From Escallonia rubra (taxonomy: Eukaryota; Streptophyta; Magnoliopsida; Escalloniales; Escalloniaceae), in NCBI GenBank assembly GCA_033065855.1, contig JAVXUO010002628.1, positions 124,001 through 188,000 of the forward strand: a stretch of 64,000 nt of DNA, written 5' to 3'. Position 1 is the first letter of the stretch, and every line of letters starts with the position of its first letter. Both the position numbers and the translations under genes were made by a program. Of this stretch, positions 1 to 64,000 are shown in pieces. Under the pieces are notes generated by a model, which did not search any database, was not told the DNA's origin, and was given only the letters and a program-made list of their open reading frames with translations.

Positions 1-632
1 AAGAGGCTTACCGAAGATATTTGCTCTGCCAAAAGCCTTCACTCTCTCTTTTCCCACGAGCAACTTTTCTTCTTCTCTTTCTCTCTATTTTCTTCCTCTA
101 TGGTAACCGAAAATCTCACTTTATAGCTTTTTTGCGAGTTGTTTTAGGAGAGAAAAAGAAAGGAAAGTGACTATTTTCCTCCATTTTCTCTAGTTTATGA
201 GCTTTTTTAAGAAGAGAAAAGAAAAGAAAGGGGATGAAAGTTTGGGACTCTTTTGTCTCTAAATCTTTCCTCCCAGAATTGAGAAGAAACGGAGAGAAAG
301 GAAACTCTCATAAGTAATATTTAAATTATGCCCATATTACCCTTGAGATTATGATGACTGATTTTTAATGACTTTTAAGTCCTAGGGTTTCTTACGAAAA
401 CCTACCATACAATTTACTACGAACAAATTGAAGAAGCGGTGTCTAGCTTCATCTGTTGTAATCTCAAGTAAGAATCCCGAAAAACTGAGGGCTTTATTTG
501 GCTATCCACCTGAGAGGCGCAAACTCATGTTAGAAAACATGATGAGAGGTTCAAATTGTCGCTGATAAGATATTTGGGTGTTAGAGTTGACTCATGACTG
601 ATTGTTATGCTTTTGATTTGACATTAATTAAA
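1..632. other. Intergenic, no gene seen
   Basis: AT-rich spacer with alternating pyrimidine and purine tracts (about 50-310: runs of CTTTTCTT and GAGAAAAGAAAG types). Similar tracts recur at 2030-2190, on the other side of the MULE, which suggests the MULE landed inside an older repeat. No coding frame is supported. Confidence 0.6.
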
Positions 633-1764
633 GGGTTAATTACACTTATGTCCCTGAGGTTTAGGTGTAATTACACGCGTGTCCATAAGTTTGGAAAATA
701 GGCACTTATGTCATTTGACCTAACGGAATACCCAAATACATAACAGAATTGTCGAAATGACCATATTGCCCATGATCTCTCTTCAAATTTTCAAATGCCA
801 ATCATCTCTTCAAATTAGGGTTCCATTCAGTTTCAAATTAGGGTTTCAAATTTTCCAAATTAGGGTTTCAAAACCCTAATTTGACAAATTAGAGGTTTCG
901 AAGCCCTAATTTGGAAAATTAAAGGTTTCAAAATTTCAAAATTAGGTTTTCCAAACCCTAATTTGACAAATTAGGAATTTCAAAGCCATAATCTTTCAAA
1001 TTAGGGTACATTTGTTCAATTTAGGGTTTTAGGGAAACACTGATGAATCTCCCGCCGACAGCCCCCTCCCTCACCCCACCTAGCCGCCGACAGCCCCTTC
1101 CTTCAGCCCACCCCGGCGGCAGCCCCTTCTTCACCCCACCCAGCCGGCAGTCACCTCCCTCACGCCACCTCGTCGCCGACAGCATCTTCCCTCTACCAGA
1201 ACACGATGGGCTCGTTGTGCGGCGGTGGACTCGTTGTGCGGCGGTGGGCCTGTTGTCATCGGCGGAAAGGAAGAGGGGCGGGCAGCAGGTTAGGGAGAGG
1301 GAGGGGCGGCGGCGTGTGTAGCGGCAGATGTGCGGGGGCGGCTGTAAGGGCGCCGGCGGGGTGGGAAAGCGGGCGATCTGGAGGAAGGGAGATATAGGCA
1401 GCGGGGTTGGGGGGAAGGGAAGGGGGTGGGCAGCGGGGTTGGGGGGAAGGGAAGGGGGTGGGCAGCGGGGTTGGGGGGAAGAGAAGGGGGAGATTCATCA
1501 GAGATTCTAAAAATATTTGGAGAGATATTTGGAGAGAGAAACTCATTTCTTTAAAAATTAGGTTTTTAACAAGGGTAGTATTGTCATTTAAAAAATACGT
1601 ATTGATGACATCATCAAAAAAGTACACTTTTTGGACGGATACTTGACGGATGGACACAAGTGTTACCTTTTTAACGTTTGTGGACACGGTTTGTTACCTT
1701 TTGAAACTTTGTGTCCTTGACTGTAATTACACCTAAACCTCAGGGACATAAGTGTAATTAACCC
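633..1764. mobile_element. Non-autonomous MULE-type DNA transposon
   Basis: Perfect 43-bp terminal inverted repeats (633-675 and 1722-1764, starting GGGTTAATTACACTTATGTC), with weaker inverted similarity further in. A perfect 9-bp target duplication TTAATTAAA flanks it (624-632 and 1765-1773), the Mutator-superfamily hallmark. No transposase is seen. The interior from about 1040 to 1500 is strongly GC-rich and unlike its surroundings, so it may be captured sequence. The region around 800-1000 repeats AAATTAGGGTTTCAAA-type units. Confidence 0.88.
1397..1488. repeat. 32-bp G-rich minisatellite inside the MULE
   Basis: About 2.9 copies of a 32-base unit beginning GGCAGCGGGGTTGGGGGGAA, nearly identical between copies, on a purine-rich strand. 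Confidence 0.85.
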
Positions 1765-1773
1765 TTAATTAAA

Positions 1774-2379
1774 TTTGAATGGTCGGATATTTGTAGTCAA
1801 CTCATGGCTAATTTCTGTGTTTTTTTTTTTATATATTTTTTATGGCATTAACCGGTGATGTAAGACTTATCGCATTATTATGGTATAAGCTTTATGTGAT
1901 GTCCTTGATGACCAATTCTTTTTCCGTTTGAATTATGCTCTTAGTTAGGACTTAGGATCATACTTTAAAGTCATTGTTTGAATTAACACACTGTTGTATA
2001 AGGGTATATATGTAATGTTGTATCTTTTCTTTTCTTTTCTTCTGAACTAAGAAACAAAGGAAAATAATGATGCTTTCCTTTCTCTCTTAAACTCACAAAC
2101 AAGAAGAAGAAAAACTATATTCCCTTCTCTTCCTTTCTCTTCTCTTCTCTTCTTTCCTTTTCTTTCTTTTTTTCTCCTTTCGAAACTCACAAACAGGCTA
2201 TTAAGGTAGGCTTAATTCTATTCACATTTTATTTCCTTTGTTCCCTATTTTTTTTTCCAAATTTAAAGAGTTGACATTATTCTTAAAATAAATCAGATTT
2301 TGTTGAAATCTTTTATTTATCCTTTAGTCCCATCTTAGATTTTATTTTTTAAGTAATTCCTTTTTTTCTTTTATTAATT
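1774..2379. other. Intergenic, pyrimidine-rich
   Basis: AT-rich spacer with a long C/T-rich stretch near 2020-2190. No gene or clear element end is seen. Confidence 0.6.
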
Positions 2380-2573
2380 GCTTATTTCACCCCGCTTCCA
2401 AAAAATGTCGCTAAAAGTTTTCAAAACTGTCACTCACGCTAATCGTTACAAAAAGCCCCAATTAATATCACTTCCAATGGTTATTGGTAAATTATAACTT
2501 ATGGTTCCTACAAATTCATCGTTAAAATTTTAAATTAACTGGTTAGGCAATAAGGTTTGGGGTGTTACAATAT
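2380..2573 (-). mobile_element. Fragment of an LTR start, inverted
   Basis: Read on the - strand it begins TGTAACACCCC and carries short blocks (ACCATAAGTTATAA, TTTTAGCGACA, GAAGCGGGGT) in the same order as the first 300 bases of the LTR-like unit at 46446. It is a diverged scrap of the same fossil Ty3/gypsy-type family. Confidence 0.6.
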
Positions 2574-2779
2574 TCCGAGCTACAGTGGATTATAGAAATA
2601 CTTTAACCACACGAAGAATATGTTGCAATGCAAATAAGAATATTTCAATAACTCAATATGAAGATAAGATTATTTACTTCGCCCTAACTCAAATTATAAT
2701 TTGGAGCAAGATGGTACGATCTAACGATTCTTATGCATTTAAAGTTTCTAAAAAACTAAAGTTCTAAGATAGATTTCTT

Positions 2780-4090
2780 ACACCAATATGTTTGTATTTA
2801 AAATCTGAAAATTTCAATGTACAAATATGTTTGCATTGAAATCTATATATTTGCACATTAATCTAATCTGTGGCATATGTATCAACATACAAATATGAAA
2901 TACAACACTAAAAACGAATTGAGGTTCTGACAAAATATTCAATTTAGTTTAGGTATATTATATTTATTCTAAAGGTTATAGAAAATTCTGTTATCTGCAA
3001 GTTATTTTCTTTAAATGAAATTGATGAAGAAGATGTAGTAGCTCTAAGGTAGTTTATTTTTAACGTGAAAGGAGGTGTTAGGTTCTGATAGGAATTTTTC
3101 AGTAATCAGAGAGCATGCAGGAGGTCAAGGGTGATTTTATAGGATTTGCGAACAATTTTTTTTCTTTATCTTATTGTCAAAGTCAAAACAACCTTTACTC
3201 TAACAAAAGCATATGTTCCCGTAAGGATCTTTTAAGAAAAGAAACTTGATATCCTAAGAGAAGTAAAAAAACACTTTTAGTACAAAATGGGTATTTAATG
3301 GAAAAAAAGGTTTTTAAGTAAAAGACACTCTTAATCACTACTAATCTTTTATAAAAATTTCAATTTACAAAGGATATCATAACAAACAAAAAGGATTAGT
3401 CATTTAATCCTAGTCCGGATTACACATGCATTTTTTTTTTTTGGGGACAAAACTCTAGTTTTATGATAGATAGTTTCCTTATACTAGTATGTCCGTTTTT
3501 AAAATATAGAATTAAAACTTCAGATTTACAGTAGTTTCAATGTATTAATACTTTCGTATTGAAATCTATATACAGGTATAATAATGCAAATAAGCATTCG
3601 CGTCAACATACAATGAAATACAAAGTTAAAAAATGATTTAGTTTCTGAAAAGGTATTCAATTTAGTTTAGCATGCATTTACTAATATTTCTTTATTGAAA
3701 TCTATGCACATGTAAAATAATTCAAATCTGTTGCATACGCATCAACATACAAATATGAAGTACAAAATCAAAAGATATTGAGTTTTTGACAAAATATTCA
3801 ATTTAGTTTAGATATATTATATTTCTCCTAAACAGATATAGAAAACTCTATTTTCAGCAAGTTGTTGTTCTTAATCGAATTTGATGGCAACATGTAGTAG
3901 CTCAAAGGTAGTTTAGTTTTAATGTGAGTAGAGGCGGTAGGCTTTGATAGGAACTCTTTTAGTAATCAAAGAGCATATATGAGTTCAACGGGTATTTTTT
4001 AGGATTTTCATAGGGTTTCTTCTCTCTCTCTCTTATAATAAAAGTCAAAGAAACATTTAACTTTAACAAAAACATATATTCCAGTAAGGT
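2780..4090 (+). repeat. Diverged tandem duplication, about 860-bp offset
   Basis: The stretch from about 2780 to 3200 recurs at about 3640-4090: for example GACAAAATATTCAATTTAGT at 2929 and again at 3788, followed in both copies by related text through GTAGTAGCTC and GAGAGCAT/AGAGCAT. A shorter internal echo lies at 3540-3680. Part of this repeat (the ATTGAAATCTATATACATG type) also occurs inside the hAT element at 50186, so it is probably transposon-derived. Confidence 0.65.
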
Positions 4091-4299
4091 TAGTTTAATT
4101 AAAATGCTTGATATCTTATGAGAAATAAAAAACACTCTTATTTCTAAATAACACCCTGATTCAAAAAGGGTATTTCGTGGTAGAAAAGAATTTTAAGTAG
4201 AAAATATCCCTAATCACCACTAATTTTCTATGAAAGACTTCAATTTCAAAAGGGCATCTTAAATGGAGAAAAAAAAAATATTAGTCATTTAACTTCATC

Positions 4300-4913
4300 C
4301 GTACTTTATATATAGTTTTCGGAACGTAACCTTTTTCACCGCAACTGCTTTTTTCTTAGCGTTAAACAACGTAGCTAACTATAGCTATTAGCTAGTGATG
4401 TTTTTCCTTTTGCCGGCCCGGCAACAAAATGCGTACTTTTTAAGACAAAATGTTGTACTTTTTACGACAGAAAAGGGTTCCTGCCAAATTTCTTCGACTA
4501 GGGCGTGCGTGTCATAACTGCCTTTGACAATCTCCTACGCGCCAAAACTAACGGTTAAAATTTCTCAATGTAAGCGAACCATTACAAAAACACCTTGGAA
4601 AACCAGTCCCAAACCCTTGATAATGGATACGCCTCTTAAATCTTTCCTCCATTGTCGTTGCTGCGGAGAAATCTGAAACCCCGAAAGCGACCCTTTCACA
4701 AGCTCTTGGCTTGATTCCAAGACAAAGAGCCGGCCTTGGGACGGTGATACCACCTGCCTTCTAGATCTTCTCCTTTTTTCTCAATCAAAATGCACACTTC
4801 ACTCAGACTGTCATCCCACACCCTCCCCCTAACCCTATGTCACCTCGCTGTTATCGACACTTGGATACGCCTAGAGACGTTATCAAGATTCGGAGACTTG
4901 CAGCCGTGAAGCA
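4300..4913 (+). promoter_or_regulatory. Probable promoter and leader of the kinase gene
   Basis: This 600-base stretch precedes the kinase ATG. A TATATA stretch at about 4308-4313 could be a TATA box, but that would imply a leader of roughly 570 bases, so the real start may lie nearer the ATG. The DNA becomes less AT-rich after about 4480, as expected for a transcribed leader. No other element is resolved. Confidence 0.3.
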
Positions 4914-7900
4914 ATGGGATGTGTTCAGGCCAAGGGGACACCCTACACACCACCCAGAGGCCTTGAAAAGTTGAAACTCGAAAGTGGGTATGTCAAGGGG
5001 AGTAGTGGTGGGAAACCCAATGGGCAGAAGCAGCCTGTGAGGAGTGCAAGTAAGAATTTATCGCGGGAAGGGGATGTCAAGGTTCAGGCTGTTGTTAATG
5101 TTGCTGGAGGAGGAGGAGGAGGAGCTAAGATTAGTAAAGAAGGAGAGGAAGGATTTAATGGTGTTGGAACTGTTTCGCAGAGGATATCTGTCAAGAAGAT
5201 CGGTGCTGATGAGCTGGTGGATGGATGGCCTAAATGGCTTGTTGATAACATTCATAAAGATGTCTTGGCTGGCTTGGTTCCAAAGAGTGCTGATTCCTAT
5301 GACAAGCTCTCTAAGGTCTGTATTGAAAGAAAAGAAAGCAGAAACTTTCAATTTTGTCTTTTTTGTTTATGGGTTTTATTAGATTGGTAGATTGCTCCAT
5401 TGTAACATGGCCTAGCCCTTGGGCAGTTAACTACTTTTATTATTGAAAAATAGGAAGATATGATTGAAACTTGGGTTAGGAATGCCATTTTTGTTGTGCA
5501 GGTCGGTCAGGGAACGTACAGTAATGTGTATAAAGCTCGGGACAGGGATACAGGAAAGATTGTTGCCTTGAAGAAGGTCCGGTTTGACACATCAGAGCCG
5601 GAGAGCGTGAAGTTTATGGCAAGAGAGATCATTATACTACAGAAGCTGGATCATCCCAATATTATAAAGCTTGAAGGACTAGCCACGTCTAGAATGCAAT
5701 ATAGTCTATATTTGGTCTTTGATTTTATGCTGTCGGACTTGACCAGAGTTATCTCCCGTCCAGAAGGAAGGCTAACTGAACCACAGGTCTGAGAGTCCTT
5801 CTCTAACACTTTTAGGTACATATGTTTGCAGTAGCAATTTGGTGTCAAAATAACAAACTCTGGAAATGAGGTCGAGTGCTTCAACGGTTTGGGAAACTGC
5901 CAATAGGAGGACAATATCCCATTGGAATGAATGCAGAGATTCAAAAAGTAGTTGAATAGGACATTCGCCTCATGTCAGTAGCGCCTTTGTAAAATGTAAG
6001 CTTCGCTGCAAAAGAACAACGATAAAAAATTTAGGTGTACGGTCATCATGAAACTGGAAGAACCTGGGACGGCTGGGAGTAGTGAAACTTTTTTGGAAAT
6101 ATTCAGATTTTGCCACTGAATCTTAAACTTTGGTATGTGAAATCCGTTATGCAGGTCAAGTGTTATATGCAGCAGTTGCTCTCTGGTCTTCAGCACTGCC
6201 ATGAGAGGGGAATTTTACATAGAGATATTAAAGGATCCAACTTGCTGATAGACAGAAATGGGATGCTAAAGATTGCAGATTTTGGCCTTGCAAACTTCTA
6301 CCAACCTAAACAAAAGCGCCCTCTTACAAGCCGAGTTGTGACACTCTGGTACAGAGCTCCAGAGCTACTCTTAGGTTCTACCGACTATGGAGTTGGCATT
6401 GATCTTTGGAGTGCAGGGTGCCTGCTGGCAGAGATGTTTATAGGAAGGCCAATTATGCCTGGTAGGACAGAGGTACATCTTCTAATTATTTCTATAAAAC
6501 TTTCAGCAGTGAAACCTGATCGTGATTTCCCACTGATGTCATGCCAACACTTCCAGCCACAGTGCGTGGCGGATTGAAGAACTAGTTAATGACTTGACTA
6601 ATTGGTCACTTTCTTCTGGCAACCGTTTTTAAAAATAAGATGACTTCTTTTCATACAATATTTATTGGGAAGCTACGAAACGAATGCAATACCATCTTTA
6701 ATTCTTTGAATTACTGTTTTTAATTGCTTCTGCTTTATCTTTTAGCATATAGAAGCAGGAATAACAGGACGACTCCATTTCAAATTGTTAATAAATTGGG
6801 TCGGTGGTCCCATTATCCGCCCACTAATGTGTATTTGTTAGTCTGGATAACTATAGTTAATTAGATGATATTTATCTCCTAAGTGTTTGAGGTAAATACA
6901 TCTTTATCTCCTAAGAGTTTGAGGTAAAAGTCAATCTCTAATTGTATCTCTATATAAATGTTAGAGATATCTTAATAAAGTAACAAGTCATAGACTACAA
7001 GTCACAGACAATAAGTCTCTCTCTCTATAGCACTTTCTCTAGAGAAATCACCAAACTCTAGGATTTGGTTCGTGGACGAAGAACTCGACTCTAGTAGCCG
7101 TTTTCGTACCTACGATAAAGATCAAGCCTGTTGGAGGCTCGTAACAACAAGGATCCTACGTCGGAATTTTCGGAGACTTCTACGGTATGTCTCTGAACCC
7201 ATTACGTTATGTTTCTGAACCCATTACGTTATGTGGTAAGCGCATTAAATCATTTTTCAACATTGGTATCAGAGCATGATTACTTGTTGATTCGCCTTTA
7301 ACATGCTAGTATAATTATGTGCATGTTGCGATTTTTTCCGAATACATGATCGAGACCCATTACAAAAATTAAAAATTTATTGAGCATGTTTTTCTAAAAA
7401 ATAATTATATTTTTTTGTTCTCCTATGGTTGAGGATGAACTCCATAAAATTTCGTGATTATTGGATGCATGGTTTGTGAGAAATCATGATTTTATTTTTC
7501 AAGAAAACAGTGGTTTTTTCGAGTTTAGGGACTCAAATTCGGAGCAACATATTCAGTTTTTTTCGTGATCTCTTGGTACATAACTAATCTATGTCGCATA
7601 AGCTTTCCAACGATATATCGTACGCATTATTTGGCTTAAAAACAAGAGAGATATGGCCTTTGGAAGTTGGCATCGCGACATGGCGGCAGCTGTGAAATTA
7701 GGGTTTTCTAATGAAGATGATGAACAGTAGTTTACACGTGCCACGCGCCTAGGGCTGTAAATGAACAGAGTTGTTCACGAACAACTCGATGTTCGTTCTC
7801 TCTAAAACTCGTTCATGTAATAAGTGAACCGAACACGAACACAATTTTAGTGTTCATTTATTAAACGAGTCGAGTTTGAACATAATGATGTTTGTTTATT

Positions 7901-10900
7901 AATGTTCGTGAACAAGAGGGCTCGTTTATTTAACGAGCCGAACACGAGCTGAGTCCTATAAACGAACATACGTTCGTTTATACTCAATTGAAATTGAAAA
8001 ATATCTGTGTATTGGGACATGTGGTGAGACGTGGAAGCATTTGGATCACTTATCCTCTATGGTTTTCTCTATCACCAAATTCATTTCCCTTCTCATCACA
8101 CTCACTCAACTCAAGTCTCAAAAAACACCCGTGCCCCTCTCTCATCGATATACTGCTGGCCATACCACACCCCACTCCGCCGACCAGACCACACCCTTAC
8201 TCCGCCGCCAGACCACCGCTCACACCGCCTCCTTCTCTCAGATACTCGAACAGTCAAGCACCCTCATCCTCCTCTCTCTCATCACACAAGAACACCGCCG
8301 GCCAGACCACCGTCCACACCGCCGGCCAGACCACCGCCAAAGTCGTCTGATCTCTCACACACTCATCACAAATCCCACATAGCCCCCCTTCTCTCTCTCT
8401 CTCTCCCCCCACTTTTACATTGAAGAAGAAGATTCAGCCATTACTTTGGCTACCACTCTAGGGAAGCATCGTGATAAGGCGCCTCAATCGACCCCACCCG
8501 AGTTTACTGAAGCGATCCTTAGCGGCCTCAGATCCATCGGCGGATGCCTCCTACAACGGAGGTGTGCGATGACTCTCCAAGCATGCACATCAAGGCTTCG
8601 ACGCCGTCAACAACGCCATTTATGATGTGTCTCCGCCTGTCAACAATGCCATCATCGCATGTCTTCAAAGTCATCCTCTCCCCGTAGCCGGCGCATGCAT
8701 CATCTCGTTTCTTTGTTTTCATCACCATTCACCAATCGATCAAGATCTCCAAGATCTCTTTTAATTTGTAGTGTTTTTATTCTGCGTCAGTGCATCCCTC
8801 ATGTATCTTTTATAAAATCATTTTGGATTCATTTTAGTTTGATTAGATTGAAGGATTTGGGGATTTTTTTGTGCAGATGTAAGGATTTGTTGGAAGTTGA
8901 TTAGCTTAAAGGATTTGGGAATTTTTTTTTTATGCAGATGTAGGGATTTGTTAAGTTGAACTCGAACACGAGCTGAGTTTTTGAACTCGAGATCAACTCG
9001 TATTGTTAAACGAGTTGAGCGAGTCGAGCCCGAGTTTGACAGTCATGAACTTGAGCCAAGTTCGAACATCGATTTTTTTGCTTTTAACGAACACGAGTCG
9101 AGCTTGAACATACCAAAACTTAAACGAACCGAGTTCGAACACACCTATGTTCGGCTCGAACTCGGTTCGTATACAGCCCTACACGCGCCCAAGAGGAGCC
9201 GCCACGCACCACCTAAGCCATAGACGCGCGCCACGCGCCACGCGCCAAAGGAGAAGCGCACGGGCTACACGCGCGAAAGCCGAGCCGCGCAGGCGCCAAG
9301 CCGCGTCGCACACGCGCCACACGTGCCATCCAAGCCTGCTGTTCCACCGCCCCACACGCGGATCAGTCTGCGTGCCCACATGCGTGCGTGCTCCTCACAC
9401 GCCTACTTCAAGGACTCCCAGTGGCTGCCCGACGCTCACGGCGGCGCGTGGAGGCGTGTGAAGGTTGTTTCCGGCCGTTTTTTTACCCACATATGGCGCG
9501 TGGAGATTTGTATTGGCTTCTGAAGTTTTATCTATGGTATTAAATTTACCTTTATACCTTATGTGTGTGTTCTGTTTAAGTTTTAAACAGCTTTTTCTGT
9601 AATAATTAGCTTAAAATTTTTATTTTATACACACATAAATTTTTTCTTTAATTCCAGAGGGTATATTAGGGTTAAATTTACTGTTTCATCTTTTAAGAAT
9701 TTATCTCTCGTTTTTTGGGTTATTTGTGAGTATTTTTGTGGTACTTTTGTGGTTCCCAAAAAAATACGAATAATGCGTAAATATTATTTTTTGCACTTCG
9801 TGGGCGGAAATAAATATTTTGGAGAGTTATATGACATGGATAAATTATGTTTAATTCATTAGCCTTGATTAATGTTATGGTTTAAAAATATTTTGTTAAA
9901 GTATATTTGTTGGGCTTTGGTAAGCCCACACCTTTTAAACCATTTATTTTTCAAGGCTTTGTCGCCCGTTTTCCTTGGAAGGAGAATGTGGCATATTCAT
10001 CCATTTAATTGCCCTTTATGTTGTTATTTGAGCATGCTAGTTTTAGGTTAAATGGATGGATATTATATTGGCATTCTAAAATAAAATTATGTGTTTACTT
10101 TTGTTTTAAGAATGCTAATAGGATTCAATGGAGTCCTTGCACACTTTGTATGGTACTTTTATATTGTTCTAAATTATCATGTGGATGATTTATTACATTG
10201 TGACTTATATGATGATGAAATTTATAGCAAAAAATTACTTGAAAAATATTTTTCCCAACTCACATACATGGGAGATGATTACGAGCTTAGCAAATTTTTG
10301 ATTTCATGATGTAAGGAAGGATTATGTTTTTCATTTGAATTTTTTGAAATAAATAGAAGGATGTATAATTAATGTCTTTTCTTTGCGCAAACTAATGTAG
10401 TGAATAGAATGACTACCAAGAATTTCATAACTGGTCTCGTTAAGGGTGAGAAACTTAACGGAGATAATTATGACGTTTGACACAAAAAGATGAAATTCAT
10501 GCTGAACGAACAAGAGCTCGAGGAGCACTTGACCAAGGAGATGGTCGCGCCAACTGAGGCGCAACCCCTAAGAGACCACGCTGCCTACCAGAAATGGAAT
10601 GAGAAAGATCGTAGTGCGCGCTACACCTTATTGAGCAGCTTGCAAAATGATCTAATTGGGCAGTTTGTTGAACTTCCAATTTGCAAATCTTTATGGTATC
10701 AGCTCAAGTTCTCTTTTGGTGGAACCTCAACTACGTGGCTTCGTGGCCTTGTGATCAAGTTTGAGGAGTACACAAAAGACCCTAAGCATACCATGAGTGA
10801 ACATCTAAGGATGATGTCCAATATGATTGGTAAGCTGAGGGATGCTGGACATGCGCTCACAGATGAGCAGCAAGTCAGAGCTGTCATAAGGTCCCTTCCT

Positions 10901-13900
10901 GCTTCATGGGCCAATATGAAACAGATATTGACCCATAGTGAAAACATCAAGAACTTTTCTGATGTTTCACAACATGTCATCCTTGAGGCTAAGACTCGAG
11001 ACGCTGGCAGGACCTTCACTTATGTCACCCAAGAGGGATCGCGCAATGCAAATGGCAAGCGCGGAAGACAAAGTAAGAAAGGCACGAAAGGCGAGGGTAG
11101 CACTTATGCGCCAAAGGAAGGGAAATTAAAGAAACGCAAGGGGGTTCGCGCAATGCAAATGGCAAGCGCTGATGTTTTCTCTTTTTAAGGGTAATAAGTT
11201 GGACATCTTTTTGGATGATGTTTTGTTCGAACATGGTTTTCGCGTGGATAGTCTTTTTCAATTGGATTTAATTGATTCTCAGTCCTCTTATTCTTATGTT
11301 GTGAATGATAATATAATGAATGATTCTTCCACCTGGCATGCGAGGCTGGGCCACATAGTCCAAGATAGAATGACTCGTTTGGCTAGAGAAGGCCTTTTAG
11401 GCCCACTCACAAAAGTCAATCTACAAACTTGTGAGGCTTGTTTGGCCGGTAAAGCATGCAGGAAGCCTTTTGGAAAGGCTGTGAGAGTAACTCAGCCACT
11501 TGGGCTAGTTCACTCTGACATATGTGGACTTATGAGTGTAAAAGCACGCCATAACGCCTCTTATTTCCTTACACTGATAGACGATTATACGCGATATGGT
11601 TATGTGTATCTGATATCTCACCGCTATGAAGCTTTGGACTGTTTCAAACGCTTTGTAGCAGAGGTTGAGAATCAGAAAGAGCAGAATTTAAAAAATCTTT
11701 GCACTGACCGAGGACGCGAATATTTGTCAGATCACTTCAAGAAGTTTTGTGAGGAAAAAAAGATACACAGGCAACTTACTATTCCTAATACTCCACAACA
11801 AAATGGTGTTGCGGAAAGAAGGAATAGAACATTTTTAGACATGGTTAGGTCTATGATGGAGCAAGCAAACCTTCCAATTTCTTTTTGGGGGGATGCCCTT
11901 TTGACTACAGCCTATATACTTAATCGTGTGCCTTCACAGTCAGTCAAATCCACCCCTTATGAGCTTTGGAATGGCCAAAAGCCAAATTTGGATAACTTGT
12001 GCCCATGGGGCTCAGCAGGTTATGTTCACAGTACTTCTCGTAACTATGGGAAACTAGGGCTAAAGGCTATGTGATGTATGGTGAACATCCAAACGGTGGA
12101 AGGACTGAAATAGAGTCTTGTGATGTCGATTTCATAGAGAGTGATTTTCCTAGCATTGGAGATGCGAGTAAGAATCTTGACCTCTATGATGAGTTAGAGG
12201 AGGTTGAAGCCACTTTACCATCTCCAAACGAAGGTTGGGAATTAGTTCCTCATCCGGTTGTCGCTGAAGATAGTATAAGTGACCCTCAACCTAGTGGGAG
12301 TATCCCAGATAGTGGGAGCACACCACAAGGACCATTAGGTCAACAAGATTCTCAACTGCGTAGAGGTGCATGAGGAAGAGTTCCACGTTGTCGTTTTGAG
12401 ATTGACAGAAAAATTCTTATGTGCACTCCAAATGATGAAGACGAGCCTACTTCTGTGGAAGAAGCCTTATCTTCGTCTGCTAGTAATGAGTGGATGGCTG
12501 CAATGAAGGATAAGTTGAGCTCAATAGAAAAGAATCAGGTCTTGGAGTTGATTGACCTTCTGCCAGGGCGCAAGACTATTGGAAACAAGTGGGTTTTAAA
12601 AGTAAAGCGCAAGGCAAATGGGTCAATTGACAAGTATAAGGCACGTCTTGTGGCGAAAGGCTAGCGGGGTGTGGACTATGAAGACACTTTCTCCCCAGTG
12701 GTGAGAGTTGCTTCAATTCGCCTGATCCTAGCTATTGTCGCCCAGCAAGATTTAGAACTTTTTCATATGGATTTTAAGACTGCGTTTCTCAATGGAGAAC
12801 TAGACGAAGAGATTTATATGGCTCAACCCGAGGGTTTTGAAGTCAAAGGACATGAGCGCAAAGTTTTCCGTCTCAAATGTTTTATGTATGGTCTCAAACA
12901 ATCGTCTAGGCAATGGTACTTTAGGTTTCATCATGCCATTACCTCTATAGGTTTTGAAATGATTGAACAAGACCATTGCGTTTACGTATAACGATTCAAG
13001 AAAAATATTCTAATCCTTTCTTTGTATGTGGGTGACATTCTTTTAGCGGGGAACGACATGAGTTCCATTGTTGCCACTAAGCAGTGGTTGTCCTCAACTT
13101 TTGAGATAAATGACATGGGAGAAGCTAATTATGTGCTCGGGGTTAAAATCATGCGTGATCGTCCAAAGAGACTTCTCGGTTTGTCTCAAGAGACATAAAT
13201 CAATAAGGTCATTGAACGATTTCGTATGCATAACTCAAAACCCATAGACACTACAATGGACAAGGCATGTACTTTAACAACAGACCAATGGCCAAAGAAT
13301 GATGAGGAAATGAATCGGATGTCCAAAGTGCCTTAGGCGGCTGCAGTAAAAAGTCTGGTGTATGCTATACTGTGTAAGCGTCCAGACATCTGCTATGCCG
13401 TTAGAATGATGAGTCGTTATCAGAGTAATCCTAGACTCGCTCATTGGAATGCGGTGAAGAGGATCCTTCGATACTTGCTTGGAACCGCTGATCTCGTCCT
13501 GTGTTGTCATGGTGGAGACTTGAGACTGAGAGGGTACCACGATGATGATTGGGGCGCTGATAGAGATGAGTGCATATCCACTTCAGGTGGAGCTATCTCT
13601 TGATACAGCAAGAAAAAGTCTTGCATCGCCCTATCCACGATGGAGTCGGAGTATGTTGCTTGTTCAGCAGCAGTCCAGGAAGCTGTTTGGTTGAGGTCAT
13701 TCATACAGGCTCTAGGGGTTACAACTCATATAGATGAGGCTGTCGTTGTTCACTGTGAAAATACAATTGCCCTAGATTTTGTAAAGGACCCCAAATATCA
13801 TGGGAAGGCCAAACACATGGCCTTCGTTATCACTTCATTAGAACTTTAGTTGCGCAAAGAGAGGTGTCCATGAAGCATATACCTACTGGCAGAATGGTGG

Positions 13901-16900
13901 CTGATCCTTTGACCAAGCCTATTGCTAGATATGTTTTCCTTTCTCACATTAGGACTATGGGACTACGTAGTTTTTGATATGTTTATGGCATCTTATGTAC
14001 TTGACATTTATTAAATTAAATTTTTCGTTCCTTGATTTGAGTTTATTTTGGAATGAATGGATAATCTTTGTGATTACATATGCATCCTTATTGAGAATGT
14101 CACCAGGCTCGAATTGACCCACTCACACGGGTAATTCACCTTGGCGCTAAGATAACGAGCAAGATGAGACATAATTGTCTTAGGCGCCAAGAGGGCGAAT
14201 AAGATGATACAGCTTATGAAGCAAACATGTCGCCTTAGTTGGAGCTAAGATGAGACCTAAAAATGTAGGTCGATCATAGAGTATCTCCACAAACTCTATG
14301 TAGCATGTTTACAGCCGAATATGAGATTTCAGACATGCACTATAAGAGTGACTGGGCTGAAAAACTCAGGTTAGGCGCTTGTACAGCGACTAGACTCAGA
14401 TTCGTATGGCGTATTTTACATTTATGTGACACGCCCTTGCGGGTTACGCCATAGCATGCAAATTATACTGCATGTGCTAAATGCAGATCGACAGTGGGAG
14501 TGATGAATGAATCCCTGCTTCGTCACTGTGTGAGCCACTTGGATCGAAATACTTTTGATCCTATGTAGTACCCTTCTCACCTTAGACTATGTCATGAAGA
14601 GAATACTCAATGTCGCTACTTTAGCATGTACCATTGGATCATGGATGATGCGGTCTCGCGGGGCATGTCTAGGAAAGCGGTTGGGTCTAATTGGAATGAC
14701 ATGAGGGGTTTGGGAAGAAAGTTCAATATTACATCATGTTGTGAGATTCATAGCCCCGGGTGACTTTGTCGATTTTCGTTTCGATATGAGTCATGAATAC
14801 ATAACATGTGAGAGGTTTAACACTGCTCACTATGAGGGATTTGAGAGTGTTTAATCTGGTGTAGTTGAACTATCTGGGGTACATACGAGACTTTTTTGGA
14901 GTGATGTATTGTGTTAGTTTGGTGATGACTTAATACAATACTCCTCAATTGGACATCCTTTCTCGTAGGTCGCACGTTCCATTTCCAGTATGAGGAGATG
15001 AGTGGACAAGAGATAAGGAGGGACTGCACGATTTATTTGCCCTGTGTGTGGGCGAGTGGAAGCTATTAATAAATTGGGTCGGTGGTCCCATTATCCGCCC
15101 ACTAACGGATAATGTGTATTTTTTTAGTCTGGATAATTACAGTTAATTATATGATATTTATCTCCTAAGTGCTTGAGGTAAATACATCTTTATCTCCTAA
15201 GAGTTTGAGGTAAAGTCAGTCTCTAATTGTATCTTTATATAAAGGCTAGAGATATCTCAATAAAGTAACAAGTCATAGACTACAAGTCACAGACATAAAG
15301 TCCCTCTCTCTATAGCACTCTCTCTAGAGTAATCACCAAATTCTAGGATTTGGTTCGTGGACGAAGAACTCGACTCTAGTAGCCATTTTCGTACCTACGA
15401 TAAAGATCAAGCGTGTTGGAGGCTCGTAACAACAAGGATCTTACGTCGGAATTTTCGAAGACTTCGTACGGTATGTTTTCGAACCCATTACGTTATATGG
15501 TAAGCGCATTAAATCGTTTCAACACAAATAATGACTATAAGTGCTTAACAAATCATTTTAAATTTGGGACTTGTAACTTCCCATTGGCACTTTTAAGCGC
15601 ACGCAGCAATGATCTACTAAAGGGTTCTGGAGTTTTTAGTAAGTTCATCAATTTGTTTGTGTAAACAGGTCGAGCAGCTTCACAGAATCTTCAAGCTTTG
15701 TGGTTCACCATCAGAAGATTACTGGAAAAAATTGAAGCCTCCGACGACATTCCGACCACCAACACAATATAAACCCAGTTTTCAGGAGTCTTTCACAAGT
15801 CTCCCTTCCTCTGCGTTTGGTCTCTTGAGTACACTTCTTGCCGTGGATCCACCGCTTCGGGGTATTGCTGCGTCTGCTGTACAAGCTGAAGTGAGTTGCC
15901 ATTGGGTTTACTTTTCTTTGTTACCACCAATTTCCGCATCTCATGAATTCTAAAATTGGGTTAGCCCAGTTCAAGGCTCCTGCTACTGAGGGTTCTGGGG
16001 AGGATTACATATACGTAAGCTTACATATGCTGTTGCAGAGATGTTATTTCTGCGTTAGGATCCCTGGTCTGAAGCAACGTTATTGCTGCCAAGGCTACCT
16101 TAGTTCTAATTAAGTGGAAGTTCAAAGTTCAGTGGATAATGTTCTTTCGAGGTAAGGAGTGTTACAGAAATTTAGACAAAGCAAGGGAAGAGGTAGAAGA
16201 AGAAGTAGAGAAACTTGAATTACTGAGCTTAAGGTCACTTTGCTTGCGGAAGCTCGATAAAATAGATATAGGTAGCCGTTTGAGTGGACGGATAAAGGGT
16301 GGTTTAGAAAGATTGTACTAAATTGAAGTTGCTCAATCTTTCCTGAAATGTGAGGGGCTTGCTTGAACCCTGACATGAGAGCAGTGGTGAAGGCCACATA
16401 TCGGCTGCTTGCAAGCAACAAAGCTGGACGATTTGTCTGGGACTGTCATACCAACACTTGGGAGGTAATACATGGACACAGCAGGTAACACTTGGTATGG
16501 TGGATGGTCGAATGAATACTAATCATATGGGTTAGTGGGGTGGCTGAGAGGGAGGGTGGGCACACCTCAGACTTCTTACTCTGTCCTTCATCTGTTTCAG
16601 AATGTGGAGAACAATTTAGAGTGGTGCTTCCTAGGCAGGTGATTTAGGACTTAGGAGGGAGATGTGGGAAGAAGTAGCAGACATGAAAGGATTATGAAGG
16701 TGGGGAAAAATCTAAGTAATGAATGCCACTCTACCTACAATTCAACTATTCTTCTTGCACCTAATTTTACAAGCACCAATTTGCCTATCAAGGGTGAGTC
16801 CACCGGTTCGGCTAAAAGAGATGTATCATGCCCTCCACTTGAAATCCGTTTCAACATTCTCAGCAGGAAAGAGACGCTCATTCGAAGCTTTATGGCACCT

Positions 16901-18159
16901 CAATGGAGCAGCCATTAACCAACACACGTTCTTAGCACATCAGTAAAACTTGATTAGGTGAAAAGGAGGAGAAGGTAAAGAAATTATTGTCAGACTTCCA
17001 GCAAAATTTATCTGAAAACACTGGTAGAGTATATGGGAGTTTAGAACCACTCATGCGAACGATTAGCGTTTGTTTTGAAACAGCCTTTACATTTTTTTCA
17101 TCCGCTATAGTCATATCCTAGCTATTCCTGATTTTCTGAGTTACTGCTGCTGACATTTGATGCTTTTCATCTAATTAAGTGGTTCTTCCTGCTTACAGTT
17201 CTTCAGTTCAAGTCCATTAGCATGCGACCTTTCTGGTCTTCCTGCAATGAACTATGAGGAGGATGTGCCCGCTCAAGCCAACGACCGGAAGAAGTACGTT
17301 CTCTTTCTTAGGAACTGAAATGTTTTTTCCTTTTTCATAAAATGCCTTCGACCAACTTGGACAATTTTGTTTAACACGAGGAATAGCTATGATTCCTTTA
17401 CTAGGGATGATAAAATGCCTCGATAATGAATTATCTCGCTGGGTATTCCTATTTTTCAGGAACAGGACTTCAAAAGCAAAGCAAAGGTCCAAAAAAAATC
17501 GCGAAAGTCATAGAAGAAAGGACTCGGTTACTGAGCATGGCAAAGAAGATTTGGGATCTTCTAAAGAGGTAAATCTCACACTAGTTTAGCAAGTCTAGGA
17601 AGCAATTGTTTGGTTTTATCAATTTTAGTTTACCTTAGAATGGCTACTATTAGAGCATTATTACTTGAAAAGCATCCGAGAGCACAAGCAACTTCTAAGG
17701 TGGACAAGAACATTCCGTAATATCACGTACAATGTAACTTGCAGCCTATATTCAGTTTATAACCATATACTAGGATGTAAACCATATGATAAGTTTGGTC
17801 TCACTCTTCTTTCCAATTTCTAGCTGGAGAAGCCAAACCAAGAGATGGGCACCAGTGCAAGTAGCAGCGCCTCCTCCAGCAGACATGCTAGAAAATCAAG
17901 CACGAGTCAAGGAAGCCCACCTTCTTCCCCATCTCCAGCATTTCATGCTATGCGCAACCGCTCCGCAAGAACTGAAGCACATCCTAATGCTCTCAAAAAC
18001 ATCAAGAATTTTCCCCTCTTACTCGCCTCGATAACCGAAACTGTCAACCACATTGAGGAGAACAGAAAGAGCCTCCACCACAGGTCCATGTCTACGGTTG
18101 ATTTCCGAACACTTGACGTGGAAAAGATATCAAAGCTCTTTGGTCTGGAAGAACATTAG
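4914..18159 (+). CDS. CDK9-like Ser/Thr protein kinase, 7 exons
   Basis: Predicted exons are 4914-5315, 5502-5786, 6155-6472, 15669-15890, 17199-17293, 17460-17568 and 17824-18159. All junctions are GT-AG and the phases agree, giving 588 residues. The product starts MGCVQAK, an N-myristoylation and S-acylation signature that suggests membrane attachment. Kinase landmarks seen: glycine loop GQGTYSNV (136-143), ATP lysine K158 in ALKK, HRDIKGSN (251-258, base D253), DFG (271-273), RVVTLWYRAPE (289-299), DLWSAG, then the CDK-type EQLHRIFKLCGSPSEDYW. A basic, Ser-rich tail of about 160 residues follows and ends LDVEKISKLFGLEEH. Family knowledge: this is the plant CDKC/CDK9-related group (At1g54610, IBS1 and relatives), whose substrates are mostly unknown. 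The start is the first in-frame ATG before the conserved WPKWL...SYDKLSK segment. The third intron (9196 bp) holds a copia fossil, but the flanking exons are intact. The exact orthologue is not assigned. Confidence 0.9.
5787..6154 (+). other. Kinase intron 2
   Basis: GT-AG intron of 368 bases between the exon ending LTEPQ and the exon starting VKCYMQQ. I see no nested gene or repeat in it. Confidence 0.8.
6786..7262 (+). repeat. 5' LTR of the copia element
   Basis: It starts TGTTAATAAATTGGGTC and ends TTTCAACA, followed by the primer site. It matches 15064-15524 along its length and carries a short extra duplication of the GAACCCATTACGTTATG motif near 7192-7234. Confidence 0.88.
7750..9181. 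mobile_element. Non-autonomous hAT element nested in the copia leader
   Basis: The ends TAGGGCTGTAAATGAAC and GTTCGTATACAGCCCTA are inverted repeats, flanked by a perfect 8-bp target duplication CACGCGCC (7742-7749 and 9182-9189), the hAT hallmark. Subterminal zones are crowded with GTTCG/CGAAC/GAGTCGAG-type repeats on both sides. The middle (8030-8900) is different: C-rich then ordinary sequence, with an internal repeat of a GGATTTGGGGATTTTTTTG-like block near 8850-8955. No transposase is seen, and the middle may be captured DNA. Confidence 0.85.
9190..10419 (+). other. Remaining copia leader
   Basis: Between the nested hAT and gag. It starts with a GC-rich CACGCG-type low-complexity stretch (9190-9510) and continues as AT-rich leader. 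No host gene is seen. Confidence 0.5.
15064..15524 (+). repeat. 3' LTR of the copia element
   Basis: Second LTR copy, ending CGTTTCAACA directly before the CAAAT target duplication. Small differences from the 5' copy show the two have diverged since insertion. Confidence 0.88.
15891..17198 (+). other. Kinase intron 4
   Basis: GT-AG intron of 1308 bases between the exon ending AVQAE and the exon starting FFSSSPLACDL. It has short open frames (for example 16139-16321) with no recognisable family and no transposon ends. I see nothing else in it. Confidence 0.75.
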
Positions 18160-18699
18160 GTAATGGAAGATGAAATCTGTTTGGCTCGAAAATTTCATCT
18201 TATACATTTTAGATTGCTTTCTCAGTAATCTTTACTCAACTGAACAGAGCTATATACAAATCAATAAACATAATTTTTTGAGTATCTTTTTGTGGATGCT
18301 GCTTGATGTTGATCTTGCAAGTCATATAGTACCTTATATTGTTCTTTATAGGAGGTGGTTAATTTTGCTATATTCAACTACCTACAAGTAACAACAAACT
18401 CATTTACCTGGTTAACTTTGAAAGCCTTAATGGATTTCTCCAGCCCCAACCCACACAGAGCGAGGTGAAAGGTGATTGCTCAAATCAAAACATTATATCA
18501 AACCACAATTAACCTATGTATGAACTTCAAAAACATCTCAGTTATCTCCGTAATTACAGTCAAGATCTAGTAGTATATGAAAGCACCGCATGCTTCTAAG
18601 GCACATGACTACATACCATTCAAAAAACATACACAAACTTCGAATTGCTTGATGGAGAGAACTTCTTCTGATCATCCAACAATGAGAACGAAAAATCAA
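18160..18699. other. Convergent intergenic spacer
   Basis: Holds the 3' untranslated ends of the kinase (+) and the DUF3511 gene (-). No other feature is visible. Confidence 0.7.
18263..18268 (+). terminator. Candidate poly(A) signal of the kinase gene
   Basis: An AATAAA hexamer lies 104 bases after the kinase stop codon (18157-18159) in AT-rich sequence, a usual position for a plant near-upstream element. No transcript end can be seen from sequence alone. Confidence 0.4.
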
Positions 18700-18948
18700 T
18701 CACGACGAATCATAGCACTTGTCTGTAAACTTGTTCTTGATCCACTTGAAGCTGTTCCTGAACGATGATTTAAGTTTGCCTTCCATGGAGTACATATTAT
18801 AAGAAGCCACCCTCTTCCTCCTCTTGACCTCTGGATTGTCACCCTGGCCATTGAAGCTGTACGACTTGGTCCGGTCCTCGAACCCAAACCGGGCTTCTAT
18901 TTCTATTTGAGAGTAGGAGTAATCTGGAAAGGATTTGCATTTCTCCAT
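18700..18948 (-). CDS. DUF3511 family small protein
   Basis: Single exon, 82 residues, starting MEKCKSF. The C-terminal half carries the hallmark of the plant DUF3511 family: EVKRRKRVASYNMYSMEGKL (about residues 40-59), then an SFRNSFKWIKNKF segment. Known members are plant-specific, about 80-110 residues, mostly single-exon and basic, with no established biochemical role. There is no signal peptide or membrane segment. The gene converges with the kinase: the two stop codons are about 540 bases apart. A TATATA stretch at 19001-19006 lies about 55 bases before the ATG on this strand and could be its TATA box. Length and domain match the family, so I think it is intact. Confidence 0.85.
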   Translation of the reverse strand: MEKCKSFPDYSYSQIEIEARFGFEDRTKSYSFNGQGDNPEVKRRKRVASYNMYSMEGKLKSSFRNSFKWIKNKFTDKCYDSS

Positions 18949-19000
18949 GATCTCTTCAGAGCTTATGGAAGTGGGGAGGAGGTATCAAGCTTAGTAGTGA

Positions 19001-19006
19001 TATATA
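19001..19006 (-). promoter_or_regulatory. Candidate TATA box of the DUF3511 gene
   Basis: Read on the - strand, the context is GTTATATATCAC, about 55 bases upstream of the ATG at 18948. That leaves room for a short leader. A second, more distant TATAAAT-like site lies near 19117. Which one is used cannot be told from sequence. Confidence 0.4.
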
Positions 19007-19119
19007 ACATTCTGGAGTGCAAGAGATAACACAGGATGGACCCCATGCAGAACATTTTGTGTGCGTTAGTGCGGTATGCATGGGCCATGAGGGTGACTTT
19101 GATTTGATGATGAAGGATT

Positions 19120-21299
19120 TATATGGAGATTCGTGTATAGCAACATAGGAGTTAGATATATGATGCTCCAATGATGTTACGTTTACCAAAGCTCAACTAT
19201 GTTATTGAAGGAAATATCAGTGGAACAAACCATGTAACGGCAGTACATAAACATACGTGTGTGTGGACATACTCTGCTGGAGAGATAAGGCTCTCCTATC
19301 AACACACTGCTGTCAACACTGGACAATCATATCTTATTTCACCTTCTTTTTTTTTTTTTTTCATTTTTGCCCAACCTATCAGCAATTTACACCATGCCAT
19401 CTAAGTTTCTTAACCGATAACCAAGTTTTTCCGACTACCATGGCTGCAGCTTCATCGTTTTAATACATTTCGCGCAGTCCATGTCCAAAAGAATGGACAA
19501 TCAAATCACTGTGCCTCATCCTTATTTTAAAGAACAGAGATGCGTTTTTATCTACTATCATCGCTGCTTCGGCCAACATTCCAATCAACACCACATTACG
19601 GGTTTGCTAGGTCTAGAATGACGAGGTTGAGCGATTCACTAACACCCTCCGAAGTCATTAGTCATAATACCTGGATCACTTCGGTTTGCGCAACAAACAA
19701 GTTACATAAACGCTATCAAATTCACTTTTGTCATGTAGCTAGCTAAATGTGTACTTGTCGTAATGAATGAAGTACTTATAAATTCTAAAATAAGAAGAGA
19801 GTTGGTTGGAACCGGTGGTGGTTGAACCAGACTAGCAACCAGTGGAAATGATATAATGGCATCACTGATCTAATCAAATGGGTTTAATATGGTGGGAGAG
19901 GCCACTAAAGTTTGGTCACATGTGGGGGGGTGGTGGAGCCACCAGCACAGTTGAATCCTTTAGTGAATAGGTCCACTACGTGTCTAGGTCCAATGGGTTC
20001 AACAATAGACAAGATGGGGTGAGTGGTAGCTCCACCTTATGCAAAGGTAACGCGGCTGTTTTTCTGCTTTTGAATTTGTGGGGCTGCTGTGTCTCACTGC
20101 CCACGATTGGGAAAGAAACTTTTATCTCTTCGACTTCTTTTGCAAAAACAAAATGTTTGGCTCTAGGGAGAATAGAAGGGGACGTGAGAGGCACATTGGC
20201 ACCTAAAAGTACTCTTGTTGACCTAGCAGAACTGCCTGATTAATGCAGTTGGAAAGTTCAGAGGCCAATATGACATAAAACAAAGGTTAAGTTACAATTT
20301 GAGACTCCATACAAAGTATGGTGGCAGCTGGTGTATTTCAATCAACCGAAACACAGTTTTGAGATGCTTGGAAGCAAATTAAACCCCCCCCCCCCCCCCC
20401 CCACAGACACTCACTGGCATAAATTACCTTGCAGTACCTCTGCAACCTCCAAACCCCATGCGAAGATGCCACGTTAACTATTGTTTTGATGCTAAATACA
20501 CACTATATTTATCATATTTACTATTCAGAAGCTGACAGCAACTGTTCGAATTTAGAAACCCAGAAGCAACCAAAATTAAGAAAATACTGGAGAGAACGAC
20601 ACCTTCTAATTCATGAGATAATATAATCTGCAACAAGTATATTTGAATTTATGATTCTAGAAACTACTCAGATCGCTGTATTAGACAAAATGATACGCAA
20701 AGCTTTAACAAAGATGCTGATGGCTACATATACAAAGAACGTTAATATGATCATAAATAGCTACTTTTAACATTATCCTGAAGATGATTATAAGAATCGG
20801 AGGTTTGTGAACATGTATAAATTAATGCATATTTATCCTGAAAAATATCGATAAATATGCACCAATGATGAATAACTTCAAGTACAAACACGTATTCACA
20901 ATCTATTCTTTACGCAAAGGATTTAAAAAATTCTCACCTGCTGAAAATAAGAGAGTAACACATTCTAGTAGGCTTCCCAGTGAATGCTCATATTAGAGTA
21001 AATAGTACAGAAACGCAAGTAGTGCAGGTCACAAACTGACAATAAAGAGCACAAGAGCGATTGATATTTCTGAGTGATGCTTAACTTTACGATACATCAG
21101 GTAGAGTATGTCTATCATTCGGAATGCCTCTAAATTTGCTAAAGCAAAACCAAAAAGACGTCATATGATCAAATTATGACATAGATCAGTTCTAATTCCA
21201 TTTTAAGAATTGACAACCAAGTACATACATACTCCAAACTGCATGTTACAAGAGACAAAAAGAATAGAGGAGTAATCATGATCAGTTACAATGAATACC
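19120..21299. other. Spacer between the DUF3511 gene and EME1 3' end
   Basis: Contains the upstream region of the DUF3511 gene and, toward 21299, the EME1 3' untranslated region on the - strand. A run of 19 C lies at 20384-20402. A frame at 19980-20243 has no recognisable family. I see no further gene. Confidence 0.6.
20384..20402. repeat. Poly-C tract
   Basis: Nineteen consecutive C in otherwise AT-rich sequence. Further C runs lie at about 30409-30437 and 30855-30869. Confidence 0.9.
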
Positions 21300-24200
21300 T
21301 CATGAAGAACATCGAGAGCTGAAGAAATCAGCTCCATGCTCAACATCATCAGTCAAAATGCTCCCGCATTGCGCCATTAATATTCTGTACACTCTCTTGG
21401 AACAAACCTCGCCCAATCTTCTTTCCTCACCAAGTAACCCCTCTGTTGTCAAATCCTCAAGAAGAAATTCTTTCTCATGCACCTGTCAATTTTACAGAAC
21501 AGCCAACTTCTTGCTTAGTGCTGATTCTCCCTTTAATAGGTGAGAGATAGCTGATTACAAGCGACTTAGATCAAAAGGAAGCTGTTTTGCTCCATCCCCT
21601 GCTGGAGGAATATCTAAAACACCCTTCTAATCAACGACTTTCTACCTTTAATTGATAAATTTTAACAGTACAGATGAAATGGTCATGAAAATCAGTGTCC
21701 AGTTTCCAGTTCAATGGCTGATCCCCCTAAACAAGATTTCTTGGCAACTGATGCTTCGTAAATTCTATCCATATATAAACCCATCAACTCGAGCTGGAAA
21801 TCCTGAAAGGTTCCATAACACTTGCTTCTTTAACTACCAATCCAGATTCTTGTTCTTCAGCCTCCAAGTATTCGTTACCCACACCAGAAAAAGTAACACA
21901 TTTCCTTTGATCTTAAGAAATGGGGGACCCAGGTGGTGGACACAAGTTGAATGGTGTATATAAAGGGGAAAATATGCGAGACAAAGTGTCGCATAGATCT
22001 CACAATCTAGAACCCGTTTGGTTAATCGTCTAGAGGCCATTACGGGTGAAATTAGACCCGCAATCGGAAAAAATAAGTGTGTTCACCCTGTAAGCTGTAA
22101 TGACCTTTAAGTGTAATCCCATGCATGCCCAGTGGGGGTTCACTCCCTCACACAGGTGTTTTTCTCATCAAACTCAACTCTGTAATGGAAATCAACATTG
22201 TATTGCCATACTGCCCCTTCAAATTATTTTTAATGGGTTACGGCTACGAAATCTTAGCAGCTTTTGGGAAGCCTGTTTTGTTTGCTTGTTATGTTAATTT
22301 CTTTAGTATTTCCATTTCAGATTTCATGTTTCCATCAAAAGTAGTATTCACTTTTGTCCTTCAAAAGAATCGAAATATAGTGCCAACTAAATTAAAAAAT
22401 TAGATGGCTATTGTACTCGAATATAACGGAATACCAAACACACAGACAAAACGTATTGGGGGGGCTATTTTAGTCATTTTGGTAATTTCTGTTGCAGAAC
22501 AATGTCTTTTCCTTGAACCAAACATCCAAAGGTAATCAAACGCATAAACGCAACGTATTATGAGGGTTAATCTCAGTCAATCTCGCAATTTCTATTGCAT
22601 TACACCGTCTATTTGTTGAATCAAACATCCGAAAGTAATCATGATAAGACTCACGATGAACTCCTCGACAATGAACCAAATGGGCCCATAGCGTCAACTG
22701 CCAACAGACAAGCCTACTTACTTTGATTGAGTACTCACCACTTTACTTGGATCCATGTAAACACTCAGAAGAGATTTCATTGTGGGGTATTTCTTCCATA
22801 TAGCTATAGCAAATCGCGGTTGAACCTTTGGGATAGCCACCAATGCTTTTAACCTGAAAGAAAAAGGCAAGGTCAGGAGGACAGGATTACAACAAACTAA
22901 AAAAATTGATTTACCTATCAAGACAACATAATATTTTTTCTTATTTACACTCCAGTGTACTTGAACAGAAGAGCGAAAGCATTTAGCAAATCAACATCGA
23001 TGTCTGGAATAAGCTTTACTTGAGATAAATAAGAGTCAAGCAGCTAAAGTAGTAGTTCATCTAAACTTTTCAGAGCAGATAAGATTGAGCAGTAGGGAAT
23101 ACAGGTTTTGGAATCTCAAAGTTGTAAAAAGAGTCAATTATATAGGAATCACTCCAGTTAATAAGGAGAAATAATTGTAGAAATTTTCTCTTCAAAACTA
23201 GAATTTCTGATAGCTTAGCCCCATGTTGTAGTAGACTTTTAATATCTCACTCGTAGCTTAATTAGGCAAACATGCACGAAGTATCATAATCGAGGCATTC
23301 ATGGCTTAAACTCGAGCTTTATGTCACGGCACTAACGACTTCCCTAAGTCGGACCGTGCGGCACTTAGCTATCAAGCCCCCGCTTGCACGCTAAGTCAGC
23401 CTGCCCCTTTGAGCTGGCGATGTTAGAAACAAACAAACAAGAGAACACAAGAGTTTGGGAATGATTCCCACTATATTACTTCGAGAAAGCTTTGTACAAG
23501 GATACTTGGATCACACTTCTCATGGATGCCTTGGCCAAGTGAGGCCTTGGCCTTATATACTAGTTCACCTCCTCAACGGACGGTGGAGATTACATTGCAT
23601 CCTACGGTTCTCATTCACCCTCTAGAACTCTCCACAATATTCACAAGCCTCACTACTATTCTAGACTCCTCCTAGAATGCCTAGAATGTTCTCCTACCAT
23701 TCTAGAGCTATCCATCACTACTCTGGCATATACACATATTTACAAGACATAAGTGTGTAGAGATGTCATGAACCTTCCGGAGACCTTGCCCATGGCCATT
23801 GCCAAGTAAGCGTCCCGTAAGTGCCTAATGAGCGCCCGCATGGCATAACCTCCAAAATTCAGCTTACTTCCAAATCGGTTCGTGACATTCTCCCCCACCT
23901 AATCTCGCGACGCCCTCATCGCGAAGTCAATCCACAATGATGCTGAACTGCAAAAGGTCTTCCACTGGCTCTCAAGTCGCTCCCGTCTTCGGCAATTCTT
24001 CCTGCTTGACCAAGCAACGCCTCGTTGGTGCAACCCCTTGCCTTTAATTGAGCTTCACCGCTAAGCACATACTCGGCTCCCTTGTGATAGGATTTCACCT
24101 CCGCTGTCGGTGCCCTACGACTCTTGCCACGATCATGGTCTTCCACACCTACATGATGAGGCTTCAACAAACTCGTATGGAAGACCGGATGTATCTTCGA

Positions 24201-27200
24201 CTTAGGCGGCAACTTCAACTTGTAAGACGCCTTTCCAAACTTTGCCACAACGAGAAAGGGTCCTTCACACCTCGGCACAAACCCTTTGTGCACCTTCCTT
24301 AGGGTCTTGACCATCACCAAGTCCCCAAGGTTGTAATCCCTTGGCTGCCTCCTTGTGTGCTCCTCCGCCTTGTCGTGTTTGCATGCAAGACAAGTTTTCT
24401 CATTCCGCGACTTAGCCACTTGCTTAGCCCACGGATTTCTCCACCTTTGTCTCGGACATCGCTGCCGAGTGCTGATCCCTCCAACTTTTATGGCGTCCCA
24501 CATGGTGCCACGGATTGTAGCTTGGCCCCCCGGTTAAGCTTGCCTTGATCATCCACCTTCCTCTTAGGTGGTCGCTGCTTCTCAAACTCGCCTGGCACAA
24601 CGTCCTTCTTCCCCTTGAGGACGTCCCTCACTTCCCTTGATAGCTACCCACGCGGCATAGCGTCCTTCTTCCCCTTGAGGACGCCCACCATCTCCTTTGG
24701 TGGCTGCTCGGTCGATGGCGCGATGCTATCTTCCCTCTTGAGACTTGCTAAGTAAGTGCCCTCACCCTTCTTGGCTTCCTCCTCTTCAACTAGTTGCATA
24801 CCCGATAGCCGCAAAGATGAAAGAGTCATGGTGCTAGATGCTCCCTCGAACATAGGCACCACACAAGCCGCCCCTCGCTCCATTACGCACACCGCGTTGT
24901 TGTACGGTGACACGAGGACATTCACTTGTCGCAAGAAATCAAGGCCTAACACCACCTTGAAATCATCCATCTGCGCGACAGAGAAATCCATCAACCCCTT
25001 CCACTTCCCAAGGCACATTTCTACCCGTCAAACTGTGCCTTGTAGGGGCTTCGCTTCAATGTTGACGGTCTTCAACCATCCTCCCCGTCAACCACGTTGA
25101 GGCCTAGCCACTCGGCCTCATCCATAGTGATGAAGTTGTGAGTCGCCCCCGTATCAACACTTGTGCGGGCTTCCCATTCAACTTCGCCTCAACATAGAGC
25201 AACCCCTTCCTCGTCAACGTTTGTCCCTCACCTGTTGGGACTTGCGGCACATTCTTCATTTGGAGCGCATTTAGGACATGTAGCGAGCCTATGCGCACTG
25301 TTTCATGCTCGGACTCCTTCTCCTTCTCCTTAACTAAGGCATCTAGCTTGCCTTGTCGGGGGCAATCCCTTGCCCAATGCGGCCCTCCGTAAAAGAAGCA
25401 ATCCTTGAGCTTGCGGCTAGCTCGTTTCTCTTGTAGCTTGCCGTGGCCCTCGGTCTTGCTTGTGCTAGCATGATTTCCCCCCTTGTGCCACGCCTTAGGA
25501 CTTTGTCCCCCACCATTGGCGTGGTTGCCTTCCGAAGCTTCTTGTACCTCCTTTGCCTTTGGAGAGTCCCCGCCTCTATCATACTCCGTCAACGACTCTG
25601 CCATTGCAATGGCTTCATTGACATCATTCACGCCCCTGCATTGAAGTTCCCTCTTGGCCCAACTTAGGAGGCCGTCGACAAAGTTAAAAAGAAGATCTTC
25701 CTCCGCCATATTCGGAATATGAAGCATAAGGGTCGCAAACTCCTTCACGTATTCGCTTATCGAGACCTTTCTCAACTCCTTTATCTTTTTCCTAGCTTTG
25801 TAGGCTACATTTTCCGGATAGAACTGTTTCTTAATCTCCCTTTTGAACACTTCCCAAGTATCTATGGTGTACAACCCCTTTTCTATATCGCAATGCTTCC
25901 TACACCACCATAGAATATTTGCATCCGTAAGATAGAGAGTCGCAGTTCTTAACTTAGTTGCCTTGTCGACTATGTTAGCACCTTCAAAATATCGCTCCAT
26001 GTGCCACAAAAAGTTATTGAGCTCCTTGGCATCCTGCCTGCCTCTGAACTCTTTAGGCTTCATCGCGTCCACCCTTGGACTAAGAGTAGCAACCGCACCA
26101 CCCACGATGGCCCTCTTGCACATCACCGCGTCTTGCCTTGTCTCATCTACGCCAACCTTCATCCCATCGTGTTGTTCTTGTAAATTAGCGAACAACTCCA
26201 TAAATCTTGCGCGCAGCTCATCTTAGGCATCCACCGCCCTCTTGAGCATCTTTAGCTCCTCTAACATGTGTTCCTCCAACATCTGTAGATTTTGCTCGAC
26301 TATCCCCACGCGATCCTTGACATCACCAATAGCAATCTCCAAGTGACCCGTTCGGCCATCCAACGAAGCAAGAGCATCCCTCGACTTGCTTCGGCCTCGA
26401 CCACCCTTCTTTCCACCGGGTGGTGGTAATGGATCTCGACCACGTTCCCCAACCACATTCTCCTCTGACATCCCCGATGTCCCAACACTAATGTCCTTGC
26501 CTGCCATCATTGCTCCTTGCTTGGCACGACCCCTCGCAACCAAGCTCTGACACCACCTGTCACGGCACTAACGACTTCCCTAAGTCGAACCGTGCGGCAC
26601 TTAGCGATCAAGCCCTTGCTTCCACGCTAAGTAAGCCTACCCCTTTGAGTCAGGAGATGTTGGAAGCAAACAAACAAGAGAACACAAGAGTTTGGGGAAT
26701 GATTCCCACTATATTACTTCGAGAAAGCTTTGTACAAGGATACTTGGATCACACTTCTCATGGATGCCTTGGCCAAGTGAGGCCTTGGCCTTATATAATA
26801 GTCCACCTCCTCAACGGACGGTGGAGATTACATTGCATCCTACAGTTCTCATTCACCCTCGAGAACTCTCCACAATATTCACAAGCCTCACTACTATTCT
26901 AGACTCCTCCTAGAATGTTCTCCGACCATTCTAGAGCTATCCATCACTACTCTAGAATATACACATATTTACAAGACATAAGTGTGTAGAGATATCATGA
27001 ACCTTCCGGAGACCTTGCCCATCCATTGCCAGTAAGCGTCCTGTAAGCGCCTAATGAGCACCTGCATGGCGTAACCTCCAAAAATCAGCCTCCTTCCAAA
27101 TCGTTCCGTGACATTTACCTCAAGATCCAATTTTTACCAGTTAGACAGATCGAAGTGCCACTTTCTAATTCCTCAAATTTAGATATTCATATTGCACACA

Positions 27201-30200
27201 GTGTTTCCATATCCGCAGTAGGGGAAGTCGCATGCTGGCTAGCACTTTTTTTAATGAGGAAAGTACGTATATTAGTTGCACACATCATATTGGTAGGTCT
27301 GGGTATCAGAGGATTAGCCACCATGTCTGTGGCATGGATGTAAAATTAGCTAGTAACAACTGAAGGATCTAACGAAACAATAACTCCGGACACCTGCGAC
27401 CCATGGAATTTTTACAGAACCTGAACTATGAAGGACTTTGGTCACATGAAAAGTTAGTTAGCACCTCCCTTTGACGCACCTAATCATTAACTCCTAGAAG
27501 CTCACAACTGATGTTGCAGTGTCAAAAGAATGAGTTTGTATCTTAGAGCAGGACTTGTGCTCCACAGTGTGGAAACTCGACCAGACTGGCCAGTCGAACC
27601 GATCATTTTAACGAGTCGGTCAGACCCTCATTACCAAATTTGAGCCAAAACTGTGCCAAAATAAAAAACGGAATAAATTTTCGGTTTGATAGTTCCCACA
27701 ACTGAGCCGGAACGGTATTCGCGAAACTGCTCAAGTCAATTATTGAATATGTTGTTACTTCTTTAAGGATTTATGTATTCCAAAAGCATTAATCAATGAT
27801 GGTGCAGATCGTCATGGTATGGCCAATGACATAAATGGATAAAGGTTTTGTAGCCCAACTAACCAACTTAGGGTTTTTATGGAGTGAAAGAGAGCAGAAA
27901 TTTGGGCATGCCGATGGGAGGAATTGGGTTTCATGGTAGGTTTGTCACAGGTGGGGTATCGCCGACAGTGGAGTGGGGTGTAATAGACTTGGTTTGGTGT
28001 CCCGTCTGTCTGTTATAATTGGCTATGGAGAATTGTAGTAACTATAAGTTTACAACTTATTTATTTGTTTGGCTCTACTAAATATCGTGGTTTGAAAACT
28101 TCTACTTTCCTCTCAAACAATTAATTTATAACATAATTATGACGTCATCGCTGAACCACAGTCACTTTAAGGTTAAACAGTGACCCTTGAACAGTGACCA
28201 GTTCCTAAAACATTGGTGTTCCAAGAGTACATCCCTCATAAAAATATTTTCAATACAAATTCACGTGAATAATAAATAGGAATATTTGATTATTTGCCAT
28301 ACCCGTTTCACAAAGTCTTATTCTACATAAACTTCTCTGTGCATTTGTGTGCAATGAACATGTTAGGAGCTCTGTATAGTCTCCACTAATGTAAACATAA
28401 TTTGACTTGCAAGATTTGCTTATGCCGTGTGGAAATGCGCATTCTTGACTCACTCGACATGTGAATGATTTTATTGACTCTTGGTCATTTTTAAGCCCAA
28501 ACTCAATTGCTATGGGTGGCGAAGCTCATGGGGCTAATTATGTGATGTGCACATTCATCTACAACATAAATGTATCATATTAAGTAAAAGGAAGACATTC
28601 TTCTATACCATTCGGGTATCTCTACCCGTGAAATCAAGATACCTTTTAGTGCCATATATAAGTACTAAGAGATCGTAATACTATGAACCGTCGCATTCAA
28701 AACATGTAAGAACATCATGTAAGCTAAAATCAGCACCTTTATGCGGTTATAAAAAGCCAAGCAAACAAAAGAAAAGGAAAACGTGCACAAACACAACTTG
28801 TGGTTTGCCTCGGTTGCAAAAACACACACGTAGTGTCATTTGTTGAAATGGCCCACTGTGGTGGTTATTGTGTTGTATCCCCTAAAAATCTTAACAGATT
28901 AGAGGACATGTCTTTTTTGCCTCTTTTCTTTCATCTTCTTCACTTGATTCAAGCGCCACCAAAGCCGAAGCCTAGGCGCTGCTGCCGCTTCATCTCTACC
29001 ACCCCAGCCCCATCCCAAACCACCAAGCTCCCTGCCTCCAACGACCAAAGCCCACCCAAATAACCCCTAGCCGCCACCCGTGCCCAGCACCCTGCCTCCA
29101 ACGACTCCAGCCCCACCAAAATCGAGCACTAGCCGCCTCCTCCAACGACCACAACTCCAATGACCCGAGCTCCACCCAAATCGACCTCTAGTCGCCGCCG
29201 CAAAGCTCCCTGCCTCCAACGATGCCAGCCCCATTCAAATCGAACCCTAGGCCCCTTATAAATGTGTACCAGATCGAACCAAATCTGTGCACGTTAGTGA
29301 TGGTGGTTAGATAGGGTTTGATTTGTGGTGGGCAAGACTGGTGGTAGTGAATGGGGCTGGGGCAGATGGTGGTGGTGGACGTTGCTGGGGCTGGTGGTGG
29401 TTGGGGAGGGAGGGGGGATAGGGCTGGGTTGGTGAGGGTGATAGGGTTAGGTTTGGTTGGAGTGAAGAAGAGAGAGGGACATGAGTGGGGAGACAAAAAA
29501 AACATAGGGTATTATAAGCATTTCTTTGTTTAAATTAGAGCGTATCACGTCACGTCATTTTAGATGACATTTCTAAGGGAGGCAACAGAATCGGCACCGC
29601 AGGAGGCCATTTGCAACAAATGAAACTACAATTGTGTTTTTGCAACCGTGGCAAATGAGAAGGTGTGCTTTTGCACTTTCCCAAAAAAAAAAGCTACCAA
29701 AGGAAGCCTAGGCAGAGACATATCCAGCACAACGGATATATAATAAAGGATGGAGATGGCTATCTTATTACAAATTACGTAGGGGGAATATTTTGGTCAT
29801 TAAACAATTATACAAAGTACCAGACATAAGTTTACAGGGTGATTTATTTTTGGAAAGATTACACGTCTTGTATAATATGAATCCGAATGTACTCACCATA
29901 AGCTCTTTTTTATTACAGCCTTGTCGACACAATCCTTCGGGAGGGATCCACTAGCATTTACAGATAAACGAGTCAACTTCTTTCTGTAATTCAAAAAAGG
30001 GAAACCAACTAACTTAGCACAAGTGAAAAAAAAAAGAGAAAAAATTGTTTGCAATGCATTATGCTTTGTGGATTCTTGTGGGACAGTATAACAAGTGGCA
30101 CCTCTAATATCCAGTATGGTAAACTGGTGACAGATTTAGAAAGACCATCAGACGGCTACAGATTACCATAAAATTACAATCCTTCTGCTTGTGCATTTCA

Positions 30201-33200
30201 GGCCTAACATATGGGAATTTCTTTCTTTGGTAACGTGAAAAAGAAAGCAACAGGAAGACAAAAAAAGGAGCAAAGGATGCTTTAATTTAATCAGCAGAGT
30301 AGGTTATGGAAACTACTGCAAATTGCGCCTTAGCTTATGATCTTTAACCCTCAGGCATTTCGCAAAAAGTGCACAGTATATTCTTCTTTTAAGATCTGAA
30401 AGCAATGTCCCCACCCCCCACCCCCCCCCCCCCCCCCAAAAAGAGAGAGAGAGAAGATAAATGGAGGATTTAAGAACACTTCCACATTAGTGCTAACAAG
30501 ACTGAAGAGTGTAGGGACAGTGCAATGCGCATACCTAGTTTGAATGGTGGTGCCTTCAGGGAACAGAGTTACACCTCAAAATGGGCCCGGGAGTGGGGTG
30601 GATGGGTGGGGTGTTTGCAGCTAATGTGATGATTTATAGGCAAACATGTAGGAAAAATATATTAGAAGGAATTTACATAAGCTATATGTATATATGGGAG
30701 CTGATAATTTGACAGTGCTGGCAACTTAAGCTAAGTTGTCAGTGCGATCTATTCGTATGTCTATCGTGGATGGACGGGCAAGATCTAATATTTTTTCAAG
30801 TTTTTTGGTCGCCCGCCGGTAAAAATTATGACAATGCTCCCCCCTCCCCCTCAACCCCCCCCCCCCCCCAATTGCCTGGAAATCCCTTCGACTCATTACC
30901 TGCGGAGCGTTTTGATCAAAATCCCTATTGCTACATTATGTAGCAGACGACGGGAAAATTTAAATGAAACTTCGATCTGAGCCATCTATCCGCGACGAAT
31001 GGATGGCCAGATCGCTCTGGCAACTTAGCTTAAGTTGTCAGCGCAAGCAGTGGATCACGTATCATGAATGTATATGTATAAATGGGTATACATATGTATA
31101 TCTATGTATATAGTACATATAAAAGCACGTATGAGGTTAAAAGGCTGATTCTTTTTTTTCCTTAAGATACCCCTTTAAGCCTCTTCCCTTAAGATACCCT
31201 TATTGAATTTAGGGAGTTGAGTTTAAGGGTGCTTTTTTAGCTTAAACTAAAAGTTCCTAATTAGAAAAATATTTTGTCTACTAACCTTGGCAACTTCTCG
31301 AGAAATCTTGAGTGCAACATGGTAGATATAACGTGGTGTAATGGACTCGTGGAAACGAGATGGACAGATTTTCAGACAACGAGTCAAGAAACTATTATCT
31401 TCTCATCTTATCCGTTGGTTGCACCACATTATATATATCACCGTTGAATTCAAGTTTTTTTTCCCATCTTCTCCATTAAAGCCGATAAGAAAACCAAAAA
31501 CTAACAAAAATCTTCGTTCTTTGAGGTGCATGCCTGTAATATTCTTTAAGCATAAACTATATCAAATAATCTTTTTAAAAGTTTCTATCCTCTATAGAGA
31601 TTCTTTTACAGACAAACTTGCAAATAAACGAGTTATCCGATTTTTACATATAAGCAACTTGCGTTAAAGCAAATTAGTTGAGTTATGAATGCTTCTTAGC
31701 AAATTTTTTCAAGAATGATTTCGTAATGTACTTCAATACTTAGTAAGCTTGAATTGACAAAATAACCTAAAATTTGAAGTGCAATAACTTAATAAAAAAA
31801 ACTTAAAGAGAGTCGCACACATCTACCTTCCCAATAAGCAAACACCAGAAACATGTCTTTCACAAGCTTACATGAATAATTATATATACATAGGTAAGTT
31901 ACATTGAACCGCCTAAAGTTTATATCGTTTTCCCACCTAAGCCCTATGGCTTCAATTGCATCACATGACACCCTAACATTTGAAAAAAATTCCTATTGGG
32001 CCCAAAATCGTCTATATTTAAAAAAGGTGGATGGTCGTCCACATAAAGGGATAAACACGAACTTTTAAGATAAACACATATAACACCCTATAGAGTCGCT
32101 GCTGGCACGCCCACCACCCACCCACTACAACATAGTCTGCCCTAGAAAACACCACCCCTCCCATCCCCGCCTCACAAACCCAGCATTCCACAGACTCGCT
32201 ACAAGCCCCCCCACCACCCGCCCTTTTCTCCCACCCACCACCCCACACCATGCGCGTACATTCAGACACAGTTTGACCACCACCACCCCACAACACTCAC
32301 ATTATCACTTGTCTATCCCCTACACACACACACACCCCCTCCCACCAACCACATCATCACCACCAAAGCACCACATACCCACTGCAGCACCACAGGTGCC
32401 CAAATTACCGTCATCGGTCTATACTCCGTTGTTGATCTCAACCTTCCAACGGCCACTCACCGTTTCCCTATGATGTGTGTTTGTGTGTAGATCAAGAGAG
32501 ATATATATGGGTTTTACAATGTGTGTCCATGCACAAATCAAGAGAAAGAGAGGTGTTGGTGCTGGTGGTGATCAGTGATGGGGATGGGGCTAGGGATCGA
32601 GGGGAAAGAAGGTAGGAGGGGGCTTGATTGTGTGTTGTATATGTCTGTATGGGGAGGGGATGGAAGTGGGAGACTAAGGTGTGTACTAGTTCATGGCTTA
32701 TGGAGGTGGGGGACTGTGGTGTTGTGTGGTGATTCGGTACGACGGATGGGGATTGGGGGGCGGGGGCCAAGGGCCGGGAGTGTTGGGGAGCAAACTATGT
32801 GCATGGTGTGGGGTAGTGGGGGTTCTGGCGCCTGGGGTGGTAAGTGTGTTTGTCTTGAAAAGACATTTTTGCCCCTTCATTTGGACGGTCGTCCGCCCTT
32901 AGTAGCAGAAAACTCCTCGTATACCGATGCTTCTCTCTCAAAATACTTACTTTTTTCAATTCCAAGCTAACATGGGAACTCGATCCCATCAGGTGGACAG
33001 AGATGCATGGAACAAGTGAGACAATACCTGAAAATCAAGCCATTTTTGACTCATTTCCTTATTTCCCTCTTCCTTCAAGTCCTTAAAGCCTCCTTGTCTG
33101 TTGCTGACTCTCCTCATCAAGAAAATAAAGCTTGTCAATCGCTACGCTCTCTCTATTTACACACACACACATATATATACACGTGTATATATCTCTATCT

Positions 33201-36200
33201 TCAATTCATTTTGGCCCCATGTCTAATCTATTGGATGGATAAATGTGTTGTCTATAAATGTCTCGAGAAGCGAAGAGCAACAGCAGACTACTTTTACCTT
33301 TGTTAATTTCAAAGGCAAGTAGCTGGTAGCCACTTGATGTGACAAGTACAAAGTAACAATTCACTGTAGTTCATGGTATTTTGTTCAAAAAAGCGTGTAC
33401 ACCATAATTAAGTATAAGATATTAAACAAATGGTAATACTATTTACACATTTATTTCATCAAGCCGCTCCCAACTTAGATTCTTCAAGGTGCTTAAGCTC
33501 CCCCGCCCCTGTTCCCGCTCCTACTCATGCCCCTGCCCCTACCCCTTGCCCCTCTTCATGCAACTAAGCATCCACCTTGTTCTAACAGTGATTTGATTTT
33601 GGGTCAAGTTGGAACCAATCCTCAAACGTTAGTGCATTATGTATTGGAATTGAAACTACAGGGTTCTAAGTGGGAAAACAATGTAAACCTTAGGGAATTA
33701 AGCGCAATTTACCTAGGTACACGAGTATAACAAAAAGACACACGCACACATATATATATATAATATATGCAGACACATAGAGAGAGTTGATCCATCGCCA
33801 CAGTTGTCCCATCTGGCCATCTATCTATCAGGGATGGACGGTCAAGATCTTTTTTTCTCAAAATTTTAAGTCCATCTGACCAATTATAGGGCAGACAGAC
33901 TAGTAAACTTTTCTGCCCCTGTGCCATTTCTCTTGCTTTTATCAATCTTCTTCTTCTCCTTCTTCTTCCCATCATCTCTTCACCGCCCCATCAACTCTCC
34001 ACCTCTATCCACAGTACATCACGCATGGCGACACCACCACTATCATTGCCACTACATCTCGACTCCACCATGGCCGCTATCACCACTTCACCATCACCAA
34101 CGACCCCTATCCAATTACAATCCAACCCAACCACAGTCTCAGATCAGGAAATGATTTAAGCGGTGAAGCATGGGACGTGATGATGACGGTTGGTCGAGAC
34201 TACGGTGGCGGCGGTGGTTAGCCAACCATCATAGCTGTATATTTTTTTTTATCAGCATGAAGAATATACGGCCCTACGAGAAAGACTGTGGCTGTTGGCG
34301 ACAGTGTAGATTATTTTGGTTCCCAAAGACTGTGCCGGTGGTTCACGTACATTCTTGGTTCTCTAGTTTCTAAAGGAATTATGGAGTACGAAGATTTAAG
34401 TGGTTATTAATTTCCAAATGATTGATGGTGGCAGTGGCAGTTTGTATGGCGATGGTTGGAGGCAAAGCGATTTGAATGGAGTTGGTTATGGCGGCAAAGT
34501 TGGGGGTTGAAAGCATTAGGTTTGTTCTACTATCAAGTAGGTTTTGAAGGTGGCGGTTGGCAGCAGCTGCAGTAGTGGCACGGTGGTGGTGTTGGGCTTA
34601 ATTTAAACATAGCCTTTTCTTCCTACCTTTCCATATTTTCTGTCTGTGGCATTGGGTTTCATTTGAGCACATCATTGGATTGTTATGGTTTTCTTTAGTC
34701 CATGAGTAACATATACACATAACTCTGAAGACACACAATCGGCTATTAAGAAGTGAAAATGAAGTTGAACTGAAAAAATAAAAAAAAAGAAACTGAACAC
34801 AGTACAGACCACACTCGAAAAATTGTCTAACCTATTCTGAGGTGGATGGAAACATTTTCTCTTTTATTTGCAATAATTAAAGTGGAAATTCTGCTATATT
34901 ATCAGCGGGACGAGAAAATTCTGCAACTGATCTTGCGCTCTCTTTCTCTTTCCTTCTTTGAATCACTTTTCTCTTTCTTTAGAACATCAAAAACCAAATC
35001 GGCATACTGAAATTCACCCATCCTATATCCTCCTCCATCACAGCTAGGTGGGTGATTAAAGCTATTTTGGGTTAGAGTTCTCGAAATTCATGAGTGTGTG
35101 CTACTGGCATTCGCAGTGGTTGATGATGGCCCAGCGGCGCCAGTTAAAGCCAAAACTATGTTTGCATATGCTGGTTGAGATCTGGTTTCTCCAAGTGGGT
35201 GGTTGGACTAGATCGGAAAACATCAACTCATCCAAAATGTGAATTGGGTTTTGATGTTGGTGGCAGTAGCGGTGTGTTGGAATCCTCCTCACCCTTCTTC
35301 ATATCTTAAACCCCAAGTCATTTTCTCTATTTGGCTGGTTAGATTACATTGGAAAACATCAAATTTATTCAATGTGTGAAGTTGGTCTTGATGTTGGCGG
35401 CGGCGGCGGGTGGGACAGTTAGCTATGGTGGGGAGTGGCTGGTGGGTGGGGCTATTGGAAAGGCGTTCTCCCGATGCGAAACCAATTGGTTCCGTAGTCA
35501 AATTCAAAACCACGATAGCCCCTTTCAATGGTTATAGGCTTAGTGGTGGGTGACCAGGGCGGTCGGATGTGGTGGGTGACTAGGGCAGTCGATGGTTGTA
35601 GGTGGTAATGGAGCGGTGAGGGTTTGAGCTGATGTGGTGCTGATGGCAATGGGTGGTGATCTAGGTAGCACGGACATGGACACGGTGTCGGTACCGACGG
35701 GGACATCGGACACCGCAATTTCCAAAAAATTGGATTTTGGACACCGCAGGACACCGTTATTTTTTTAATATTTTTATTATATATATATATATATATAATA
35801 AATATCAAATACATTCCATAATCTAAAATAACAAATAATAATGAAAAATTACCAAAACAAGGAATTCAAATACAAGTCATTCTTACAGCACTACTAGATT
35901 CATCCATTTCTGAAATTAAGTAATAAACTAATAATAATTAATAAATATACAAGTAAGTAATAATACATTTACACTAACACAAGCATTGCACTCTGAAATT
36001 AAGTAGAAAAATAACTAAGTAAAAAAAAACAAAGAGAGAGGTTCCCTTTTCAGACTCTTGAGGGAGAGAAAAAAAAGACTTCCAAACGAGTGGACGACTC
36101 GTAACTCTTTGAGTCTTGAGTCTGGACAGGGAGGAAACAAAAAAGGAGAGACTGAGAGAGAAGTTAGAGAACACAACTTCGAACAGAAAGAAAGGAAGGG

Positions 36201-39200
36201 ACTAACCTGAGTCAGCGACGGCTGCGAGGGCCTCCGGCGACGGTGAAGTGAGGTCCGGCGATGGCGATGGCGTGTCGCAATAGCTGCTTCGGTCTTCGCG
36301 ACGGCGACTGGATCTGTCGGCGACGGCGTCGGAATATTTGGCGACCAGCTCCGACGACAAGTCTGTAATGCTCCGAGTGTTCCCTTCTCAGATAGGCGAC
36401 GGCCGTAAGGTGAGTGAAGATCAGATTAGGGCACAATTTCTTTTTATAAAAAAAACCCCACATATTATATTTATTACAGATTGACCCCCGAAATTAGTTC
36501 CAAAAATTGCAAAGTAGCCCCAAACGTTCCGACACTGCCGATTGCCGTGTCTGACACTCCTCGACGAAGTGTCCGACACGGTGTCGGAAAATAAAAAAAT
36601 AATTCCGACACCGATTGGCGGTGTCCGACACGTGTCGGGCGGTGTCCGGAGGGTGTCGGGGTGTCCGTCCGTTTAGGACACCAAACCTCCACCTAGGAAA
36701 GGTGTCCGTGCTTCAGAGGTTGTGATAGGTGTTGGTGGTCTGAGCTATAACGGTTGAAGAAACAGAAAAGAGATGAACAAAATGTAGACGTTAACCAAAG
36801 AAAATTTTGACAGCAAGGAGGAGAAATATGTCATTCGGTCCGTCCGCTCTATAATGGAGCGAATGACTTAAAATTGTTAAAAGAAAAGTGATCTGTGTCA
36901 TCCATATATATTATGTATGAACAGTCAGATCACCATTGGCAATTTAGCTAAGTTGCAAGCGGTGGCAATGGTTCAGCTCTCTATACACAAACACACACAC
37001 ACACGACAAACACACACACGTGTGTGTGTGTGTTTGTGTGTGTACGTCTAGACATATATCTAGGGCTAATCCATATCGAGCGCCGAAGAAGCCCCTATTT
37101 GTTTATATACATACACATATATATATATATACACACACACACGCACATACATCTAGACATATATCTAGAGGCTGATCCACATCGAGCGCCAAAGAAGCCC
37201 CTATTTGTTTAGCACACCTTACTCGTCCACGTCGCTGAATGTTAGTAAAGATGTCATTTCTTTTATAAATTTTTGCCTAGCAATATTAGAAGTTTTGCCC
37301 CAAAATGCCTCTCTCTCTCTCTCAATTGCCAAGGTCACCACCACAGTCACGACCGCCGCCATCACCACCCTCTCTCTCTCTCTCAATTGCCAAGATCACC
37401 ACCACAGTCATGACCGCCGCCATCACCACCCTCGCTGCACCACCTTGCTGACATCACCACCCTCATCCCTAGAATTGCCATCACCTGTAAAGGCTGCCGT
37501 TAATGTGATGGAATCCGATCCAACAAATTGGGTACGTATCAAGGTCTATATGAAGGTTTATATTTACCAAACAAACCCACACGTAGATCTTGGAACAAAA
37601 ATTGAAAACCCATGTGTAGAAAACAAGATCTACCAATCGATGATAGAGGTGGTAGTTGGTTGTGGGCACGGTTGTGGAGGTGGTGGGTGGTAGTGGGTAG
37701 GACAATGTGGTTGGTTGTTGGTTGGTGGTAATGGTTGGTTGGGTACAGTGGTGGAGATGGAGGTCGGTAGTGGGTGTGCAGTTGAGGTAAAGGTAGGTTG
37801 TGGGTATGGTGGTGGATGTCGGTAGTGGTTACGGTGGTGCAGGTGGTGGAAGAGGTATGTAGAGGGTTCGGTGTTGGAGGTGGTGGTGGTGGGTTCTATG
37901 GGCAATGTTGGTGGTGGTTGTTGGTAGGGGGCACAGTGGTCTTGTGGTGGGTTGGGTCGATGGCTACATAGCACCACCGGAGCTAAGGACGGTGATGATG
38001 GATTTACTGGAGGAATTGATGGGTGTTTGGAAGACCAGAACTTTTTCTTTTCAAATAAGTGACAGAAAAGAAAAAAGGAATTCTTATATAAGGGCATGTT
38101 GGGCATTTTTCGCTAACCACCACTCTTTGTGGGGGTTAGTCAAGCAGTTTGATCCGGACCATGCACGTGGCAACATGGACGGTTCTAGATGAGCTGGAAA
38201 AATATGGGCCTATGAAGCACGGGTGCGCCAATCAGAGTGAAGCACCGGCATTAGGTGCGCGTTGGGTGCGGCGTGGGTGCGTGTCAGGTGCGTATCTGCT
38301 ATTATTTATTTTCCTAAATACCGGGTGCGGATCCGGTACATATGGGATCTGAGATCTCAGATCTGAGAGGGGAGTGACCGAGAAAGAGAGAGAGAGCAGC
38401 GGCGCGAAGAGCCACGAGCGTGACCACCCCGGTGACCACCAGAGACTCCGACAACGACTGGCGACTCCAAAGACGACCCATCGTGTGTTAGGGCTTTTCG
38501 ACAGAGAGGTGACAGGTGAGAAAGAGAGGAGAAGAAGAATAAGAAAAAGAAGAAGAAGAAGAAGAAGAAGAAGAAGAAGAAAAAAAAGAAGAAGAAGAAG
38601 AAGAAGAAGGGGGAAGAAGAAGAAGTCACCGTGACCTTACCTGGGCTGTGACTCGGCAGCGAGAACCTAAGAAATGATGTTATCAATCCTTTTGACAGCT
38701 GGACTAAATTTGATGTATAGTTTAAATATATTAACTGATTATTAGAATTAGCTTTAGTACTTTAAAAAAATACAGTTATACACACACAAGTGTATTCAGC
38801 TATTCAATTTGAAAATTTAACAAACTTGGTAAAAATATTTCTTTTGCACATATTTACATATATATAAATATACATATATATGTATATGTATTATAATATA
38901 TGCCGTATCCCCGCCGCATCCGTATCCTATTATTTTTAAAATTGACGTATCCGCGTATCCGCACCCGTATCGTATCCACACCCGCACCCGTGTCCATGCT
39001 TCCTAGATATGGGCTATTCCACGTTAGATGTGGATCAGCTCCCATGTATAACTCTAGGTGTGGGTGTGTGTGTGTGTGTGTGTATTTGAGGGGCGGAGGG
39101 GTGGCTAGTTTATGACGTATAGGCAAGTGGGTAGTAAAAAAGTATATACTAAAAGGAACTGACATAAGCATGTAACAGACGTCGGTACATATTTTCTCCA

Positions 39201-42200
39201 CCACATAACATTGCAAGTGACAGAAGTATGCTTGAAAAATGAGAGTATGGAATGAGTACTCGTAACACATAGGTCATAAAGAAACCTAGTGCAGATTTGA
39301 CCATATTCTTACGTTTTAACTTATATAGTTTATAAATTTTATTTGTTCCAAAGGACTGACGAAGCCCTAAGTAGGTATTAGATTTAGTATAAAGTACCTA
39401 AATTGGCAAGAGGCAAGGCTGCAAGTCAAACCGACAACATGTTCAGCTAATTCAGCTTCATCAATGCACTGCCTTGAATGTACACTTGTAAAATGAGTAC
39501 TTAATTTCGACAGCACCTGTAAGAAAGACAAGTTCTAAATGAAGTTCATCCTCAACTAGGAGGAGAAGAATATTCAGACTGATTCGAACTGAAATTAATA
39601 TTCCAACAACCTCCTCAACAGGTGGGCGTCGCCAACCACTATAGCTGCTTGGGTTCTTGTACTGCCCTTGTTCCCTGACAGCCGCCAAGAAAAGGTGTTT
39701 AGACATTGGAGTAATTTAAAGTTCTGTCTGTAGATATATAAAAGAAATGTCCATTGCCCAAAATCAAGCTATGAATACTTGTGATAATCCAAATTCACCC
39801 ATCAAGAGAGAAAAAACCCACAAAAAGACGGGAAATAAACATGTCTTTATCAGGCATCTTAAGAATACCTATAATAAGATAACATTTGAGTAAAACTTTC
39901 AGAAATCATGTGCCTTGGTTGTGCTTTAAATGACTTTAAAGTACTAAAATGTACCGTAAACTGGTCACCTTGTGAAAAGATGAGCATTGAGCACCTAATG
40001 GTTAATCAAGAGGAAGCCCACTTCAAGTTACTTCAACTCTAAGGTCCCACAAAAAGGTGTATTTGTCTTTTGAAGTAAAAATGAAATTACAGTATAAGAG
40101 CCTTACATTCAGCTATTATGATCATAAAGTCCCTACTCTGTCATATTAGCAAACAGGATTCATTCTTCTGCTTATACCCCGTGCAAAAGCATACTAATGA
40201 CTACCATACTTAGATGCAGAGTAGTGGGGCCATAACAGGGGGTGTAAGTCTGGAAGAGTCCAAGGGTAGGAGCGGCTACAGTAAATAAATCATTATTCTG
40301 AGCATATTATGTATCCCATATATTTTACTACATGTTTTTCTTGAGAAAACTGTATCCCTCTCATCCAGTTTTTATTTAATTTGTACGGTTTAACAGAATA
40401 CGTAGTGAACTTCATGGAGAATTATTGGCAGACGCAAAATAGAGGATGAATCATGTGCCCTGTTTGATTTATCTCTCCGCGTGCAATCGGGGCCTTGCAC
40501 GCAAAGGGAGTGTTAGAGCAAGATACACGTGTTGGGCCCAGTCTCTTAACAGCTTAAGCTTTTAAAGCTACTGGTAACTTAATTAGTGGGGGAGGGCAAT
40601 CAAGTAAAGGATGAAAGGAGGAGAGGAAAAAAATGCCACTAACCTTTTATTGATGTACGCCATAAGCCTATTGGTGAGATAGCAAACTGTATGAGATGGG
40701 TAACGGCTTCGAACAAGGGCAACGTGGTCTGTGAGATATTCATTTGAGACAAGGTTGCAGAACTCCTCAGCCTCATAAACAAGTAATACATATGGAATCT
40801 CAACTCCTCTGGAAGAATGCTGCAGCATATTATGGGGTCAATATCCCTAAAAAATTAACTGTTATCATACTGTATATAAACCATCAAACAACATCAGTCC
40901 CACAAGTTAAAGCATACAACACAACCATGATTATTAACTCGGAATGGTATTTAATAGACACAATAATGCATTTCTAACTTGCACACAATTACTTGATGCC
41001 CATAACACATTGAGCTGATTTCCAGAGCTTAAGCCCAAGGCCAAGCCTGAGTAAGGTAAGGTGCACTTGTATTAGAAATTACTATAAACATATACCATTG
41101 AAACAATTCGTAACAGAGGCACAAACTGATAGCCACACAACAAAAAGATTGCACATCGACGAAGAGGCTAACCAAAATCTCGGCATACTTTTCCTTGACT
41201 TTCATATGCGTTTTGATAAAAGAGTGTTGTACAAGATAAAAAAATTTCCAGCAGAAACCAAATTACTTCAGAAAATAAAAATGAAAGAAAAGACTGAAGT
41301 GAGGTTTTAACATAAAACCAAAGATTCCTATTCTCGAACAGACAACTTGACACGCTAGATAATCTCATCTCATATGGTTAAATAGCATAATATTGCATTC
41401 GATATTATCCTTATAGGACACAAGGCATGACAATCAGCAGCAATCTCTCTCTTATCAGAAATCTGACCAGTGCAAGAACAACAGAAGTAGATAACTCAGA
41501 TTACAACCTACATTACCTGGACTCGGTAAAAATTTCCGGGTCGAATATGTGCATCTAAATTTTCAAGACCGAAAACAAAGCAGCACGGAAATTATTGGTT
41601 TTCTTTTGTTCCTGAGGAAATTAGTGTTTTCTGTAGCCCAAGTTTAAAGCATTGCTGAACAAAAGAAACATATAAAAGATATTTCTTTGTAGAACATCCG
41701 ATGAGAAGTGTTGACCATAAATCCCATACCATGGTCAGCAGTCAGCACACAAAAGATGAAACCCAGGTCTCTGCATGGCCTCTCGCAGAGACAATTTTAG
41801 TTTATTTGTTTCTTTTATGTTTGAATAAGCTCAAAATTTTACTTTATAAACACATAAGGAATACCTAGAAAAGATAGCAATTAGAAGAGATAAGCTTTTT
41901 CTAACTAGTAAGTACTATGACCATTTAAAAGGGGGCGAAAATCATTTCTGGAACAAACAAGCACAGCCATTAGTCATAATAGGAAGAAAAAAAAACCTCT
42001 TACATCAACCTTAAAGCTTAGAGAAGAATATCATATCATAATTTGCAGTACCGATAATTTACGTGCTGTAATACTTTAATTGGCAACAGCACAGCAGGAT
42101 AAAACAATTTAACTTGCTCCACTCCATGAAAATTAGGTGCATTGATGCACGTGTGTGTGCATGGGTTCCGCCGGGCGGGGCAGATATGTATTGGGGATTG

Positions 42201-45200
42201 AACTTCAAGCATTAATTACCTGTGAAATTTGTTCCGGTATATCCATAGTCCATACAATAGATCTTTCAATTGCATTGGAGGTGATATGGTATGTAAGACC
42301 TTTTTCTGCTAACCTTGTAAGCAGACATCCTAAACTAAGAAAGCAAATCACATGCTCAGTACTTAACAGATGATGAGCAAAGTGAACAGAAATTGTATGA
42401 GCAGTTATGGAAGAACCAATGAATACCAAGATATATCTTACCTCCAACAGATCCAAGTTCAATTACTTTAGTATCGATTTCCACCACAATGGATTTTAAA
42501 GCACACTTCCCTGTTTCCCATCTCTTCTTTTCTTTCTGCATTTTTTTCATCTCTACAGCTTCAGCCTTCAAAGCAGCTTTATGCAACTTATCTTGCTGTA
42601 TATAAATATCAATCAGTTAATAGATCTAAAGAACATTCTGCATATTTGTTACTACAAGACAAAAAGACGCACTTCCTTCTGTTGTTTCTTTTCTTTCATC
42701 GACTGAATTCGTTCTTCCTTTGTTATCCTCTTTTTCCGTAAGATGTCATCCATGTTACCTTTCCTACTTGCTTCATTTTTCCTTTTACCTTTAGGTCTCG
42801 GGCCATTCCCCGTCAGTGTCTTTTCGTCAATCTCTTCATCAGTATTATCATGCACCTGCGCAGAACTTCATCAAGCTAATGCAGAAGAGCTAAATGAAAA
42901 AGAGGAACACAACAACTAGCAGCGCCTTCTGGGATACAGAGCCCTGAGACCAATTTTCCAAAAGGAAGTCACCATTTGGAGGCCTCACATACCAGAGATA
43001 CAGCAAGGATTGGTAAAAAAAAAAAACGAGAAGAAACTGAATTTTATGTATGCAAGCAACTGATGACAAGAGAAATTTTACATCAAACAATGAAAACCTC
43101 GTAGAGTGAAGCTAAAACTGCACATTTAAGCTATGTTACATGGACTCGGTATGAGTGTCCGAGTCGGACACGTGTCCAAGTGTCGGGTTCGTCTAATTTT
43201 CAAAACCCAAGACACGGGGACACCGCACAATAGTTCTATCTATATCTATTTTTTAGTTACTCCTCAGGTAAAATGGTGTTTTCCGCGAAGGCACTCTCAT
43301 CTCAAAGCAATAGCGAATTAAAAGAAACAATTTAAGATAATCTTCTTGGTGGTAAATCCTATGAGATGTGTCGGACACATATCCCATACCCATGTCCAAG
43401 TGTCGAGTGTCCGACACGGGTACTTCACGCATTTTGAAGAGGCCATGTAACATAGCATTTAAGTTCCCTACAAATCATGCAGCATCTATTAGTATTGGCT
43501 ATTCACTTTCAGTAAGCCCACCCCAAGGTCTTATGGGTAAACTAGAGCTAAAACAAATCCTGTAGTTAGGAACATAGCACATCAATCCTCAGTGCCGATG
43601 GGACAAAGAAAGATTTACTATCATGGATTCAGCATGCATCAAGAAAAGTACCTGAGGGATCTCTGACATTTTTGGATGCAAGGCACTCTCCCCGCCAACT
43701 TGTACTTTACTAGCATTTCCTGATTAGAAATTAAAAATCTTGTAACTTCGCGGATCTCTCTTTGATGCATTTCCAGAATTCAATGGTAAATCAAATGTCA
43801 TCACCACAATGTCGTACCGATATATAGCAATAGCATACCTTCTGAAAATGTAGATTCAATAAATCCACAGCTTAAATCTGAATCCTTTCCGACTTCAAAA
43901 GGAACAGAAATTGTTCTATTCTGCTTCCAGGTTTCGGTCCCAGAACTATTTTCAGATTCACTATCAGACTCCAAGCATATTAGTTCACTAATTCCTGGAG
44001 AAAGAGATATAATGAAAGGGAGTACATGAAACAGTCCAGTACAACATTGACATAAAACAAATGCCAAGCAGTGACCCAGTGCAACTCGAGTTCAATGGTA
44101 ATACACGAATTGCATAAGACAATCTCTTTCAAGTAGTCGTAAACACGTGATAATACAGCCATGGGAATTAACGTTAACCACCTTAAACACAATGATAAAC
44201 ATACAAGGATACAGCAAAGAAATATGGCAGTACTAGTTCAACGACTCACTTCCAACAAGAGAGAGGTGGAAACAATACAAGAGAAAAAAACCCACAAGCT
44301 TCTTGACTAACTATGAATGCGAAGAACTTTAAAGATCACCACATTTGCAGTGATTTAAAAGCCAGTAGCATAAAAACGAGATATTCCACAAGGCAAAGCA
44401 TAAGCATTAGTCAGAAGACATGCATGATAAGAGTTTATGGCAGTTTTACCGTCAAAATTACTCTGTTCTTGCATATTACTCCCACCGGCTCATTATGAGT
44501 GTCTTGTTTGACAAAACACAAAACTTAAGGAACCATATAAAATAAAGAGCCAACTCATAGCATTTTAAAATTTGTTCCAAAACTGCCCACAGAAACAAAA
44601 GTTTTAAATAAGCACATTAAATATATCGTTTTCCTATTTAAGGTTAAAATCGGAAAGCTTCATACTTTTGGACATTGACTTGCATGCATTTGGTACAGAC
44701 CTAAACAGAAAGCAAGACATTCAAAATGGTATGAAGGGAGTATTTGTAAGAGCGACATGACCCATTACTTGTATATCCACAGTAGCATGTGAAAATTCAA
44801 TCAGATAATAGACTCAACTCGTTGAGGTACGAAGATTCGAGGATTATTAGTCAGCTATAATGTTAACAAAAGTCAATGCCTAGATCTTCTCGTAATTTCT
44901 GCGTCTTTCTACTCGGGTGTAGCCAGGTCCTGCTCTCCCATATGTAGGCTGTCTCTCTAAAGGATTTTGGTCAGTCGGATACCCTCTTCCATGCATGGCC
45001 CTTCACTAGTTTCATATAAATAACAAAATCCCTTTGTGTTCCAATGAGTTATTGTGTTTTACTGCCTCGAAACAAACCATTATTTTTATAATCCGCAAAC
45101 TTGCATATTTCGTTGGTGGGGCTGGGGCCTCAATATATAGTCTCGACTGCCAACTTTTACCTTCTATATCTGATTATAAACAATGATTACGTGGTGGACA

Positions 45201-48200
45201 GACGTTGGTTGTGCTTCAATCAACCGTAATTAATAGATCATCTGTGTGTTGTTGACTTCCAAATCTATTAATTGAGCAGCTGGAGATTAAAAGATCTTAG
45301 CCTTTAGTTTGTGGTTTAAAGTAGTGCCACTTGGCACCGAACAAAAAAAAAACTTGAAAGTCAGATATCTTTACGCTTATGGGCATATTATATTCTCGAC
45401 TCAACACAGCATTTGTCTTAAACTAGTTCAGGTCTGGATACATGCATATTTTACTTCAACACTCTAGGGCCTGTTTGATACTGTGAAAATATAAAGAGCC
45501 TGTAACAAGATTCACACAACAAAGACACATAAACTAGCATGCTGTCTGTTATACTTTAAACATAGATAAGAGGCACACTATAGTGAGATGAACATAGATG
45601 GCAACTTCATTTGCACGTCATGGAAACAGAAAGTGACCTCCTTTATGTGCACAGCAGTCATGTGCTGTTCTTAATTGAGCGGAATGAATCATTTTCACAC
45701 AAGTCACTGTTTGATCTTTAAAAGAGAATATCTGGTATGCCGTACATTCCAGTCATAGATGGTGTAGGTGCATAGATCACCAACAGGTAGTATCGTCATT
45801 AGACTCATAAAGATCAATCATGTGAGAAATCAAGGAGGTGAGTTTGGGGGAGGAGAGAGAAAAACTATAGCCCCAAATACTTTGTACCCTGCATTAGAAA
45901 AAATCTGAAAAATGAAACGTATAATAGGCCTAGCACCATGTGAAGCCTAGTAACATTGCAAACAAGCTATAAAGAAAGACACGTCTACTGCTCTCTATCA
46001 AACAAGCTCTGCTTTGGGATGGGAATGTGCGCAATACCGAGGACTTGCTTCAAGATGCAGCATCCATGATCCAAGATCCCCTTCACAAAAATATAGTTAA
46101 CAAACTCTCTTGGCCCGTCAGATCACAACCTCCTTGAAAACCCATGGGTGATGTGTAAACAAAGACATGGCAGCCTTTTACACTTCGTCTGCCTAATAGC
46201 AACTGTAGACACCCCGTTATTTTAGGCTTTATTTTATTATTTAATTTTTGTAGGCTTTATTTATTTCCAGTCCAGCCCAGTTAGACCAGTCCGGTTAGTC
46301 AATCCAATCAGTTTGTGCTTAACCCAGGTCAAAAATAGATACTTTAGAGAGTATGGTAGTTGAATTTACTTCATTTGCATTGAATTAAAAGGTGCTCTTG
46401 TCCTTCAAGAAACGAGCTTAATAGTATATTAAGATGGATAAGTGTTGTAACACCCCAACCTTTATATTACCTAGCCGCTTAATTTATTTTAAAGCGTGAC
46501 TTTCCTACGCAAGATTTAGCGTAGATTTCCATGAGCGAAGTTTTATCGGCAACCTTTAGCGACAAAATTTTGAAAACCATAAGTTATAAATTAAAGATGG
46601 CAAATATAAGTGATATGGATTGTGGTGCTTAGTGACAATTAGCGTAAACGGTTTTTTTTTTTTTTTTTAATTTTTAGCGACAATGTATTTTTAGCATCGG
46701 TGTATTTATTACCAACTTTTAGAGACAATTAGTGAAGCGGGGTAGCGTAACAAACCCGTTAAAATTTCCTAGCACATAAATTATAGTAAATAATTATTTT
46801 GGACCTGTTTGTAATGATAGAAAGTTGCGGGCAAAAAAGTTTGAATAACTAACAAAAGTTAAAGGGGTTTTTTGTTAATGTGCAATCTAAGGTTTACACA
46901 TATAAAAACCCTTATACCGTGAGCAGCCGTTCCCCCACATTATCTCCTTCTCATTGTGAATTATAGGTAGAGAGAGAGAGGAAGAGAGAACGTGAAGAAG
47001 AAATCTCCGGCGATCGAATCAATTTTTCCGGTAAGTTCTTTTTTAGCCTTTCTCTCTATTTATTTATGGGTTACGGCTGTGAAGGGGATAAGGGGAAGCT
47101 GCCGTGGGGTTGGATCTATGTGACATTGTGTGAGCCTGTGTCTTAAGTGTAAGATCAGTGAGAAGCTGTGAAGGGGGGAACACCTGCCGAGTGTGTAGTA
47201 TGTATTTTTAATGCCGATAGTAATAGGTGGTTTAAGCAGGTCACATCCATGGTGGCTGTGACTTTTTACCTGTGTGGATGTGTGCGTATATGGGTGTGTT
47301 TGCATGAATGTGTGTATGTGAGAGGAGAGGTGAGGCTGCCAAGATGACAGTGTGAGTCTATGACTGCTGGGTGTGTGTGTGTGTGTTTGTGTGGAGTGTG
47401 TGTGAGTATCGGGAAAAAAAAAGACAAGAGACCCACTGCCATGAGGCAGTGGGTGTGATAATGTTTGTATGTGTGAGTGTATGGGTGTTTTGTGTGTATA
47501 TATGACTGTGTGTACGTGCTTTGTGTGAGATGTATGGGCATGTGGGGAGAAGGGTATTTGAGAAGTGTGAACTTGTGAGGGGTGTGAAAGGTTGCAACCC
47601 TGAAATGTGGCTGTGTGTATTGTGGGAAAGAAAGTGAAGTGAGTATTGTGGGAGTTGTGTGTGTTCATGTGAGAAGTGGGCTTGGGAGAGGTGAAATGGG
47701 TTGTTTATTATGTGCTTAACAGTGTGCTTTATGTGTGTGTGGTGTGGCTTATTGTGTGCAAGGGTGACTGAGTGTGGGGAAAGAAAAAAAAAGGGAGAAG
47801 GGAAGACCCACCGCCGTGAGGCAGCGGGTGTGGAGAGAATTATGTGCTTGTGTGTATGTGTGATATAAGTGGGTTCATGGAGAAAAGGGTATGCATATGT
47901 GTAGTGTGTGCTTGCACAGGTGAGTGTGTGAGTTCATGTGTTCTGGGAAGAAGGCTGTGGGCAGAGGATGTAAGAAGAAGAAGCTGCACAGCAGCTATGA
48001 TTGGTGCAGTATAGGTGTGTGAGTAATGTGTAAATAAGGGGGAAAACAAAAAGGAAAGGAGGGGCTGCCATGAGTGGACCTGTGTGTGTGAGAATGAGTT
48101 TCTGGTCAGTGGGCAGAGGATAAAAAGGAAGAAGATGAAGTGGGTATTGAGTCACAGCAGTGGGTAGTACCCTGTGCAAGCACAGGTGTACCACGGGTTA

Positions 48201-49166
48201 ACGTTAGGTACGTCGTGCGCATTGGATAGTGTACAGTGATCATTAACACGTGAAATTTTAAAGTATAATACCTTAGGCTATATTAGAATTTCTAGCAAAA
48301 TTTTATAATTTTCTGAGATCATTTGTTTTTTTAATATTTTCTGTAAGCTCAGATTTGTAAAATCTTTTGGAGTCTTAAAAAACTCATGAAAAAGTTCTGA
48401 AAAAATTAGAGTAATGTTTTTATAGTATAAATAAGCCTCAGTTTAAGTTTGGTGATTTTTAGAGTTGATTTGTTATCATTTCTGTATCACATTGATTTTA
48501 CCAAAACGAAAAATTTTAAAATAGTTTTGATGTCCTAGGAAGCACCGACACCTCTTATAGGACGAGGTATGGTGTCCGACACTTACCGACACCTCACCGA
48601 CACCTCCGGACACGTGTCCGACACCTCTCAGCGGTGTCCGAATTTATTTATTTATTTTTTAATTACCGGACACCATGTCGGACACCTCTTGAAGAAGTGT
48701 CGGACACCTTGTGAAGAAGTGTCCACTCGTATGGGGCCAAAATACAATATTTCAAATTTATTTGAGGGATAAATTTGGGATTTTTTAGAAATGAACTTTT
48801 AGGCCAAACCTTAATTAGATCGACCCAACAAAATGTACCTTCTTCTTTCTCTCATCCCTTTGTCTTTTCCATGCTTTTGTTGCCTAAAGTATCCAAGTTT
48901 GCCGGTCTAGAAGATAGGTCAACATCTCCGACCTCATGTACGGACCATGTGACTATATAAAACCTCTCCTTCATGCCTTTGGATTCATGTTTTTTTTCCT
49001 TATCTTGTTATTGTTGAGACTCTAATCTTGGTACTGTTGAGACATTCAACTGTTTTCTTGTTGCCGACCTTTTTTCTTGTTACCGTTGAGACTATTTCAT
49101 GTTACTTGCTTTCTTTCTCATCTATTTTGAACGAAATTTAGTTGCTCCAATTGAGATGTGTGTGTG

Positions 49167-49231
<65 letters not shown>

Positions 49232-52200
49232 AGCGGTGTCCTGCGGTGTCCAAAATCTGGTTTTTTGAAAATTGCGGTGTCCGGTGTCTCGGTCAGTGTC
49301 CGTGTCCGTGTCCGTGCTACCTAGTTGATGTCTTTTAAATTTTGATTTCAATTTCTAGAATTTTCATAAGTATTCTAAAGCTGTTATAAAAATTATGGGA
49401 CTTTATTTTCAGCTAAAAGCAATTATGGCTATTAATGGATTTTTATAGCATTTAAAGAAATTATTTTTTAATTAAAAATTTTAGAAAATTCATATTTTGA
49501 CTTTATATAATGTTTTAAGCTATAAAATTGTTTTATTGTAATTTATAATAAATTTGGGGTAATGTTAATCATTAAAAAGTGTGCGAGATTTTCGATTAGG
49601 TTGGCCGTGTGAGGGGCCCGCTTTGGGTTGCGTCGTTCCGGATTAGGAGTGAGTACTTTTTGGGTAGTTGATATTAGGGTTATAGTGTAACAGTGTAGAT
49701 TGTTTTTTAATAAATGAATTGCCAATTTTGGTTAATTCAAGGATTTTGGATCGAGGTTGATTAGCTTCGCGTAGCTTGGATCGATGGAAGGAATTCCATC
49801 CGAACCCTACTTCATCATTTTGATTTAAAAAGTCTTTACGAATTCTATTGAACTCTGATTTTATAATTTTCATTAAAGTGTAAGGAATTTTATCCGAACC
49901 CTAGTTCATTACTCCGATTTCAAATGCTTATAATAACAGTTTTTACAAACTACATTGAATTTTTATTTTTATGATTGATATAAAAATGTTTTCAAATTTG
50001 CCCATGAAACCCTAATTTGAGCCTTGTAGCAATTGTTTGGAATTCTTGTCCATTCTCATCTGTTTATTGATTCAATCATCGTAAATCATTTTCCATTGTA
50101 TTAATTTCTAAATGTTGATATGAGTTAGTAATTCTGGGAGTTATAAGGATGGTGCATATGGTTGGAGTTATAAGGATGGTCTGTTTAGGGGCGGAACCAG
50201 AAAAAATTTTCAGGGGGTGCAAAAATTCTATCGAATGCACCCACAAAAAAAATTATAGTAAAATAATATTATATAGAGATTTTTTTAAATCTCTATATAA
50301 TCACTGAAATTAAACTATACTAATGTTTCGATACTCAAAATTTTAGAATTAAACTCTAGGTTTATGATACTTTTAATGTACAAATATATTTGTATTGACA
50401 TCTATATACATGCAAAATAATCCAAGTCTGTAGCATAAGTATCGACATACAAATATAAAATAAATAATAACAATAAATTAACGATAATTTACCAAAACAG
50501 TGGGCCACTCCGTCAAGCACTCAAGTCTCAAGTAGACAACACTCAACAGACAAATTCACCACGAATTGGGATGAAGCAACATACAACAGACAAATTCCCA
50601 GCAGCAAATCCCAGCAATCGTCCGTGCAGCAGCTCGCGGTCGCCGACAGCCGACAGGCTGATTGGGTGAGGCACTCCGTCAAGCAGATCTGGTGACTGGT
50701 CGCGTGGTCGGACGCCGAACAAAGACTCGGAGATTTGGTCACCGGCGGAGTGCCGTTTCTTCAAGATCTGGTCGCCGGTCGGAGATCTACAAGGTAGGTT
50801 CAAACCGTTCAGTTGCGTGGCGTCACCGGCAATATGCCAGATCTAGTCGCCGGTCGTTACGTCCACTGTCCACCGGTGAGAGAGAGAGAGAGAGAGCGCC
50901 GAGTTGTGGTCTCGGGGAACGGGGTATCGGGGATGGGGGAACAGCGTCTCGGGAACGGGGTGGTGCGATTCCCAAAAACCAAAAAATATATATATATTCA
51001 GAAGTGAGGGGTGCTTTAGCCCCCCTTGCCACAACATAGGTCCGCCCCTAGGTCTGTTGGTTGGGTTAAACTATAGTCAGTGTACGTATGCATATGTAAA
51101 GTGTATCAAGCATTACCGGGGTGGCTATACTATAGTGTACTGCTCATGTTCAATGTTACGTCTAATTGTTTTATTAGACTTGAAATGCTTTGAAATGACA
51201 ATTGATTGAGGGATTGAGTTGTCCTCGTCCCTATGTCTATAATGAAATGCTATGGTTTTATTGAAGATCCTTTTAAAAGTTTTCATTTGACTTTATATAA
51301 AAAACCGTTTGAATCGTTATATTTTGTTATCATTGATCGACCTTACTGGGCTCGACTTTATATGAAAAATCGTTCGAATCGTTATATTTTGTTATCATTG
51401 ATCGACCTTACTGGGCTCTCAAAAGCTCACTTTCATTTGACTTCCTTTCCGCAGGTGATAACCAGCATTAGGTTGCCTGAGTAAGGAATAGAACCGAGTG
51501 AAAGAGAAAGGGATTTAATTTTGGTATTGATCGTTGGAACCCCTGCGTGGGTAAACTTCTCTAGCTTGTTGATTCGATTTATATTGATTTGATGAATTGT
51601 AATGATTAGAAGCTCTGATCTAAGTGTTAAGTTGGTTATTTGAATCGAGGTTTGTATGTCTTTAAGTAGTGATTGTTCTAACGCTCCGGGAATTTTCGGG
51701 TTGTTAAAGCTCCGGATTTCCGGGGTGTTACAAGTGTACCAGCCAGTTCTCCTTTAAACCTAATAGTTTTCCTTACTGCCTTAAATGTACCGGCCGGTAA
51801 GGGTATTTTGGTCTTGTTGGGTCTTTTTCATCTTATCTCTTTGTGGCGATAGTTAGTCTCCTTGTGTGACTCTTTTGCTCCCAGACCTCTATATCAACAG
51901 CCCTAGTCAGCCCCAAAAGTGAAAGAAAGTTAGAAAGAGTTCAGTTCGGGCTGGACTATCTAGTCAAGTTACCAAAGTTTTGGACACGAAGGCATACTCA
52001 AATCGGCCAATCCGATTTGGGTTGCCAGTAATATCAAACAATAGCTAAAGATGAAAATTATGAGCTATGTGTAACTAAGGTTGACACTAAGCCTTAGCGA
52101 GGACGCTAAGGAATAAGAAGGGGAGGTTGTGATATCCCACATTAGATTTGGGATCGAGATCTGCCAAATAACACCCTAACCATGAACTCATAAGCACCTG

Positions 52201-55200
52201 CTTGGCTAGCCATTGTCCTGTAATGGGGCCGTCGGTATCCTATATATTTCATGAAGTTTCCAAATCATCCATATTCTTCAACAACTTGGGATCAGCTGCA
52301 TGACTCTTGTTTCACCTTTTTCAGCTCTATGCCTCTGGCTTGGGCCATATTACTTCTTAAAACTGTGTTTCACCTTTGAGTTTCTTGTTTTCATCTTGTC
52401 TAATTTGACCTTGACAAGGCGTCACTATAACTCCCAATGATCTCAATTTCTATTTTCCAATACCATGCACACCGACATTAAGGTGTATCATTATGCACTC
52501 GAGATCCCTTGTAAAAAATGTAGACCTTCCTATCCAGCATCCTCTCCTGTAAGTGTTTCAACAGAGGTCCCATAAAAATGGCGTCTGGAGCCTCACATGG
52601 ACAGTGGGACAGAGGATCCTTTGTGAGTCTGGACAGTGGAACAGAGCATCCATCGTGAGTCTGGAGCACAGCCTAATTTTAATACATGTGTACAAGTTCC
52701 TTAGTGGAGTTTCAAGGCAACTCATGCTGTCAATATTATAACCTTTGTACAGCCATATGAACCTTGATTTAGTCATAATATATATCGCGAAGTTTGCTGA
52801 ACAATGGTGTGCCTTCGGTTTTGGCTTTCTAGAATTGTACCAGCTAATGGCGGAAAGAGGGGGTTATTAATGTCAAGAACAACCTTTGAATTTGGCTTGA
52901 GAACTTACTTACTGGGCTTTAAGTCCGGAGGATAAGGGGGTATTTAATATCCGAAAGAATCGCATATCATGTTCCAAATAAAAATTCATAACTGGAATGA
53001 ACTAAACCTTGCTGCAGCCTAGGACAATCATAAGCAATTTTACTAGCATTTTACTTACAACACAGATGACAGAAGCCCATCAAAAGAAAGAAACCAAGAT
53101 AACTTAATTTCAACAATGCGATGGATTCGTGCCTCATCTTGCTACTATTGTTACTTTGTGATCGTGGGAAAGGCTAAGAATATCCTTATGATCGTTCTTT
53201 CAACAACATTTCTTAGCACGGGAGGAAAAAAAACCACATTGTGTCTTAGTTAAAATTTCCTACTGAATGAACTAAACCTCGCTGCAACCTAGAACAAACA
53301 TCATCAGTTTGACTAAAAATTCGTCACTTACAATATAAATGAAGATAACTTACTTTGAGCAAACTAGCCCAACAGCTTCAGCAAACTTAATTTCTATGTT
53401 AATCAAGAAAAACAAATCAAGATGAATTAATCCAACAAACTAACAGAAAATGAAATCTCAACCAACTTAACCCTACGGTTTCAACAAACTTAATTTCGAC
53501 ATAAACCAAGACAACTTAATTTCAAAAACTAACAGAAAATGAAAACTTACCCGACGGTTTAGGGTCAAGAAATGAAGAAGACCCAAGTTTGGGATCTGAC
53601 ACGCCACTGGTGCATTTGACAAGTGAGAGATCTGACAATGGGGTTTCAGGGACAAACGATGAGGTGGACGTGGAGGCCAGCGGCGGCGGCTTGCGAGGGG
53701 TTGGGTCATCATCAATGACGAATATATCATCCTTTGTGCAAACAGCTGTCATTTTTCACATACGTCAGTGTTTAATTTCTAAAATAACATTTCTGAAATA
53801 CGGTACATTTTGATGATATATCATTAGGTGCATACTTACCAACTGGAACTAACATCATTGTGCTCATATAGATCAACTATGGGAGAGATCAAGGAGGTGG
53901 ATTTGGAGGAAGAGGAGAGAGATAGAGAGTATAGCCCTCAGTTACTTCAATTCCTATCTAAATGATGAGAGGTGCTTATAGGCCTAGCGCCATGTGAAGC
54001 CTAGTCAAGTCGCAAATAAGCCAATCAAGATAGGACACGTGTCCACTACTCTATCTGAAAAATGTCTAACTAGTACTGCTGCAGAAAGGAATATGCAGTA
54101 CTGACTACTGATGACTGACTTCGGGATACCCCAACATGACCCTTGGCCCACCAGACGACAACCTCTAAAGACCCACGGGGCAGTTTTTGTCCACTTGAAC
54201 CGCCTAATAGGAGCACACGCTCATATTGTGCGTATGCTTTAGCACAAGCACCATCCACATTTATCAGTATCCTACACATAGTATGGGAGTTTCCAAATCA
54301 TCCAGATTCTTCTACAACCTGGGGTCAACTACATGACTCTTGTTTTGGTCTTGTTTGAATTTGATTTTTAAACAGCAGCACTATCCTCCAAATGAATCTC
54401 GATTGCTGTTTTTCAATAACATATGCAGTAACATAAGTGTATCACTACGCAACTCTAAAGCTCTTATCAAACATGTGGGCCTTCCAACTGTAGGCTCTCT
54501 ACCTTTAGCATCCTCCCCCAACTTTGTTTCAAAAAACTCTCCTGAAAATGAGGTGTAGCTCATTCATGCCTCGTCTAGCTAATACATTCCTCACGTGTCA
54601 CAGGACCCTTCGAGAGTCTAGAGATGACCCTGATTTAAATACCTCTTTTCATTGATGGGTACAGGTTCCTTTATGAAGTTTTAATGCTGTCAGTGTTGCA
54701 GCTTTTGTGCAGCCATATTGACCGTCTCGCTCTAGCTTTAAGATAATGTGAACTTCAATAAGCAGTGGTGTGCCTTGCTTTTGGCTTTTCTAATAATTGT
54801 ATCGGCTACATGGGGAAAAACGGGTTTATTGATGCCAAAAGAAAAAAAAATCTGTATTTGCCTTCAAAACGTACTTCTTTAGCCACTTAACAAAACTTAC
54901 TGGCTTTGTCTAGAGGATTAGTAGCACAAAGTGAAATTAAATTGTCTTCGTACAAGCTAAAGGTTGATCAATTCCAAGCAACACATAGTTACTAAATACT
55001 TTTACTATTAGAATCTTCGTCCAGAGTAGTGGTCTACATGTTTACTTGTCAACACACCATATTCTGGTGTGGACACCATGAGATCCAAAGGATTACTTTC
55101 TTAATGATGTTATCCACATTAGCTGTGGATATAAAGCGAAAGAAAATTTTCAGAACCCGATTCTGAGACCTGACCATGCTTGTAACTTTGTTGGAGCATT

Positions 55201-58200
55201 GCAGGTTTCAGCTAGTTTACTAATTATTGAGGGATCTGGTGACTCTGACCTAAATGTGGCACGATACGATCAACCCAAATTGTACTGCATCTCCCTCTGA
55301 TAGGTCATCATCATCATCAGCCTTTCTCCCAAATTGGTTGGGGTTGGCTACACCAATCCTTTTCTTCAGTTCCTCCTATCAAAGCACATGCTCTCTGTTA
55401 AATTCTTAGCAATCAAGTTTTTCTCTCACTACTTCTCCCCGAGTTATCCTCGGTCTACCCCTACCTCTGCTTACCCCATCAACTTGGCGCAAATCACTTC
55501 TTCTTACGGGGACATCTACAGGCCTACGGGTGCATATGACAAAACCACCTCAAGCAATGTTCCCTCATCCTTTCCTAATCGCACCACCCTGACTTTGTTG
55601 AGGTATCCTCAATTTATATTCTATCCCTCCCAGTATGGTACCCTCGTCTTATATGGCTGGAGCTTCTGAGCCATACAACGTCATTGTTTTTGAGGTCCTA
55701 TAGAATTTCCCCTCAACTTGGGCAGGAATGTTCAAACAAAACAGCCCAGATACAGACCTCCACTTTAGCCAACCTGCTATGAGCAACATCCTCGTCGATC
55801 TCTCCCGCCTTGCGCATTGCTAGTCCAAGATATCAAAAGATACTTCCTTAGCCATTTGTTGATCATACATATTTACCTCCTCCGCTGGCCTCCTCCTAGT
55901 TTTACTAAAATTACACATTAAGTACTCCCCTTAGTCCCGCTTAACCTAAAGCTAACTTCAACTTTTGTCCTACTCTACAATCATCTAATCAAATTATATC
56001 ATCCGCACATAAACATGCACCTCAGTTTCTCATCCTAAAGACTCTTAGTGAGCTCATCCATAATAAAGGAAAAAAAACAGAGAGATGGGCTTAAAGCTGA
56101 CCCTTGGTGAAGACAATCGTAATTGGGAACTCACTAGTCATTACATCTGTTGTTCCCGCACTAGTTGTCGTTCCGTCAGATATATTCTTCATCACACGAA
56201 CAAAGTTGGTAGGCACTCCATTCTTCTAAGCCACCACATAACTTTTCTCGGTACCTTCCTCTGTGCCTTTTCCAAATCTATAAAGACTATGTGAAGATCC
56301 TTTCTCTTCGCTTTAAACCTGTCCATCAATGGCCTAATCAAGAAATTAGCTTCTGTAGTGGATTCACCATGCATGAAATCAAATTGATTCTCAGATATTA
56401 ATCTCCCTTCTTAGTCTATGTTCAATTACCTTCTTTTCTAAAGCTTCATAGTTTGACTCGTGATCTTAATCACTCTATAGTTGTTGCAGTCTCGGATGTC
56501 TCCTTTGTTCTTATATGCAGGTATCAAAGTGCTTTTCCTCCACTCGTCGGGCATTTCTTTAAATTTAAGATCTTGTTGAACAACTTAGTCAACCATTCTG
56601 TAGCCACGTCACACATGCTTCTCCAAACGTCAACAGGAATACTGTCTGGTCCAATATTCTTCCCTATTTTTCATCATTTTCATAGCTTTCTTCAATTCAA
56701 AATTAACCAATTCTGCGAACAAACCTCAACTAAAGAGCTTATCAAAGTAACCTTGGCATTCTGACCTCGTCTAATTTGAAACTTCGATTCTCATCCTTGA
56801 TACACTTTACATTCAAGTACGTGCTTCTCCTTACACTCTCCTTAACTAGCTTGTAAATTATTTTTATCACCCTCTTAATAACCAACCTTTGGTATCAACT
56901 TCAATAAGCCTTACCTTGCCTCTGTCACTGACTTCTTTGCTTCCTTTCTAGCCATCTAATACTTCTCAAAAGTCTCCCCATTCCTGCACCCATGAAATCA
57001 TTCACAACATTCCCTCTCTAACTTATTTGCTTTTGGACCTCCTCATTGCACCACGAAGTTTCTTTACCTATATAGCCTGATGCAAAACAGAGAATCAAAC
57101 ATAAAAAGAAAGACTTATGTCACCCTCCCGCTAGGGTTCTGCTGACTCGCAGGCCATCTGTCTCACCCTTGCTAGAGTTCTACCGATCCACCGACTGTTT
57201 GTTTCTTCCTCCGAAAATTGGCATGCTCGCAGGCTCAAGAAGTTGAATCTGTGATGCTTTCTTTGAAACACTGATCTTTGATGCTTTCTTCGAATACTCA
57301 AATCCAATGATGCAACTCAGAGAACCAATGAATTAAAAGATAGACTTGAGTCACTTTCCTGCAGGGACAAAGCCCACAAGCCATTCTTGTCACCATCGCA
57401 AGGGCTTCAACGATGCACAAACCGTTTGCATCTTCCTCACAATAAATTAACTTCCCTCAGGCTAAAGAAGATAGAGGACACACCTTTCCTCCAGATAACT
57501 CTCAAATCCCAATTGTTCATTAACTTTTAGATAATAGGGATTACAGCTTAATTTATAACGACATCTAACTTCATCAACAATAGATGTAATCTGCTAAAAT
57601 ACAAAAAAGAACCTAATACAAGGACTTACTACTTTAATAACCTAAATCCATAACTATTAATACATTAAAGTCACAATTTCCCACAACAAAAACACCATAC
57701 AACTACAGTGCAGTTCCAGTTCCAGTCGTGTTAACCACATGCAAGTGGTCCTCATCAGCTGAGGACCTCTCTAACAACTCTCTAAGCGCAAGTAGACATC
57801 TCAATCCACATTGTACTAAGCTCATCAACCGAATACCACGTTCCTTGATTAATGAACATGTCCTTAGAAGTGCTTAATCTTTCACCGTTCGAATTTGACC
57901 ACCTAATTATCGGAGGTCTCTCATCTTTAACCCTCCTATTCCAACTCTTAATACATATATCCAGCACCACCAACCCATCTCGTGAAACAAGATACACCCG
58001 GGAATGACCTTGCAATCCTTACATGACGCTCAGTCATCCCTCCCAGTGAAAAAGAGATCTATGTGGCTATAATGAGACTCACTACTGAAAATAATTGAAT
58101 GTCAGCTTATTTTTCTTGAAAAAAGGTGTATGCAATAATCAAATCAAAGGCCACTGCAAAATCTAGGACGTCTTCTCCTGGTTCATTGCTATCTTTAAAA

Positions 58201-59962
58201 CCAAGTCCTCCTTCTCCCTTCTAAAGCTGGCTATTCTAATGTGCCCATTCAAATCTCCACATATATAACTTCTCCTCATGGGGTATTCGCAGAGATCAAC
58301 CCCATTTATTTTCCATTAGCTAGCACCCTACCTGTTATTGCTAATGTCAACATCTTACAAATTTTTATCCGTTTAGACGTATCTCTTCGACACACCATCA
58401 CCATAGGAGTCAGCAAAAGCGAATCTTTCATTGGTTCAGCAATAAGACCTTCGGGGCAAAATGATTATTTCATGCATGTTGTCCAAACATAACAAAGCTA
58501 ACATTGTATCCAAATGTGCGTTAAGTTAGAAAACCTACTAAACCAGATGAATTGATGTTTAGACGGCCAAGGACCTTGATCACCGTTAACATGTGATTAA
58601 ATTTATGTTTCATCAGGGTACTGCAATTGGAGAAAGGCCAATCCTCGAACGATCGTCGTCAATTGACTAAACTTCACTTACAACATAAAAACAACAAAAT
58701 CCCATTAAAAAGTGCAAGCCCTCAACAAAAAATTGTACCAACTTTCGAGTAAGAATTTCCAATTGAGATGAACTAAACCTCATGGCAACCTAGAAAAACC
58801 ATCATCGAATTTATTAGAATTTCACTTACAACTCAAAAACATGAAAATCCATCAAAAGACATAAACCAAGATAAATCAATTCCATCGATGCGAATTGATT
58901 CATGGCTCATCTTGCTTCCTTGCTTACTAGTACACTTTCTAATACTGGAAAAAAGGACTAAAAACATTTGTATAATCATTCGTTCAACGACATTTATCAA
59001 CGGAGAACACGAAAGAATGAAAATCCGAAGTTAAAGCACGAAAGAAAAGATCATATCATGTCTTAATAGAATCTCCTACGAATCTCCTGCTGAATGAACT
59101 AAACCTCACTGCAACCACATCAATTTGACCAACACTTCACTTACAACTCCGAATTAGCAAAGACCCATCAAGAAACACAAACCGCGAGAACCTAATCTTC
59201 TTCGGTAAGCAGGAGGAAAAAATAATAATCTTCTGACCATAGATAAATGAAACTTAGAACAATCATTATCATTTTTGACTAAAAATTCACTTACAGGTGA
59301 AAATAATAAAAAAAACATTCAAGAAAAGCTAACCCAGATAACATGATTTAAGAAAGCCGATAGAGATTTGAACTTACTCGATGATTTAGGGTGAAGACAT
59401 GACGAAGGCCCAAGTTGGGAATCGGAGACACGGCTAATGGTGCATTCGACACTTGAAAGATCTGGAAATTGACTAAAATTTCAGTCACGCCTTTTTAACG
59501 AAAAACCCATCAACTAAAACAACCCCCGCCAACTTGATGACAGAAGCTAATAGAGAATGATAAATTAGGGCCACTTGGAAATTAATTAAAACTTCACATA
59601 CAACTCAAAAACAACAAAACATGTCCATCAAGAGAAACAACTTATTTTGAAAATTTACTCAAAAATTTAGGTTCAGGGAATGAAGAAGGCGCACGGCTGG
59701 TGGTGCATTTGACGATTGAGAGATCCGTCATTGGAGTTTCGGGCACGACCAATGGGGTGGCGGTGGAGGGGGTGGTTTTCTGAGGAGTTGGGTCATCGTC
59801 GATGAGGAAGACTGTGGTACTGATAGGGTTTGGATTGAGGTCTGTTGTTCTTGGTCTCTTGGATTGGGTTTCGGGTGGAGTTGAGATGGCATGTTTTGGG
59901 AAGTGGGTGTCGTCGGAATCGGAGTCGGAGAGCACTATGTCCACTGCAATTGGGTGAGACAT
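21300..59962 (-). CDS. EME1: Crossover junction endonuclease EME1, about 38.7-kb gene
   Basis: Exons in transcript order: 59659-59962, [59378-59461 optional], 53551-53745, 43839-43994, 43652-43719, 42673-42855, 42442-42595, 42220-42329, 40644-40819, 39611-39674, 39398-39516, 29897-29983, 22739-22853, 21300-21482. All are GT-AG with matching phases. The product is 572 residues without the 53551 exon, 637 with it, 665 with both extra exons; plant EME1 is about 550. Matches to plant EME1 include KWIKN-free N-terminal VPETPMTDLSIVKC, the basic coiled segment KRITKEERIQSMKEKKQQKE, CALKSIVVEIDTKV, IPYVLLVYEAEEFCNLV, HSRQCIDEAELAEHVVGLT, LVAIPKVQPRFAIAIWKKYP, and C-terminal RLGEVCSKRVYRILM. Family role: nuclear non-catalytic partner of MUS81 in cutting flaps, forks and Holliday-type junctions during repair and meiosis. 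Introns are hugely expanded by transposons, yet every exon is open. The start at 59962 is an ATG in good context (AAAAAATGTC). EME1A versus EME1B is not decided. Confidence 0.88.
22010..22645. repeat. Degenerate MITE-like repeat with duplicated 3' end
   Basis: Lies in the last EME1 intron. It opens with CCCGTTTGGTTAATC and closes with two related blocks of about 100 bases (22443-22540 and 22541-22645), each ending AACCAAACATCC/ATCAAACATCC followed by AAGGTAATC/AAAGTAATC. GTTTGGTT...AACCAAAC ends are common in plant MITEs. No clear target duplication was found, so the class is open. Confidence 0.4.
23332..23887 (-). repeat. 3' LTR of the gypsy element
   Basis: It starts TGTCACGGCACTAACGACTT and ends TTCGTGACA. 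It is the left LTR on the + strand but the 3' LTR in the element's own orientation, because the purine tract abuts it. Confidence 0.85.
26558..27113 (-). repeat. 5' LTR of the gypsy element
   Basis: Second copy of the same LTR, ending TTCCGTGACA and adjoining the primer site at 26543-26556. Confidence 0.85.
27114..28775. other. EME1 intron sequence, unremarkable
   Basis: AT-rich intron sequence between the gypsy element and the MULE-like element. I see no gene and no clear element ends. Confidence 0.6.
28776..29682. mobile_element. MULE-like non-autonomous element in EME1 intron
   Basis: Imperfect terminal inverted repeats of about 80 bases: the left arm has GGTTGCAAAAACACA and TGTCATTTGTTG, and the right arm carries the reverse complements of GGTTGCAAAAACACA and TTTCATTTGTTG. 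The flanks are A-rich (AAAAGAAAA versus AAAAAAAAA), so the target duplication is not certain. The centre (28950-29480) is GC-rich and contains a decayed tandem array of about 60-base units around CTGCCTCCAACGAC (29030-29250). No transposase is seen. Confidence 0.65.
30409..30455. repeat. Poly-C and AG microsatellite
   Basis: A C-rich run passes directly into AAAAAGAGAGAGAGAGAAG. Confidence 0.8.
30713..31050. repeat. MITE-like inverted repeat
   Basis: The ends GCTGGCAACTTAAGCTAAGT and, inverted, GCTGACAACTTAAGCTAAGT are followed by GTTGTCAGTGCGATC and GTTGCCAGAGCGATC. Related text occurs near 33790-33860 and 36920-36970, so it is a dispersed family. No clear target duplication was identified. 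Confidence 0.55.
31051..32020. other. EME1 intron sequence
   Basis: AT-rich, with a TATATG-rich start. No supported gene or element ends. Confidence 0.5.
32024..32900. mobile_element. Possible TIR element, GT/AC-rich
   Basis: The left GGATGGTCGTCCACATAAAG and the right part, read inverted as GGACGACCGTCCAAATGAAG, form degenerate inverted ends, as in some MULE-like elements. The left half is C-rich (32100-32460) and the right half G-rich (32540-32850). No target duplication was found, so the call is tentative. Confidence 0.4.
33000..35660. other. EME1 intron, simple-sequence rich
   Basis: No gene seen. Contains GGTGGC/CCACCA-rich low-complexity stretches (33940-34600) and a local duplication: GGAAAACATCAA and GTTTTGATGTTGG/GTCTTGATGTTGG blocks near 35215-35280 recur near 35350-35400. 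Confidence 0.5.
35661..36718. mobile_element. Non-autonomous hAT element
   Basis: It begins CTAGGTAGCACGGACATG and ends, read inverted, CTCTGAAGCACGGACACC. The flanks are GTGGTGAT (35653-35660) and GTTGTGAT (36719-36726), an 8-bp target duplication with one difference. The right subterminal region (36540-36680) is packed with GTGTCCGACAC/GTGTCGG motifs, and the left carries the same words. It holds an AT microsatellite at 35777-35798 and no transposase. Confidence 0.75.
37010..37212 (+). repeat. Microsatellite-linked tandem duplication, 105-bp offset
   Basis: TCTAGACATATATCTAG followed by a GGCTAATCC/GGCTGATCC and AAGAAGCCCCTATTTGTTTA block occurs at 37047-37105 and again at 37152-37212, separated by CA/TA repeats. 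A GT/AC repeat precedes the first copy. Confidence 0.8.
37308..37431 (+). repeat. 61-bp tandem repeat, two copies
   Basis: Two copies of a unit containing CTCTCTCTCTCTCAATTGCC, CACCACCACAGTCA and GACCGCCGCCATCACCAC, with an offset of 61 bases (CAATTGCC at 37323 and 37384). Confidence 0.8.
37640..37990. repeat. GGT/GGTTG-rich low-complexity stretch
   Basis: G- and T-rich text of GGTGGTGG and GTTGGTTG words. Open frames on both strands here are products of composition. Confidence 0.7.
38220..39006. mobile_element. Non-autonomous hAT element with GAA array
   Basis: The ends CTATGAAGCACGGGTGCG and CACCCGTGTCCATGCTTCCTAG-type (read inverted, CTAGGAAGCATGGACACGG) are flanked by a perfect 8-bp target duplication ATATGGGC (38212-38219 and 39007-39014). 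Subterminal zones repeat GGGTGCG on the left and CGTATCC/CACCCG on the right. The centre holds a GAA trinucleotide array. No transposase. Confidence 0.82.
38531..38625 (+). repeat. GAA trinucleotide repeat
   Basis: About 30 mostly GAA/AAG units with short A and G interruptions, inside the hAT element at 38220. Confidence 0.9.
39064..39083. repeat. GT dinucleotide repeat
   Basis: Ten GT units just outside the hAT element. Confidence 0.85.
39675..40643 (-). other. EME1 intron, no inner feature
   Basis: 969-base intron between the exon ending INK(R) and the exon starting EQGQYKNPSS. No transposon ends or gene are seen. Confidence 0.7.
40820..42219 (-). other. EME1 intron, no inner feature
   Basis: 1400-base intron between the exon ending DIPEQISQ and the exon starting HSSRGVEIPY. 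AT-rich, with nothing else recognised. Confidence 0.7.
43131..43455. mobile_element. Short hAT MITE in EME1 intron
   Basis: Perfect inverted ends CTATGTTACATGG/CCATGTAACATAG with an 8-bp target duplication CATTTAAG (43123-43130 and 43456-43463). Both subterminal zones carry GTGTCCGAGTCGGACACGTG-type and GTGTCCGACACGG words, like the larger elements at 35661 and 48535. It is 325 bp and non-coding. Confidence 0.88.
43995..45769 (-). other. EME1 intron, first part
   Basis: Intron sequence upstream (in gene sense) of the exon at 43839-43994. AT-rich, with no gene and no certain element boundary. Confidence 0.6.
46206..46445. mobile_element. Probable older LTR remnant, left side
   Basis: Starts TGTAGACACCCCGTTATT exactly where duplication unit 1 stops matching unit 2. 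With 51738-52150 it brackets the LTR-like unit at 46446, which suggests nesting in an older fossil Ty3/gypsy-like copy. No target duplication was found. Confidence 0.35.
47060..48180 (+). repeat. GT-rich zone with repeated hairpin motif
   Basis: About 1.1 kb dominated by TGTGTG-type words. A perfect hairpin CCCACTGCC-ATGA-GGCAGTGGG lies at 47432-47453, with a decayed counterpart CCCACCGCC-GTGA-GGCAGCGGG at 47807-47828 in a similar setting (A-run before, GGTGTG after), about 375 bases apart. A third faint echo (CTGCCATGAGTGG) lies near 48066. Confidence 0.6.
48535..49324. mobile_element. Non-autonomous hAT element nested in the LTR-like unit
   Basis: The ends CTAGGAAGCACCGACACC and, inverted, CTAGGTAGCACGGACACGG are flanked by a perfect 8-bp target duplication TTGATGTC (48527-48534 and 49325-49332). 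The left subterminal zone has many GTGTCCGACAC/CCGACACCTC words. It contains GT and AT microsatellites (49156-49224). No transposase. Confidence 0.9.
49156..49224. repeat. GT-AT compound microsatellite
   Basis: GT units followed by about 25 AT units, inside the hAT element at 48535. Confidence 0.9.
50186..51050. mobile_element. Non-autonomous hAT element nested in the LTR-like unit
   Basis: The ends TAGGGGCGGAACCAG and, inverted, TAGGGGCGGACCTATG are flanked by a perfect 8-bp target duplication GGTCTGTT (50178-50185 and 51051-51058). Its left part contains the ATTGACATCTATATACATG-type repeat also seen at 2780-4090. The right part is GC-rich. No transposase. Confidence 0.88.
51738..52150 (+). 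mobile_element. Fossil Ty3/gypsy-like 3' remnant
   Basis: Ends in a purine tract (AAGAAGGGGAGGT) followed by TGTGATATCCCACATT, the usual join of an internal region to a 3' LTR in plant gypsy elements. Only a remnant is visible. Confidence 0.35.
53551..53745 (-). CDS. EME1: Duplicate EME1 N-terminal exon (copy B)
   Basis: It reads VCTKDDIFVIDDDPTPRK, then SSFVPETPLSDLSLVKCT and SSFLDPKPSG, ending at a strong GTAAGTTTTC donor. A CAG acceptor precedes it, making a 195-base phase 1-1 exon that fits between copy A and the exon at 43994. An in-frame ATG at 53752 also allows it to be an alternative first exon, giving a 538-residue product. Copies A and B are clearly homologous. The open frame and good splice sites suggest it is used, but this is inferred. 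Confidence 0.7.
55303..58300 (-). mobile_element. RTE-type LINE relic in EME1 intron
   Basis: Read on the - strand it ends in a TGATGATGATGATGA-like tail (about 55303-55320), typical of RTE LINEs. Upstream, translated text matches RTE reverse transcriptase: MPDEWRKSTLIPAYKNKGDI (about 56490-56550) and KRKDLHIVFIDLEKA (about 56250-56310). Near 57870-58020, QGHSRVYLVSRDGLVVLDIC and KSWNRRVKD match the linker after the endonuclease, and 58100-58250 has a DLNGHI endonuclease stretch. Frames are broken throughout. About 700 bases (57070-57775) do not fit the LINE and look like an insertion. Confidence 0.75.
57070..57775. repeat. Unidentified insertion within the LINE
   Basis: Two diverged tandem blocks (around 57110-57250 and 57340-57480) share AAAGA(A/T)AGACTTATG/TTGAGTCAC, CGTTTG/CTGTTTG and CTTCCTC words. 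Not a recognised family. It separates the RT and endonuclease parts of the LINE. Confidence 0.4.
59378..59461 (-). CDS. EME1: Partial duplicate EME1 exon (copy A2), possible mini-exon
   Basis: Diverged copy of the last part of the N-terminal exon, reading LSSVECTISRVSDSQLGPSS and then CLHPKSS. It has a TTTCCAG acceptor and a GTAAGTTC donor, is 84 bases long (a multiple of three), is open and is phase 1 at both ends. It could be included without shifting frame. It lacks the IDDDPTP and VPETP part. Whether it is spliced in is unknown; it may be a decaying duplicate. Confidence 0.45.
59659..59962 (-). CDS. EME1: EME1 first coding exon (copy A)
   Basis: It starts MSHPIAVDIVLSDSDSDD and continues to VFLIDDDPTPQK, VPETPMTDLSIVKCT and SSFPEPKFL, ending in phase 1 at a GTAAAT donor. 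Two hydrophobic-acidic strings (IVLSDSDSDD and VFLIDDD) look like SUMO-interacting motifs. It aligns with the N terminus of plant EME1, which has a similar DSDPTPQK...VPETPLSD...VVKC order. Confidence 0.85.
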
Positions 59963-60837
59963 TTTTTGAGATGCAAGGAAGGAATTGTGCAAGTGTGTAG
60001 AGGGAGAGGTCTACTTGTCTTCGAATTTAGCGCGGGATTATAGATACAAAGAGAGGAGGGCCCAACCCCAACAAATTCCTAATATGTTTACCATTTTCGT
60101 TCTCTCAGTTTATTTTTTGTTTCCATTTTGTGTGTATTTGTTTTGTAGATGGGTGCAAACTCTCGTTTATTTATGTTTTTTTTTATGTTGTTTTTCCTCA
60201 CATCATCATGTTCCTTCAGCTTTTTCATCGCATGTTTTAAATCGTATTTTTTCAAAATGCTCCTACTTTTTGCATTGTGATTTACTTTAACACCCTTAAG
60301 TTCTCTTCACATTATTGATGTTTGACAAAAGAGGGCCCACCGGTAAGTTTTCCACCGGATCAAGCTTGACTTTGGAAATTTTCTAGACGTCCCATTTTCT
60401 TTTGTTAGCAAATCTGGACCATCCCAACCGACCACCATCAATACACCCCCAACCCACCCCCTTCCCCTTAATTGCTGGTTGTGGATGGTATTGTGATGGT
60501 CTTAGCGGTAGTTGTCGGTAAGGATGAGAGTTTTGCGATGAATCAATTTTGTAGGTGTGGTGGTCAGTGGTTAGATGTTGCTGTGATGTTTATGATGGCG
60601 GTTGTGGCCAAGGATGAAGTTGGTTATGAATCAATGATTTGGGTGTGATGGAGGTGGTGATTTTGCTGGATATTAGTAGGCAATAATGAGATAATTGGTC
60701 GTAGGTATAGCAGTAGTGGTGATTGTGACTGTGGATGAATGAACATCGATGGCAGTGATGGTCGTCAGTCGTGGTCCAATTGATTTGCTAGCGATTGTTT
60801 ATGTGTTAGAGGGCGCTTGATAATTGTGGGATCAAAT
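59963..60837. other. EME1 upstream region
   Basis: Contains the EME1 promoter and leader on the - strand just above 59962, then AT-rich text and a GTGGTGATG-rich stretch (60480-60760). No core promoter motif stands out and no other gene is seen. Confidence 0.5.
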
Positions 60838-61900
60838 TGTAACGACCCGGAAATTCAGAGCTCCAATGCCTCGAACTCGCGGAGCATTAACCTACCAAAC
60901 CACATCACAGGCTGCTCACTGATATAAATAATCTCAACTCAACCGTAACCTTCAACACACACCAGAGAGTCTAAATAGACATAAATTCAATTTCTCCAGC
61001 AGTACTGACCCACGCAAGGGTCTTACTACTCAAAATAATGGTGGGCACTCCAGAATCTCACTTATGTTCTAACCCATCCTCCAGCCATCTACTGATGGTC
61101 GTTACATGCAGAAGGGAACAAACGGGGGTGAGCTTTTGAGAGCTCCGTAAAGTCACCCAAGAAATTACAAATTGATTCAAGATTCAATCCGACAATATTT
61201 TTCTAAATGATTTCAAATGATCACAACAAATGGTTTGATTACACTATGGGGAAGAGTCTTAACTCAATTCCCTTCGATCAGATACCAAGACATTCATTTG
61301 AAGAGTGATCGTAGCTTAGTAACCTGAACAGCTAGTAAACCAATTCAATATCTATTTTGCAATCAGACATAACACTTCAGCATCTTATTTTCAGAATCCT
61401 CAAACAGCCCACCAAAACTCAACTGTACCAGAATCGTAACATATCGCGCGCACAGACAAATCACTTGAACATTATCATTAATCGAAATTACTTAAGCCAC
61501 GTCACACAAAACGTGTTTCAAAATCAAGATATTTATCAATGTTCAAGAAAGCATTTGAGTAAGATCAACAATCACTGAATCAACAAATAATTCCAATACT
61601 CAACATGCAATAAGAGATGAATATCGACAACTGATTAATGCTCAATATTAGGGTTTCAATGGCCAATAAACATGAAGATATTAATTCGTTACTCAGAGTT
61701 CAAGAATAAGCAAGAACAAATAGAACGAACATTATACAAACACAACTATGAATTTGAGGTTCAGATAGAAATCCTCGCCTCAGGGTTCCGGTAGAAATCA
61801 TTACCTCGATTCGAAACTAAGCTAGTCTAACCGGAAAGTCCTATGTGTTAACCTAAACGGAATAATCCAATTATCAGAATATGATTTATACTACGATACT
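60838..61900 (-). mobile_element. Fossil LTR-like fragment, inverted
   Basis: Begins TGTAACGACCCGGAAATT. On the - strand this is an LTR end related to the one at 51732 (TTCCGGGGTGTTACA), and the body shares GAGCTTTTGAGAGC with the end region of that unit. The other end was not located, so the extent is approximate. Confidence 0.5.
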
Positions 61901-62347
61901 ATGAACTCAATACTAACTCACTCATATTCCAAGAATGACACATTCATCGAGTACGTAAAATTACCAAACACCCCTCATGTGTAAAATTACAAAAAACACC
62001 CCTCATATCTAAATCATCTAAATGTCCTTCCCGTAAGTAAAATCACTAAAATACCCCTACCATATTTGAATTTACCAAAAAGTACTTTTTCGTATGTAAA
62101 ATTACCAAAACACCCCATCTAGGTGAAAAATTATCAAAACACCGATTGGTGCCCCTCGTACTGGAAAAATCTCAAAACATATCAGTAATATAAGGTTCTC
62201 TTAAAATTTTCGGATAAAAATAACTTGATTTGCTATACTAAATAAATCGAGGACCCATTTTCACCGATACAATTATTTAACATCCTTCGCGGACGCAGAA
62301 AAATTCCATGTTGAAATCAAATTTATCCAATAACTCTTTGAATGAGT

Positions 62348-62396
<49 letters not shown>

Positions 62397-63129
62397 AATC
62401 AATTATACTCCCCTATACGAGTTGAAGTTGCCCAAATTTCGTCAAGAACTCCTCGACACAAGTTAAAAATGTCTGTAAAAGTGCGTTCAATCTGCTTAGA
62501 ACTCTTTTACAAAATTATAAATAACGAATGAGTTAATGTTGTAAAAGTTGAACTACATATGACTTTATGTTTCAGAGATATGTAGGCAACATTGACCTAA
62601 ATTTGACGTTCAGTCATAAAATAGAAAAATCATCAAGCAGTATTATGTAGAGCCAGTGACCTCGTCTAGAGAGGGCACATGTGGAATGGTGAATTTTCTG
62701 CCAGTCACAAATTGCCATGTGTTATTCAAGTATCTATTGACCAGTATGAAGCTGACACGTATTTCATAAAGTGTTGATAAGACTAAAAAACTTATTTGAC
62801 AACATTAGTATGTCACAATGATGTTGTTAAGCCGATGAAATTACACCACATGTTTGTATGAGGTGGTCTGACTAATCGAGATGCATCATGCATCACACTT
62901 GAACTTTTAGGCAATAAAATGATGTAATAAACATGATATTTGTCTCTTAACAAAATTAGGAGATAACTATTAATGAGGTACACTTTTATAACAACACATA
63001 TTACCAACAATGAGGTGCAGTCTTATAAAAACACTCATAATTACTACTATATATAAAAAGTGAACCGTGGTGCGAAGACACATAATATCTTCATCAAGTC
63101 AGAGAGAACACAATGAGATTTAAAGTTGT
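61901..63129. other. AT-rich spacer, no gene seen
   Basis: Contains ACCAAAACACCCC-type short repeats (61960-62160) and the AT microsatellite. A frame at 62813-63010 has no support. Confidence 0.5.
62350..62394. repeat. AT dinucleotide repeat
   Basis: About 22 AT units. Confidence 0.92.
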
Positions 63130-64000
63130 AAGTGATATAGCTAAAATTATCCATCCAATCTAGTAGTGACACGTGGCAGAGCAGACTCATGGTCAGCCTA
63201 GTCAATCTCGGATTTGGAGGTTACCATATTGGAGGAGTTATGATCTTGACTGGATTCTAGTCGAGTCGAGATAATCATGACGTGATCCCTAAGGATCCTA
63301 ACACGATCCTGATTGGTCTGGCGCAAGGCCCAGCCATCAAGACTCACAAGCTTATTGGGAGTCTTCTACTTACAACTATATAAAGGGGACTACCCCCAGG
63401 TATGTAGACGACTACACTCACGTATACACTATACTGTATTTCTTTCTCAGAGTTCTACCCTATTAGCTATGCTCTGACTTAAGCATTGGAAAGTTCCTCC
63501 GCTGGAACCCCACGAGGTGGTCATTCCATGTTCTATTTTGCAGGTCTATTCTCTGGTTGTGGTTCACGATCAAGTTTTTAGCTCCATTTGTGGGACCGCG
63601 ATAGGGAACATGGCCAATCACTCACCCTCCAGTAACTTTCCACACAATCACTCCTCTCGAGATCATCACGCACCATCAAATAGCTCTCGTCGACTTGATC
63701 GCTCATGCGATCGATGCTCGATGCCTTCGCACTACCGTGACGGTTCTGCTAAGGATGTTTACGTCAACGTGATGTCTGCTACTCTGGGGTCAGACAATGA
63801 ATCTCAAAAGAATCGATCCCCGACGACGACCCTGACAGACGGTGACCTTCATCACCGTATCAACCGCAGGCTATTAAAGACACCCTATGCCGACCTTACA
63901 AGAGAAATTCACGAACTGAAGGATGTCGTGAACACTCTGCAACAGACTTGATGAAGCGGTGGTCCCTGCTTCCACCAATCATCTTGATCCAAGCAATCTT
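63130..64000 (+). mobile_element. Start of a fossil Ty3/gypsy element, cut by window edge
   Basis: LTR-like text (about 63130-63575) has a TATA box TATAAAGG at 63378. It is followed by TTTTTAGCTCCATTTGTGGGACC, the leader pattern typical of plant Tat-lineage gypsy elements, and a gag-like start (MANHSPSSN, from 63610) with RRLLKTPYADLTREIHEL text. The rest lies beyond 64000. It looks broken. The left boundary is uncertain. Confidence 0.5.

Follow-up and report, generated by a model that had tools for sequence, protein, structure and literature searches.

The EME1 gene of Escallonia rubra contains more than one copy of the exon sequence that specifies part of the protein's N-terminus, which raises the question of how the additional copies arose and whether they are spliced into EME1 transcripts or persist as relics. 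The analysis covered a 64,000-nucleotide stretch of contig JAVXUO010002628.1 (positions 124,001 to 188,000; assembly GCA_033065855.1), termed here the window, in which a complete plant EME1 gene lies on the minus strand, extending from 59962 to 21300. The model in which exon A (59659-59962; 304 nt), the first exon, is joined directly to exon C (43839-43994), the next exon and one common to every isoform, comprises 12 exons and 572 codons followed by a TGA stop. Exon A provides the start codon, a SUMO-interaction motif (SIM)-like VFLIDDD, VPETP and LSIVKC, and ends at the donor TGA/GTAAAT, while exon C encodes the SIM-like LICLESDSES. The remainder of the gene model, likewise on the minus strand, consists of exons D (43652-43719), E (42673-42855), F (42442-42595), G (42220-42329), H (40644-40819), I (39611-39674), J (39398-39516), K (29897-29983), L (22739-22853) and M (21300-21482), the last of which contains the stop. 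The encoded protein matches the ERCC4 domain (PF02732; E = 5.1e-11, 43.1 bits against a Pfam cut-off of 24) and the EME1-MUS81 C-terminal domain (PF21292; E = 8.9e-10, 39.1 bits, cut-off 27.4); two further Pfam rows were weak and fell under the cut-off. Its nearest relatives of solved structure are EME1 and not MUS81, the matches being the EME1 chains 9f98_B (E = 9.9e-6) and 2ziv_B (E = 7.4e-5), followed by a third and last match at E <= 1 to SWI3 (0.72). The window also holds mobile-element sequences away from the N-terminal exons. Within the EME1 intron 29896-22854, pieces of a Ty3-type gag and integrase end lie in the gene sense at 23916-26222 (minus strand). Copia-type retrotransposon pieces (gag, integrase and RVT_2) occur on the plus strand at 10481-12991, downstream of protein-kinase exons at 5454-6577; since the kinase gene runs on, as judged by eye, to about 15953, this element would be inside a kinase-gene intron.

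The original prediction was that the N-terminal exon of EME1 is duplicated with open frames and matching phases, and the window bears this out. Exon A (59962-59659) and a second copy, B (53745-53551, minus strand), encode the same block in phase, IDDDPTP...VPETP...LS(I/L)VKC, the sequences being VFLIDDDPTPQK...VPETPMTDLSIVKCTTSR... in A and IFVIDDDPTPRK...VPETPLSDLSLVKCT... in B. As had been stated, B is 195 nt long with phase 1 at both ends and is frame-neutral, A-C and A-B-C each having one terminal stop; it carries the SIM-like IFVIDDD and the donor CGG/GTAAGT. What had escaped attention is a partial third copy of the exon-1 tail, A2 (59378-59461, minus strand; 84 nt; phase 1-1; donor CGA/GTAAGT), which encodes LSSVECTISRVSDSQLGPSSCLHPKSS, corresponding to the last 27-28 codons only, and thus lacks the IDDDPTP motif. 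A VSD.(K/Q)LG stretch is common to A2 and B and absent from A. In a self-comparison of the window with 51501-60300 as the query, the A/B match had E = 4e-14 and the A2/B match E = 1e-15, and a DNA search of the species' own genome (566 Mb, 3222 contigs) with B returned two places, B and A. When the window was searched by tblastn with the A, A2 and B peptides at E <= 1, no further credible copy was seen among the best 8, 8 and 7 of 33 rows, the best other rows being proline-rich stretches (E = 0.004 with the B query and 5e-4 with the A query). Part of exon D (43664-43711, minus strand), SKVQVGGESALHPKMS, is weakly similar to the end of A2, SDSQLGPSSCLHPKSS (tblastn against the window with the A2 query, E = 0.043), a resemblance that is probably due to chance. 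The copies allow products of 572 (A-C), 600 (A-A2-C), 637 (A-B-C) and 665 residues (A-A2-B-C), each with one terminal stop, while the ATG at 53752, in frame with B, gives 538 residues. The isoforms of 572, 637 and 538 residues that had been proposed are thus reproduced; the list was incomplete because A2, whose acceptor is better than that of B, allows the 600- and 665-residue products.

The arrangement of the surrounding intron points to the origin of the copies. In the order of the gene, the tail of A is followed by intron, X1, B, intron, X2, the rest of the intron and exon C, which is the layout of a tandem duplication, and self-comparison identified collinear repeats, all in one intron, with 68-83% identity in individual blastn pieces. 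An intron block of the first unit (58750-58995) matches its counterpart in the second (52979-53211). X1, the intron sequence before B (53753-54876), is paired with X2 (45692-52910), such that 54876-54262 corresponds to 52910-52232 and 54060-53753 to 46002-45692 (all minus strand); about 200 nt between the matching parts of X1 have no match, and X2 is interrupted by about 6.2 kb that has no counterpart in X1. This 6.2-kb region (46003-52231) contains TG-rich stretches as well as a direct repeat of 65 bp (51289-51418). A LINE-like remnant lies between A2 and B on the minus strand (55250-58018, limits by eye), with RVT_1 detected in one of its six pieces at E = 0.0034, under the cut-off. Small intron repeats of 26-56 nt occur at 58662-59619, with spacings of about 150 and 310 nt in this first unit, and at 53039-53555; their presence in both units indicates that the intron is a short degenerate array.

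The duplication junction (53730-53752, minus strand) comprises the start of B together with its acceptor. It matches the intron beside X2 (45639-45661) with a score that none of 3000 shuffles reached, and the sequence preceding B displays no similarity to the upstream part of exon A. The breakpoint lies inside exon 1, and hence the first bases of B, amounting to about six codons, and its weak acceptor are derived from the intron, a feature that the original prediction had not recognized. At the aligned place X2 reads ACTG and B reads ACAG, and thus the AG of the B acceptor is not common to X2; the acceptor CAG of A2 corresponds in the alignment to a CAG within the exon sequence of B. Divergence amounts to 22-26% of aligned sites between the exon copies (0.26 for A/B) and to 28-32% between the introns, which indicates that the duplication is old. 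At a plant rate of 2e-9 to 7e-9 substitutions per site per year, the intron K2P distances of 0.35-0.42 would place the event, as a rough estimate, tens of millions of years ago. The extent of divergence, 26% of aligned sites between A and B, rules out an assembly artefact or haplotype duplication; a retrocopy is ruled out because the intron was copied along with the exon, and a chance resemblance of the copies by the self-comparison E-values and the junction shuffles. The locus thus displays homologous adjacent copies, a flanking intron copied collinearly, and splice sites with compatible phases (the B acceptor being weak), as expected of tandem exon duplication. The copies do not have the character of mutually exclusive exons, as their joint inclusion (665 residues) and joint exclusion (572 residues) both keep the frame. 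On the evidence of the sequence, it is very likely that B is the product of a tandem duplication of the exon-1 tail and the intron that follows it.

The quality of the splice sites was assessed with matrices built from the 11 introns of the A-C model of this gene, using 2167 other intronic GTs and 2238 other intronic AGs for comparison. The B donor is equalled or beaten by 0.5% of the intronic GTs, and its score of 8.8 compares with no more than 8.3 for any genuine EME1 donor left out of the matrix. The claim of a strong donor is upheld. The CAG acceptor that had been described alongside it exists, but is weak, as 23% of the intronic AGs score as well and there are four T residues in positions -20 to -4. 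It should be emphasized, however, that two of the 11 genuine acceptors, when left out of the matrix, fall under the score of B, and one genuine acceptor also has four T residues; the B acceptor would thus still be usable in principle. For A2 the acceptor ranks in the top 2.4% of intronic AGs and the donor in the top 3.7% of intronic GTs. The donor of exon A (59653-59661, minus strand), another feature not noted previously, scores lowest of the 11 A-C donors, each left out of the matrix in turn. As A2 and B keep GTAAGT, the donor of the original copy may have relaxed after the duplication. The A-A2 intron, 197 nt long and 44% T, resembles other short EME1 introns, while the A-C intron would extend over 15.7 kb. 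The splice-site scores and this typical 197-nt intron suggest that, contrary to the original emphasis on B, A2 is the likelier of the two to be used. We consider it probable that A2 is spliced into EME1 transcripts, and give even chances to the use of B at an appreciable level.

A second line of evidence concerns selection on the copies. An alignment of A and B spanning 50 codons contains 40 differences, distributed 13/6/21 by codon position and changing 19 amino acids, with dN 0.213 and dS 0.824 (NG86); dN/dS is 0.54-0.57 for A versus A2 (21 codons) and 0.39-0.43 for A2 versus B (26 codons), and A2 looks less constrained. None of three indels in the exon pairs A/B and A2/B is off-frame, compared with three intron pairs that together have 24 indels, 21 of them off-frame. 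A fourth exon indel (A2/A, 18 nt) is in frame and overlaps other exon indels, and in a codon alignment made by hand the A/B gaps of 6, 3 and 18 nt all preserve the frame. In simulations conditioned on the 40 differences, B evolved neutrally and A under constraint (omega 0 to 0.5). Six or fewer second-position changes then occurred with a probability of 0.007-0.028, a statistic chosen after the counts had been seen, while 19 or fewer amino acid changes had a probability of 0.05-0.28 and the absence of a stop one of 0.40-0.55. For a neutral B, the absence of a frameshift is expected with a probability of 0.16-0.33. The joint probability of the second-position count, no stop and no frameshift was 0.0007-0.0045, with frameshifts treated as independent. 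When the simulation was instead clocked by the introns (K 0.32-0.45, A omega 0.2), a neutral B reproduced the amino acid and second-position counts without a stop in 0.03-0.18 of runs. Amino acid changes affect 3 of 22 positions in the motif blocks and 16 of 28 in the linker (Fisher P = 0.003); the blocks were picked after alignment and the comparison is not counted as a test. B has kept its frame, its motifs and its donor. Neutral evolution of copy B in relatives had been named as an observation that would refute the original prediction; judged by comparing the copies with each other, the data lean modestly against neutrality and towards constraint on B, short of being decisive.

The retained motifs suggest what inclusion of B might achieve. 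SIMs consist of a hydrophobic core, psi-x-psi-psi or psi-psi-x-psi, followed by acidic residues, a pattern fitted by VFLI followed by DDD in A, IFVI followed by DDD in B, and LICL followed by ESDSES in C. A2 has no SIM-like motif, and the duplicated block contains one SIM-like core and two TP sites. Within residues 1-230 of the A-C product there are two SIM-like clusters, against 0.088 expected from 5000 shuffles (P = 0.0026), with both the pattern and the limit set post hoc. The pattern also matches VLLVYEAEEF in the ERCC4 domain, which is probably not a SIM. By inspection, VFLID and IFVID do not conform to the (V/I)-X-(V/I)-X-(V/I/L) consensus given in the accessible text of a study of fission-yeast Eme1 (PMC9032445), as the fifth residue is not hydrophobic; VDIVL, located close to the beginning of exon A, does conform to it. 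According to the same text, residues 1-117 of the yeast protein contain two working SIMs and kinase sites that are required when the Rqh1 helicase is absent. The Escallonia protein resembles fission-yeast Eme1, as described there, in having SIM-type motifs in its N-terminal region, which in the yeast is poorly structured and regulates the nuclease; in the yeast, however, SUMO binding was demonstrated by two-hybrid assay and mutation, while for Escallonia the likeness is one of motifs alone. Whether the VFLIDDD-type motif works as a SIM we regard as evenly poised.

The explanation that we favour begins with a tandem genomic duplication inside EME1 that took in the 3' end of exon 1, the intron behind it and the further intron stretch X. 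The join would have set the end of X directly before codon ~50 of exon 1, and its position implies that B kept the strong parental donor while an intron-derived CAG would serve as acceptor; both sites are observed and it is their use that is predicted. A2 would have come from a smaller duplication, which copied ~84 nt from the end of the exon together with intron and provided an acceptor at the position of the aligned exonic CAG, and the intron would subsequently have been stretched by DNA of the mobile-element-like kind that is in part observed there. Most likely A2 would be routinely spliced in and B included in some transcripts, yielding EME1 of 600, 637 or 665 residues. With B, the putatively regulatory N-terminus would gain a second VFLIDDD-type SIM-like motif together with two TP sites, and inclusion of B would be predicted to increase the valency with which SUMO or kinases control MUS81-EME1, leaving the nuclease core untouched. 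Taken as a whole, the proposal that duplication made cassette exons of A2 and B, the latter varying the number of motifs in the EME1 regulatory tail, is one that we consider somewhat more likely than not.

The most substantial competitor is that B, and perhaps A2 too, is an unused relic, splicing being A-C or A-A2-C and B a pseudo-exon that is open by chance. The weak, intron-derived acceptor is in keeping with this view, as is the proximity of the exon A/B p-distance (0.26) to that of the introns (0.28-0.32). A neutral B is also expected to lack a stop about half the time and a frameshift in roughly a sixth to a third of cases, and in the intron-clocked simulation a neutral B matched the counts in 0.03-0.18 of runs. 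In contrast, the 13/6/21 distribution of differences, the lack of off-frame exon indels, a donor better than every genuine one left out and the low joint neutral probability of the same-exon test all argue against a relic, which we judge to be a real possibility, if the less probable one. B could alternatively be a first exon, transcribed from a promoter in X1 and starting at ATG 53752, so that the 538-residue product would lack the first SIM-like motif of EME1. Such a separate start had been suggested, and the sequence permits it, as the ATG is in frame with B; X1 moreover contains, as seen by eye, a TATA-like box as well as a CT-rich stretch, together reminiscent of an LTR (53753-54134, minus strand). 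The ATG, however, is located in intron-derived sequence at the duplication junction, and the duplication left out the start and promoter of exon A; this reading is very improbable. It is also improbable, to a slightly lesser degree, that X1 and X2 are two members of a mobile-element family, with the exon tail and intron block duplicated by another route. The two blocks in which X1 and X2 match, of ~600 and ~300 nt, keep their order and strand, each X comes after an exon-tail and intron block, the match reaches the junction inside B, and the self-comparison with 51501-60300 as the query revealed no third X in the window.

Tandem exon duplication with recruitment of splice sites at the duplication breakpoints is a known type of event, an example being a potato RdRp gene (PMC4974935). 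As far as the potato gene is described in the text available, it and the Escallonia EME1 locus both underwent tandem duplication across an exon-intron boundary of a plant gene, with some splice signals inherited and another supplied by sequence of the duplicated region. They differ in that the potato donor is exonic and the acceptor inherited, while in Escallonia B the donor is inherited and the acceptor intron-derived, and the A2 acceptor has an exonic CAG as its aligned counterpart. The potato duplication, moreover, is later than the split of potato from its relatives, while the Escallonia copies have diverged by ~22-32%. In Arabidopsis EME1 the block occurs once. The Escallonia protein is, like Arabidopsis EME1A and EME1B and rice OsEME1, an ERCC4-domain protein with a long N-terminal region, OsEME1 being described as disordered at residues 1-94, 107-168 and 220-326, with a coiled coil and the ERCC4 domain (PMC12205872). 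In contrast with the Escallonia locus, that description, in the portion available, mentions no repeated N-terminal exon. Among the open-access titles and abstract openings listed, no repeated N-terminal exon in a plant EME1 was found. The available portions of PMC6747210 and PMC7042379 hold nothing decisive on a repeated EME1 exon; the latter, an alternative-splicing review, contains a table that gives EME1A and EME1B a plus.

If the copies are unused, the locus is a clear fossil of a duplication breakpoint within an exon, which created a chimeric exon ready for splicing, its beginning taken from intron and its remainder from exon. If they are used, E. rubra would provide a natural series of EME1 isoforms, varying in how many SUMO-like docking motifs the N-terminus carries, with which to test the influence of motif number on a crossover nuclease. 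That A2 and B are old, conserved and regulated cassette exons, rendering the SUMO valency of EME1 tunable in this plant lineage through proteins of 572 to 665 residues, is unlikely on present evidence; were it true, the presence of one or two VFLIDDD-type motifs would alter the recruitment or activation of MUS81-EME1, for example in meiosis as opposed to somatic repair.
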